A stretch of DNA of 50,431 nt from Acetofilamentum sp. (GCA_020720665.1 DYOF01000005.1:3070-53500), one strand, 5' to 3'; numbered from the stretch's first letter, positions 1 to 50,431 are shown. A program made the numbers and translations. Notes: generated by a model from the letters alone, not told the origin.

Positions 1-5
1 AATAA

Positions 6-566
6 TTACTCTGCATCTTTTTCTTCGTCAGTATTTTCAACTTCAGTATTTTCAATTTCTTTATCTGATTTAACAGTGTCTTCCGTTACCGGTTTTTTCA
101 CGTCTTTTGATTTTTGTACTTCTTCAACCTGTGTTTCCTTTTGCTTTGCTTTACCTCTTCGTGTTCTTTTTTTGACAGCTTTTGTTGAGTTATCAGAAAA
201 ATAAGTTTGATTGAAATCGACTAATTCGATTATACACATTTCGGCATTATCACCTAAACGGTTACCGGTTTTAAGAATACGTGTATATCCGCCTTGACGT
301 TCAGCGACTTTTTGAGCAATTTCTCGAAACAATTCAGTAACTGCTTGTTTATTTTGCAATTTTCTGAAAACCATTCTTCTGGAATGTGTTGTATCCTCTT
401 TTGTTCTGTTAATAATCGGTTCAACATATATTCTTAACGCTTTGGCTTTGGCAAGAGTAGTTTTGATTCTTTTGTGCTCTATCAATGAAATAGCCATATT
501 TGCGAGCATAGCTTTTCTGTGTGCTGATTTTCTTCCTAAATGATTGATTTTCTTAGCGTGTCTCAT
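6..566 (-). CDS. rplQ: 50S ribosomal protein L17
   Basis: Ribosomal protein L17 of the large subunit, located near the peptide exit tunnel. The N-terminus begins [20 protein letters not shown], which is diagnostic for the family, and the conserved core runs to about residue 118. A Lys/Glu/Thr-rich low-complexity tail follows from about 130 to 186, so the protein is longer than the roughly 120-residue proteobacterial form; extended tails occur in Bacteroidota. It is the last gene of the alpha operon, four bases after rpoA. The stop codon lies at the window edge, so any downstream terminator is out of view. The identification is firm; the function of the tail is unknown. Confidence 0.97.
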
Positions 567-570
567 TTCT

Positions 571-1563
571 TTATTCCTTATCTAATTTATATTTACTGAC
601 ATCCATTCCGAATGATAAATCTCTGCTGATTAATAAATCATCTATTTCAGTTAAAGATTTTTTGCCGAAATTTCTAAATTTTAATAAATCGTTTTTGTTG
701 AAAACGACTAATTCTCCTAATGTGTCAACGTCAGCAGCTTTCAAACAGTTAAGAGCTCTGACTGATAAATCTAAATCAACTAATTGAGTTTTTAATTGTT
801 GACGCATGTGTAAAATTTCTTCATCAAATTCTTCATTTTCTTTTTTCTCTTCTGTGTCTAAAGTAATTTTTTCATCAGAGAATAACATGAAGTGTTGAAT
901 TAATATTTTAGATGCTTCTTTTAAAGCATCTTTCGGGTAAATAGAACCATCTGTTTCAATGTTGAATATTAATTTTTCGTAGTCAGTTTTTTGACCGACC
1001 CGAAAATTTTCGATAGTATATTTAACATTTTTTATTGGTGTATATATAGAATCAACAGCGATTCGACCAATTTCATTTGTATCGATTTCGTGTTCGTCAG
1101 CCGAAACATAACCCCTACCTTTATTGATACTCATTTCAATTTGCAAACGAACATCTTTTTCCATGTTGCAAATAACTAAATCGGGATTTAACACTTCAAA
1201 TTCAGTCATGAAATTATTAAGCTCACCTGCTTTAAATTTGGTTTTTCCGGTAATATTCAACATAATTCTTTCGGAATTTGATTCAGCAGAAAGTTTTTTA
1301 AAGCGTATTTGCTTTAAATTAAGAATAATTCTCGGAACATCTTCAATTACACCGGTAATTGTAGAAAATTCATGATCAGTGCCTTCAATTTTAACTGAAC
1401 TTATTGCATACCCCTCTAACGAAGAAAGTAAAATCCTTCTCAATGCGTTTCCGATGGTAATACCATAACCGGGTTCAAGGGGACGAAATTCAAATTGCCC
1501 TGAAAATTCATCCTGTTCAATCATTATAACCTTATCCGGTGTTTGAAAATTTAAAATAGCCAT
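571..1563 (-). CDS. rpoA: DNA-directed RNA polymerase alpha subunit
   Basis: RNA polymerase alpha subunit, 330 residues, the usual length. The N-terminal assembly and dimerisation domain (about 1-230) contains the conserved [20 protein letters not shown] segment at residues 32-51. A short acidic linker follows (about 238-250). The C-terminal domain (about 255-325) carries the helix-hairpin-helix region with [16 protein letters not shown], which contacts UP-elements and activators. It sits between rpsD and rplQ in the standard alpha-operon order, so transcription machinery and ribosome are made from one transcript. Nothing is unusual. Confidence 0.98.
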
Positions 1564-1577
1564 AAATAATGTATTTC

Positions 1578-2186
1578 CTATTTAGAATATAATTCTACTA
1601 TTAATTGTTCTTTGATATTCTCAGGTATCTCATCTCTTTCGGGTAAGGTAACAAATCGACCTTTTAAATCATCTTTATTCCATTCTAACCAAGAATATTT
1701 TGTATGAGATCCTTTTGATAAAGAATCGCTGATTACTTCAATTGATTTAGATTTTTCTCTGACAGCTACTATATCGCCGGGTTTTAAGGTATATGCCGGA
1801 ATATTAACCATTTCATTATTAACGGTAATATGTCTGTGAGAAACAAGTTGTCTGGCAGCAGCTCTTGAAGAACCAATACCTAATCTGAAAACAACATTGT
1901 CAAGTCTGGATTCTAATAACTGTAAAAATACTTCACCGGTAATTCCTTTAATTCCTAAGGCTTTTTTAAACGTATTATAGAATTGTTTTTCTAATAATCC
2001 GTAAGTATATTTAGCTTTTTGTTTTTCTTTTAATTGCGTTCCGTATTCTGAAACCTTACTTCTCCTTTTGTTCTGTCCGTGTTGTCCGGGCGGATAATTC
2101 TTTTTCTCAAATGCTTTATCAGGACCAAAAATCGGTGAACCGAATTTTCGTGCAATTTTAGTTTGTGGACCTCTGTATCTAGCCAT
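1578..2186 (-). CDS. rpsD: 30S ribosomal protein S4
   Basis: Ribosomal protein S4, a primary 16S rRNA-binding protein that nucleates 30S assembly. It has 202 residues, the usual length. It begins [16 protein letters not shown] and contains the S4 RNA-binding domain around [20 protein letters not shown] and [13 protein letters not shown] (about 90-155). The N-terminal zinc-binding cysteines found in some S4 forms are absent, so this is the zinc-free type. In many bacteria S4 represses its own alpha operon; I did not identify an operator here. It lies between rpsK and rpoA. Confidence 0.98.
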
Positions 2187-2212
2187 TTTTAATAATATTT
2201 ACGTTTTTATAA

Positions 2213-2605
2213 TTATACTCTTCTTCTTTTAGGCGGTCTGCAACCGTTATGTGGTATCGGAGTAACGTCCTGTATTTCAGTTACTAAAATTCCGGCTGTA
2301 TGAATTGCACGAACGGCGGCTTCTCTACCGTTACCCGGACCTTTAACATATGCTTTAACCCTTCTTAATCCTAATTCGTGTGCAACTTTGGCACAATCGT
2401 CGGCAGCTACTTGTGCAGCATAGGGTGTATTTTTTTTAGAACCTCTGAACCCCATTTTCCCTGCTGATGACCATGAAATAACCTGTCCCGTAGCATTGGT
2501 TAAAGTTATTATAATATTATTGAAAGAAGAATGTATATGTGCTTGTCCTGCAGCATCTACAATAACTTTTCTTTTTTTTGTCGGTTTTGTACTTTTTTTT
2601 GCCAT
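2213..2605 (-). CDS. rpsK: 30S ribosomal protein S11
   Basis: Ribosomal protein S11 of the 30S platform, which helps shape the mRNA exit (Shine-Dalgarno) region. It has 130 residues. The family core is clear: [16 protein letters not shown], the [17 protein letters not shown] segment, and a basic C-terminus ending [11 protein letters not shown]. The N-terminal Lys-rich extension is typical. It is placed between rpsM and rpsD as in most bacteria. The identification is secure. Confidence 0.98.
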
Positions 2606-2625
2606 ATCTTATAACTAACTAATTT

Positions 2626-2976
2626 TTAAAAAACCCTTCTAATCTTTCTGGTACGTGCGTTATTTTTTGTTTTTTGACCTCTGACCGGTAACCCGATTCT
2701 GTGGCGAACACCTCTGTAACAACCAATGTCTTTTAAACGTTTAATATTTAATTGTTTTTCGGATCTTAATTCTCCTTCAATTGTGTAATTATCAACAATA
2801 ATATTACGAATACTACCCATTTCATCATCATTCCAATCCTGTACTTTTCTGTTTCTGTCTACATTTGCTGCATCAAGAATTTTTTGAGCTGTAGTTTTTC
2901 CGATTCCATAAATGTACGTTAATGAAATTTCTCCTCTTTTATTGTCCGGTATATCAACACCTGCGATTCTAGCCAT
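2626..2976 (-). CDS. rpsM: 30S ribosomal protein S13
   Basis: Ribosomal protein S13 of the 30S head, which contacts the P-site tRNA and forms intersubunit bridges. It begins [20 protein letters not shown] and carries the [13 protein letters not shown] helix-hairpin-helix-like segment and the [20 protein letters not shown] motif. It has 116 residues and ends TRKIRRVF. Most family members continue beyond TRK with a basic tail of about ten residues, and that tail is replaced or missing here. I found no obvious frame in which the usual tail continues. It follows rpmJ and precedes rpsK. Confidence 0.97.
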
Positions 2977-2994
2977 AATTAATTAAGTTTTATA

Positions 2995-3111
2995 TTAACC
3001 TTGTCTTTGTTTAAATTTTGGGTTTTTTTTGTTAATAACATAAATTCTTCCGTTTCTTCTGACAATTTTACAATCATCGGTTCTTTTTTTTACTGATGCT
3101 CTTACTTTCAT
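2995..3111 (-). CDS. rpmJ: 50S ribosomal protein L36
   Basis: Short ORF of 38 codons read directly from the minus strand, starting ATG at 3111-3109 and ending TAA at 2997-2995. The translation starts [20 protein letters not shown] and ends with NPKFKQRQG, matching ribosomal protein L36 in its full 38-residue length. Only one cysteine is visible, so the CxxC zinc site of other L36 forms is not intact; this is the zinc-free type. It lies three bases after the infA stop and 18 bases before rpsM, the position expected in the alpha operon. Confidence 0.97.
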
Positions 3112-3114
3112 AGC

Positions 3115-3336
3115 TTAATTTTTATATCTGTATTTAATTCTGCCTTTTGTTAAATCATAGGGAGACATTTCAACTCTGACTTTATCTCCGGGTAATATTC
3201 TGATGTAATGCATTCTCATTTTTCCTGCAATGTGAGCCGTTAACACATGTCCGTTTTCCAGTTCTACCCTGAACATTGCATTTGATAATGCTTCCTTTAC
3301 TATTCCGTCTTGTTCTATTGATGGCTGTTTTCCCAT
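3115..3336 (-). CDS. infA: Translation initiation factor IF-1
   Basis: IF-1, a 73-residue single OB-fold (S1-like) protein that binds the ribosomal A site during initiation with IF-2 and IF-3. The core includes [20 protein letters not shown], then [19 protein letters not shown] and the closing [12 protein letters not shown] motif. It is located between secY and rpmJ, with about ten bases to secY. In many Bacteroidota a methionine aminopeptidase gene sits just before infA; it is absent here. Confidence 0.98.
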
Positions 3337-3346
3337 TTATCAGCGT

Positions 3347-4687
3347 TTACATTGAAATTTGGGAAGCACCTGCTCTTCCTGTTATTCTGCCTGATTTAGT
3401 TAATCCGTCATAATGACGCATTAATAGATGACTTTCAATTTGCTGTAAAGTATCTAAGACAACTCCGACTAAAATAAGTAAAGATGTTCCTCCGTAAAAA
3501 TAAGCAAATTCGTTTTGAACACCGGCAATCATTGCAAACGCCGGAAAAATTGCAACTAATGCAAGAAATACAGAACCCGGTAATGTAATTCGTGACATTA
3601 TTTCATCTAAATGCTCTACTGTTTTTTTACCGGGTTTAACACCGGGAATAAAACCGCCGTTCTTTTTCATGTCCTCAGCCATTTGTGTCGGATTGACGGT
3701 AATCGCAGTGTAAAAGTATGTGAAAATTACTACTAACAACCCGAATACAAAATTATACCAAAATCCCATTATATCGGAAAAACTTGCTGCAATTGATACC
3801 GCTGTATCGGTATTAAAACGAGCGAACATCATCGGAATAAACATTAATGCCTGAGCAAAAATAATAGGCATAACACCTGCCGCATTAACTTTTAACGGAA
3901 TATATTGTCTGACTCCGCCATATTGTTTATTTCCGACAATACGTTTTGCATATTGTACAGGAACTCTTCGAACTGCTTGGACTAAAGCTATTGAGGCAAC
4001 AAAAATTAAAAACAAGAACACCATTTCAACAACAAATACGATAATTCCGCCTCCGGTTGAACCTAATTTTGCAACAATTTCTGCTGAGAAAGCTTGAGGT
4101 AATCTGGCGATGATTCCTATCATAATTAATAATGAAATACCGTTTCCGATTCCTTTATTGGTAATTCGTTCTCCTAACCACATTGTGAACATAGTTCCTG
4201 CTACTAAAATAACTATTGCCGAAAACCAGAAAAGGTCTTGTCTTTCCATAATAAAAGCACCTGCTGCTTGATATTTAATATTTGCAATATAAGCCGGTGC
4301 TTGAAAAGCGGTAATTATTACGGTTAAATATCGTGTAATTTGATTTATTTTTTTCCGTCCGCTTTCACCTTCTTTTTGTAATCTTTGAAAATACGGAACT
4401 GCCATTCCTAACAATTGAATAACAATAGATGCCGAAATGTAGGGCATAATTCCTAATGCAAAAACAGATGCTTTGGCAAATGCACCACCTGAAAACATAT
4501 TAATCATTCCGACAATTCCTGAACTGGCTTGTTCTTGAAGTGCACCGATTGCTAATGGATCAATACCCGGAATAACAACGTGCGCACCTAAGCGATATAT
4601 TAAAATTATACCTAAGGTTGCAAGAATTTTATTTCGCAAATCTTCTATTGCAATGATATTCTTAATTGTTTGGATAAGTTTTTTCAT
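3347..4687 (-). CDS. secY: Protein translocase subunit SecY
   Basis: SecY, the membrane channel of the general secretion pathway, 446 residues with about ten predicted membrane spans. Diagnostic stretches include RLGAHVVIPGIDP near the N-terminus, a plug-like region around FSGGAFAKASVFALGIMPYI, the TMWLGERITNKGIGNGISL segment, and RRVPVQYAKRIVG in a cytosolic loop. The C-terminal cytosolic tail ends GRAGASQISM. The gene follows rplO by four bases and precedes infA. SecE and SecG are not in this window. Confidence 0.98.
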   Translation of the reverse strand: MKKLIQTIKNIIAIEDLRNKILATLGIILIYRLGAHVVIPGIDPLAIGALQEQASSGIVGMINMFSGGAFAKASVFALGIMPYISASIVIQLLGMAVPYFQRLQKEGESGRKKINQITRYLTVIITAFQAPAYIANIKYQAAGAFIMERQDLFWFSAIVILVAGTMFTMWLGERITNKGIGNGISLLIMIGIIARLPQAFSAEIVAKLGSTGGGIIVFVVEMVFLFLIFVASIALVQAVRRVPVQYAKRIVGNKQYGGVRQYIPLKVNAAGVMPIIFAQALMFIPMMFARFNTDTAVSIAASFSDIMGFWYNFVFGLLVVIFTYFYTAITVNPTQMAEDMKKNGGFIPGVKPGKKTVEHLDEIMSRITLPGSVFLALVAIFPAFAMIAGVQNEFAYFYGGTSLLILVGVVLDTLQQIESHLLMRHYDGLTKSGRITGRAGASQISM

Positions 4688-4691
4688 TAAT

Positions 4692-5138
4692 CTATATTTT
4701 TTCTACTGAACCACCGGCTTTTTCAATTGCTTCAACAGCAGTTTTTGAAAATGCATGTGCTTTTACATCAATTTTTTTTGTTAATTCACCGTTAGCTAAT
4801 ATTTTAACTAAATCGCTTTTTTGGATAAATCCGGCATTTCTTAATGTATCAATATCAATTACGGTTAAAGATTTTTCTTCGGCAAGTCGTTCAAGAATAT
4901 CAATATTGATAGCTTTATATTCAACTCGATTAATATTTCTGAAACCGAATTTAGGTAAGCGTCTGTGAATAGGCATTTGTCCGCCTTCAAACCCGAATCT
5001 TCTTGAATATCCTGACCTTGATTTTTGTCCTTTGAGACCGCGTGTTGCAGTACGCCCTTTTCCTGAGCCGATACCTCTTGCGATTCTTTTTCTTTTTTTA
5101 ACTGAACCTTCTGCAGGTTTTAAATTACTTAAATCCAT
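4692..5138 (-). CDS. rplO: 50S ribosomal protein L15
   Basis: Ribosomal protein L15, a 148-residue late-assembly protein of the large subunit. It starts MDLSNLKPAEGS and contains the Gly/Arg-rich N-terminal extension with GIGSGKGRTATRGLKGQKSR and GFEGGQMPIHRRLPKFGF, which threads into 23S rRNA. The globular C-terminal part follows. It sits between rpmD and secY in the standard spc-operon order. No anomaly is seen. Confidence 0.98.
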   Translation of the reverse strand: MDLSNLKPAEGSVKKRKRIARGIGSGKGRTATRGLKGQKSRSGYSRRFGFEGGQMPIHRRLPKFGFRNINRVEYKAINIDILERLAEEKSLTVIDIDTLRNAGFIQKSDLVKILANGELTKKIDVKAHAFSKTAVEAIEKAGGSVEKI

Positions 5139-5158
5139 CGTTTGTTATTTCGGGTATA

Positions 5159-5341
5159 TTATTTTATATTCTCAACAGAAACTAAATGTTTAATTTTTCT
5201 TACCATTCCTTTTATTTGCTCTGTTTCAACATGTTCTGCAGAACTGTTTATTTTTCTGAGACCGAGTGCTTCCAGAGTTCTGATTTGTCTTTCGGTGGCA
5301 CCTATGGTACTTTTTCGTTTTGTAATTCTTATCTTATCCAT
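5159..5341 (-). CDS. rpmD: 50S ribosomal protein L30
   Basis: Ribosomal protein L30, 60 residues, the short bacterial form. The translation begins MDKIRITKRKSTIGATERQI and includes the TLEALGLRKINSSAEH segment that is conserved in bacterial L30. It lies 12 bases after rpsE and 20 bases before rplO, its normal place in the spc operon. Longer overlapping plus-strand frames here are antisense shadows. Confidence 0.96.
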   Translation of the reverse strand: MDKIRITKRKSTIGATERQIRTLEALGLRKINSSAEHVETEQIKGMVRKIKHLVSVENIK

Positions 5342-5353
5342 AATATATTTATT

Positions 5354-5872
5354 CTATCCGTTAAACACTTTATCAACAGGTATTCCTCTTTGAACAGATA
5401 CAGTATATGCATCTCTCATCGATAATAATGCTTTCATGGTAGCTTTTACTAAGTTATGGGGGTTTGATGAACCTTTAGATTTAGCTAACACATCTTTAAC
5501 ACCGGCACTTTCAAGTACGGCACGCATTGCACCTCCGGCTTTAACACCTGTTCCGTGTGAAGCAGGAATCATAAGTACATCAGCGCCGCCGAATCGAGCA
5601 GTTTGTTTATGCGGAATTGTATTATTTAATACCGGAACTTTATGAAGATTTTTCTTTGCATCTTCAATTCCTTTTTGAATTGATGTTGCAACATCTCCGG
5701 CTTTTCCTAAACCGTATCCTACAATACCGTTTTCATTACCTACTACGACAATTGCAGCAAAACTGAAAGTTCTTCCTCCTTTGGTAACTTTTGTTACACG
5801 TTTAATTGCAACTAATCTGTCTTTTAACTCTAAATCGGTATTTCGAATTTGTTTTTCTTTACCTTTTATCAT
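5354..5872 (-). CDS. rpsE: 30S ribosomal protein S5
   Basis: Ribosomal protein S5, 172 residues, involved in decoding fidelity and mRNA unwinding at the entry site. The N-terminal double-stranded RNA-binding-like domain (about 15-80) includes [20 protein letters not shown] and [17 protein letters not shown]. The C-terminal domain includes [20 protein letters not shown] and [15 protein letters not shown]. It lies between rplR (five bases upstream) and rpmD. It is a standard member of the family. Confidence 0.98.
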
Positions 5873-5877
5873 AATTA

Positions 5878-6237
5878 CTATAATTTAAGACCTCCGTTTC
5901 TGGCAGCTTCAGCTACTGCTTTAACTCTGCCGTGATATAAATAACCGTTTCTGTCGAAAACTGCTGTTGAAATATTTTTGCTTATTGCTTTTTCGGCAAC
6001 TTTTTTGCCGACTAAACCGGCCATTTCAATTTTATTATTAACTTTTTGCCCTGCGAAATCTTTATCGCTTGAAGCAACGGCTAATAAAGTAGTTTCAGTT
6101 ACATCGTCAATTAATTGCACCGATATATGTTTATTGCTGCGAAATACAGATAATCTCGGAATTTCATTTGTTCCGTTTATTTTTTTTCTGATACGTTTTT
6201 TAATACGTATTCTTCGTTCTCTTTTTGATAAAGCCAT
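5878..6237 (-). CDS. rplR: 50S ribosomal protein L18
   Basis: Ribosomal protein L18, a 5S rRNA-binding protein of the central protuberance, 119 residues. The basic N-terminus ([20 protein letters not shown]) and the conserved [18 protein letters not shown] segment identify the family, as does the C-terminal [20 protein letters not shown] stretch. It is located between rplF and rpsE. No anomaly is seen. Confidence 0.98.
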
Positions 6238-6260
6238 TTTTAATAAATTTAATAAAATTT

Positions 6261-6815
6261 CTAATCGTTTGCAGACTTTCCGACTTTTTTTCTTACAAAT
6301 TCTCCGTCATATCTGATACCTTTGCCTTTATATGGTTCCGGTTTTCTGAACGAACGAATTTTCGCCGCAATTTGACCTAACAATTGTTTATCAAAACTTT
6401 TAAGGGTAATAATAGCATTTTGTCTTTTCTCTTGAACTACTTCAACAGAAACTTCATCAGGCATTTGAAATACAATCGGATGCGAATAACCGACAAACAA
6501 TTCCAAAAGTTTTCCGGTTGCTTGTGCTCTGTAACCAACGCCGATAACTTCTAATTTTCTTTCAAAGCCGCTTGAAACACCTATTACCATATTGTTTATT
6601 AAAACCCTTGATAAACCGTGAAATGATTTATGTGTTTTTGAATCAGACGGTCTGATAAGATGCATAATATTATTTTCCGTTTGAAACGTAATATCGCTGT
6701 GAATTTTTTGAAATAATTGACCCAGTTTACCGCTAACCGTAACGACATTATCATCGGATACATTGATTTTAACGCCGGCAGGTATGTTTATCGGTAATTT
6801 CCCTATTCTTGACAT
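6261..6815 (-). CDS. rplF: 50S ribosomal protein L6
   Basis: Ribosomal protein L6, 184 residues, made of two duplicated alpha/beta domains that bind 23S rRNA near the sarcin-ricin loop. It begins [17 protein letters not shown]. The second domain contains the family signature [19 protein letters not shown] near the C-terminus. It lies between rpsH (30 bases upstream) and rplR (23 bases downstream) in the spc operon. Confidence 0.98.
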
Positions 6816-6845
6816 ATCTTGTTTATTATTCTTAATATAAATTTA

Positions 6846-7244
6846 TTAATATACGTAACAGATAATTTCACCGCCGACGTTTTGTCTGACTGCTTCTTTA
6901 TTTGTCATAACACCTTTTGATGTTGAGACAATAGCTATACCTAATCCGTTTAAAATCCTCGGCATTTCTTTTGATGAAGTATATTTTCTTAAACCGGGAG
7001 TACTGACTCTTTGAATATTAGTAATTGCCGGCACTTTAGTTTTCGGATGATATTTCAAAGCAATTTTAATTATTCCTTGTTTATTATCATCTTCAAATTT
7101 ATAGCTTAAAATATAACCTTGATCAAATAAAATTTCTGTTACCCCTTTTTTCAACTTAGAAGAAGGTATTTCAACAACTTTGTGTTTTGCCATTCCGGCA
7201 TTTCTGATTCGAGTCAGATAATCTGCAACCGTATCTGTAATCAT
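6846..7244 (-). CDS. rpsH: 30S ribosomal protein S8
   Basis: Ribosomal protein S8, 132 residues, a primary 16S rRNA-binding protein. It begins MITDTVADYLTRIRNAGMAK and has the C-terminal signature GLGIAIVSTSKGVMTNKEA followed by GGEIICYVY. In E. coli S8 is the translational repressor of the spc operon; I did not identify a matching mRNA site here. It is located between rpsN and rplF. Confidence 0.98.
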   Translation of the reverse strand: MITDTVADYLTRIRNAGMAKHKVVEIPSSKLKKGVTEILFDQGYILSYKFEDDNKQGIIKIALKYHPKTKVPAITNIQRVSTPGLRKYTSSKEMPRILNGLGIAIVSTSKGVMTNKEAVRQNVGGEIICYVY

Positions 7245-7263
7245 TTTAATTTCTTTTAAATAT

Positions 7264-7533
7264 TTACCAACTTGCTTTTTTTACACCCGGAATTAAACCT
7301 TGCGAAGCCATCTCTCTGAATGTAATCCTACTTATTCCGAATTGTCTCATATAGCCTTTTGGTCTTCCTGTTAAGCTACATCTGTTATGTAATCTGATTT
7401 TAGAAGAGTTTTTTGGTAATTTTTGTAAACCTTCCCAATCGCCTTCTTCTTTGAGTTTAGCTCTTTTTTTTGCATATTTGTCAACCAACTTTTGTCTTTT
7501 TCTCTCTCGAGCTTTCATTGATTCTTTAGCCAT
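7264..7533 (-). CDS. rpsN: 30S ribosomal protein S14 (zinc-free form)
   Basis: Ribosomal protein S14 of the 30S head. At 89 residues this is the long form without the CxxC...CxxC zinc ribbon of the short S14 type. It begins [20 protein letters not shown] and ends with the conserved segment [20 protein letters not shown] then [18 protein letters not shown]. It lies between rplE and rpsH. A single S14 gene is visible in the window. Confidence 0.98.
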
Positions 7534-7539
7534 ATTTTT

Positions 7540-8088
7540 TTATTTTTTAAACGGAAATCCAAATTGTTTTAATAATGCAAAACCTTCTTCGTCAGTATTT
7601 GCTGATGTAACAAAAGTGATATTCATACCGGAAATTTTCGGCACTTTATCTAACTCAATCTCAGGAAAAATAATTTGTTCCTCGATACCTAATGTATAGT
7701 TTCCTCTTCCGTCAAGTTTTGCAGGGATTCCCAGAAAGTCTTTCATACGAGGTATTGCAACCACCAGAAGTTTTTCAAGAAATTCATACATTTTTTCATT
7801 TCTGAGAGTTACCATTACACCGATAGGCATTTTTTCTCTTAATTTGAAATTTGATATGTTATTTTTTGATAATCTTTCAATAGCTTTTTGACCTGCAATA
7901 ATAGTCATTTCTTCTTGTGCATTTGTAACAACTTTTTTGTCGGCAACACCCTGCCCGACACCTTGATTTAAGACAATCTTCTCTATTTTAGGCACTTGCA
8001 TTACGCTAGTGTAATTAAACACTTTAATGAGAGCAGGAATTATCTCTTCTTTATATTTTTTCTTTAATGTAGGAACTTTTTTTTCCAT
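7540..8088 (-). CDS. rplE: 50S ribosomal protein L5
   Basis: Ribosomal protein L5, 182 residues, a 5S rRNA-binding protein that forms an intersubunit bridge. Family markers are [21 protein letters not shown] near residue 35, [20 protein letters not shown], and [19 protein letters not shown] in the second half. Its ATG shares one base with the rplX stop codon (position 8088), so the two are probably translationally coupled. Confidence 0.98.
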
Positions 8089-8417
8089 TATTTAATCTCT
8101 TGTTGGTTTTTAGACTTCTTAGAATATCGTACAAGTTTACCTTTATCGTTTGATTTTCGTCCGATTCTTGTCGGATTACCGGTTTCAGGGCAAACTACAT
8201 TAATATTGGACATGTGAATCGTTGCTTCTTCTTTAACGATACCTCCTTCGGGGTATTTTGCGTTTGGTTTTGTGTGTTTAGAAATTATATTAACACCTTC
8301 AACAATAGCTCTGTATGATTCGCGATTTATTTTCAGAACTCGTCCTTTTTTACCTTTATCATTGCCTGAATTAACAACAACAATATCACCTTTTTTTATG
8401 TGTAACTTCTTTTGCAT
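8088..8417 (-). CDS. rplX: 50S ribosomal protein L24
   Basis: Ribosomal protein L24, 109 residues, an assembly initiator protein of the 50S subunit. The N-terminal KOW motif is visible as [20 protein letters not shown] (about 7-26), followed by [20 protein letters not shown]. It lies 17 bases after rplN and overlaps the rplE start by one base. It is a standard member of the spc operon. Confidence 0.97.
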
Positions 8418-8434
8418 GAGTATTATTTTATTTT

Positions 8435-8800
8435 TTATAGTACTTCAGGAGCTAAAGAGATGATTTTCATATTCGTTTTTCTTAATTCACGAGGAATTGG
8501 TCCGAACACTCGAGTACCTCTCATTTCACCTGCTGCATTTAAAAGAACAACAGCGTTATCATCAAAACGAATATATGATCCGTCTTTCCGTCTGATTTCT
8601 TTTTTAACTCTTACAACTACACCGGTGGTAACAGCTCCTTTTTTAATATCACTGGAAGGTATGGCACTTTTTACAGTAACCACAACTTTATCACCAATCG
8701 TAGCATAACGTTTTTTAGTTCCGCCTAATACTCTGATAACCAGCACTTCTTTTGCTCCGCTGTTATCAGCAACATTTAATCGACTTTCTTGTTGTATCAT
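8435..8800 (-). CDS. rplN: 50S ribosomal protein L14
   Basis: Ribosomal protein L14, 121 residues, which sits near the factor-binding face and contacts L19 and 16S rRNA bridges. It begins [20 protein letters not shown], the classic family start. It also contains [20 protein letters not shown] and the closing [14 protein letters not shown] motif. It lies between rpsQ and rplX. Confidence 0.98.
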
Positions 8801-8802
8801 AA

Positions 8803-9060
8803 TTACTTAGCTCTTTCAATTATTTCAACTAATCTCCATTTTTTTCTTTTGCTAAGCGGTCTTGTCTCAGCAATTTTGACTGTATCACCCATCTTACAAG
8901 CATCTTCCTCATCATGAGCAATATACTTTTTAATTACAGTAACAAATTTACCATAAATCGGATGTTTAAATCTTCTTCGAACGGCAACTGTTATTGACTT
9001 TTGCATTTTGTCTCCTGTAACAACACCTATTCTTTCTTTTCTTAGATTTCTTTGTTCCAT
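8803..9060 (-). CDS. rpsQ: 30S ribosomal protein S17
   Basis: Ribosomal protein S17, 85 residues, an OB-fold protein that binds the 5' domain of 16S rRNA. It contains [20 protein letters not shown] at the N-terminus, [20 protein letters not shown] in the middle, and [20 protein letters not shown] at the end. It follows rpmC and precedes rplN by two bases. Confidence 0.98.
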
Positions 9061-9078
9061 TTTGCGTAATTATCTTTA

Positions 9079-9282
9079 TTAAGATTTACTTTCGTTTTTT
9101 TCACGAGAACGAATCTCTGTTTTTAAACGTGCAATTAATCTTTTTGATTCAGTAATTTGATGAGGATTTTCAAGATCGGAAATTTTATGATTCATTCTTA
9201 AATTAACAATGTTAACTTTTTCATTTTCTAATCGTTCAAAAATCTCTTTTGGAGATAACTCTCTGATTTCGGAATATTTCAT
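9079..9282 (-). CDS. rpmC: 50S ribosomal protein L29
   Basis: Ribosomal protein L29, a small two-helix protein at the tunnel exit near the signal recognition particle and trigger factor docking site. The translation MKYSEIRELSPKEIFERLEN matches the family. A GTG codon lies directly upstream of the ATG at 9282-9280; I chose the ATG because family members start MKxSEIREL, giving 67 residues. It lies between rplP and rpsQ. Confidence 0.95.
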   Translation of the reverse strand: MKYSEIRELSPKEIFERLENEKVNIVNLRMNHKISDLENPHQITESKRLIARLKTEIRSREKNESKS

Positions 9283-9295
9283 CACTTATATCTGT

Positions 9296-9721
9296 TTATT
9301 CATTTTCAACATAATCTCTTCTGACAATAAATTTTGTCTTAATCGGCAACTTTTGAGCTGCTAAACGCATGGCTTCTTTTGCAACTTTAACCGGAACACC
9401 GTCTGCTTCGAAAAGAATTCTACCGGGTAAAACTCTTGCTACAAATAATTCAGGTTCACCTTTTCCTTTTCCCATCCTAACTTCTGCGGGCTTTTTGGTT
9501 ACCGGTTTATCGGGGAAAACTCTTATCCAAATGTTTCCTTCCCTTTTCATGTATCTTGTAACAGCTTGTCTGGCAGCTTCTAATTGTCTGCCTGTTATCC
9601 ATGTCGTTTCTAATGCTTTGATAGCAAAAGAGCCAAAAGCTATGGTAGTTCCTCTTCCGGAATTACCTTTCATTTTACCTTTCTGCTGCTTTCTATATTT
9701 AGTTTTCTTGGGCTGTAACAT
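9296..9721 (-). CDS. rplP: 50S ribosomal protein L16
   Basis: Ribosomal protein L16, 141 residues, which organises the A-site tRNA pocket of the 50S subunit. It starts [20 protein letters not shown] and contains the [20 protein letters not shown] and [20 protein letters not shown] signatures. It is located between rpsC and rpmC, its usual place in the S10 operon. Confidence 0.98.
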
Positions 9722-9742
9722 GTTCTAAAATTTATATCTTTG

Positions 9743-10468
9743 TTATTGTTTATCGTTTCTTCTTCCGCCTGTTTTTTTAGTTTTTACGGGCGGTCTTCTT
9801 TTTGGTTTGGCTTTTGAAAAATCAGGTGAGAGGTCTTGTTTTCCGAATTTTTCGCCTCTGCATATCCAAACTTTAATGCCGATTAAACCAACTTTTGTTA
9901 GGGCGGCGGCACTATGATAGTCAATGTCTGCACGTAGTGTATGTAAAGGAGTTCTACCTTCTTTGTACATTTCGTTTCGAGCCATTTCTGCGCCGTTTAA
10001 TCGTCCGGAAACTAACACTTTAATGCCTTCCGCACCGATTCTCATAGATGATGAAACTGCCATTTTCACTGCTCTTCTGTATGCAATGTTTCCTTCGAGT
10101 TGTTTTGCGATATTTTCAGCAACTATAACAGCATCTAATTCGGGTTTTTTTATTTCAAATATATTTATTTGAATATCTTTTCCCTCGGTTATTTTTCTTA
10201 ACTCTTCTTTTAATTTATCAACTTCTTGTCCGCCTTTACCTATTATAATACCCGGTCTGGAAGTGGTAATCGTTACGGTTATTAATTTTAAGGTTCTTTC
10301 AATAATAATTCTTGAAATACCGGCTTTTGATAAACGAGTTTTTAAATAATCTCTGATTTGGCTGTCTTCTTTAATTTTATCGGCATATTTATCACCCCCG
10401 AACCAATTAGAGTCCCAACCTCTGATTATACCTAACCTATTACTTATCGGATTAATTTTTTGTCCCAT
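9743..10468 (-). CDS. rpsC: 30S ribosomal protein S3
   Basis: Ribosomal protein S3, which with S4 and S5 lines the mRNA entry tunnel. I start it at the ATG at 10468 because [20 protein letters not shown] is the canonical N-terminus; an in-frame upstream codon would add eight non-family residues. That gives 241 residues. The KH domain includes [20 protein letters not shown] with the GxxG loop. The C-terminal domain has [20 protein letters not shown], and a Lys/Pro-rich tail ends the protein. It lies four bases after rplV. Confidence 0.97.
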
Positions 10469-10472
10469 TCTG

Positions 10473-10871
10473 TTATTTTTCTTTACTGTCAATATATAAT
10501 GTAACGTGATTTGAACGTTTTCTAATCCTATGTGCTCTTCCTTGCGGTGCCGGTCTGTATCTTTTTAACATTCCTGCACCATCTACTCTGACTTCTTTTA
10601 CAAATAATAAATGTTCTTCAGGTTTAGCACCGTTATTTTTATTTTCCCAATTCGCAATAGCCGATTTGAGTAATTTTTCCATTCTACCGGAAGCCTCTTT
10701 CGAATTATATTTTAGAATATCGAGAGCTTTTAATACTTCTTTGCCTCTGATTAATTCAGCCACCATTCTCATTTTTCTGGGAGAAGTTGGACAATTTCTT
10801 AAAATAGCAAAATATTGATTTTTTTTTGCTTCTTTAATTTGTTCGGCTCTTTCTTTTTTTCGTACGCCCAT
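10473..10871 (-). CDS. rplV: 50S ribosomal protein L22
   Basis: Ribosomal protein L22, 132 residues, whose beta-hairpin lines the peptide exit tunnel. It contains [20 protein letters not shown] and, in the hairpin region, [20 protein letters not shown] followed by [12 protein letters not shown]. The first 20 residues are a Lys-rich extension. The gene shares one base with the rpsS stop codon (10871) and is followed after four bases by rpsC. Confidence 0.97.
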
Positions 10872-11134
10872 TATTTTTTCTTTTTATGTCCTCTGTATGT
10901 TCTTGTCGGAGAAAATTCACCTAACCTGTGTCCGACCATATTTTCTGTAACATAAACGGGTATAAATTTTTTCCCGTTGTGAACTGCAATTGTATTTCCG
11001 ACAAAATCAGGAGAAATCATTGAATTTCTTGACCAAGTTTTAATTACATTTTTTTTTCCGGATTCACCTATTTCGAGTACTCTTTTTTCGAGTTTAATGT
11101 CGATATAGGGTCCTTTTTTAAGAGATCTGCTCAT
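10871..11134 (-). CDS. rpsS: 30S ribosomal protein S19
   Basis: Ribosomal protein S19 of the 30S head, which forms an intersubunit bridge and contacts S13. It has 87 residues. It begins [20 protein letters not shown] and contains [20 protein letters not shown] and [20 protein letters not shown]. It lies six bases after rplB and overlaps rplV by one base. Confidence 0.98.
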
Positions 11135-11140
11135 ATTCTG

Positions 11141-11977
11141 CTATTTCTTACGTTTTTTTGTTTTTCTTCCTTCGACAATATATTTGTCTGAAACTTTTTT
11201 TCCTCTGGTTTTGAAACCTTTAGATAATAGACCTTTGCGTGATCTTGGATGACCTCCTGAAGCTTTTCCTTCTCCACCTCCCATCGGGTGGTCAACAGGG
11301 TTCATAGCAACTCCTCTTGTTCTGGGTCTTCTGCCTAACCATCTGGAACGTCCTGCTTTACCTGATTTTAATAATGCATGGTCAGAATTAGAAACGGTTC
11401 CTATTGTTGCTCGGCATGTTCCTAAGATTTTTCTTATTTCACCTGACGGCAATTTAACTTGTACGTATTTTCCGTCTCTTGAAACTAATTGTGCATATGA
11501 GCCTGCACTTCTGGCAAGTTCTGCACCTTTTCCGGGTTGTAATTCGAGGTTATGAACTACTGTACCTAAAGGAATATCAGATAAAAACAAAGTATTTCCA
11601 ATTTCAGGCGGAACGTTTTTTCCGGAATTAATTGATTCACCTACAGCTAAACCATTTGGAGCAATAATATAACTTTTTTCACCATCTGCATAGAAAAGTA
11701 ATGCAATAAATGCTGTACGATTCGGGTCATATTCAACTGTCTTAACAATTGCGGGAATACCGTCTTTGTTTCTTTTAAAATCAATAAACCGATAAGTTCT
11801 TTTGTGTCCGCCTCCGACATAACGCATGGTCATACGACCTTGATTATTTCGACCTCCTGATTTACTTTTACCTATTGTTAAAGATTTTTCAGGTTTGCTG
11901 AATGTAATCTCTTCAAACGTGTTTACTATTTTTTTTCTCTGTCCGGGTGTAACCGGTTTCATTTTCTTTACTGCCAT
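11141..11977 (-). CDS. rplB: 50S ribosomal protein L2
   Basis: Ribosomal protein L2, 278 residues, a primary 23S rRNA-binding protein needed for subunit association and the peptidyl transferase centre. The N-terminal OB-like domain includes [20 protein letters not shown]. The C-terminal SH3-like domain has the signature [20 protein letters not shown], including the conserved His of the [10 protein letters not shown] loop. It lies between rplW and rpsS. Confidence 0.98.
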
Positions 11978-11983
11978 AGCTTT

Positions 11984-12274
11984 TTATATATTGCTGTAAA
12001 AATCTATTGTATCGCCGTCAATTAATGTTACTATTGCTTTTTTAAACGATTTAGTTTTTCCTTTAATCATACCGGCTTTGGTATGACGATTTCTTCTGGT
12101 TCCTCCGTAAATCATTGTATTAACGCTTTCAACCGTAACATTATAAAGTTTTTCAACAGCTTTTTTTATCTCAACTTTATTTGTCGTTTTATCAACAATA
12201 AAACCGTACTGATTAAGTTTGTCTGCTTTTCCAGTCATTTTTTCGGTTATTATCGGTTCAATTAGGATATTCAT
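11984..12274 (-). CDS. rplW: 50S ribosomal protein L23
   Basis: Ribosomal protein L23, 96 residues, which forms the docking site at the tunnel exit for trigger factor and SRP. It has the expected N-terminus with IIEPIITEKMTGK-like content and the segment VDKTTNKVEIKKAVEKLYNV, then GGTRRNRHTKAGMIKGKTKS. It lies seven bases before rplB. The 70-base gap to rplD is longer than most gaps in the cluster and I see nothing definite in it. Trigger factor itself is encoded at 21431-22795. Confidence 0.97.
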   Translation of the reverse strand: MNILIEPIITEKMTGKADKLNQYGFIVDKTTNKVEIKKAVEKLYNVTVESVNTMIYGGTRRNRHTKAGMIKGKTKSFKKAIVTLIDGDTIDFYSNI

Positions 12275-12344
12275 CTGTTTTGATTTAATTCTTATTTGTC
12301 AGTTGATTTTTATCTTTTTAATCAAAAAATCAATTTGTTGATTT

Positions 12345-12980
12345 TTATTTACTTAGGTTGAAATTTTGATTTATTTTTTCAACTGAACTTTCTGTTAAAA
12401 CTATAGTTTGACTGTTTAACACATCATAAGTTGTTAATTCTGATATTGTTAACACTTTAGACTGCTTTAAATTTCGAGCTGACAAATATATATTTTTATT
12501 TTCATTTGATAAAACTAAAATTGATTTTTTATCATTTATTTTTAAATTATTTTTTAAATCGATATACAATTTTGTTTTAGGTTCTTGAAAATCAAAATCT
12601 TCCACAACTATAATTTTATTTTCTTTTGCTTTATAAGAAAGTGCTGAATTTTTAGCTAACTGTTTTACTTTCTTATTTAATTTAAATCCGTAATTTCTGG
12701 GGCGAGGACCAAAAACTCTACCGCCTCCGACAAAAACCGGGCTTTTTATACTACCTGCACGAGCAGTTCCTGTACCTTTTTGTTTTTTAACTTTTTTGGT
12801 ACTTGCATTTATTTCACCTTTCTCTTTTGCTTTATGAGTTCCTTGTCTTTTATTTGCAAGGTATTGTTTTACATCAAGGTAAATAACGTGATCATTTGGT
12901 TCAAGAGCAAATATTTCATCTGCTAATGTTACTTTTTTGCCGGTATCTTTTCCGGTAATATTAAATACACTCAGTTCCAT
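12345..12980 (-). CDS. rplD: 50S ribosomal protein L4
   Basis: Ribosomal protein L4, 211 residues, whose extended loop reaches the exit tunnel opposite L22. The loop signature is visible as [20 protein letters not shown] followed by [19 protein letters not shown] (about 67-106). The C-terminal half is more divergent and Asn/Lys-rich, reflecting the AT-rich genome. In some bacteria L4 represses its own operon; no leader structure was recognised. Its start overlaps the rplC stop by one base. Confidence 0.97.
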
Positions 12981-13600
12981 TACTTCTCAATTAATATGTA
13001 TGAACCTTTTGAACCCGGGACGGATCCTTTAACTACAACAAGGTTATTCTCAGGAATAACTTTTATAACTCTCAGGTTTTGAATTTTAACTCGATTTCCG
13101 CCTGTTCTTCCTGCCATCCTCATTCCTTTAAAAACTCGTGAAGGATATGAAGAAGCCCCTAAAGAGCCGGGAGCTCTTAATCTATTGTGCTGCCCGTGCG
13201 TACTGTCGCCGACACCTCTGAAGTTATGTCTTTTTACAACTCCTTGGAAGCCTTTTCCTTTTGAATTGCCGATAACATCGACCCATTCATTTTCTTCGAA
13301 CATTTCGGCAGTGAGAACTTCTCCTAATTTGTATTCTTTGTTGTCATACAAAGAAAATTCGACGAGTTTTCGTTTAGGAGTTGTATCGGCATTTTTGAAA
13401 TGTCCTAATTCAGCTTTATTAGCTTTTTTTTCTTTTTTGTCGTCGAAGGCAATTTGAACTGCCTCATAACCGTCGTTTTCGACTGTTTTAACCTGTGTAA
13501 CAACACAAGGTCCGACTTCTAAAACAGTGCATGGAATACTATTTCCCTCGGCACTGAAGACGGATGTCATTCCGACTTTTTTTCCTATTAATCCGGCCAT
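12980..13600 (-). CDS. rplC: 50S ribosomal protein L3
   Basis: Ribosomal protein L3, 206 residues, an early-assembly protein that reaches toward the peptidyl transferase centre. It begins [20 protein letters not shown] and contains the extension signature [19 protein letters not shown], then [20 protein letters not shown] (about 125-160), typical of bacterial L3. It lies 25 bases after rpsJ and overlaps rplD by one base. Confidence 0.98.
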
Positions 13601-13625
13601 TGTTTAAATTTTTACCAGTAAATAA

Positions 13626-13931
13626 TCACACTTTAATTTCAACATCTACCCCGCTGGGTAATTCTAATTTCATTAAAGCATCAACGGTTTTTGGAGTTGA
13701 ACTGTAAATATCGATTAATCTTTTGAAAGCTGAAAGTTGAAATTGCTCTCTCGACTTTTTATTAACAAAAGTTGACCTTAATACAGTAAAGACTCTTTTT
13801 TTTGTGGGTAACGGGATAGGACCGCTGACAACTGCACCGGTTGCTTTAACTGTTTTTACGATTTTCTCGGCAGAATTATCGACCAAATTGTAATCGTATG
13901 ATTTTAATTTTATTCTAATTTTTTGTGCCAT
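13626..13931 (-). CDS. rpsJ: 30S ribosomal protein S10
   Basis: Ribosomal protein S10, 101 residues, part of the 30S head; it also serves as the NusE antitermination factor. It begins [20 protein letters not shown] and contains [20 protein letters not shown] and LKLPSG-like C-terminal sequence ([13 protein letters not shown]). Here it follows fusA after 22 bases, joining the str and S10 operons. A tuf gene is not present between them. Confidence 0.98.
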
Positions 13932-13953
13932 CTATTAAAAGCATTAATTATAT

Positions 13954-16068
13954 TTATACAAATATTTTTCCTGTTAATCTGTTAATTATATTTTCTGAAA
14001 TTCTTTTTTCGACTTCTCCGTAGTGAGAAAACTCCATTGTTGAAGAGGCTCTTCCCGAACTCAAAGTTCTTAGTATTGTAACATAACCGAACATTTCTGA
14101 AAGCGGTGAAGATGCTTTTATTATCTGAAGATGAGCTCTTTCTGATGTACCTTTTATTTTTGCTCTTCTTTTATTCAAATCAGAAACGATATCTCCCATA
14201 TATTCGGCAGGTGTTACAAGCTCAACATCCATAAACGGTTCTAACAAAATAGGTTCTGCTTTAATTGCTGCATTTCTGAATGCTTGTTTAGCAACTATCT
14301 CAAATGCTGTTTCGTCTGAAAATTCTTCACTATATGATCCGCCGATAAGTTCAATTTTCAAATTATCTAACGGATAACCTGTTAAAGGACCGTTATTCAT
14401 TACTTCTTTGAAAGATTTTTCAATGAACGGAATAAACTTTTTTGGAATAATCGAATCATTGGTTCGATTGATAAAAATGTAATTTTCTTCACCACTTGTG
14501 TTAAGCGGAGAAAGGATAACTTTAATTTCGGCAAATTTCCCTTTACCGCCGCTTTCTTTACTAAAAATTTCTGTATGCTCTACAGAAATCGTGAGTGCTT
14601 CTTTATATGAAACTTGTGGTTTCCCTTGGTTACACTTTACATTAAATTCTCTGTCTAAACGGTCGATTAATATTTCTAAATGAAGTTCACCCATCCCTGA
14701 AATAATTCTTTGACCGGTATTCATATCCGTTTTAACTTGGAAGGTTGGATCTTCTTCAGCCAATATCTGTAAGGAATTTGTTAGCTTATCAATATCTTTT
14801 TGTGTTTTGGGTTCAATAACTACTCCGATAACCGGTTCAGGAAATTTAATATTTTCTAATATGACTTGTTTGTGTTCTGAAGTGAGTGTATCACCGGTTT
14901 GAATATCTTTAAAACCGACAACGGCACAGATATCTCCGGCAAATACTTCTTCCTTCTGTATTTGTTTATTGGCATGCATTTGATAAATATTAGCCAATCT
15001 TACTCTTGAATTTGTACGAGGATTAAAAACTGTACTTTTTTCTTTAATTGTACCGGAATAGATTCTTAGATAAGCTAACTTTCCTGTAAACTTATCAGCA
15101 GTAATTTTAAATACTAATGCCGATAAGGGTTCATCTTTATCCGCTTTTCGTTCAACGTGGTCATCATTTTGCGGATTTACGCCTACAACGGGTGGTATGT
15201 CAACAGGGCTCGGCAAATAGTCAATCACAGCATCCAACAGCATTTGAATTCCTTTATTTTTGAAAGCCGAACCGCAAAATACCGGTATTATTTCTCTTTT
15301 TAATACTAATTTTCGTGCAACTTCTTTAAACTCTGAAACTGTTATTGATTCTCTGTTTTCAAAAAAACGCTCCATGATAATTTCATCATGCTCTATAACG
15401 CTTTCAATTAATTTCTCTCTCCATTCTTCAACCGATTCTTTCAAATCTTCAGGTATATCACTAACAGCATATTTTGTTCCGAAGAAATCATCGTTATTTA
15501 ACCAAGAATAAACTTTTCTCTCAATTAAATCTATAACTCCTGAGAAATTATCTTCATTGCCGACAGGTATTTGGAAAGGAACGGCATTTCCTGCTAATTT
15601 TTCTTTTATTTGCTCTACAACGCTATAAAAGTCTGCTCCTAAACGATCCATTTTATTAACGAAAGCGATTCTCGGAACTTTATATTTATCTGCTTGCCTC
15701 CAAACCGTTTCGGATTGCGGTTCAACACCTCCTACGGCACAGAAAACAGCAACGACACCGTCTAATACACGCAAGGAACGTTCGACTTCAACAGTAAAAT
15801 CGACATGTCCGGGAGTATCGATAATATTAATTTTATACTTTTGGTCGTTAACATTCCAGAATGTAGTTGTTGCAGCAGATGTAATGGTTATACCGCGTTC
15901 CTGCTCTTGCGCCATCCAATCCATGGTAGCTAAGCCGTCATGTACCTCACCGATTTTATAATTCACGCCGGTATAAAACAGTATCCTTTCGGTGGTTGTT
16001 GTTTTACCGGCATCAATGTGAGCCATGATACCAATGTTACGTGTATATTTTAAACTATCTGTTGCCAT
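13954..16068 (-). CDS. fusA: Elongation factor G
   Basis: Elongation factor G, the GTPase that drives translocation and ribosome recycling. It has 704 residues, the usual length. G-domain motifs are all present: [20 protein letters not shown] (P loop), [11 protein letters not shown] (switch I), DTPGHVDF (G3) and NKMD (G4). Domain IV/V segments include [20 protein letters not shown]. It lies 15 bases after rpsG in the str operon. Translation start [20 protein letters not shown] is the natural one. Confidence 0.98.
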
Positions 16069-16083
16069 TAAAACGACTAATTC

Positions 16084-16560
16084 TTAGAATCTGAAATGTG
16101 CAAATGCTTTATTAGCTTCGGCCATTCTGTGTGTTTCTTCTTTTCTTTTATAAGCTCCGCCTTCACCTTTGAATGCATCCATAATTTCAGAAGCTAATTT
16201 TTCTGCCATTGATTTTCCTCTTCTGGCACGAGCATATTTAATCATGTTTTTCATACTGATAGACATTTTTCTGCCCGGATTTATTTCTGTAGGAACTTGG
16301 AATGTTGCTCCTCCGACTCTTCGGCTTTTTACCTCAACTTGCGGAGTTACATTTTCAATTGCTTTTTTCCAAACTTCTAAAGATGTAGCTTCTGTATCCT
16401 TTGTTCTTTGTTCAACAATATTAAGCGCATTATAAAAAATATTATAAGAAATATTTTTTTTGCCGTTTAACATTAAGTTATTGACAAATTGAGTGACCAT
16501 TTTGTCATTATATTTCGGATCAGCTTGGATTCCGAAGTTTCTTTTCTTTTGATTTCTCAT
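16084..16560 (-). CDS. rpsG: 30S ribosomal protein S7
   Basis: Ribosomal protein S7, 158 residues, which nucleates assembly of the 30S head and touches the E-site tRNA. It carries the signature [20 protein letters not shown] near the N-terminus and the segment [20 protein letters not shown]. It ends [16 protein letters not shown], the usual C-terminus. It lies 23 bases after rpsL and precedes fusA. Confidence 0.98.
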
Positions 16561-16583
16561 ATCTTATATATAAGTATATATGA

Positions 16584-16958
16584 TTATTTTTTCTTTCTTT
16601 TGGTTCCGTATTTTGAACGTCTTTGAGTTCGTCCATCAACACCTTGTGTGTCGAGAGTTCCTCTGACGATATGATATCGAACACCCGGCAAATCTTTAAC
16701 TCTGCCGCCTCTTACTAATACAATAGAGTGTTCTTGAAGATTATGACCTTCTCCGGGTATATAGGCGTTTACCTCTTTACCGTTTGTCAATCTTACTCTG
16801 GCAACTTTTCTCATTGCAGAGTTTGGTTTTTTGGGAGTTGTTGTATAAACTCTTACACAAACACCTCTTTTTTGCGGGCTTGCATTTAAAGCAGGAGATT
16901 TGCTTTTACTTTCTATACGTTTTCTTCCTTTTCTTATTAACTGTTGAATTGTAGGCAT
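16584..16958 (-). CDS. rpsL: 30S ribosomal protein S12
   Basis: Ribosomal protein S12, 124 residues, which monitors codon-anticodon pairing in the A site. It begins [20 protein letters not shown] and contains [20 protein letters not shown] and the second loop [20 protein letters not shown]. The lysines in TTTPKKPNS and [11 protein letters not shown], where streptomycin resistance changes usually fall, look like the common susceptible form. It is the first gene of the 32-gene block, with a promoter just upstream. Confidence 0.98.
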
Positions 16959-16984
16959 TTCAATAAATTTTTTAATTCGGGCTG

Positions 16985-17013
16985 CAAAGATAGGATATTT
17001 TTTTTTTAATGCA
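16985..17013 (-). promoter_or_regulatory. Promoter of the str-S10-spc-alpha block
   Basis: On the minus strand, TATCTTTG at 16992-16985 matches the Bacteroidota -7 element TAnnTTTG. TTG at 17013-17011 lies 18 bases upstream, as expected for the -33 element. Transcription would start near 16980, about 20 bases before the rpsL ATG. A poly-A/T stretch separates the two boxes. Confidence 0.75.
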
Positions 17014-17385
17014 ATGTTTTTTTGGTTTTAATTTAAAAACTGTGTAAAAATTTTCTTTAATCCGTCTGTCAGAGTGAGAACGGTGAAATATTTTAATAAT
17101 TTCAGGTATTTTAAATCCTTATTATCAATCAATTACGATAATATTTACAACTAACACCACTTTTCTTGGTTTTTTGGACTAGGTTCATTTATGGAAAAAA
17201 ATATATTCGGTTATCTATTAATTATAAATCTTCTTAAACTTATTCGTATGAAACACCCTTGTATAATTATTTTTCACTCAGAAGGCGTTCCTATATTAAG
17301 AAAGCGGGGTGCAACTCGGAGTCTCACTCACGCGGATACTAAATTCAACACTCAGATTATTAATTAATTATAATTTTTGTTACCC
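17014..17385. other. Intergenic region with a GC-richer patch
   Basis: Spacer between the rpsL promoter and the vWA gene. It is mostly AT-rich, but about 17270-17345 is clearly richer in G and C than the flanks and looks like the relic of an intergenic repeat. A motif at 17068-17083 recurs at 36643-36658. A 58-codon ORF starting ATG at 17191 crosses the GC-richer patch, but its translation looks like noise and I do not call it a gene. I recognise no promoter of the TAnnTTTG type well placed for the vWA gene. Confidence 0.5.
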
Positions 17386-19290
17386 ATGAAAACTTTTATC
17401 TTATTTTTTTTAGCGTTTATTATCTCAACTCATTTTACGTTTGGGCAAACGACTATTTCCGGTACAGTAACGGATGAAAAAGCAAATCCTTTACCGGGCG
17501 TTTCAGTTTTGGCAAAAGGAACTAAAATTAGTACAATGACCGATCATAACGGAAAATATTCAATAAGCGTAACGGCTTATGTCAATTCATTGGTTTTTTC
17601 TTATATCGGAATGGAAACCATTGAAAAAGAAATTACCGGAAATATTATGAATATTACAATGACGGCTACAGAGGCTGAATTAGATGAAGTAGTTGTCAGT
17701 TCCATCAGTATCAAAAGAGATAAAAGAACTTTAGCTTATTCAACACGATCCGATTACTCTCGAAAATCGGCTTATGCCCCTAAAGGTGAAAGTGCATATA
17801 AACCCGTATCGTCAGAACATTCAGATGGCATAACTACCTTTGATACAGACGTTTCCGGAGGAGTTGAAGACGGTGAGAACTCAAAAGTAAAAAGCGGATT
17901 ACTGACAGCCGGAGAATTAAACGATTACGGAAAATGGGAACTTTGGAAAGATATTTCTTCAAATGAGCTTAAAACATATAAATCTGCATGGCAAATGCAG
18001 CCTATAGAAAGATATTGTGTCCAACTGACAAATTATTCTGACCGTCCCGTTGTGAATGCAGATGTTTATCTTCAAACAGTAAAAGGCGATACATTATGGA
18101 AAGCAAAAACGGATAACACAGGAAAAGCGGAATTATGGTTGAATATTTTTGACAGCGTATATTCTGAAAACGATTTAATTATAAACATTGCTAAAAATAA
18201 TCATAATTACAAACTGAATAAACCTGAAAAATTCCATAATGGTATTAATTTCATGAATATTCCGGTAAATTGCAATGTTCCTGAAAAGGCTGATATTGCT
18301 TTTGTTGTTGACGCAACCGGCTCAATGGGTGATGAAATTGCCTATTTGAAAGCAGAATTAGAAGATGTGCTCAACAAAATTAAAAAACAACATAAAGATA
18401 TACAGGTAAATACATCGAGTGTTTTTTACAGAGATCACGGAGATTCGTATTTAGTAAAAAAATCTGACTTTTCAACAGACATAAAAACAAGCATTAATTT
18501 TATCAATGAACAAAGTGCCGGCGGCGGGGGCGATTTTCCTGAAGCAGTTGATGCCGGTTTAAATACTGCAATTAATGAATTAAGTTGGAGTGATGACGCA
18601 TTGGCAAAAGTAATTTTTTTAATTTTGGATGCACCTCCTCATGCTGATAGAGAAAGCATTAAAAATATGCAAAAATTAACTGAAAAAGCAGCTGAGAAAG
18701 GAATTCGAATTGTACCCGTAACTGCCAGCGGAATTGACAAAAGTACTGAATATTTGATGCGTTCAATTGCCCTTGCAACAAACGGAACTTATGTTTTTTT
18801 GACCGATGACAGCGGTATAGGAAATGCACATATTAAACCGACAACCGATGAATATCAAGTTGAATTTTTAAACGATGTGTTTATCAGACTGATTAAGCAA
18901 TATTTAACAATACCCGATTGCGGAGAAGAAATTGTTTATGACAACAATGAAATTCAAGATACATCATACATTGTTGATAATTCTGTTATAAAAGACAGCA
19001 TTTCAGGAGATACAAGCAATTTAACCGATATTCAAGTGATTAAAGAACCGGGTAAAGTAAAATATTATCCCAATCCTACGGTTGATGTTCTAAATATTGA
19101 AATAAGCGGGGAAATGGAAGAAATGTTTTTAGCCGATGTTTCGGGAAAAATTTTACAGAGATTTGACATTAAAAATCAAAATAATTTCAGAATAAACATC
19201 GGCCGGTATCCGGCAGGAATTTATTTTATTCAATACCAAAACGGCGAACGATGGCAAACCGGCAAAGTTATATTAACAAACAATATATGA
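17386..19290 (+). CDS. Secreted vWA-domain protein with T9SS sorting signal
   Basis: Predicted cell-surface or secreted protein of 634 residues. I start at the ATG at 17386; an in-frame TTG three codons earlier is less likely. A signal peptide (about 1-20, ending FTFGQ) leads into a CarboxypepD_reg-like beta domain (about 24-95), then a DEVVVS segment like the region before the plug of TonB-dependent receptors. A von Willebrand A domain starts near residue 300 with the MIDAS motif DATGS. The C-terminus (about 555-634), with YYPNPTVDVLNIE and PAGIYFIQYQNG, is a type A sorting domain for the type IX secretion system. It stands alone, convergent with clpX. The ligand is unknown. Confidence 0.85.
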   Translation: MKTFILFFLAFIISTHFTFGQTTISGTVTDEKANPLPGVSVLAKGTKISTMTDHNGKYSISVTAYVNSLVFSYIGMETIEKEITGNIMNITMTATEAELDEVVVSSISIKRDKRTLAYSTRSDYSRKSAYAPKGESAYKPVSSEHSDGITTFDTDVSGGVEDGENSKVKSGLLTAGELNDYGKWELWKDISSNELKTYKSAWQMQPIERYCVQLTNYSDRPVVNADVYLQTVKGDTLWKAKTDNTGKAELWLNIFDSVYSENDLIINIAKNNHNYKLNKPEKFHNGINFMNIPVNCNVPEKADIAFVVDATGSMGDEIAYLKAELEDVLNKIKKQHKDIQVNTSSVFYRDHGDSYLVKKSDFSTDIKTSINFINEQSAGGGGDFPEAVDAGLNTAINELSWSDDALAKVIFLILDAPPHADRESIKNMQKLTEKAAEKGIRIVPVTASGIDKSTEYLMRSIALATNGTYVFLTDDSGIGNAHIKPTTDEYQVEFLNDVFIRLIKQYLTIPDCGEEIVYDNNEIQDTSYIVDNSVIKDSISGDTSNLTDIQVIKEPGKVKYYPNPTVDVLNIEISGEMEEMFLADVSGKILQRFDIKNQNNFRINIGRYPAGIYFIQYQNGERWQTGKVILTNNI

Positions 19291-19320
19291 ACTCCGTTTA
19301 TAATTTTTAATATTTAAGTC

Positions 19321-19431
19321 AAGCATAAAAGATTGGAAACCTTTATTAAAGCCTGACAAGTAAAAGCTTCTGTTAGTTGCCCGGCGGATATTATAACCGG
19401 CTAAAATAAGGATTGAAAATTACTTATGCTT
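19321..19431. repeat. Imperfect palindromic element
   Basis: Element of 111 bp bounded by AAGCATAA (19321-19328) and its exact reverse complement TTATGCTT (19424-19431). The arms continue imperfectly for about 33 bases: CCTTTATT (19040s+300, i.e. 19340-19347) faces AATAAGG (19405-19411), and GCC faces GGC. It lies between the convergent vWA and clpX genes. It could be a MITE-like remnant or a structured transcript end. There is no T-run typical of a terminator. Confidence 0.4.
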
Positions 19432-19501
19432 TGCGTATAACTCGTCGGGCGAATTGTTAAAATGACACATGAATGTTTTAATACATATTAGAAAAATTGT
19501 A

Positions 19502-20722
19502 TCAGGCAACCTTTAAATTCTTTATATTGGTATTATCAATCTTAGATTTGGCGTATTTCAATGTTAAATTAAATTCATTTATTTCCATAGAGGGTAATTC
19601 AAACATGGCATCAGTCATAATTATTTCGCAAATTGCTCTTAATCCTCTTGCACCGGTTTTAAATTCGATTGCTTTATCTACAATATAGTCTAAAACTTTA
19701 TTTTCTATTGTTAATTTTATTCCGTCAATTTCAAACAGTTTTATGTATTGTTTTATAATTGAATTTTTAGGTTCGGTTAAAATTTTTCTAAGAACTTCTT
19801 TATTTAACGGATTTAAAAATGATAAAACGGGTAATCTGCCGATAATTTCGGGTATTAAACCGAATGATTTTAAATCTTGCGGGGCGATATATTGCAATAA
19901 ATTATTTTTATCAATTGTATCAACTGCTTTTTTATCAAACCCGACAATTTGTGTATTTAAACGTCTTGCAATTTTTTTTTCAATTCCGTCAAATGCACCG
20001 CCGGCAATAAACAAGATGTTTTTTGTATTTACTTGAATCATATTTTGTTCGGGATGTTTTCTACCGCCTTTCGGAGGGACTGCAACAACAGCACCTTCTA
20101 ATAATTTAAGCAAACCTTGTTGAACTCCTTCACCGGAAACATCTCTTGTTATAGACGGATTATCGCCTTTTCTGGCAATTTTATCGATTTCATCTATAAA
20201 AACGATTCCTTTTTCAGTTGCTTCTACATTAAAATCAGCTGCTTGTAATAATCGTGTTAATAAACTTTCAATATCCTCACCTACATAACCGGCTTCTGTT
20301 AAAACCGTTGCATCAACAATTGTGAACGGAACATCCAGCATTTTTGCTATTGTCTTGGCTAATAGAGTTTTCCCTGTTCCTGTTTCACCAACCAAAATAA
20401 TATTCGACTTTTCAATTTCAATTTCATCAGGATTTGTATCTCCGGCTGATAATCTTTTATAATGATTGTAAACGGCAACCGACAGAATTTTTTTTGCTTG
20501 TTCTTGTCCGACAATATATTGGTCAAGAAATTCTTTTATTTCTTTTGGTTTTTTTAGTTTGGTTTTCTCTATGTTAAATTTTGATTTATTTGTTGTACGA
20601 TTTTCTTCCAGAACAATTTCGTATGCTCTGCTTGTACACTCATCACATATAAAACCCGAAACACCTGAAATTAAAAATTTAACTTCATTTCTTTTTCTGT
20701 CACAAAATGAACATTTATCCAT
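19502..20722 (-). CDS. clpX: ATP-dependent Clp protease ATP-binding subunit ClpX
   Basis: ClpX, the AAA+ unfoldase that feeds substrates to ClpP, 406 residues. The N-terminal zinc-binding domain has cysteines 4, 7, 26 and 29 (CSFC ... CDEC). Walker A is GETGTGKT (112-119), and Walker B is seen in [11 protein letters not shown]. The sensor and arginine-finger region includes [16 protein letters not shown]-type sequence, although the IGF loop appears as IVGFDKK. The C-terminal small domain begins around [15 protein letters not shown]. It follows clpP by 28 bases, in the cluster tig-clpP-clpX. Confidence 0.97.
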
Positions 20723-20750
20723 AAATCAATTTTTGACGGTATTATGTTTG

Positions 20751-21425
20751 TTATTTTTCATTAAATAAAACTCTGTCAATCATTCCGTAATTCACAGCTT
20801 CTTCTGAGGTCATCCAATAATCGCGGTCAGAATCTTTTTCAATTTGCTCAAATGATTTTCCTGAGTGATTTGCAATTATTTGATATAATTCGTCTTTTAA
20901 TTTTTTAATTTCTTTAAAAGTAATTTCAATATCAGATACTTGTCCTTGCGCACCTCCCATGGGTTGATGAATCATAACACGCGAATGTTTTAATGCGGCG
21001 CGTTTACCTTCTTTCCCGGCAACTAATAAAACAGCGGCCATTGACGCAGCCATGCCTGTGCATGTAGTGGCAACATCAGAACTTATATACTGCATCGTGT
21101 CATAAATACCCAAACCGGCGTAAACACTTCCGCCCGGCGAATTCAGATAAATTTGAATATCTTTTGAAGGATCGGACGATTCTAAAAATAATAGTTGTGC
21201 TTGTATAATATTTGCAACATAATCATCAATGGGTAGTCCGAGAAATATTATCCTGTCCATCATTAATCGTGAAAAAACGTCCATCTGTGCAACGTTTAAT
21301 TGACGTTCTTCAATAATTGTGGGTGATATATAACTGCTTTGAACGGCATTATAATAGCGATGTAAATTCAAGCTGCTTATTCCTTTATGCTTTGTTGCAT
21401 ATTTATTGAACTCGTTTATATTCAT
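20751..21425 (-). CDS. clpP: ATP-dependent Clp protease proteolytic subunit ClpP
   Basis: ClpP, the serine peptidase that forms the tetradecameric chamber of the Clp protease, 224 residues. The nucleophile is Ser128 in GMAASMAAVL and the histidine is His153 in MIHQP; an acidic residue follows in the later RDYWMTSEEA region. The first 30 residues before the family core are longer than in E. coli, probably a propeptide. It lies five bases after tig and 28 before clpX, a common arrangement that suggests co-transcription. Confidence 0.97.
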   Translation of the reverse strand: MNINEFNKYATKHKGISSLNLHRYYNAVQSSYISPTIIEERQLNVAQMDVFSRLMMDRIIFLGLPIDDYVANIIQAQLLFLESSDPSKDIQIYLNSPGGSVYAGLGIYDTMQYISSDVATTCTGMAASMAAVLLVAGKEGKRAALKHSRVMIHQPMGGAQGQVSDIEITFKEIKKLKDELYQIIANHSGKSFEQIEKDSDRDYWMTSEEAVNYGMIDRVLFNEK

Positions 21426-21430
21426 TTTTT

Positions 21431-22795
21431 TTATTTTTGTTCGTAAAGTTTTTTTAGTTCATCTAAAGTTATGTTTTTTTCTTGTAATTTAGCATTTTCC
21501 TTAACAAAATTAATAACTTTATTTTCAATTACACGTTCGGCAAAACGATTTCGGTCATCTTCGCTTTCTAAATTTTTATCGATAAAACTATTCATGTGCT
21601 CATCAGATAAAGAACTTAGCGGCAAACCGTATTGTAAAAACCGAGCTTCTGTAAATCGTCTTGATTCGGCTCTTAATTCTTCATTTGAAATTTTAAAATC
21701 CTGTTCTTTTGCAATTTTGCTTTTAACTAATTGCCAAATAGTATCTTTTTCAAACAAAGGATATTCGTTCTCTAAAATTTCATCAGTTAATTTTCCTTCC
21801 TTATCGGTAGCTTTCAGCCATTTTTTTAAAAACTTTTCAGGTAATGCAACATTAAGTTTTTTTAATATTGTTTCTTTTACATCAATTCCGAAACGATATT
21901 CGGATTCGTCTTTGTAAACATTTTCAATATTCTCTTTTATTTTTGAAATAAATTCGTCTTCTGATTTTATGGTATCGGAGCCGAATATTTTATCATACAG
22001 TTCTTGGTTTAATTCAGACGGAACATAATCGGTTATTTCTGACACAAGAAATTGGAAATAAGGCTCTATGGTATTCGCTTGTTCTTTCTCAATTTTCAGA
22101 ATTCCTGCAATTTCGGTATTATTAGGGAAGGCTTTTTTTATATCAAAATTAACGGTTTCATCTTTTTTTATTGCTATAAATTTTTTCTTTTCTTTTTCGT
22201 CTTTTATAATATCAACGGCAATCATAGTTTGTTCGGAAAATAAGCCGTTTTCAACTGTATTTCCGATGCTGTCAATTTGTATAATATTGCCTTTTAAATA
22301 TGATTTTTCGGAAACAGATTCTGATTTTTCGGGTTTTGAAAATTGGTTTTTATATCGATCAATTTCTTTGTTTACTGCTTCGTCATCAACTTTTATATTG
22401 TAGAACGGAATTGATATTTTATCATTTACCGCAATATCAATAGCCGGAGCTAGACCGATGTCGAATAAAAATTCATGTTCCTTATCGTTTAAAATATCAA
22501 TGGGCTGTTGTTCGTCTGAAGGCAAGGGTTGTCCTAAAATTTCCAGGTTTTCATTAATTAAATAATCGGATAGGCTGTCTGAAACCAATTTATCAACTTC
22601 TTGAATAGTAATTTGGTTACCTACTAATTTTTTTATCATAGAAATCGGAGCTTTTCCGGGTCTGAACCCTTTTATTTGTGCTTTTTTTCTATAATCGTTT
22701 AAGCCTTTTAGAACTAATGGTTCATAATCTTCTGCATTTATATTGAGAGAGATTAGAGCATTTAAGTTATCTTTTTCAGTTTTTGTAATATTCAT
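21431..22795 (-). CDS. tig: Trigger factor
   Basis: Trigger factor, the ribosome-bound chaperone that meets nascent chains at L23. I start at the ATG at 22795 (MNITKTEKDNLNALISLNIN), since the four codons before it are not part of the family. This gives 454 residues. The ribosome-binding signature is seen as KGFRPGKAPISMIKKLVGN, close to the classical GFRxGKxP motif. The central domain aligns poorly with a canonical FKBP-like PPIase domain, as is common in Bacteroidota. The substrate-binding C-terminal helices follow. It is first in the tig-clpP-clpX cluster. Confidence 0.92.
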   Translation of the reverse strand: MNITKTEKDNLNALISLNINAEDYEPLVLKGLNDYRKKAQIKGFRPGKAPISMIKKLVGNQITIQEVDKLVSDSLSDYLINENLEILGQPLPSDEQQPIDILNDKEHEFLFDIGLAPAIDIAVNDKISIPFYNIKVDDEAVNKEIDRYKNQFSKPEKSESVSEKSYLKGNIIQIDSIGNTVENGLFSEQTMIAVDIIKDEKEKKKFIAIKKDETVNFDIKKAFPNNTEIAGILKIEKEQANTIEPYFQFLVSEITDYVPSELNQELYDKIFGSDTIKSEDEFISKIKENIENVYKDESEYRFGIDVKETILKKLNVALPEKFLKKWLKATDKEGKLTDEILENEYPLFEKDTIWQLVKSKIAKEQDFKISNEELRAESRRFTEARFLQYGLPLSSLSDEHMNSFIDKNLESEDDRNRFAERVIENKVINFVKENAKLQEKNITLDELKKLYEQK

Positions 22796-22816
22796 ATATA
22801 AAAACATTTAATATAA

Positions 22817-22845
22817 AATAAAAACCGCCTGCAAAAAACAGGCGG
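22817..22845 (-). terminator. Terminator after tRNA-Leu
   Basis: On the minus strand, CCGCCTG and CAGGCGG (22839-22845 and 22825-22831) form a seven-base GC-rich stem around a seven-base loop, followed by TTTTTATTTT. It begins two bases after the tRNA CCA end. Read-through from the tRNA promoter could still supply tig, whose own promoter I could not find. Confidence 0.85.
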
Positions 22846-22846
22846 A

Positions 22847-22931
22847 TGGTGCGGATGAAGGGACTCGAACCCCCACACCTCTCGGCACAAGATCCTAAGT
22901 CTAGCGTGTCTACCAATTTCACCACATCCGC
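22847..22931 (-). tRNA. tRNA-Leu (anticodon UAG)
   Basis: Class II tRNA on the minus strand. The acceptor stem GCGGATG (22931-22925) pairs with CATCCGC (22857-22851). The discriminator A and an encoded CCA follow (22850-22847). The T arm GGGGGTTCGAGTCCC, the D loop AATTGGTAGAC and a long variable arm (TGCCGAGAGGTGT) are present. The anticodon loop is CTTAGGA, with anticodon TAG, which reads CUN leucine codons. The anticodon stem CTAGA/TCTTG contains one T-T mismatch. Confidence 0.95.
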
Positions 22932-22943
22932 AATTTGCGTTTG

Positions 22944-22972
22944 CAAAAGTAAGTTATTTTTTTTTTATACAA
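22944..22972 (-). promoter_or_regulatory. Promoter of tRNA-Leu
   Basis: Minus-strand TACTTTTG at 22951-22944 fits TAnnTTTG, with TTG at 22972-22970 and an 18-base spacer. The predicted start lies a few bases before the mature tRNA 5' end at 22931. Confidence 0.7.
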
Positions 22973-23010
22973 AATAAATATATTTAATTTTTGATGTTAA
23001 AATTTCCATA

Positions 23011-23046
23011 AAAAAAAATTCCGGTCTCTGCCGGAATTTTTTTTAT
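23011..23046 (-). terminator. Terminator after the PD40-OmpA gene
   Basis: AATTCCGG and CCGGAATT form a perfect stem around the loop TCTCTG, flanked by A and T runs on either side, so it could act in both directions. The stop codon of the upstream gene lies inside the T tract. Confidence 0.85.
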
Positions 23047-25391
23047 TTTTGATATGCCGAATTATAATCAGAATTTAAGTATTCTTGCGGTACATCTTTA
23101 AATTGAATTATTTTCAAAACAGGGTTTCCTTGTTTCAACATTTTAAATTCAACTCTCCTGTTGTATTTTTTTGAGGGTTCAAAATATTTTCCGTCTTTTT
23201 TGTTTAGTGTAATCGGATTATTTTCGCCATATCCGTAGATAAGAATTTGAGTGTCGGCGACTCCTTTTTTCATGAGGTAATCTTTTACAGTTTCAGAACG
23301 TTTTATTGAAAGTTTATCATTGTATGAATTAGTTCCGACGGCATCAGCATAACCGATAATTGCTATTTGAGCATTTTCGTTATCAGCCAGATAATTTGCT
23401 AATAATTCTAATTTATCTGTTGAAATAACCGTCATCTTATAGTTATCGAAATTAAAGTATATATTTTCAATTTCAACAATTAATTCTTTAGGTTCGGTTA
23501 CTTTTGTTCTGTTATTTTTGTCTTCTATTGCTTTTTTAACGCTTTCAATATCATAAATTGTATATTCTGTTTTATTTTCAGATATCGTCCTCGGTGACAA
23601 ATCGGTATAAATTCTGTCTGCTGATATTCCTTTATTTAAAAGGTAATTTACAGCATTGTCTTTTCGTTCTTTTGACAATTCATTTGTATTTGATAAATAA
23701 TCTTCGGTTGAGAGATTAACGACCAACATTTCATATTTTTTTAAATTATCGGCAATTAAATCTAATTCAGATTTTGTATAATCAGATAATTCATTTTCAT
23801 CAGAGTCGAACCCGAATGTTTTGAATTTTTCGGTTTTTCCTTCTTCAATTTTAACTAATACCGGTTCTTTTTGAAGTGTTTCGACCGAAGTCATGTCATC
23901 GGAAGTAATGTCTTCTGTGTCAAATACATAATTTTGTGATTCGTAGTAGAATTTATAATTTTTGTCTTTTACGACTACTGTTCTAAATTTGCCTTTTTCC
24001 AAATTTAAAGTGTACGTATCGGGTTCTTCGTTTGAATTTATATCAAATACAGTTACAGAACCTTGTTCAATCGGATATAAATCTTTATCAGATTCTTTTC
24101 CTTTTACATCGCTGTCCACAATCAATGTATTAGCAGGAAATTCAGTTTTAAAAATTTCGGCGTTATCGGATTTTCTTCTTGTAAAGTAAGCTGTTTCTTC
24201 ATTCGATAATGGGAAAAAGAATACATCGTCTTCCACTGTGTTAATGGGGAATCCTATATTTTGGACATCGTTTATTGTTCCGTCAGGCAATAAAAAGGCT
24301 TTATAGATGTCGTAACCGCCCATTCCTTTGTAACCGTTTGAACTGAAATAAAATGTTATACCGTCAGCTAATAAGTATGGTGATTCTTCGTCTTTTTCGG
24401 TGTTGATATTAAGGTTATTAGGTTCGCCCCATGAGCCGTCTGTTTGTTTTTCGGATACCCAAATATCTCTTCCGCCTTTTCCGCCTTTTCTGTTACTTGA
24501 AAAATAGAGTTTGGACCCATCGGGTGACAATGCCGCATGCCGTTCGATACTTTTTCGTTTATTGATATTTTTTCCGAGTTTTTCAGGTTTTGTCCATTGA
24601 TTATTTTCAAATTTACTTGTATAAATATCTCCTAATTTATCTTCTGACGCTTTATATATAAAAATTGTATTTCCGTCTAAGGATAATCCGCCGGTTGCAT
24701 CATGTTCGAGAGTATTTACAGGAGCTCCGATATTAACCGGTTGATTTCCTTCTTCCCATAACCAAATGTCTTCATAATATTTTCCTTCGTTACTTATTGT
24801 TTCACCGCTCATACCGCCCGGTCTTTTAGAAGTAAAATATAATTTTTTCCCGTTTGCCGAAGGAACAGGAGTATGATCATCAAATCCTGAATTTAATATA
24901 TCAAGACGAGTAACAATTATCGGTTTAAAATCAAAAAATATTTTTTGGGAATTATCAGATTGATTAATTGCATCCTCAAGTTGTTTTTTTTCATCATCGT
25001 TTAATTCAAAACTTGATAAAAATTTTAATGTTTCCCTTTCTTCTTCAAACTGATATAAATTATGATATGCTAATGCTTTATAAAAAATAGCTGCTTTTGT
25101 ATATTCACTTTCTTTATTTTCTTTTTTGTAGTCGTTAATAACTACATCAAATTTTTCGACAGCTTCCGATTCCATATCGGTTTGAAGTTCACAAATTCCT
25201 GAATAGAAGTTGTATTCGTGATTTTGTTTGTCTGATTTTAACAATTCTGAATAAATTTTTTCGGCACTTTCAAACCTATTGATTGCAAATAAATCTTGTG
25301 CTTCAATTAATTTTTTATTTTTTTTGGTTTGTGCCTCTGAAACAAGAACAATCATCAAAACAGAAATAAGTAATAACAGTGTTTTTTTCAT
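23043..25391 (-). CDS. PD40/OmpA-family envelope protein (PorE-like architecture)
   Basis: Predicted envelope protein of 782 residues. I start at the ATG at 25391 (MKKTLLLLISVLMIVLVSEA), since the longer frame has no signal peptide. After the signal sequence come TPR-like helices (about 25-150) and then a PD40/WD40-like propeller (about 170-400) with repeats such as SPDGSKLYFSSNRKGGKGGRDI. A beta-rich middle region follows. The C-terminal OmpA domain (about 660-770) carries IGYADAVGTNSYN and YGYGENNP, which bind peptidoglycan. The order TPR, propeller, OmpA resembles PorE of the type IX secretion system, but this architecture also occurs in other Bacteroidota proteins. A TATATTTG box lies just upstream (25429-25422). 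Confidence 0.8.
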   Translation of the reverse strand: MKKTLLLLISVLMIVLVSEAQTKKNKKLIEAQDLFAINRFESAEKIYSELLKSDKQNHEYNFYSGICELQTDMESEAVEKFDVVINDYKKENKESEYTKAAIFYKALAYHNLYQFEEERETLKFLSSFELNDDEKKQLEDAINQSDNSQKIFFDFKPIIVTRLDILNSGFDDHTPVPSANGKKLYFTSKRPGGMSGETISNEGKYYEDIWLWEEGNQPVNIGAPVNTLEHDATGGLSLDGNTIFIYKASEDKLGDIYTSKFENNQWTKPEKLGKNINKRKSIERHAALSPDGSKLYFSSNRKGGKGGRDIWVSEKQTDGSWGEPNNLNINTEKDEESPYLLADGITFYFSSNGYKGMGGYDIYKAFLLPDGTINDVQNIGFPINTVEDDVFFFPLSNEETAYFTRRKSDNAEIFKTEFPANTLIVDSDVKGKESDKDLYPIEQGSVTVFDINSNEEPDTYTLNLEKGKFRTVVVKDKNYKFYYESQNYVFDTEDITSDDMTSVETLQKEPVLVKIEEGKTEKFKTFGFDSDENELSDYTKSELDLIADNLKKYEMLVVNLSTEDYLSNTNELSKERKDNAVNYLLNKGISADRIYTDLSPRTISENKTEYTIYDIESVKKAIEDKNNRTKVTEPKELIVEIENIYFNFDNYKMTVISTDKLELLANYLADNENAQIAIIGYADAVGTNSYNDKLSIKRSETVKDYLMKKGVADTQILIYGYGENNPITLNKKDGKYFEPSKKYNRRVEFKMLKQGNPVLKIIQFKDVPQEYLNSDYNSAYQK

Positions 25392-25421
25392 GTGTTTTAA
25401 ATAAGTTTTGATACAATTTCG

Positions 25422-25429
25422 CAAATATA
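25422..25429 (-). promoter_or_regulatory. -7-like element before the PD40-OmpA gene
   Basis: Minus-strand TATATTTG matches TAnnTTTG about 31 bases before the chosen ATG at 25391. No TTG is seen at the expected -33 distance, so this is a weak call. It supports the choice of the shorter start. Confidence 0.4.
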
Positions 25430-25446
25430 TAATTATAATTAAAAAA

Positions 25447-27417
25447 TTAAAAATTTTTATTGCCAATGTACATGAATAATTTATAAATGATATAAATATC
25501 ATCGGTGAAATTATAATTTTTAGCGTACATTAAGTTTAATTTGAATGTTTCATCCGGGTCAGAAATATTGTAAATTACCGGAGCCAATACCCCTTTTTTT
25601 ATTTTCGGAAGTGCTTCAAATTGTTGTTTTTTTAATTCATTTGAATATCCTACCCAAGATAATTTTCCGAATAAAACTTTAAATATACTTTTCAAAAAAT
25701 TTATTTTGTTTTCAACTAACAAAAATAACACAGGAAAAAATAATAAAAAAATAATTGAGAAACAAACATCACCGATACGTTTAATTTTCATGTTATATTT
25801 ATCTGTAATTTTATAGTTATCAATATCATACATTGATTCGCCATGATTTATCGAATGACTTCCGATTATTGTTGAATTATTTACATTAATTATTTTAAAA
25901 CCAATTGACTTTACCGATATTTTTTTCATTATATAGATTATACTTTCAACTGAATATGTATTTATGTTGAAAATGACATCCGAGATTTTATTTTTTAGTA
26001 TAAACTCCTTAATTTCTGTGTTTGATAAAAATTCCGGAAGGTTTTTAAAGATAAAAATATCTCTGTTGTTTGTTTTTTGTTCGTATAAATTAAGAATTTC
26101 ATTAACTTTTTGACGGTTATTTTCATCAACAAATATTAAAACAGATTTTGGTTTTTGATTTTGAAATCCGAATTTTGAAAGGCGTAAAATTGTAAATAAA
26201 GCTCTGACAGACCAAGAAAGTATAAGTGCCGATGCTGTTCCTAATAATAATAATGCTCTTGAATACCGATATTGCTCGTTTAATAAGGAGTAAAAAACCA
26301 AAATTACAAAAGCACCGACCAATATTCCTCTGAATAGTTTTTTTGAATCAGCAGGTTTTTTGTATCCGTTTGAAATAAAAATTGCTGATAACCAAATAAG
26401 TATATATATAGGCACGGCAAAACCCAAATATTCTTCCGGATAATAATTCGGAATATTAAATTTATAAAGCTCCCAAATGGGTTTTAAGAAATAAAATCCT
26501 AAAAAAAATAATGCGGCATCCGTTACGGGTAAAAATAATGTGTTAAAAATCCTTTTAAAAACAGATAAACCAGCCCTTAACCAAACGGCTGTTTTTATCA
26601 ATAAAGAAAATAAAGCTATATTTTTGGATGAAAAATGTTTTTTTGTAAAAATTATCATGGCATTATAAAACAAAAAAACATAATTTAAACTGCCTTTTTT
26701 TGTGCTTTCACCTTTGTAATGAATAATTGTAGTGTCTGAAAAGTAATAATTTTTATATCCGGCTTTAATAATTCGATAGGATAAATCAATATCTTCACCA
26801 TACATAAAAAAGTCTTCATCCAGTAAGCCGGCTTTTTCCAAAGTTTTGCTTCTTAGCAACATAAATGCTCCGGATAACACGTCAACCTGATGAGTTTCAT
26901 TTTTATTCAGATAGCTTAAATGGTATTTGCCGATTTTTTTTGATTTAGGAAAAAGTTTTGAAAACCCGAAAATCTTATAGAACGAAACAATCGGAGTAGG
27001 AAAAGAACGTTTAGATTCGGGTAAAAACTTACCGTTACCGTCAATCATTTGTACGCCCAAACCACCTGCATCGGGCGTATTATCCATAAAATTTAAAATT
27101 TTAACAAATGTATCCTCCGGAACTAATGTATCGGGGTTTAACAATAATACAAATTCGGCATCCGTTTTTTTAACGGCTTGGTTATTAGCAACAGCAAATC
27201 CAAGGTTTTCCGTATTTTCAATACGTTTAACTTTTGGGAATTTTTGTTTTAGCATATCAACCGAAGCATCTTTTGAATTATTATCTACTACAAAAATATC
27301 GGATGAGTTTTCTCCGTATATTTCATCACATTTAATTTGTGCCTGTAAAACACTGTTTAAACATTGTTCTAAAAAGTATTTTACATTATAATTTACTATG
27401 ATAACAGATAGTTTCAT
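25447..27417 (-). CDS. GT2 glycosyltransferase fused to a WcaJ-like membrane module
   Basis: Two-part protein of 656 residues, starting at the ATG at 27417 (MKLSVIIVNYNVKYFLEQCL). Residues 1-240 are a family 2 glycosyltransferase of the rhamnosyltransferase type, with NPD at 94-96 in place of DxD and the catalytic GEDIDLSYR at 207-215. Residues about 290-410 hold several membrane segments ending YRYSRALLLL, as in WcaJ-type proteins. A Rossmann-like domain follows (423-530). The C-terminus (543-650) looks like a phosphoglycosyl transferase, with KRIGD before a membrane helix, LSWVGY, and KKGVLAPV, but the stretch that normally holds the catalytic Asp-Glu and its surroundings is missing. The transferred sugar is unknown. 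It probably serves envelope polysaccharide synthesis. Confidence 0.8.
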   Translation of the reverse strand: MKLSVIIVNYNVKYFLEQCLNSVLQAQIKCDEIYGENSSDIFVVDNNSKDASVDMLKQKFPKVKRIENTENLGFAVANNQAVKKTDAEFVLLLNPDTLVPEDTFVKILNFMDNTPDAGGLGVQMIDGNGKFLPESKRSFPTPIVSFYKIFGFSKLFPKSKKIGKYHLSYLNKNETHQVDVLSGAFMLLRSKTLEKAGLLDEDFFMYGEDIDLSYRIIKAGYKNYYFSDTTIIHYKGESTKKGSLNYVFLFYNAMIIFTKKHFSSKNIALFSLLIKTAVWLRAGLSVFKRIFNTLFLPVTDAALFFLGFYFLKPIWELYKFNIPNYYPEEYLGFAVPIYILIWLSAIFISNGYKKPADSKKLFRGILVGAFVILVFYSLLNEQYRYSRALLLLGTASALILSWSVRALFTILRLSKFGFQNQKPKSVLIFVDENNRQKVNEILNLYEQKTNNRDIFIFKNLPEFLSNTEIKEFILKNKISDVIFNINTYSVESIIYIMKKISVKSIGFKIINVNNSTIIGSHSINHGESMYDIDNYKITDKYNMKIKRIGDVCFSIIFLLFFPVLFLLVENKINFLKSIFKVLFGKLSWVGYSNELKKQQFEALPKIKKGVLAPVIYNISDPDETFKLNLMYAKNYNFTDDIYIIYKLFMYIGNKNF

Positions 27418-27505
27418 GTGTATAGAAATATGCAATTAATTAAAATTCTGCAAATCGGATGCTTATTGTAATTGATGATACTTGTTTCTCTTTGCACAAA
27501 GGTGT
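27415..27505 (-). repeat. Upstream element, copy A
   Basis: About 90 bases upstream of the GT2 gene, colinear without gaps with copy B (28734-28824). The first 51 aligned bases agree at about 40 positions, including TGCAAATCGGATGC starting 32 bases from each start codon (27449-27462 here). A second match, GCACAnAGG, starts at 27494, at the same offset in both copies. Confidence 0.6.
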
Positions 27506-27528
27506 TTCATATTTTAAAAATTCAAAAT

Positions 27529-28143
27529 TTAATTTTTAAAAACAATTCGATTTATTATTGATCTTCCTAAGGTAATTTCATCGGCATATTGTAATTCACT
27601 GCCTACTGCAACTCCTCTGGCTAATGTTGTTATTGTAATATTGAATGATGTTATTTTTTTGTGAATATAAAAATTTGTTGTATCACCTTCCGGAGTTGAA
27701 TTTAGAGCTAAAATTATTTCTGCAACTTGCTGTTGTTTAATACGGTCTATTAAACTGACTATTTCAAGGGTTTCCGGACCGATACCGTCCATAGGGGAAA
27801 TTAAACCGCCCAGAACATGATACAAACCGTTATATTGCCGAGTTTTTTCAATAGCTATAACATCGTTAATATTTTCAACCACACATATTTTTGTTTTATC
27901 TTTCAGCGAATTACTGCATATTTCGCAAATATCAGAATCGGAAACATTTTTACAAATTTTACATTTCTTAATGTTTTTTTTTAATTGAACCATGGTTTCA
28001 CTGAACAACGAAACTTCTTCATCACTTTTTTTTAATAAATGCAAAACCAATCTCAGTGCAGTTTTATTTCCTATACCCGGTAGTTTGGCAAATTCTGAAA
28101 CTGCATTATTAAGTAGTTTTGATGAGTAATCAAAATTATGCAT
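27529..28143 (-). CDS. recR: Recombination mediator protein RecR
   Basis: RecR, 204 residues, the usual length; it acts with RecO (and RecF) to load RecA at gaps. An N-terminal helix-hairpin-helix (LPGIGNKTALRLVLHL) precedes a C4 zinc finger with cysteines 61, 64, 73 and 76. The Toprim domain follows (KICVVENINDVIAIEKTRQY and GLISPMDGIGPETL). The C-terminal segment LARGVAVGSELQYADEITLG is diagnostic. It lies 20 bases after the LOG-family gene, so the two are probably co-transcribed. Confidence 0.97.
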   Translation of the reverse strand: MHNFDYSSKLLNNAVSEFAKLPGIGNKTALRLVLHLLKKSDEEVSLFSETMVQLKKNIKKCKICKNVSDSDICEICSNSLKDKTKICVVENINDVIAIEKTRQYNGLYHVLGGLISPMDGIGPETLEIVSLIDRIKQQQVAEIILALNSTPEGDTTNFYIHKKITSFNITITTLARGVAVGSELQYADEITLGRSIINRIVFKN

Positions 28144-28163
28144 AAATTAAATAATTTGAATTG

Positions 28164-28736
28164 TTAATACCATTTTCTGATAGTCTTATTAGGTTTATAA
28201 TTAGTAATATATTCGAAAGCGGCATCAATAGAGTTTGTAACAAAATAAAGTTCTTTATATTCAGGTTTAGCAAATTTTTCTGTGTAACAAGTTTCAAAAA
28301 ATGCTAAAAGTGAATTATAAAATCCGTTAATATTTAATATAATAATCGGTTTATGATGATACCCCAATTGTTTATGGGTAATCACTTCCGATAATTCTTC
28401 AAGAGTGCCGAATCCGCCGGGCAATGCGATAAAAACATCAGATAACATTGCAAGTTTAGCTTTTCGTTCATGCATATCTTTTGTTATAATTAACTCGTCA
28501 GTAATTTGACATGCTAAATTATTTTCTGCAATTCGTTGAGGAATCACTCCGATTAAGTATCCGCCGGTTTGTTTGATATGTTCAGCCATATGCTTCATTA
28601 AACCTACATTTGAACCTCCAAAAACCAATGTATAATTTAATTCACTAATTTTAAATGCAATTAATTGAGCAATTTCAAAATAAATTTGATCAATTTGATT
28701 GCTTGAAGAACAAAATATACATATATTTTTTTTCAT
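28164..28736 (-). CDS. LOG family nucleotide hydrolase (TIGR00730)
   Basis: Protein of 190 residues in the LONELY GUY family. Family members hydrolyse nucleoside 5'-monophosphates to base and ribose phosphate; plant ones activate cytokinins. The signature PGGFGTLEE lies at 106-114, preceded by the conserved MHERKAKL stretch and the dinucleotide-fold segment VFGGSNVGLMKHMAE. The bacterial role is often unclear, probably nucleotide salvage or clean-up. It is upstream of recR, and its 5' region shares a duplicated element with the GT2 gene. Confidence 0.9.
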   Translation of the reverse strand: MKKNICIFCSSSNQIDQIYFEIAQLIAFKISELNYTLVFGGSNVGLMKHMAEHIKQTGGYLIGVIPQRIAENNLACQITDELIITKDMHERKAKLAMLSDVFIALPGGFGTLEELSEVITHKQLGYHHKPIIILNINGFYNSLLAFFETCYTEKFAKPEYKELYFVTNSIDAAFEYITNYKPNKTIRKWY

Positions 28737-28824
28737 GTGTCTGAATATTTGTAATTAAATAATAATTTGCAAATCGGATGCCTACATATATTCACAATGC
28801 GTGTTTTTTCCTGCACATAGGAAC
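28734..28824 (-). repeat. Upstream element, copy B
   Basis: Copy of the element described at 27415-27505, upstream of the LOG-family gene. TGCAAATCGGATGC lies at 28768-28781 and GCACATAGG starts at 28813, the same distances from the start codon as in copy A. Confidence 0.6.
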
Positions 28825-28963
28825 ACATCATCAATCTGCAAGAAATTAATATCTTCTGTTAATCTTGCTCTTTTGTGTGAAAAAACTTTCTGATTGGTGT
28901 TTTATTATACTTAATAAATTATATCTTTCGAGTTTAATATCTAAAGAACAAAAGTAAACAATA

Positions 28964-29473
28964 ATGATTAAAAATGATAAATTTCCGATTAAAGTATTTG
29001 TTTTCGGTACTCTGCTTAAAGGAGAACGCTTAGACTATTACATGGACGGCAGTATTTTTGCCGGGAATTATTATACCGAAGGACAATTAATGCAATCTGA
29101 AACAGGTAGTGCATATATTGATTTTTCAATTAAGAACACCGCTACTTTCGGAGAGTTGTATTATATGAATTTCCCCGGATTACTCAGAATTGATCATTTA
29201 GAAAGCCGTTCAGGTGAGTTTCCGAAAGGTTATGATTTAGATTTAACTCAAATTTGGAAAGCAAATGATAACAATATGAACTTCAATTTGAATGAAGCCG
29301 ATTATGCATTTGTATATAAAAGAAGAAATGAACCTCAACAAATTTTATCGGGTGACTGGCGAAAAAGATATAAACCGATAAATGAAATTAATGCATTTTT
29401 ACTGCAAAATTCAAGTGAAAATATAAATTCAGAACGTTTAATCTTTCACATGCTTAAATATTTTAAAAAATAA
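28964..29473 (+). CDS. Gamma-glutamylcyclotransferase-like protein
   Basis: Protein of 169 residues with a gamma-glutamylcyclotransferase (AIG2/BtrG-like) fold. The N-terminal substrate-binding motif appears as VFVFGTLLKGERLDYYM, with FGTL in place of the usual YGTL. The LRIDHLESRSGEFPKGYDLD segment matches the LDxxEG...Y region, which carries the catalytic glutamate in family members. Such enzymes release 5-oxoproline from gamma-glutamyl amines or peptides; the substrate is unknown here. It is divergent from the LOG gene and followed by the Nramp-like gene after 31 bases. Confidence 0.8.
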   Translation: MIKNDKFPIKVFVFGTLLKGERLDYYMDGSIFAGNYYTEGQLMQSETGSAYIDFSIKNTATFGELYYMNFPGLLRIDHLESRSGEFPKGYDLDLTQIWKANDNNMNFNLNEADYAFVYKRRNEPQQILSGDWRKRYKPINEINAFLLQNSSENINSERLIFHMLKYFKK

Positions 29474-29478
29474 TTTTC

Positions 29479-29486
29479 TATATTTG
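29479..29486 (+). promoter_or_regulatory. -7-like element before the Nramp-like gene
   Basis: TATATTTG fits TAnnTTTG and lies 18 bases before the ATG at 29505. No TTG sits at the -33 distance. The box argues against the TTG at 29484 as a start codon, because it overlaps that codon. Confidence 0.45.
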
Positions 29487-29504
29487 TATCTTCTAAAGCA
29501 TGAT

Positions 29505-30899
29505 ATGTTAAAAAAACGCCTTTTAAGCATCCTCTTTTGGTCTGTTGTTTCTGCTGCATTTATAGGACCCGGCACGGTAACAACGGCTACAAAAGCAGGA
29601 GTTTTTTTTAATTTTCAATTACTGTGGGCTCTGGTTTTTTCAACTTTTGCCGCATTATTATTACAAGAAGCCAGTGCACGACTTACGATTAACAGCCAAT
29701 TAAATTTAGGTGAAGCCATTGCTAAAAAATTTGAAGGGAGCACAAATCGTACATTTGTTTTATTTTTTGTTGTAATTGCTATTTTTTTGGGTTGTGCTGC
29801 ATACGAAGCCGGAAATATTTTGGGAGCGGTTCAAGGTCTTAAAATGATGTTTCATATTCCGAATTATTTTTTCGTCGGGGCAATCGGGTTGCTCGCAATT
29901 ATCGTTTTTTTTGTGGGATCTGTTCATTCAATTGCCCGTTTTATGGGTTTAATTGTTTTTTTAATGGGCGGAGCTTTTATTTTCACATCAATTTCTCTTA
30001 AACCGGATTGGGGGCAAGTTATTCACGGAAGTTTTGTACCTGTTATTCCCTCAGGTACAAATTCAGCAATTTTAATTATGGCATTAATCGGAACAACAGT
30101 AATTCCTTATGATTTATTTTTGGGTTCGGGTGCTTTAAATAAAAAACAAAGTTTACAAGATATGAGATTCGGTCTTTCAATTGCAATTATTTTGGGGGGT
30201 ATTATTTCTATGGCAATAATGGGTGTAGGAAATGCCGTTACGGAATCAATGTCAGAGCAAGAAAAAGCAAATTTTATATCTACCATAAGTTTTGACCGAG
30301 ACGGCAACGGATATGTGTTATTAACAGAACATTTAAGAAATAAAATCGGAATATTTGCAGTTTATGTTTTCGGAATAGGAATGTTTGCTGCCGGATTTTC
30401 TTCTGCGGTAACTTCACCGCTTGCTTCTGCAATTACGGCAAAAAGTTTATTTGAAACAAAAGAAAACAAAAAGCGTTGGCATCAAAATAAGTTTTACTTT
30501 AAATCGATTATATTGGCAATACTATCCGTCGGTTTAATTTTCGGATTTTTGGATATAGAACCTATTCCGGCAATTATATTAGCTCAAGCATTTAACGGGT
30601 TAATACTTCCGATGATAGCAATTTTTTTGATTTATGTTGTAAACGACCCTGAAATTATAGGTGAAGAACATTTGAACGGTTGGATATCAAATATTCTGAT
30701 AGGAATTGTATTATGGGGGACAATGTTAATCGGATTTACAAATATTATTACATCTGTTGCAAAAACCTTGAATTTTGATGTTGCTGATAATCAAAACAAT
30801 ATAATGTTAGCAATGATATTAATTTCGTTTATTATAACTGCTTTTATTTTGTGGAAAATATACCGAAAAAGAATTAAACTTGTAGAGCACAGACTTTAA
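29505..30899 (+). CDS. Nramp-family transporter with non-canonical binding site
   Basis: Membrane protein of 464 residues with about 11 hydrophobic segments, belonging to the Nramp (SLC11) family of proton-coupled metal transporters. I start at the ATG at 29505 (MLKKRLLSILFWSVVSAAF). The metal-binding DPGN of the first helix is replaced by GPGT (21-24), and the MPH motif of the sixth helix by IPYD (200-203). Such changes remove canonical Mn/Fe ligands, so the substrate cannot be inferred from the family. Similar GPGT-type relatives occur in Bacteroidota. It ends 19 bases before the convergent pseudogene. Confidence 0.85.
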   Translation: MLKKRLLSILFWSVVSAAFIGPGTVTTATKAGVFFNFQLLWALVFSTFAALLLQEASARLTINSQLNLGEAIAKKFEGSTNRTFVLFFVVIAIFLGCAAYEAGNILGAVQGLKMMFHIPNYFFVGAIGLLAIIVFFVGSVHSIARFMGLIVFLMGGAFIFTSISLKPDWGQVIHGSFVPVIPSGTNSAILIMALIGTTVIPYDLFLGSGALNKKQSLQDMRFGLSIAIILGGIISMAIMGVGNAVTESMSEQEKANFISTISFDRDGNGYVLLTEHLRNKIGIFAVYVFGIGMFAAGFSSAVTSPLASAITAKSLFETKENKKRWHQNKFYFKSIILAILSVGLIFGFLDIEPIPAIILAQAFNGLILPMIAIFLIYVVNDPEIIGEEHLNGWISNILIGIVLWGTMLIGFTNIITSVAKTLNFDVADNQNNIMLAMILISFIITAFILWKIYRKRIKLVEHRL

Positions 30900-30917
30900 A
30901 AATAATCTTACTGTTAT

Positions 30918-31644
30918 TTAAAAATTTCCGGATAAATCAAAATTCCACAGCCACTCTTTTCGTGAATTATTATACGGCAAAACTATTTTTAACCGTTCGG
31001 TTTCGGAAACTAACTGATTATTATGTTTATATACAAGCTGACTATAATCTGTAATTAATCACGATTTGGTTTCAGGCAGAATTTTCAAATGTTCGAGCTC
31101 AATTAATTTTGCAAATTCAGAAATTTCTTCGTCAGAAAAGTGATACTTTTTTCTTAAATACTTAACCGGGAAAAACGATAATTGGTTCAGTATATTTAAT
31201 GATACTACAAAATCGGGAGCTGTATTACGTAAAAAATTCGGTTCGGCAAATTTAATGTCATGCAATAAATCATTTTCTGCCTTTTTTTTGTTTCCTTTGA
31301 AAGGTTTTCTAAAACACCCGAAATATCAACAGAAATTAATTTAAACTTCGGGTATTTCTTTGATTTATTAATGATTTGCCTCGGATGTGCAATATCAACC
31401 AAAATAATCGTTTCAAACATTTCATGGAGTTCATCAAAATGTATATCTATCCGCCGGCCGCTTCCTAAAATAACGGCTGTTCCTTTTTTTTATTCTCCGC
31501 GGATTCTAAAATATAGTTCTTTGTATTATAAATATGTGTTTCCCAATTCTTCTTTTCAAATAAATACCGAGTAATTAAACCCTCCTTGTCTTTATTAAAT
31601 CCAAACTTAGCAGCTATATTTTTTGTTTTAGAATTCAATTTCAC
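30918..31644 (-). pseudogene. Decayed methyltransferase-like gene
   Basis: Remnant of a gene of about 242 codons, starting GTG at 31644 six bases after the coiled-coil gene. Three lesions break it: a one-base loss in an A8 run at 31491-31484, another in an A8 run at 31289-31282, and an in-frame TGA at 31061-31059. Restoring an A9 run at each site rejoins the pieces, from NWETHIYNTKNYILESAENK to VILGSGRRIDIHFDEL, ETIILVDIAHPRQIIN, and VSLNILNQLSFFPVKYLRKK. The last reads on past the TGA to KEWLWNFDLSGNF. The ILGSG ... LVDIAHP pattern resembles a SAM-dependent methyltransferase Rossmann fold. Sequencing errors in homopolymers could explain the frameshifts but not the TGA. Confidence 0.75.
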
Positions 31645-31650
31645 TTTGTT

Positions 31651-32355
31651 TTATTTTTTCAACTCTCGTTTTAGCTTTTCAATTTCGTCTATAAAAAATC
31701 GACTGTCTATGATTTTATCGTCAAACAATTCTTTATCTAATCGGTTTATATAGCTGTTTACTTCTGATTTTACATTAAAATCATCTTCAATTTTTTTAAT
31801 TTCTTCGTTCAATATTTCGAGAAGTTCCGTTTCTTCAATGATTTCAGAGAAATCTTCTGTTCCTGATTGCATCTCCGAAATATTATCTTGGTATTTATTT
31901 ATCAGAGTTATTTTTTTTTGTTCGTTGTCAATTTTTTTTATTTTATCAGTTGTTTCTTCATATTGTTCTAAAATTATTTCATATTCTTGTAATAATGTAT
32001 CAAAAAAATCAATTTTTTTAATACCAAGATTAATCTGCTCTCGGTATTGATAAATCAAACGATCAGTTTTCTCTATCAGTTTTTGGCTTACTCCGGAATT
32101 TACCGTATCAGCTTTAATAGCTTCATACTTATTTAATTCATCATACCAAAATTTCTGATTAATTTGAAAAATTTCGAAAATAATTTCTTTTGCCCATTTA
32201 TTAATTTCGGAAACTTTATTATATTCAATTGTTTTTTCACGTTTGCATTTTTCTACGGCAAAATTTATTTGATTTCTGAAACTTTGTTCAAAAAGATTTT
32301 CCGGTTCGTTTTTTTTATTTTGAAAATTGAAAATACGACTAAAAATAGATTTCAT
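31651..32355 (-). CDS. Coiled-coil protein of unknown function
   Basis: Protein of 234 residues, rich in Glu, Lys and Ile, with no signal peptide and long predicted helices (about 85-145 and 150-234) that look like coiled coil. The N-terminus is MKSIFSRIFNFQNKKNEPEN. I do not recognise a family. It is followed after six bases by the decayed methyltransferase-like gene, so the pair was probably one operon. A TAATTTTG box lies upstream (32383-32376) at a suitable distance, without a -33 TTG. Confidence 0.7.
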   Translation of the reverse strand: MKSIFSRIFNFQNKKNEPENLFEQSFRNQINFAVEKCKREKTIEYNKVSEINKWAKEIIFEIFQINQKFWYDELNKYEAIKADTVNSGVSQKLIEKTDRLIYQYREQINLGIKKIDFFDTLLQEYEIILEQYEETTDKIKKIDNEQKKITLINKYQDNISEMQSGTEDFSEIIEETELLEILNEEIKKIEDDFNVKSEVNSYINRLDKELFDDKIIDSRFFIDEIEKLKRELKK

Positions 32356-32375
32356 AAATATAGGCTTAAATGTTA

Positions 32376-32383
32376 CAAAATTA
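32376..32383 (-). promoter_or_regulatory. -7-like element before the coiled-coil gene
   Basis: Minus-strand TAATTTTG matches TAnnTTTG about 20 bases before the ATG at 32355. The -33 TTG is absent. The rest of the divergent spacer to 32610 shows nothing else I can name apart from the box at 32556. Confidence 0.4.
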
Positions 32384-32555
32384 ATTGTTTTAAGTTTTAA
32401 AATTCTAAATAATTATACAATTAGAACAAGCTCAAAACTATTTAAAATAAGAATAACCGGCAGAAAAAATGCAAAATCATCATAAATAATTAGTTAAATA
32501 TTTAAAAGAGATAAAAATAATTACTAAAATAATTTTTTAAAATTGAAAACATTCT

Positions 32556-32563
32556 TAATTTTG
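32556..32563 (+). promoter_or_regulatory. -7-like element before the OmpA/TPR lipoprotein gene
   Basis: TAATTTTG matches TAnnTTTG, 47 bases before the ATG at 32611. The expected -33 position reads TTT rather than TTG, so this is a moderate call. Confidence 0.45.
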
Positions 32564-32610
32564 CATTAAATGTGAAAATAATATTAACAGTTTAATAAAT
32601 TAATAGAATT

Positions 32611-34392
32611 ATGAAGAAATCAATAATTATTCTTTCATCGCTTTTTATTGCAGCAGCAATATTTACCGGTTGTAATCCATTAACCAAAATGGTTAAAAAA
32701 GCCGGAGAAGTAGATTATAAGACGACGCCTAATCCTCTGGAAATGCATGCCGGAAAAGTTCCGATTGACGTAAAAGTCACTTTCCCTGCTAAATATTTCG
32801 GAAAAACTGTAAGTTTAGTTATTACCCCCGAATTAACAGCCGATAATAACTCATCAAAGAGCGTTTCGTTTAAAACACAAACCGTTATCGGTGAAAAATT
32901 TGAAGATAACTACCAAGTAATCAGCTACAAAGAAGGCGGTTCATTTTCATTTAAAGACACGATTGCTTATGATTCAAAATTCAGAGCATCTGATTTAAAA
33001 TTAAATTTCCAAATTTCAACTCAAAAAGGAAAATCAGCGAATATTACCGAAGTGAAACTGTGTGACGGAATTGTTACGACACCTGAGTTGGTTGACGGCG
33101 GAATGACGATTGACGGAGGTTTAAAAAGAGGAACAGTTTTAGGACAAACAGTTGAAGTTCCTGTGGTAAAACCGGAAGTAAGATTAGAAGTTGAATCAGC
33201 TAAATTATTCTTTGATTTACAAAAATCGGATATTAAAAAAAATGAACTGAAGAAAGAAGATATTACTAATTTAAAAACTTCTATTAAAGATGCTTCCGTT
33301 AATCCGGATAAAGAATTAAAATCAATTAAAATAGCAAGTTATGCTTCACCTGACGGTCCTCAAGATTTAAATGAAAAATTAGTCGGCGACAGAGGTGAAA
33401 ATTCAAAATCAGCTTTTGTTAAAGAATTATCAAAAGAAGAAATTGAACAAATTGAAAATAAAGAGTTTGTTATGACAGAAACTACACCGGTTGAAGATTG
33501 GGAAGGTTTCAAAAAAGCTGTCGAATCTTCTACTATGGAAGACAAAGAATTAGTTTTAAGAGTTTTAAGTATGTATTCAGACCCTGATACACGCGAAGCC
33601 GAAATTAAAAAACTTGCTGCTGTTTATGACAATTTAAGAAAAGATATTCTTCCGTTATTAAGACGTTCAGAAATTAAATTTGAATATCAAGGCAGAGCAA
33701 AATCTGACAGTGAATTAAAATCATTAATTGCTTCAAACGCCGGTGATTTACACCAAGAAGAAATGTTGTATGCTGCTTCAATCAGCGATAATGCGGTAAA
33801 AGAAGATGCCTACAAAACATATACAACAAACTATCCTGAAGATTGGAAAGGTTGGAATAATTTGGCATGCGTTCAAGCTAAAAACGGCAAATTATCAGAT
33901 GCTAAAACAAATTTTGAAAAAGTATTAGCAACAAACGGTGATAATCCTGCTGCTCTTAACAATTTAGGTGTATTAGCATTAGCTGACGGTGATTTTGATG
34001 CCGCATGGGATTTCTTTGAAAGAGCTGAAAATGCCGGATGCAAATCACCAAGTTTAAAATATAATCAAGGAGTTATTTTAATTAAACGTGCTCAGTACGG
34101 TGAAGCTGTTGACCACTTCATAAATAATTCATTTAACAAAGCTTTAGCTCAAACTTTAGCAGGCGACAATGAATCAGCCGTAAATACATTAAACAATTTG
34201 GGTAGCAGCGAATATGGTTTATTCTACTATTTAAAAGCTGTTACTGCGGCAAAAGCTAAAAAAGTTGATGATGTAATTGAAAATTTACGAATTGCAATCT
34301 CAAAAGAAAGTTCTTTAAAAGCATATGCTAAAGATGATCTCGAATTTAGAAACTTTATTGATAATTCTGCATTCAGAGGTGTAATTGAATAA
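32611..34392 (+). CDS. Lipoprotein with OmpA-like domain and TPR repeats
   Basis: Predicted lipoprotein of 593 residues: the signal peptide ends at FTGC, with the lipidated cysteine at 21. Residues 40-160 form a beta-rich domain (PNPLEMHAGKVPIDVKVTFP). A region from about 185 contains KLFFDLQKSDIKKNELKKED and IASYASPDGPQDLNEKLVGD, which reads as an OmpA-like periplasmic fold. TPR repeats follow (about 405-590), for example WKGWNNLACVQAKNGKLSDA and ALNNLGVLALADGDFDAAWD. The combination recurs in Bacteroidota envelope proteins of unknown function. It is a single gene with its own terminator. High Lys/Ala and regular codon use suggest good expression. Confidence 0.75.
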   Translation: MKKSIIILSSLFIAAAIFTGCNPLTKMVKKAGEVDYKTTPNPLEMHAGKVPIDVKVTFPAKYFGKTVSLVITPELTADNNSSKSVSFKTQTVIGEKFEDNYQVISYKEGGSFSFKDTIAYDSKFRASDLKLNFQISTQKGKSANITEVKLCDGIVTTPELVDGGMTIDGGLKRGTVLGQTVEVPVVKPEVRLEVESAKLFFDLQKSDIKKNELKKEDITNLKTSIKDASVNPDKELKSIKIASYASPDGPQDLNEKLVGDRGENSKSAFVKELSKEEIEQIENKEFVMTETTPVEDWEGFKKAVESSTMEDKELVLRVLSMYSDPDTREAEIKKLAAVYDNLRKDILPLLRRSEIKFEYQGRAKSDSELKSLIASNAGDLHQEEMLYAASISDNAVKEDAYKTYTTNYPEDWKGWNNLACVQAKNGKLSDAKTNFEKVLATNGDNPAALNNLGVLALADGDFDAAWDFFERAENAGCKSPSLKYNQGVILIKRAQYGEAVDHFINNSFNKALAQTLAGDNESAVNTLNNLGSSEYGLFYYLKAVTAAKAKKVDDVIENLRIAISKESSLKAYAKDDLEFRNFIDNSAFRGVIE

Positions 34393-34404
34393 TAAGATTT
34401 CTAC

Positions 34405-34440
34405 ATAAAAAAACTCTCGCAGAACTGCGAGAGTTTTTTT
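34405..34440 (+). terminator. Terminator after the OmpA/TPR lipoprotein gene
   Basis: AAAAAACTCTCGCAG and CTGCGAGAGTTTTTT form a long perfect stem around a two-base spacer, ending in a T run. It is a strong intrinsic terminator. Confidence 0.93.
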
Positions 34441-34538
34441 ATGTCAAAAATTCTCCTGTGTATGTTAAATTGTCAGTTATTCAGAAACGGCATACAGTTT
34501 GAAAAAGCAGAACTAAAACGATTTAAAATTTATATAAT

Positions 34539-36590
34539 ATGCAAAAAGGAAAAATAAATGTAACAGGCGAAGACATTTTCCCTATTATTAAAAAATTTCT
34601 ATACTCAGACCACGAAATTTTTTTAAGAGAATTAATCTCAAATGCAGTTGATGCAACTCAAAAATTAAAAATTTTGGCATCAAAGGGAGAATACAAAGAA
34701 GAATTAGGAGATTTAACCATTCGTGTACATATCGATAAAAAAAAGAAAACAATTACGATATCTGATTCCGGTATAGGAATGAGCGGTGCCGAAGTTGAAA
34801 AATATATCAACCAAATTGCTTTTTCCGGTGCCGAAGAATTTATGGAAAAATACAAAGACGACACAAACGCCATAATCGGACATTTCGGACTCGGGTTTTA
34901 TTCATCCTTCATGGTTTCTGAAAAGGTTGAAATTAAAACTAAATCCTATACAGATGCAAAAGCCGTCAAATGGGAATGTGACGGAAGCCCTTCATTTATT
35001 CTTGAAGAAACAGAAAAAGAAACCAGAGGAACAGACATAATTCTTCATATTGATAAAGATTCGAAAGAGTTTTTGGAAGATTCAAAAATTAATGAACTAC
35101 TCAATAAATATTGCAAATTCTTACCGGTTGAAATTGCCTTCGGTAAAGTGCAAGAATGGAAAAAAGATAAATATGTTGATACGGACAAAGATAAAATAAT
35201 CAATAATCCTAATCCGGCGTGGACAAAAAAACCCGCTGATTTAAAAGATGAAGACTATAAAAATTTCTACAGAGAATTATATCCCTTAACATTTGATGAG
35301 CCTTTATTTAATATCCATTTGAATGTTGATTACCCGTTTAACCTGACCGGAATTTTATATTTCCCAAAATTCAAATCTAATTTGGAAATTCAGAAAAATA
35401 AAATTCAACTCTATCAACGTCAAGTTTTTGTTACTGATTCTGTTGAAGGTATTGTTCCTGAATTTTTGACTTTATTACACGGCGTTTTAGACTCACCCGA
35501 TATACCGTTAAATGTATCAAGAAGTTATTTACAAAGTGATAATAACGTTAAGAAAATTTCATCTCATATCACTAAAAAAGTAGCTGACAGGCTAATAGAA
35601 ATTTTCACTAACGAACGTGAAGATTTAGAAAAAAAATGGAATGATTTAAAAGTATTTATTGAGTATGGAATACTTAGCGACGAAAAATTCCAAGAAAAGG
35701 CAATGAAATTTTTCTTACTTAATAATACCGAAGGAAAATATTTCACTTTTGATGAATATAAAGAACTTGTTAAACCAAACCAAACCGATAAAGACAATTC
35801 TGTTATTTATTTATATACCAACGACCGAGAGGGGCAGTTTAGTTTCATTGAAGAAGCAAAACAAAAAGGCTACGACGTATTAATTATGGACGGGCAGTTA
35901 GATTCCCATTTTATAAATCACATAGAATCGAAAATGCCCGGAATACGATTTACACGCGTAGATTCTGATGTTATTGATAAATTGGTTGTAAAAGAAGATG
36001 GATTTGAATCAAAATTAACCATAGAAGATGAAGAAAATCTGCGACCTGTTTTTCAAAGTCAAGTGCCTGACGAAATGAGTTATTTAGTTACATTTGAAGC
36101 TTTATCCGAAACCTCAAATCCGACCATGATTACGCAAAATGAATTTATGCGACGCATGAAAGACATGTCAAAAATGGGAGGAGATGCAGGATATTACGGA
36201 CAATTACCCGACAGTTACAATTTAGTTATAAATTCAAACCATAATTTAATACTGAATCTAAAGAATAAAATGCACGATTCAGTCGGTAAAGAAATTGAAA
36301 CAATAAATAAAGAATTAGATACTTTACAAGCCGATTCAGATGCCCTTAAAAAACTTCAAGAAGGTAAAAAAGAAGAAGAAATCGGTCAAGAAGAAAAAGA
36401 TAAAAGCGAAGAATTAAGCAAAAAAATAAATGAATTAAAGAACAAAAAAACTGAAATACTGAAAACTTACGGAAAAGAAGAAAAACTTGTTAAACAATTG
36501 ATTGATTTGGGATTATTAGCAAATAATATGCTTAAAGGCGAATCCTTAAGTAAATTTGTGAAAAGAAGCCTTGAACTCATTGAAAAATAA
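34539..36590 (+). CDS. htpG: Molecular chaperone HtpG (Hsp90)
   Basis: HtpG, the bacterial Hsp90, 683 residues, cytosolic. The N-terminal ATPase domain has the GHKL motifs: ELISNAVDA (31-39, with Glu31 and Asn35), DSGIGM, and GHFGLGFYS. The middle domain includes LYFPKFKSNLEIQKNKIQLY followed by RQVFVTDS, and SPDIPLNVSRSYLQSD with the conserved Arg. The C-terminal dimerisation domain has a Lys/Glu-rich insert (about 590-650). It is monocistronic, bounded by terminators on both sides. Confidence 0.97.
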   Translation: MQKGKINVTGEDIFPIIKKFLYSDHEIFLRELISNAVDATQKLKILASKGEYKEELGDLTIRVHIDKKKKTITISDSGIGMSGAEVEKYINQIAFSGAEEFMEKYKDDTNAIIGHFGLGFYSSFMVSEKVEIKTKSYTDAKAVKWECDGSPSFILEETEKETRGTDIILHIDKDSKEFLEDSKINELLNKYCKFLPVEIAFGKVQEWKKDKYVDTDKDKIINNPNPAWTKKPADLKDEDYKNFYRELYPLTFDEPLFNIHLNVDYPFNLTGILYFPKFKSNLEIQKNKIQLYQRQVFVTDSVEGIVPEFLTLLHGVLDSPDIPLNVSRSYLQSDNNVKKISSHITKKVADRLIEIFTNEREDLEKKWNDLKVFIEYGILSDEKFQEKAMKFFLLNNTEGKYFTFDEYKELVKPNQTDKDNSVIYLYTNDREGQFSFIEEAKQKGYDVLIMDGQLDSHFINHIESKMPGIRFTRVDSDVIDKLVVKEDGFESKLTIEDEENLRPVFQSQVPDEMSYLVTFEALSETSNPTMITQNEFMRRMKDMSKMGGDAGYYGQLPDSYNLVINSNHNLILNLKNKMHDSVGKEIETINKELDTLQADSDALKKLQEGKKEEEIGQEEKDKSEELSKKINELKNKKTEILKTYGKEEKLVKQLIDLGLLANNMLKGESLSKFVKRSLELIEK

Positions 36591-36604
36591 AAAGTTCTAA
36601 ATTT

Positions 36605-36634
36605 AAAAAACCGGGTATAATTACTCGGTTTTTT
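36605..36634 (+). terminator. Terminator after htpG
   Basis: AAAAAACCGGGTA and TACTCGGTTTTTT pair around a short TAAT loop, with one G-T pair, followed by a T run. Confidence 0.85.
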
Positions 36635-36640
36635 GTCTTA

Positions 36641-36770
36641 CAGTCAGAGTGCGAACGGCAAAGCCCTCGCTGAAAGTTATTGTTTTAATAAAACGAGGTA
36701 TTGATTATTATAACATGTTGTTTATTAACACATTCGTACCCCGACTTGCGAATTTAAGATAATTACAGAA
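36641..36770. repeat. Intergenic repeat-like segment
   Basis: Segment between htpG and the siaC-like gene. GTCAGAGTGCGAACGG (36643-36658) matches 17068-17083 at 15 of 16 bases, and a further similar stretch ends in GAGGTATT or CAGGTATT. The string from 36651 to 36670 can fold as GCGA-GGC-AAA-GCC-TCGC. Its origin is unknown. Confidence 0.4.
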
Positions 36771-36788
36771 AACATTTATGTTAAAAAC

Positions 36789-36820
36789 TTGTAATTTTTA
36801 TATTTATTTTTATATATTTG
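36789..36820 (+). promoter_or_regulatory. Promoter of the siaC-like gene
   Basis: TTG at 36789-36791 and TATATTTG at 36813-36820, separated by 21 bases, fit the Bacteroidota promoter. Transcription would start about 20 bases before the ATG at 36849. Confidence 0.6.
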
Positions 36821-36848
36821 AAGACTTATTCTAAAGTTGTACTCAATA

Positions 36849-37229
36849 ATGGAAAGTATTTATATCGATAAAACAAAAAAAACACCTTTAATAAATTTGA
36901 ACTTAAAGGAGAATATTTTTCAAATAAAAGGTCCTTCTTTTTCTGAAGATATTATTGAAGTATACGAACCTGTTATAAAATGGATAGATTCCGAAATACC
37001 TTTATTACAAAACGAACTGACTTGTGAATTGTATTTCACGGTTTTAAACAGTGCATCTCATAAAAAGATTTTTCAGATATTAATCATGTTAAATTCATAT
37101 ATGGATGACGGTAAAAAAATTAACGTCAAATGGTTTTATGATGAAGATGATGAAGATATTATGGAGATGGGCGAAGACTTAAATGAACTTATAAATATAC
37201 CTTTTGAATTAATTACGGTCAAAAATTGA
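36849..37229 (+). CDS. SiaC-family regulatory phosphoprotein (DUF1987)
   Basis: Protein of 126 residues matching the SiaC/DUF1987 family: MESIYIDKTKKTPLINLNLK at the start, then GPSFSEDIIEVYEPVIKWID. The segment LYFTVLNSASHKKIFQILIM holds a Ser-rich patch (67-70) that aligns with the phosphorylation site of SiaC. In Pseudomonas aeruginosa the kinase SiaB and the PP2C phosphatase SiaA set the phosphorylation state of SiaC. I start at the ATG at 36849 rather than an upstream TTG. The gene is convergent with the siaB-like gene and overlaps its end by 11 bases. The partner protein of SiaC here is not known; no diguanylate cyclase is in the window. Confidence 0.85.
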   Translation: MESIYIDKTKKTPLINLNLKENIFQIKGPSFSEDIIEVYEPVIKWIDSEIPLLQNELTCELYFTVLNSASHKKIFQILIMLNSYMDDGKKINVKWFYDEDDEDIMEMGEDLNELINIPFELITVKN

Positions 37230-38385
37230 TTACAACTTGTAATATAAAATATGATGTTTTTGAATTGATTTTCTTAAAAACATAATTCATTTCGGCATTA
37301 TTTTTCAATTTCATATCAATTAAGCTTATATCCGGTCTTTTTGCAACATCATCACAAAAAAATTTCTTTAAATAATCTTTAATTTTAGACAAGCTTTTTA
37401 TTTCCGTTTTATTTATTAAATCAATTTTGTTGCCCAAAGTTAGAGCTTTCCCGTTTAAAATTAAATTACCTGCTGTTAAAAATAACTTGTTATTATTCTT
37501 GCTTAGTAAAAAAACACCCCGACTGTTTTCCGCAATATCTGAATTTTCATCATGATGAAACTTATCGGCATAATGAATGATATTTTTAAGCATTATAACG
37601 GTTAACTGAAATACTTTTTCCTTTATTTTTAATCCGCCGATTGAATGAGATTCTATTATCGGCAGAATACTTTGTAAATTCTCAAAGGCAAAAGATCCGT
37701 TAAAATTCAGTAAAATATTTTCTTTGTTTAGTAATAAATGAAATTTTGAAATTCTTTTTAATGAAACTAAATCATTCGGCTCGTTTTCATCATAATTATC
37801 CTTTAATATTAAACGAATTTGATAATAATAATAAGAATATGTGTCATTAATTTTTTGAAAATCGAATTTAAACCGTCCGTTTGTTCTTCTAATCATTGTA
37901 ATTAAGCCTATACCTCCGCCTCCTTTTTCTGAAACTTTTCCGTCAAGTAATGCTTTATGATATAAAGTTTTTAGTTCTTCGGGTGTACTTTCTTTTAATT
38001 TTGTCAGATATTCTTTTAATTTTTTAATGTTTAGATTTTCAATAATGTTTGCTGTTGTAATATAAATAGAATCAATTGTTTTCTGAATTACAAACAAACT
38101 CTCTTTTGCTATATCTTCGTCTTCGGGAATATCTTTATGTCTGATAACATTTTGGATGGATTCTATTAACAAATAGGATATTCTTTTTCGGTTATTATAA
38201 GCATCTTCATCATTCACAAACTTAGCATCAGTAAGATTCAGAATATTAACGGTTATATTTTCAGAAAAATTACCTCTGTAAACATATTCAATATAATCGC
38301 TTGTAACTGACTTGGTCATATCATAAGCTAACTCCATTTGAGTCTTACTTATATCTTCAACGATATTTGAGTTTTCTGATTTCAT
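37219..38385 (-). CDS. Tandem SiaB-like kinase (DUF6272)
   Basis: Protein of 388 residues, about twice the usual length of SiaB. The N-terminal copy (1-195) has a GHKL N-box, LLIESIQNVIRH (Glu75, Asn79), and a glycine-rich lid GGGGIGLI (155-162). The C-terminal copy (about 213-388) has the same layout, beginning FHLLLNKENILLNFNGSFAF. Its N-box reads VIMLKNIIHYA, keeping Asn268 but with Ile264 in place of the Glu, and its glycine-rich motif is replaced by PDISLIDMKL. I infer an active kinase followed by a pseudokinase. It is third in the operon after the Ig-like chaperone and MORN genes, and probably phosphorylates the SiaC-like protein. Confidence 0.75.
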   Translation of the reverse strand: MKSENSNIVEDISKTQMELAYDMTKSVTSDYIEYVYRGNFSENITVNILNLTDAKFVNDEDAYNNRKRISYLLIESIQNVIRHKDIPEDEDIAKESLFVIQKTIDSIYITTANIIENLNIKKLKEYLTKLKESTPEELKTLYHKALLDGKVSEKGGGGIGLITMIRRTNGRFKFDFQKINDTYSYYYYQIRLILKDNYDENEPNDLVSLKRISKFHLLLNKENILLNFNGSFAFENLQSILPIIESHSIGGLKIKEKVFQLTVIMLKNIIHYADKFHHDENSDIAENSRGVFLLSKNNNKLFLTAGNLILNGKALTLGNKIDLINKTEIKSLSKIKDYLKKFFCDDVAKRPDISLIDMKLKNNAEMNYVFKKINSKTSYFILQVVINF

Positions 38386-38408
38386 ATTTTTTATATCTGA
38401 TTATATTT

Positions 38409-39491
38409 TCAGAGTTTTTCTTTTCCTATAAGATTACCCTTATTATCATAACTCTTCCAAATACCTGTTTTCATATTATTTTTATACTTTCCTTTCTGAT
38501 TCAACACTCCGTTGTTATCATAAAAAAACCACTCTCCTTCTTGCTTCCCGTTGACATAACTCCCTTTTTGTTTAAGATTCTTATTCGGGTAGAAAACTTT
38601 CCATTCTCCTTCAAACTCATTATTAAAATAATTTCCTACTGTGTATAAAGTTTCATCCGGATAAAATGTTTTCCACTCCCCTTCTCTTTGATTGTTTTTA
38701 TAATTTCCTGTTTCTGCAAGCTCCCCGTTTTTGTAATATACTTTGTAGATTCCGGAAATTTTATCTTTTTCATAAAAATAATCGGCACTTAAAGTTCCGT
38801 CAGTGTTAAAAGCAGTTAACTTTCCGTTTAGTTTACCGGTTTCATAGATACATTTTCTTTGAATTTTACCTGATTTATAAAATACATATAAAGTATCTTC
38901 TAAAAGATTATCAACTTTTTTCCCTCGGTAATTAATTTCACCGGTTTCATAATAATATTCCCACAAACCGTCAATTATATTATTTTTAAATGTGTAAATT
39001 TCTTCTAATGTTTCGTCCTCTCTGAATTTTTCTAATTTTCCGTTCAGTATTCCCGAATTATATTCTCCTCTCACTTCTATTTTACCGTTCGGGTAATATG
39101 TAGTTATTATTCCGTGAGGTAAATTATTTTTATAAAATCCGGTTTGTTGTATTGTTCCGGTTTCATAATAATGTATAAACATTCCGTTTTTATTGCCTGA
39201 ATCAAAGTTTAATTTCGACTTTAAAATTCCTGATTCATAATATAAAAGCCATTCGCCTTGTAATTTATTTTTTTCAAACTTTCCTTCCTGAATTTTAACG
39301 CCGTTTTTATTATAATAAGTATATAAACCTTGTTTTATTGTGTCTGAATTTAAAATTAATGCAAAATAATCCTCTTTAACTCTGTCTTTATTACCGGAAT
39401 AAAAGGTCTGTATATGTATCTGACCATACGAATTTATTACATTAAAAAATGTAAAAAAAAATATCAATATATTCCTTTGTTTTATATACAC
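38409..39491 (-). CDS. Secreted MORN-repeat protein
   Basis: Protein of 360 residues with a signal peptide (about 1-23, ending NSYGQ) and about eleven MORN-like repeats of 20-24 residues, with consensus YYxNGxxxxxGxYxNxxxxG(E/L)W, for example FYPNKNLKQKGSYVNGKQEG. Automated annotation often labels such proteins YwqK-family antitoxin; the signal peptide points to the envelope instead. The start is GTG at 39491, directly after the TAA of the Ig-like chaperone gene (TAAGTG), so translation is probably coupled. No in-frame ATG exists in the N-terminal region. The function is unknown; MORN repeats often mediate protein or lipid contact. Confidence 0.8.
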   Translation of the reverse strand: MYIKQRNILIFFFTFFNVINSYGQIHIQTFYSGNKDRVKEDYFALILNSDTIKQGLYTYYNKNGVKIQEGKFEKNKLQGEWLLYYESGILKSKLNFDSGNKNGMFIHYYETGTIQQTGFYKNNLPHGIITTYYPNGKIEVRGEYNSGILNGKLEKFREDETLEEIYTFKNNIIDGLWEYYYETGEINYRGKKVDNLLEDTLYVFYKSGKIQRKCIYETGKLNGKLTAFNTDGTLSADYFYEKDKISGIYKVYYKNGELAETGNYKNNQREGEWKTFYPDETLYTVGNYFNNEFEGEWKVFYPNKNLKQKGSYVNGKQEGEWFFYDNNGVLNQKGKYKNNMKTGIWKSYDNKGNLIGKEKL

Positions 39492-40316
39492 TTACTTATT
39501 ATTTTTATCTATGATAAGCAAGCGTTCTTTCAACCGCGTACCTTTTATTGATGTATTTTTTCCGTAATCTAATAGTGCAACTAAGGAATATTCACCCGGA
39601 GGAAGAGTCGAAGGAATAAAAAATAATATTTCTCTTTGAGCATCAGGAAAAGAATCAAAAAAAATGGGGTCAAATTCATATTCTTCACCGGTATTCAAAT
39701 CTGCTGCTATATATATCAATTTACATTTTTCGATTGTTACACCTCCATTTTCAATAAGTACCGAAAACATTCTGTGATTCTCTTTTGTACTGATTTTTTC
39801 GGTTAATTGATTTACAGATAGTTTTGCTTCCGGTTTTGAAAGCGGTGTTCGGTAAACTTGAACCGCAATTCTGCCTCCTATATTAACAGCTGCCCCCAAA
39901 CTTTGATCGGCATCAAAACTACTTTTAACTTTTGTTGTTTGCACATAAATCATTGCCCATCTTGTTTTATAATCTTCATCCGGTGCTTGCATAGTAACTT
40001 TTATTTCGGTTTTTTCACCCGGATTTAAAGTGAAGAAATTATTATCTAAAGTAATCCAATCCGCACAAGAATTTTTTGTCGAGTTTTTATTAGCAACCAT
40101 TTTATTTCCGTCTTTATCAATTAAAAAATCAACTATTGATATTGAAAACGGAGTTTGAAAATTTGAATGGTTTTTTACATACAATATTTTAGACTGAGAC
40201 TCGCCGGGGTCTATTGAGTATTCAATTTTAACAGGTGAAACCTCAAAATCTTGTCCGTAAAAAAATGAACTTGCAGTATTCAATAAAATAATCAAAAACA
40301 GTTTAATTTTATACAT
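39492..40316 (-). CDS. PapD-like periplasmic Ig-fold protein, candidate chaperone
   Basis: Protein of 274 residues with a signal peptide (about 1-21, ending FFYGQ). The first domain, about 23-150, is Ig-like and starts FEVSPVKIEYSIDPGESQSK, followed by ILYVKNHSNFQTPFSISIVD. It resembles the N-terminal domain of PapD-type pilus chaperones and their relatives. A second beta domain (about 170-270) contains FSVLIENGGVTIEKCKLIYI and LPPGEYSLVALLDYGKN. It is first in the operon with the MORN and siaB-like genes, and divergent from the PP2C gene. A role as chaperone for the two small proteins at 42454 and 43235 is inferred from neighbourhood. It could instead be an independent Ig-fold envelope protein. 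Confidence 0.65.
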   Translation of the reverse strand: MYKIKLFLIILLNTASSFFYGQDFEVSPVKIEYSIDPGESQSKILYVKNHSNFQTPFSISIVDFLIDKDGNKMVANKNSTKNSCADWITLDNNFFTLNPGEKTEIKVTMQAPDEDYKTRWAMIYVQTTKVKSSFDADQSLGAAVNIGGRIAVQVYRTPLSKPEAKLSVNQLTEKISTKENHRMFSVLIENGGVTIEKCKLIYIAADLNTGEEYEFDPIFFDSFPDAQREILFFIPSTLPPGEYSLVALLDYGKNTSIKGTRLKERLLIIDKNNK

Positions 40317-40355
40317 TATTTTGGTGTTTAAATAAAAATATCTAAATTAGATTTC

Positions 40356-40363
40356 CAAATTTA
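40356..40363 (-). promoter_or_regulatory. -7-like element before the Ig-like chaperone operon
   Basis: Minus-strand TAAATTTG matches TAnnTTTG about 40 bases before the ATG at 40316. There is no TTG at the -33 distance. The rest of the divergent spacer shows no clear box for the PP2C gene. Confidence 0.4.
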
Positions 40364-40412
40364 GAAAAAAATTATTAATTTACCTAACTATTAAAACCAA
40401 AAAAACACCGAA

Positions 40413-42386
40413 TTGAAAACCTCTTTTATTTTTTACGATAAAAAGATACACATTTCTCTGAAATATAATCTTTTAAATATAACCATAAGAATTTTATTAA
40501 AAAAATTCCTTTCTCTTGTATTTTTTTTAATTTTCTTTGAACTTTCATACAGCCAACTCAATGAAAAAGATATAAGCCGATTAAATTCTATTATTGAATC
40601 TGCCGAAAATTTTGTTCAAAAAGACGAAATAGGAAAAGCTGCTAATATGTACTATAAAGCAGGCTTATTGTGTTTTGAAAAAAATGATAATAAAAAAGCT
40701 ATCCCATATTTAAAGGAAGCTGCCAAATTACACGGTGAAATAAAGGAATTTAAAAAAGTAATGGCAATATACAGCAATTTAGGTTTGTTATATGCCAATA
40801 TGGACGAATATGATAAGTCCTTATCTTATTTTCAACAAAGCCTTATTATCAGAAAAAATTTCGGCAATCAAGAAGAAATAGCATCCGGGCTGCTTGACCT
40901 TTCATATGTTTTGGGTATTCAAAATAACTCCAAAGATGCTATTATCAACACCATAAAAGCATTGGAAATATCAACGGAATTAAAAAATTCAAAATTAGTT
41001 TTAATCAGTTACAGAATGTTAGCCGATAATTACCAAAAAATAGGTAACGAACAAAAAGCCGCTGAATATTTGGACAAATATGCATCTTACCGCCAACATT
41101 TTGAAAAAACAAAAACTGAAGAATTAGTAAGCGAAGAACGTATAAAATCTATTGCCGAATTAAGTATAAAGGATGCAGAAGCTCGTGCAAAACAATTAGA
41201 ACTTGAATTAATCAGAACAAATAAAGAACTGGCAGAAGATACTCTTTCACGTAAAATAAAAGCCAGAGATGACTCATTAGCCTTAGTTCAACAAATGTTA
41301 TTCAATGATAGCCTTAAAATTGAATCATATAAGAAAGACAAGGAACTTGCACGTATTCAAAGAGCACAAGAAATTGCTGACCAAAGACTTTATTTAATTG
41401 TCTTACTCGGAGTTACAGTACTTGTTGCTACAATTGCATTTGGTTTGTTGCTGATCAACAAAAGAAGAAAAAAACATAATGCGATACTTGCGGCAAATAA
41501 TAAAAAAATTGCCGACCAAAATAAAAATATTGAATTTAAAAATGCTGAGTTAAGTGATGCATTTCAACGTATTGCCGACCAAAACAAAGATATAAATTCA
41601 AGTATTGATTATGCTGTTAATATTCAAAAATCACTTTTACCCAAACAAGAAGATTTGAATAAATACATCGAAGAATCATTTATTTTGTTTAAACCGAGAG
41701 ATAAAGTAAGCGGGGATTTTTATTGGTTTAAAAAAACAAATACATTTATTAATGAAACCGAAACGCAAACAAAAATATTTATTTCAGCAATCGACTGTAC
41801 CGGTCACGGAGTTCCGGGAGCATTCCTTTCTATGCTGAGTTATAACTTATTAGATGACATTGTTGAGCAAAAAAGAATATTTACACCATCAGAAATATTA
41901 AATAAATTGCATCAAGGTGTCCGAAAATCTTTAAGACAATCTGAAACGAATAACCGAGACGGAATGGATATGGCTCTGTGTGCATACGACCCTCAAAAAA
42001 ACATATTAGAATATGCAGGTGCTAAAAATCCGCTTATCTATATTAAAGAGAAAAAAGTACATCGATTAAAAGGGGATGTAAAACCTATAGGAGGAGTTAT
42101 ACATGAAAAAAGTGAAAAAACGAATTTCCAAAATAATACAATTCTGATAGACAGCCCGATAACCTGTTATATTTTTTCTGACGGTTTTGCCGATCAAATC
42201 GGTGGAGAAACCGGTCGAAAATTAATGACAAAATATTTCCGTAATTTATTAACTGAAATTTATTTAAAACCAATGAAAGAACAAAAAGATATTTTGACAA
42301 TGTTCTTGAAAAAATGGATGGGTAAAACAGACCAAATAGATGACATTCTTGTAATAGGATTTAAAATAAACCCTAATAAAATTTGA
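40413..42386 (+). CDS. TPR-transmembrane PP2C phosphatase (SpoIIE/SiaA-like)
   Basis: Protein of 657 residues if started at the TTG at 40413. No in-frame ATG exists before the signal-like segment LVFFLIFFELSYSQ, so the true start is uncertain. TPR repeats (about 45-235) include AIYSNLGLLYANMDEYDKSL. A coiled coil leads to one membrane helix near 326-347 (YLIVLLGVTVLVATIAFGLL). The C-terminal PP2C/SpoIIE domain (about 400-655) has all main motifs: GDFYWF, AIDCTGHGVPGA, DGMDMAL, SDGFADQ and QIDDILV, with the metal-binding Asp residues. It would dephosphorylate the SiaC-like protein, sensing something through its periplasmic TPR part. It is divergent from the Ig-like chaperone operon. Confidence 0.85.
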   Translation: MKTSFIFYDKKIHISLKYNLLNITIRILLKKFLSLVFFLIFFELSYSQLNEKDISRLNSIIESAENFVQKDEIGKAANMYYKAGLLCFEKNDNKKAIPYLKEAAKLHGEIKEFKKVMAIYSNLGLLYANMDEYDKSLSYFQQSLIIRKNFGNQEEIASGLLDLSYVLGIQNNSKDAIINTIKALEISTELKNSKLVLISYRMLADNYQKIGNEQKAAEYLDKYASYRQHFEKTKTEELVSEERIKSIAELSIKDAEARAKQLELELIRTNKELAEDTLSRKIKARDDSLALVQQMLFNDSLKIESYKKDKELARIQRAQEIADQRLYLIVLLGVTVLVATIAFGLLLINKRRKKHNAILAANNKKIADQNKNIEFKNAELSDAFQRIADQNKDINSSIDYAVNIQKSLLPKQEDLNKYIEESFILFKPRDKVSGDFYWFKKTNTFINETETQTKIFISAIDCTGHGVPGAFLSMLSYNLLDDIVEQKRIFTPSEILNKLHQGVRKSLRQSETNNRDGMDMALCAYDPQKNILEYAGAKNPLIYIKEKKVHRLKGDVKPIGGVIHEKSEKTNFQNNTILIDSPITCYIFSDGFADQIGGETGRKLMTKYFRNLLTEIYLKPMKEQKDILTMFLKKWMGKTDQIDDILVIGFKINPNKI

Positions 42387-42453
42387 AAATTAAAATTTAT
42401 TTTGTAGGTTTACCAAAAATTTTAAAATAAAACTTAATTAAAAACCCAATATC

Positions 42454-43047
42454 ATGAAAAAATTATCTATTTCTTTTTTTGCAGTCATACTTTCAGTAGG
42501 ACTTGCTTTATCCCAACCGATTAAAGATTTCGGAATCATTCCCGTTGGCGTAACTTTAAATTCAATTTTACGATTAAATATTACCAGCGGTGGTAATATA
42601 GAGTATGTTGTTAATACAATTGACCAATATACTAACGGATTTGAAGCACAAGCAACCGGTGCTTATGTTACAACATTTACCGTTGCATCTTCTACAAATT
42701 TTGCAGTTGATTTATACGGTGATAATGCAAACTTTATAGGAGTAGAAAATAACGGAAATACGTTTGCAATAGGCAAGTTAGGTTATCATACAACATACAA
42801 CGGTTCAGGTGCAGCAGCAAATTATACGGTAACTCCGGCATCAGGTTCTGAAGTCTCTGTTACAAACGCAGCCGTAACCATTGTTCAACCAAACGGAGCT
42901 GCTGTTATTGCAGGAAGTACAGGTGTAAATACCTTTCAAATACATTGGGAGTTGGGTACTCCCGGTTTGGGTGCAGGTAATTTAATCGGACTTTCTTCTG
43001 ACAGATATACCGTAAATGTACTTTTAGACTTGCGTGCTGCTTTATAA
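42454..43047 (+). CDS. Small secreted beta-rich protein, candidate subunit 1
   Basis: Protein of 197 residues with a clear signal peptide (about 1-20, ending LALSQ). The rest is rich in Thr, Val, Asn and Gly and lacks Cys, as in secreted beta-sandwich subunits. The segment ILRLNITSGGNIEYVVNTID followed by QYTNG recurs in the next gene as ARLTIESGGSVEFIFNSF and EYENG. It ends with a beta strand, SSDRYTVNVLLDL, similar in style to the last strand of pilin-like or DUF4402-type domains. It is followed by a strong terminator, which suggests high expression from its own unit. I do not recognise a named family. Confidence 0.65.
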   Translation: MKKLSISFFAVILSVGLALSQPIKDFGIIPVGVTLNSILRLNITSGGNIEYVVNTIDQYTNGFEAQATGAYVTTFTVASSTNFAVDLYGDNANFIGVENNGNTFAIGKLGYHTTYNGSGAAANYTVTPASGSEVSVTNAAVTIVQPNGAAVIAGSTGVNTFQIHWELGTPGLGAGNLIGLSSDRYTVNVLLDLRAAL

Positions 43048-43064
43048 TATTTATCTATAAATAT

Positions 43065-43098
43065 AAAAACTATCATTATTTTAATAATGATAGTTTTT
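43065..43098 (+). terminator. Terminator or attenuator between the two candidate subunit genes
   Basis: AAAAACTATCATTATT and AATAATGATAGTTTTT form a 16-base perfect stem with a two-base loop. The T run is part of the stem. It may end most transcripts after the first subunit gene and let some proceed to the second. Confidence 0.85.
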
Positions 43099-43234
43099 AA
43101 TTTGAACATGCATTTAGCATTACGGTCAATATTTTTAGTTAAATATATCTGTATTTAAACATGGGTTTTTTGAAATTTATGTTTATAAAAATTACGTAAC
43201 AATCTAAAAATCTTGATTAAATAATTATTATAAA

Positions 43235-43756
43235 ATGGTCAGATATATTTTGATTGCAATTATTTTATTCATTTTTTTTACATCTGAAAGTCAAAATCAA
43301 ACTACTGCAAGACTCACTATTGAATCCGGAGGTTCCGTTGAATTTATTTTTAATTCATTTTTTGAATACGAAAACGGAATTTCATATAATGATTGGACAA
43401 AATTGGGGGTTTATTTTATAGATACAATAGCCGGTGTACCTACTGCTATGACTTGGCAATTAGATGTGAACGCAGATGACGCACAAATCATAGGAGTATT
43501 AGGAAATTTGCCGCTGCAAACAATAGAACTTTCAGTCAGCGGAGATCCCGGACCTACTTATTTTGCAGGACGATTACAATTATTAAAAAGTAACCAAAGT
43601 ATTGTAGAAAACGGACCTCAAACGAATTTAATATTACCGAGTCTGACGAATGTGTTTGTCTCCTACCATTGCGGGGAAACCGCTCCGTTTAAATTATTCG
43701 GAAAACCCGCCGATTATTATAGTGTTGATATTGTTTATACTTTATCTGAATATTAG
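43235..43756 (+). CDS. Small secreted beta-rich protein, candidate subunit 2
   Basis: Protein of 173 residues with a short signal peptide (about 1-20, ending SESQ) and no recognised family. It is related to the preceding gene: ARLTIESGGSVEFIFNSFFE and YENGISYNDW align with the first protein near its residues 36-65, and both end in a DxYxVxV type strand (PADYYSVDIVYTLSEY). The two therefore look like paralogous structural subunits. It lies between a terminator and the barrel protein gene, 92 bases upstream of the latter. Confidence 0.6.
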   Translation: MVRYILIAIILFIFFTSESQNQTTARLTIESGGSVEFIFNSFFEYENGISYNDWTKLGVYFIDTIAGVPTAMTWQLDVNADDAQIIGVLGNLPLQTIELSVSGDPGPTYFAGRLQLLKSNQSIVENGPQTNLILPSLTNVFVSYHCGETAPFKLFGKPADYYSVDIVYTLSEY

Positions 43757-43848
43757 CAATTTACTTAGAAACATTTTATAAAAAGCGTATTTGAATCAAC
43801 ACAATATAAAACAATGCAAACATAACAAACAAAAGATATTTTTTTATA

Positions 43849-46800
43849 ATGAATAACACAATAAGATATCTGTTCATCTTTTTTATTCTGATAATCTTTT
43901 CACTGAAGTTATATTCACAAGAGAATTATTATAATAAAGACATTGAAATTAGATACCTTAAAGATAAAGTGGATGTTGCTCTCGGAAAGTCCTTTTTCAA
44001 TATTCTGCTGATTAAAAACAATTCAAATTCTGAAAAAACGTTCAACGTTCAAATTAATACACCTAAAGGATGGGAGCTTATAGGTAATTCATTTGAACAA
44101 ATTACCCTTCAGCCGATGGGGAGTTTAAATCTTCCGGTAAGAGTTGCAATTGCAAAAGATGCCAAAGGAGGTGTAGCATACGCTTTAGTTGCTATTATTA
44201 CTGATATAAACGGAGTAATTTTAGACAATGTTTATAGCTTCGTAAATATACCCGTTGAATCAAAAATTGAGATAGTTACTTCAAAACAATCAAAATATAT
44301 CGACCATAAAACTCTTAGTTCGGCATTTTCTGTTCAATTAAAAAACACAGGTAATATTGATGAAATTATTAATGTTAAAATGGTAGCCGATAATTCAATT
44401 TATTTTGAAGAAACAGAAGAAAATGTGTTAATTGAAGACATTTTGGTCGCATCTAAAACAGAAGAAATAAAAACCTATGAAGTAAAACTAAAGAAAGATA
44501 TCGATGTAAAAAAATTCAAATACCATAGAATTAACCTGACTTTCAATATGCAGGATACCATAATTAATAAGTCTGTATGGTTTAATTACTTAGATTGGAA
44601 ATTTGACAACATATATGTAAATACGATAAAACCGCTGAATTTAGAATTAACTGCATATGATATTTTAGGTGCAGATCGTATAAAATACCGAATTCATACA
44701 TTCGGGAAAATTTTATTGAAGAAAAACAGAGAAATATACTATTCTCTCCACAATCAAAACCAATATGAACAAGGAAATAATCTTTGGAAAAACAGCTACA
44801 CTGAATTTGTTTATAAAGCACCTAAAACAACTGTAACATTAGGTGATTTTCATAAACAATATGAACAAAGCAATTTCGGACGAGGCATTTCTTTTTCCCA
44901 AAAAATTAATGAAAACTTTAAAGTTTCAGGTTTATATACAAGAAATTTATTAAGACCTGTTGATAACTACGGCGGTGCATTTGAATACAACTCCAACAAG
45001 ATTTTTTCATTTGAATTAGGCGGAGCTTCATCAAATGAGATTACTCAAAACAGCAAATCTTATTTAGCTTATTCCGGACTGACTACTCATATTTTTAAAA
45101 AAACAATATCCTTATTATATGCTAACAGTTTAACAAATTACAACTTAACAAATAGTAATTTGAGCACAAAAGGATGGAGTTATAATGCATCATTTAACGG
45201 AAAACTTTTTAATACGACAGTAAATATAAACAGCAGATACGGCTCTCCCTATTATTCAGGTTATATAAAAGGCAGGATGTTTACGAACGCAACAAGTTAT
45301 ACGGAATTGTCAAAAAAAAGTAATTTAAATTTATCCTATTTTTTATCAAACTACCGACCTCAGTATTTTGTTGACGAAGCTGTATATTCAGACCGTTTTA
45401 ATAATATGCAAAAATTAGAAATTACATACAATCGCTATTTAAAAGATAATTTTAGTTTATTTGCAGGACCTGTTTTAGACCAACAAAAAACAAATAATTT
45501 TACATCATTAAATCCCGAATCAGTTTTTAACACCTATTCATATCAAGGACAATTCGGAATAAGGTATAATCAACCATATTATCATAATTCTGTTCAAGTT
45601 TCGGCTCTATACGGATTAACACAAATAAATAAATATTCTGAATTAATTAATGACAGTCCGGTAATAATTAACACCAACAATCTTCTTTTTAAAATAGGAG
45701 AACTCCGATTCGGCTTCAAGAAAAACAACTTTCATTTGCACATTGTTTATCATTTCGGACCCTTTAACATCATTCAACAGTTCAGTTATTTTTACACATC
45801 ATACTTTCCAAAATCCATACATATAATACCGGCATATGAACAATACTTTTTTAATAAAAAAGTCAGATTCTCTGCAACAGGAATCGTAATTTCAAATCTT
45901 ACATCTAAAAACAACAGTTTTAATCTAAATTCAACTATCGACTGGGAAATTGGTAAAGGCTGGAATATTAAATTATTAAATTCATCCTCTGTTCAACAAT
46001 CTAAATTCGGAAACGGATCAAACTACTATTCGTCAAGTTATTTTGAATTAAGAATATTAAAATCATTTAATATCAATCATCCGAGAATAAAATTTTATAA
46101 TTATAAAACCGTATATTATAAAGACTTAAACGGAAACAGAATACATGATGCCAACGAACCCGGAATTTCTCAGGTTTTGTCGGATATAAAACGAGCAAAT
46201 CCGGAAGCAGATACAAAAAATCCGAACTACAACAACGAATTTTATACCAATGATTTAATTTCAAATTCGGAAGGTTTTATTGAATATAACAATATTCCGG
46301 AAGGAGAATATATTTTAAAATATTCACCGCAAAATTTGAATATCGGAACTTTTGAAACCGAATATGTAGAACGTGAATTTAAAATTGATAAAGATACCGT
46401 TTTCCATATACCCTTCATCGAACGGAATAAATTATTCGGAAAAATTAATCTCAATCGCACAAAACATTCAGCATTAGGTGATATCCCCTTAGATAATATA
46501 AAAATAATTGTTGAAGGAAATGAAAAAACTTATTCAACTTTAACTGATAAAGAAGGAAATTTCGAATTATATATTCCGGTAGCCGATTATTATAAAGTAA
46601 GAATTACAAATATTTTTAAAGAACATTTTAATTTAAGGCAAGAGTATTATATTGTTAAATTTAACGGTTACAAACAATTTGAAATTAGTTTTGAATTTGA
46701 TGAAAAAGATAGAAAAATCGAATTTGACCCCAACGATTTCCTTATTGATGACGATGTTACCGATAACAATTTTTCATTCGATGATATTAAAATTATAAAA

Positions 46801-47424
46801 CAAACAAATTTAAGGGGAGTTGTAAAAGATGCAAATTCTTTAATTCCGCTACATGCAACAGTTTCAATTTTTAAAAATAATACGAACGATTTAATTTCAG
46901 AAACGGCATCAAGTAAACGAACCGGTGTTTATTTCACCTCATTTTTTGCCGGTGAAGATTACAGCATCAAAGCAGAGACGGAAGGTTATTGGACATATCG
47001 TGCAAATTTGAACATCAATCAAGTTACAACCTTTGAAAATGTTACACATGATATTTTAATAAAAAAAATAAATCTGGATGACGAAATAAAAACAGATAAT
47101 TTAAAATTCAATTCAGAAAAGTCAAACTTATCTCCTCTGGCTATGGCTGAATTAGATAATATACTATCCATGTTTTTTGCAAATCCGTCTGTTCATATTG
47201 AAATCTCAGGACATACCGATAATGTTGAAGCATTATTAGTAAGCCCCCTTGAATTATCAAAAGCAAGAGCTTCTGCAGTAGCTTCTTATCTGGTTAAAAA
47301 CGGTTTAGATGAAAAAAGAATTAAAATAAAAGTATTAGGAAACACTTCTCCTGCAACTTTAGATGATTCGGAAACCGGAAGAGCACGAAACAGAAGAGTT
47401 GAATTAAGAGTTGCTGCATATTAA
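43849..47424 (+). CDS. Outer-membrane beta-barrel protein with Ig, SdrD-B and OmpA domains, candidate usher
   Basis: Protein of 1191 residues with a signal peptide (about 1-24, ending LKLYSQE). Two Ig-like domains follow (about 25-125, with NVQINTPKGWELIGNSFEQI; about 135-240). From about 250 to 750 the sequence alternates aromatic and polar residues in many short strands (for example TTVTLGDFHKQYEQSNFGRG), as in a large outer-membrane barrel. Near 754-772 is YYKDLNGNRIHDANEPG, an SdrD-B-like repeat. Further carboxypeptidase-regulatory-like domains are seen near 862-950 and 987-1060. The C-terminal OmpA domain (about 1085-1191) has EISGHTDNV, LSKARASAV and GRARNRRVELRV and should bind peptidoglycan. 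With the Ig-like chaperone and two small beta proteins nearby, an usher-like secretion or anchoring role is plausible but unproven. Confidence 0.65.
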   Translation: MNNTIRYLFIFFILIIFSLKLYSQENYYNKDIEIRYLKDKVDVALGKSFFNILLIKNNSNSEKTFNVQINTPKGWELIGNSFEQITLQPMGSLNLPVRVAIAKDAKGGVAYALVAIITDINGVILDNVYSFVNIPVESKIEIVTSKQSKYIDHKTLSSAFSVQLKNTGNIDEIINVKMVADNSIYFEETEENVLIEDILVASKTEEIKTYEVKLKKDIDVKKFKYHRINLTFNMQDTIINKSVWFNYLDWKFDNIYVNTIKPLNLELTAYDILGADRIKYRIHTFGKILLKKNREIYYSLHNQNQYEQGNNLWKNSYTEFVYKAPKTTVTLGDFHKQYEQSNFGRGISFSQKINENFKVSGLYTRNLLRPVDNYGGAFEYNSNKIFSFELGGASSNEITQNSKSYLAYSGLTTHIFKKTISLLYANSLTNYNLTNSNLSTKGWSYNASFNGKLFNTTVNINSRYGSPYYSGYIKGRMFTNATSYTELSKKSNLNLSYFLSNYRPQYFVDEAVYSDRFNNMQKLEITYNRYLKDNFSLFAGPVLDQQKTNNFTSLNPESVFNTYSYQGQFGIRYNQPYYHNSVQVSALYGLTQINKYSELINDSPVIINTNNLLFKIGELRFGFKKNNFHLHIVYHFGPFNIIQQFSYFYTSYFPKSIHIIPAYEQYFFNKKVRFSATGIVISNLTSKNNSFNLNSTIDWEIGKGWNIKLLNSSSVQQSKFGNGSNYYSSSYFELRILKSFNINHPRIKFYNYKTVYYKDLNGNRIHDANEPGISQVLSDIKRANPEADTKNPNYNNEFYTNDLISNSEGFIEYNNIPEGEYILKYSPQNLNIGTFETEYVEREFKIDKDTVFHIPFIERNKLFGKINLNRTKHSALGDIPLDNIKIIVEGNEKTYSTLTDKEGNFELYIPVADYYKVRITNIFKEHFNLRQEYYIVKFNGYKQFEISFEFDEKDRKIEFDPNDFLIDDDVTDNNFSFDDIKIIKQTNLRGVVKDANSLIPLHATVSIFKNNTNDLISETASSKRTGVYFTSFFAGEDYSIKAETEGYWTYRANLNINQVTTFENVTHDILIKKINLDDEIKTDNLKFNSEKSNLSPLAMAELDNILSMFFANPSVHIEISGHTDNVEALLVSPLELSKARASAVASYLVKNGLDEKRIKIKVLGNTSPATLDDSETGRARNRRVELRVAAY

Positions 47425-47933
47425 ACGATTTCTGCTAATAATTGATTGTAAATTATAAAATTTTCATCATCAAAAATTGCAAAAATTACTTTTTTTAAAC
47501 CTGTTTTTTTATTTGAGAAATTTCTTACGGTACGAATTGCAATTTCAGCAGCTTCTTTCTTCGGAAACCGATACACTCCGGTACTGATATTCGGAAAGGC
47601 AACAGAAGTTAATCCTTTTTCCTCAGCAATTTCTATACTTCTTTGATATACACTTTTTAAAAGTTCTCTCTCATTATAATTGCCGCCTTTCCAAACAGGA
47701 CCTACGGCATGAATAATATATTTTGCTTTTAATTTGAAAGCATCGGTTATTTTGGCATCACCAACAGCACATCCGTTCAGTAACAAACAAGCTTCCAAAA
47801 GTTCTGAACCTGCGGCTCTATGTATGGCTCCGTCAACTCCGCCGCCGCCGGTTAATGAAGTATTTGCAGCATTAACAATCGCATCAACTTCTAATTGAGT
47901 AATATCACCTCTATAAACAGAAATTTGATACAT
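47421..47933 (-). CDS. Macro-domain protein, probable O-acetyl-ADP-ribose deacetylase
   Basis: Macro domain of 170 residues spanning the whole protein. Motifs: YRGDITQLEVDAIVNAANTS, then GGGGVDGAIHRAAG, and PNISTGVYRFPKKEAAEIA; these bind ADP-ribose and match the MacroD/YmdB type that hydrolyses O-acetyl-ADP-ribose or removes ADP-ribose from proteins. It is cytosolic. Its stop overlaps the convergent barrel gene by four bases, and its start shares one base with the RlpA-like gene, so those two are co-transcribed. Confidence 0.92.
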   Translation of the reverse strand: MYQISVYRGDITQLEVDAIVNAANTSLTGGGGVDGAIHRAAGSELLEACLLLNGCAVGDAKITDAFKLKAKYIIHAVGPVWKGGNYNERELLKSVYQRSIEIAEEKGLTSVAFPNISTGVYRFPKKEAAEIAIRTVRNFSNKKTGLKKVIFAIFDDENFIIYNQLLAEIV

Positions 47934-48325
47934 TAATTTTTAATAACAATTTCAATTTTAACAGGAACATGTCCTTCCTTTATCAAATCAATTTCTTTTG
48001 CAGCTTTTTCTGATAAATCTATTACTCGTCCTTTTACAAAAGGACCTCTGTCATTAATTTTCACGATTACACTTTTGTTATTATTCAAATTCGTAACTCT
48101 TACATTTGTTCCGAATGCTAATTTTTTATGTGCCGCAGTATATTTAGCAGCATTAAAAATTTCTCCGCTTGCCGTTTTTTTTCCGTTAAAACCGGGTCCG
48201 TACCAACTGGCTTCTCCCTTTTCATAAAAATTATACGTGGTCTTATCTTCATTAACTTTCTTAACTCTACATGATGATACGAACATTAAACTTGCAAACA
48301 TTAAAAATAATAATGTGGTTTTCAT
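47933..48325 (-). CDS. RlpA-like septal ring lipoprotein
   Basis: Lipoprotein of 130 residues: the signal peptide ends in MFVSSC, with lipidation expected at Cys19. The remainder is a double-psi beta-barrel of the RlpA type: [20 protein letters not shown], then [20 protein letters not shown] and [17 protein letters not shown]. RlpA family members are lytic transglycosylases acting on denuded glycan strands. The SPOR domain often found at the C-terminus is absent. It overlaps the macro-domain gene by one base. Confidence 0.88.
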
Positions 48326-48491
48326 AACTCCTGTAATTTTCCTAAAACAAATAAATAATAAAATTCTGATAAATAAAAATAATAGATTTTAAATCTATAA
48401 ATTTTAATTAAATATTAACATAGCATCATTTCTTTCTTTATTTTTGCTTTCCTCACAACACAGCAATACAAACGATATCAATATATTTTGC

Positions 48492-48499
48492 TATATTTG
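48492..48499 (+). promoter_or_regulatory. -7-like element before the restriction-modification genes
   Basis: TATATTTG matches TAnnTTTG, 24 bases before the ATG at 48523. No TTG at the -33 distance. A second TATTTTTG lies at 48439-48446. Confidence 0.5.
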
Positions 48500-48522
48500 C
48501 AAAAAATATCAAAATATAAGAA

Positions 48523-49383
48523 ATGAAACTTTGGGATAACGATGTTGAAATACAATTTTTTAAAGAAGCATTAAAAAATTTTGCTTCACCGGAACAATTG
48601 TTTTATAAATTGAAAGCCGGAAACTTTGCTTATGTTCCGAAGGGAATGGAAGCAGAAGGACAAACATTACAAGCAAGAAATTCATTAATTGGACAATTTA
48701 CTGAAAAATGGTCAAAAACATTATTTGAACCAATAGCAAGAAAAATTGGACTTTTTGCTGTGAATAGTGTAGTTTGTGAAGAAATTGGATTATCAAAACA
48801 ATCAAGTGCCGACCTTGCTTTCTGCACAAAAAATACAACAACACCCAAAGCAGAAGAAATAAAACTACTTTTTGAGATAAAAATGAGTATTGTTTCAAAT
48901 TATGAATATAAATCTATAAATAAAATCAATTTTGTAGGTGATTATAAACAACATAAAGGAAACCCATCATTACTTCGTTCCGATAGTATGCTGAAAGCTA
49001 TTGGAAAATCAATAAACATAAGAGTTTCAGGTTTTTCATCAACAAAAATCCCAATTGTAATTTTAGGAAATAGTCCAATTACTGAAAGTTACAAAAGCAA
49101 AGTTGATTATTTGAAAAAATCGGGTGTAATTCAAGGTTTTTGGTCTTTAAATCCAATACCAACTGAAACAGATTTCGTGAAAACTACAAAAGATAACGGT
49201 TTTCATACTATTTTAAAACCTGAAACATTGTATAAACTTACTAATGATTTAGTAACAAGCGAAATGAATTACTTTTCTTCGATGATTTCTAAAAAAGAAT
49301 TAGGGCAAATTATAAGTATTGCATCAAAAGAAAAATCAGAAATAGCAAAAGCCGAGAAATTTTTATCACTGATATACAAATAA
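48523..49383 (+). CDS. Probable type II restriction endonuclease
   Basis: Protein of 286 residues, assigned mainly from its position two bases before a DNA methyltransferase gene. A PD-(D/E)XK-like core is visible: Asp97 in SSADLAF, then Glu118 and Lys120 in KLLFEIKMS. I do not recognise a named subfamily or recognition sequence. The sequence uses fewer of the GC-rich codons seen in neighbouring genes, in keeping with horizontal acquisition, though I did not measure this. Enzyme-first order with near-adjacent genes suggests one transcript. Confidence 0.7.
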   Translation: MKLWDNDVEIQFFKEALKNFASPEQLFYKLKAGNFAYVPKGMEAEGQTLQARNSLIGQFTEKWSKTLFEPIARKIGLFAVNSVVCEEIGLSKQSSADLAFCTKNTTTPKAEEIKLLFEIKMSIVSNYEYKSINKINFVGDYKQHKGNPSLLRSDSMLKAIGKSINIRVSGFSSTKIPIVILGNSPITESYKSKVDYLKKSGVIQGFWSLNPIPTETDFVKTTKDNGFHTILKPETLYKLTNDLVTSEMNYFSSMISKKELGQIISIASKEKSEIAKAEKFLSLIYK

Positions 49384-49385
49384 TT

Positions 49386-50276
49386 ATGCAAGTAAAAAAA
49401 GGAACAGAAACAAGCAGCTTCGGAACAAACGGACGTATAAACCACGACTCTACAAAATTTTATAATTCAAAACTTTATAAGGAATTAGAAAATAATGTAA
49501 AAGTTTCTGACATAGAAAATATTCTTCCCAAAGAATTAGAAAACAAAATATTACTTGGTTCGAGTGAAAATATGTCGATGATACCTGATAATTCTATACA
49601 TTTAATGATAACATCACCACCTTACAACGTATCAAAAGAATATGATGATGATTTGTCATTAACGGAATATTTAGAATTATTAAAAAACGTGTTTAAAGAA
49701 ACTTTTAGAGTTCTTGTAAATGGTGGAAGAGCTTGCATAAATGTTGCGAACTTAGGAAGAAAACCATATATTCCTTTATCTGATTACATTTCGCAAATAA
49801 TGATTGAATTAGCTTACAATATGCGCGGAGAAATTATATGGAATAAAGCGGCAAGTGCAAGTCCTTCAACAGCTTGGGGCAGTTGGCAAAGTGCATCAAA
49901 TCCAATTTTAAGAGATATTCACGAATATATTTTAGTGTTTTCAAAAGGTGATTACAAAAGAGAAAAAAAAGATAAAGAAAACTCAATTGGGCGAGACCAA
50001 TTTATGGAATGGACAAAATCAATTTGGACAATGAACGCCGTAAGTGCTAAACAAATTGGGCATCCTGCACCATTTCCCGAAGAATTACCATTTAGATTAA
50101 TTCAACTCTATTCTTTTAAAGAAGATATAATTTTAGACCCGTTTATGGGTAGCGGAACAACAGCGTTATCGGCTTTAAAATCAACCAGAAAATACATTGG
50201 TTTTGATACAAACGAAGATTATATAAAACTTGCTGAAAATAGATTAATGCAATTTAAAAATATGATAAAAATATAA
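49386..50276 (+). CDS. Site-specific DNA methyltransferase (beta class)
   Basis: DNA amino-methyltransferase of 296 residues. Motif IV is TSPPYN (76-81) and the SAM-binding motif I, DPFMGSGTT, comes near residue 254, so the order IV then I places it in the beta class. SPPY is typical of N4-cytosine enzymes, but N6-adenine enzymes of this class also use it. The HPAPFPEELPFRLIQLYS segment before motif I is characteristic. It protects host DNA from the nuclease encoded just upstream. The target sequence cannot be read from this. Confidence 0.93.
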   Translation: MQVKKGTETSSFGTNGRINHDSTKFYNSKLYKELENNVKVSDIENILPKELENKILLGSSENMSMIPDNSIHLMITSPPYNVSKEYDDDLSLTEYLELLKNVFKETFRVLVNGGRACINVANLGRKPYIPLSDYISQIMIELAYNMRGEIIWNKAASASPSTAWGSWQSASNPILRDIHEYILVFSKGDYKREKKDKENSIGRDQFMEWTKSIWTMNAVSAKQIGHPAPFPEELPFRLIQLYSFKEDIILDPFMGSGTTALSALKSTRKYIGFDTNEDYIKLAENRLMQFKNMIKI

Positions 50277-50353
50277 AATGATTTATAAAACACTATATTT
50301 ATAAGCACTGCCGGGCTAAGCATTAACGAAACAAAACGCAAATATAAACATTT

Positions 50354-50384
50354 TTGTACTTCAGATAAGTTTTCAATATTTTTG
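50354..50384 (+). promoter_or_regulatory. Promoter of the gene at the window end
   Basis: TTG at 50354-50356 and TATTTTTG at 50377-50384, separated by 20 bases, form one of the best promoter matches in the window. It lies 14 bases before the ATG at 50398. Confidence 0.65.
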
Positions 50385-50397
50385 CAAAAATTTAATA

Positions 50398-50431
50398 ATG
50401 CAAGAAAATTCAAATATCAGCAATATACTTA
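50398..50431 (+). CDS. Start of an unidentified gene (cut by the window end)
   Basis: ATG at 50398 opens a frame (MQENSNISNIL) that runs to the end of the window without a stop. The well-placed promoter upstream is the main support. Too little is visible to name a product. Confidence 0.45.
   Translation, partial: MQENSNISNIL

Follow-up and report, generated by a model that had tools for sequence, protein, structure and literature searches.

SiaC is described as acting on a diguanylate cyclase, an enzyme absent from the Bacteroidales considered here despite their many genes for SiaC, SiaB and PP2C proteins. What could a SiaC switch control in these organisms? In Pseudomonas aeruginosa, SiaB phosphorylates SiaC on T68, SiaA removes the phosphate, and unphosphorylated SiaC activates SiaD (PMC7647112, PMC8457831); the aggregation phenotype of the Sia system requires CupA fimbriae (PMC7647112). 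We approached the question through a locus at which genes for all three kinds of protein lie among genes for a suspected surface structure (Table 1). The window analyzed (the whole stretch of 50,431 nucleotides) comes from contig C200; the assembly amounts to 2.6 Mb and is 99% complete, and the named relatives of its genome are Bacteroidales and Bacteroidota metagenome assemblies.

Table 1. Genes of the Sia block and the adjoining surface genes, with positions counted from the first nucleotide of the window
Feature	Position	Strand	Basis
SiaC-family regulatory phosphoprotein	36849..37229	+	PF09345, E 1.6e-32; aligns with solved SiaC (6kko/6k4f)
SiaB2, tandem SiaB-family protein	37219..38385	-	DUF6272 twice; SiaB_fam_kinase, 167.7 bits; motif comparison; tree
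MORN, exported MORN_2-repeat protein	38409..39491	-	MORN_2, E 3e-35, eight stretches
CHAP, exported Ig-like periplasmic protein, chaperone-like by position	39492..40316	-	Weak WxLIP/PapD_N-type Ig matches
SiaA-like phosphatase: signal/TM, periplasmic TPRs, coiled coil, TM, cytoplasmic PP2C (SpoIIE)	40413..42386	+	SpoIIE, E 1e-15
SUB1, pilin-like subunit	42454..43047	+	AlphaFold model, pLDDT 84.5; fold comparison
SUB2, second small subunit	43235..43756	+	Alignment: distantly alike to SUB1
Usher-like outer-membrane barrel protein, OmpA domain at C terminus	43849..47424	+	OmpA, E 2.8e-16; structure model

The SiaC and SiaB2 genes are convergent and overlap by 11 bp. Along the minus strand, CHAP, MORN and SiaB2 follow one another at intervals of 0 and 23 bp; along the plus strand SiaA comes first, followed by SUB1, SUB2 and the barrel gene (gaps of 67, 187 and 92 bp). 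CHAP and SiaA are divergent, with 96 bp between them. Given these strand-wise runs of genes with short gaps, each of two putative operons would hold one switch enzyme. A preliminary description of the locus had placed the kinase in an operon with an Ig-like chaperone and a MORN protein; the common strand and tight spacing agree with this, but the name "chaperone" finds weak support in the sequence (profiles built from the CHAP family match WxLIP at 3e-5 and PapD_N marginally, with PapD_N matches in two of 15 members and a best value of 0.0042). The MORN gene is linked to the CHAP gene in many relatives. It should be noted that several SiaA orthologs start later, so the first ~20 codons of the SiaA reading frame may be untranslated and the divergent intergenic stretch may exceed its apparent length. 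No transcription factor or other candidate target gene is encoded in the block, an Rfam search of the window returned nothing beyond one tRNA, and a scan for Sigma-70 promoters was uninformative (73 sites vs. 64 expected). HtpG (itself a GHKL ATPase) was considered as a member of the system and rejected, as it is not beside the block in three relatives (G014, G018 and G020).

Profile matches, together with sequence motifs, confirmed the claim that a SiaC-family protein, a SiaB-like kinase and a phosphatase with TPR, membrane and PP2C segments all occur at the locus. SiaC scores 112.1 bits against PF09345 (curated cut-off 24.5). Its reading frame opens at a TTG (36837), but the start that orthologs share (MESIY) corresponds to the ATG at 36849, as originally given. 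Numbered from that ATG, the predicted phosphosite is Ser68, in the motif LNSASHKKIFQIL. The position of P. aeruginosa T68 is Ser in this protein and in all block orthologs (motif NS[AVI]SHKK), and alignment with the Pseudomonas protein shows N67 and the hydroxyl residue at position 68 to be kept; by this alignment a phosphorylatable residue is present, and its phosphorylation is predicted. Most of the SiaD-contact positions are changed (e.g., Y65, I71, M75, D79, R103 and D114).

The SiaA-like protein has TPRs and hydrophobic segments at about 23–41 and 328–346, with what appears to be a helical stretch of the coiled-coil linker kind between the membrane segment and the PP2C domain. The latter aligns over 286 residues with the phosphatase structure of P. 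aeruginosa SiaA (6k4e, E 1e-34), and it belongs to the SpoIIE PP2C family. The metal-site motifs are intact (GDFYWF, DCTGHGVPGA, GMDMAL, SDGFADQ and QIDDI), with the metal-binding aspartates present, and are invariant in linked homologs. A profile of FimS weakly matches residues 51–363 (5e-8).

SiaB2 exceeds the cut-off of the NCBIfam SiaB_fam_kinase model (NF038262) of 85 bits. DUF6272 is found in two stretches of the protein, a tandem architecture that the preliminary description did not mention. Domain 1 retains an E-x-x-x-N motif (ESIQN) and a glycine box (GGGGIG); in domain 2 the glycine box has been lost (PDISLIDM stands in its place), as has the catalytic Glu. Thus, domain 1 is predicted to be an intact kinase and domain 2 a pseudokinase. 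In a tree of 33 tandem SiaB proteins, all 16 with a degenerate domain 2 form one clade (SH-aLRT 97), which consists of block-linked genes and one gene, in G030, whose contig ends beside it; the other 17 keep the domain 2 motifs, apart from small deviations. On this tree, the degeneration of domain 2 happened once, in the surface-linked lineage. The glycine box was probably lost before the Glu, since the f63 protein still has the Glu and its glycine box is gone. The window's genome also encodes one SiaB-SiaB-SiaC fusion gene, which supports the pairing of tandem SiaB proteins with SiaC.

What the surface genes build is indicated mainly by structure models. Profile searches with SUB1 and SUB2 against solved structures and Pfam gave nothing useful, and fold comparison alone helped: the best PDB matches of the SUB1 model are the TLP-1a/b filament proteins (Z 9.5 over 161–162 residues), followed by archaic, alternative and classical chaperone-usher pilins (CsuA/B, CfaE and FimG; Z 6–7). 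SUB2 is 19% identical to SUB1 in an alignment in which GG and Y positions are shared. The barrel protein has Ig-like domains at its N terminus and after the barrel, and its C-terminal OmpA domain is of the peptidoglycan-binding kind. The profile search gave no Pfam usher match for it, and its model (pLDDT 82.4, pTM 0.53, about 25 barrel strands) resembles FimD and PapC by Foldseek (E 8e-11 to 4e-8); by structural Z the nearest protein is MtrB (20.4), then FimD (15.1) and PapC (14.9). The pilin-like fold, usher-like barrel and periplasmic Ig-like protein are points of likeness to chaperone-usher pili (Fim, Pap, Csu and CFA/I) and to TLP-1 filaments (9ikj and 9ikk). Points of difference are the Ig-like domains at the N terminus of the barrel protein and the OmpA domain at its C terminus, the lack of any sequence match to PapC or pilins, and a chaperone profile nearer to WxLIP. 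On these results, "chaperone-usher-like pilus" is a reasoned reading and not a demonstrated membership.

The Sia genes and the surface genes stay linked in many relatives. As far as the contigs reach (that of G018 ends after SUB2), the genus and G014, G018 and G020 share the order SiaC / SiaB2-MORN-CHAP / SiaA-SUB1-SUB2(-barrel), and it is conserved through family f1 although the outer flanks differ. More widely, a SiaA ortholog adjoins SUB or CHAP in nine family-level groups (f1, f11, f18, f19, f25, f63, f81, f90 and f115) and in five MAGs. The phosphatase gene immediately precedes those for the subunits and barrel in f1, f11, f18 (3' piece only), f19, f25, f63, f81 and f115, as it does at MAG loci L177, L179, L180, L183 and L184, and it is usually divergent from CHAP-MORN. 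At L179, two small ORFs intervene between the phosphatase and the subunit and barrel genes. Where the barrel lies elsewhere (G044, G252, G109, G210 and G030), SiaA is still divergent from CHAP, with MORN present where the contig reaches. Judged from gene order across these genomes, the linkage of Sia and surface genes is not chance. Two candidates near such loci were set aside: a TPR histidine kinase near the f25 locus, considered as an alternative regulator, is not operonic, and the SiaA ortholog lies with CHAP-MORN ~18 kb away; a PP2C gene beside SUB1 in G030 (L129) is not the SiaA ortholog, which lies with CHAP-MORN on another contig.

The linkage does not extend to the whole barrel family. 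Older branches (f8, f27, f30, f47, f48, f50, f55, f66 and f104) have the surface genes without adjoining Sia genes, and thus the surface system is not dependent on the switch, which joined one large clade. On the barrel tree, linkage to PP2C requires five changes, vs. 12.9 in shuffles, and is absent from the deepest branches; the phosphatase probably joined an older surface system once. The preliminary description had held that control of the surface structure would be contradicted by surface genes appearing widely without the regulatory set, and the outcome is divided: the older branches are unlinked, but one large clade is linked.

A check of co-occurrence, which had also been proposed, revealed a strong evolutionary link between regulatory and surface genes, even where they have moved apart within a genome. 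Of 295 genomes from the order, 122 encode SiaC and 45 a member of the barrel family. A close barrel (E < 1e-200) is found in 23 genomes, every one of which has SiaC, vs. 99 of the 272 others (Fisher p = 4e-10, a value that ignores kinship and is indicative at most). SiaA orthologs score 790–928 bits in eight tested genomes, all of which have the surface locus; among 14 SiaC-bearing controls that lack the barrel, the best SiaA match reaches 550 bits. Weaker matches occur in G038 (586 bits, unlinked) and in G037 (551 bits; this genome is 70% complete and the contig is cut). The SiaC ortholog scores 159–210 bits in genomes with the block vs. at most 97 in f1 members without it. The f1 members without the barrel (G015, G016, G017 and G019) have neither a SiaC ortholog nor a degenerate SiaB2, and orthologs of SiaA, SiaB and SiaC are all missing from close relatives without the barrel.

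On balance, and with modest confidence, we favor a dedicated SiaABC-type partner switch that is coupled to a chaperone-usher-like pilus and has an output other than a cyclase. Points against this reading are the older branches, whose surface genes have no adjoining Sia genes, the narrow range of SiaB2 and SiaC linkage, the weak and unlinked SiaA of G038, the absence of a target gene from the block and possible cross-talk with parallel Sia genes. Like P. aeruginosa SiaABCD, the locus combines a membrane PP2C phosphatase, a SiaB-family kinase and an anti-sigma-antagonist-like phosphoprotein with a phosphosite at position 68; that system is genetically tied to adhesion, and the genes here are encoded among those of a surface structure. 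Unlike it, the locus has no SiaD/GGDEF, a periplasmic TPR sensor and a second kinase domain that is predicted to be dead, and its SiaC has Ser for Thr and a changed SiaD-binding face. A periplasmic TPR sensor that controls fimbriae is known from FimS of P. gingivalis (PMC11053733), likewise a membrane signaling protein; FimS/FimR differs in its histidine kinase output, where the present protein has PP2C, and in governing FimA-type fimbriae. The RsbU/RsbW/RsbV and SpoIIE switches also comprise a PPM phosphatase, a kinase and a phosphorylatable antagonist, RsbU being driven by its sensor via a coiled-coil linker, and such dimerizing linkers switch PPM phosphatases below diverse sensors (PMC12143880). 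Unlike in those switches, there is no linked sigma factor here, and SiaC takes the place of the STAS protein.

Together, the Pseudomonas scheme, linker switching in PPM phosphatases and the FimS precedent suggest that SiaA, as a sensor of the periplasm, sets the phosphorylation of SiaC, which acts on a cytoplasmic partner. We infer the phosphotransfer, the sensed signal, the target and the pilus as output as follows. The TPR domain of SiaA would read the periplasm (the condition of the subunits or chaperone-like protein encoded beside it is one possibility), and the coiled coil would relay the signal to PP2C on the cytoplasmic side. Domain 1 of SiaB2 would place a phosphate on Ser68 of SiaC, domain 2 serving as a dock or dimer half, and SiaA would take the phosphate off. 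Unphosphorylated SiaC might then bind a cytoplasmic target, of a kind other than a diguanylate cyclase, and through it tune pilus output. A more specific version can be offered only tentatively: a SiaC switch that works without c-di-GMP, has a kinase-pseudokinase SiaB and is dedicated to one distinct Bacteroidota chaperone-usher-like pilus; here the TPRs might sense assembly intermediates and SiaC might gate pilus production via a new class of target.

Sequence is compatible with the pilus as output, as input or as both. Were it the input, SiaA would read conditions in the periplasm or at the surface (subunit load or contact), which SiaC would report to a cell-wide Sia network acting elsewhere, for example, on adhesion physiology. 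This we consider unlikely, although it has several points in its favor. The tightest partners of SiaA are the periplasmic CHAP and MORN, even where subunits and barrel are elsewhere, and SiaC is cytosolic, with no possible contact with the barrel. Moreover, many Sia modules could spread the signal: the window's genome has 14 SiaC and 11 DUF6272 (SiaB-type) domains and 23 SpoIIE matches, two of them apparently one split match (about 22 PP2C domains), which makes the locus one module of a large network and cross-talk among the parallel genes possible. That it is one among about a dozen SiaC modules was invisible to the preliminary description. A literature search on DUF1987/DUF6272 in Bacteroidetes found nothing relevant, the main "SiaC" matches being to an unrelated sialidase. 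However, SiaA leads the subunit-barrel operon and SiaB2 ends that of the CHAP and MORN genes, an arrangement suggestive of co-expression and feedback, which would be superfluous for a pure sensor.

It is also conceivable, but quite improbable, that the phosphatase alone belongs to the surface system, and that the nearby SiaC and SiaB2 are part of the general network and neighbors by descent. PP2C linkage is indeed far wider than that of SiaB2 and SiaC, which in the proper sense is confined to f1 and f63; elsewhere, there is a different SiaC nearby, or none. Two family-level groups and two MAG loci (f25, f81, L179 and L180) have a SiaC of a second subfamily (SH-aLRT 100) near the locus, suggesting that SiaC reached it more than once. 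Caution is needed regarding this linkage, given that dapF is a frequent neighbor of the second-subfamily gene, which may be there for other reasons. Against a lone phosphatase, the SiaC and SiaB2 orthologs of f1 are present or absent together with the barrel; the SiaC gene that has moved ~12 kb from the barrel in G003 and G004 stays on the same contig; and f63 has SiaC, SiaB2, MORN, CHAP, barrel and SiaA together, in another arrangement.

The preliminary description had stated that no cyclase is encoded here, and this is true beyond the window: no GGDEF turned up anywhere in the 99%-complete genome, and of 60 relatives the 38 that bear SiaC lack it too, the single GGDEF among the 60 being in a genome without SiaC. 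The SiaD that defines the P. aeruginosa-type SiaABCD system is thus missing, and the proteins fall below the P. aeruginosa equivalog cut-offs (82.3 of 150 bits for SiaC, 59.8 of 225 for SiaB and 199.8 of 700 for SiaA). With these results and the altered SiaD contacts, an orthodox SiaABCD pathway whose cyclase was missed or is distant can be dismissed as very improbable, although SiaA, SiaB2 and SiaC do show a family resemblance to their P. aeruginosa counterparts.

We conclude that in these Bacteroidales, which lack the usual target enzyme, a partner switch has been co-inherited with a pilus-like system and probably serves it. That the second kinase domain of SiaB2 was lost a single time yields a sharp, testable prediction. 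The fimbriae that have been studied in Bacteroidota (FimA and Mfa1) are built differently from chaperone-usher assembly, and the present system would be a regulated relative of the latter in that phylum. Because the suspected pilus-like output is encoded beside the switch and co-inherited with it, this locus is where the role of SiaC in Bacteroidales can best be learned.

The genome of the window (G000) carries other Sia modules (table). Downstream of the gene on C16 in which SiaB and SiaC domains are fused lie an ion-channel-domain protein and then a polyphosphate kinase. On C59, the paired SiaC genes belong to the same clade as the SiaC of the window. They adjoin a TPR-PP2C gene and also the small ORFs, which appear bacteriohemerythrin-like as judged by eye. 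The PP2C of the canonical triad on C199 bears a GAF/PAS sensor; after the triad comes an ABC transporter that carries a TerB-like domain.

A second, distant subunit-barrel-CHAP locus occurs in two genus members (L145, L146), with no Sia gene in the locus; in L145 it includes MORN. The split genes in the G002 assembly may reflect sequencing error or decay.

Pairing of SiaC with dapF (in L235 with a gene of the same size as dapF) recurs in several families, near the barrel or near SiaA-CHAP-MORN.

Coordinates of the features, local to each locus
Locus	Position	Feature
L147 (G000:C16)	9465-11009	two DUF6272 domains and SiaC domain, one gene
L243 (G000:C59)	108-7327	SiaC pair, TPR-PP2C, five small ORFs
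L150 (G000:C183)	8572-10932	tandem SiaB, then three consecutive SiaC genes
L148 (G000:C199)	6837-10422	PP2C-SiaB-SiaC
L145	3525-9104	second surface locus
L146		second surface locus
L125 (G002)	2117-5692 and 13145-15198	barrel gene and HtpG, two ORFs each
L179	13968-15223	SiaC adjoining dapF
L180	13560-14787	SiaC adjoining dapF
L235	6576-7811	SiaC, 259-aa neighbor
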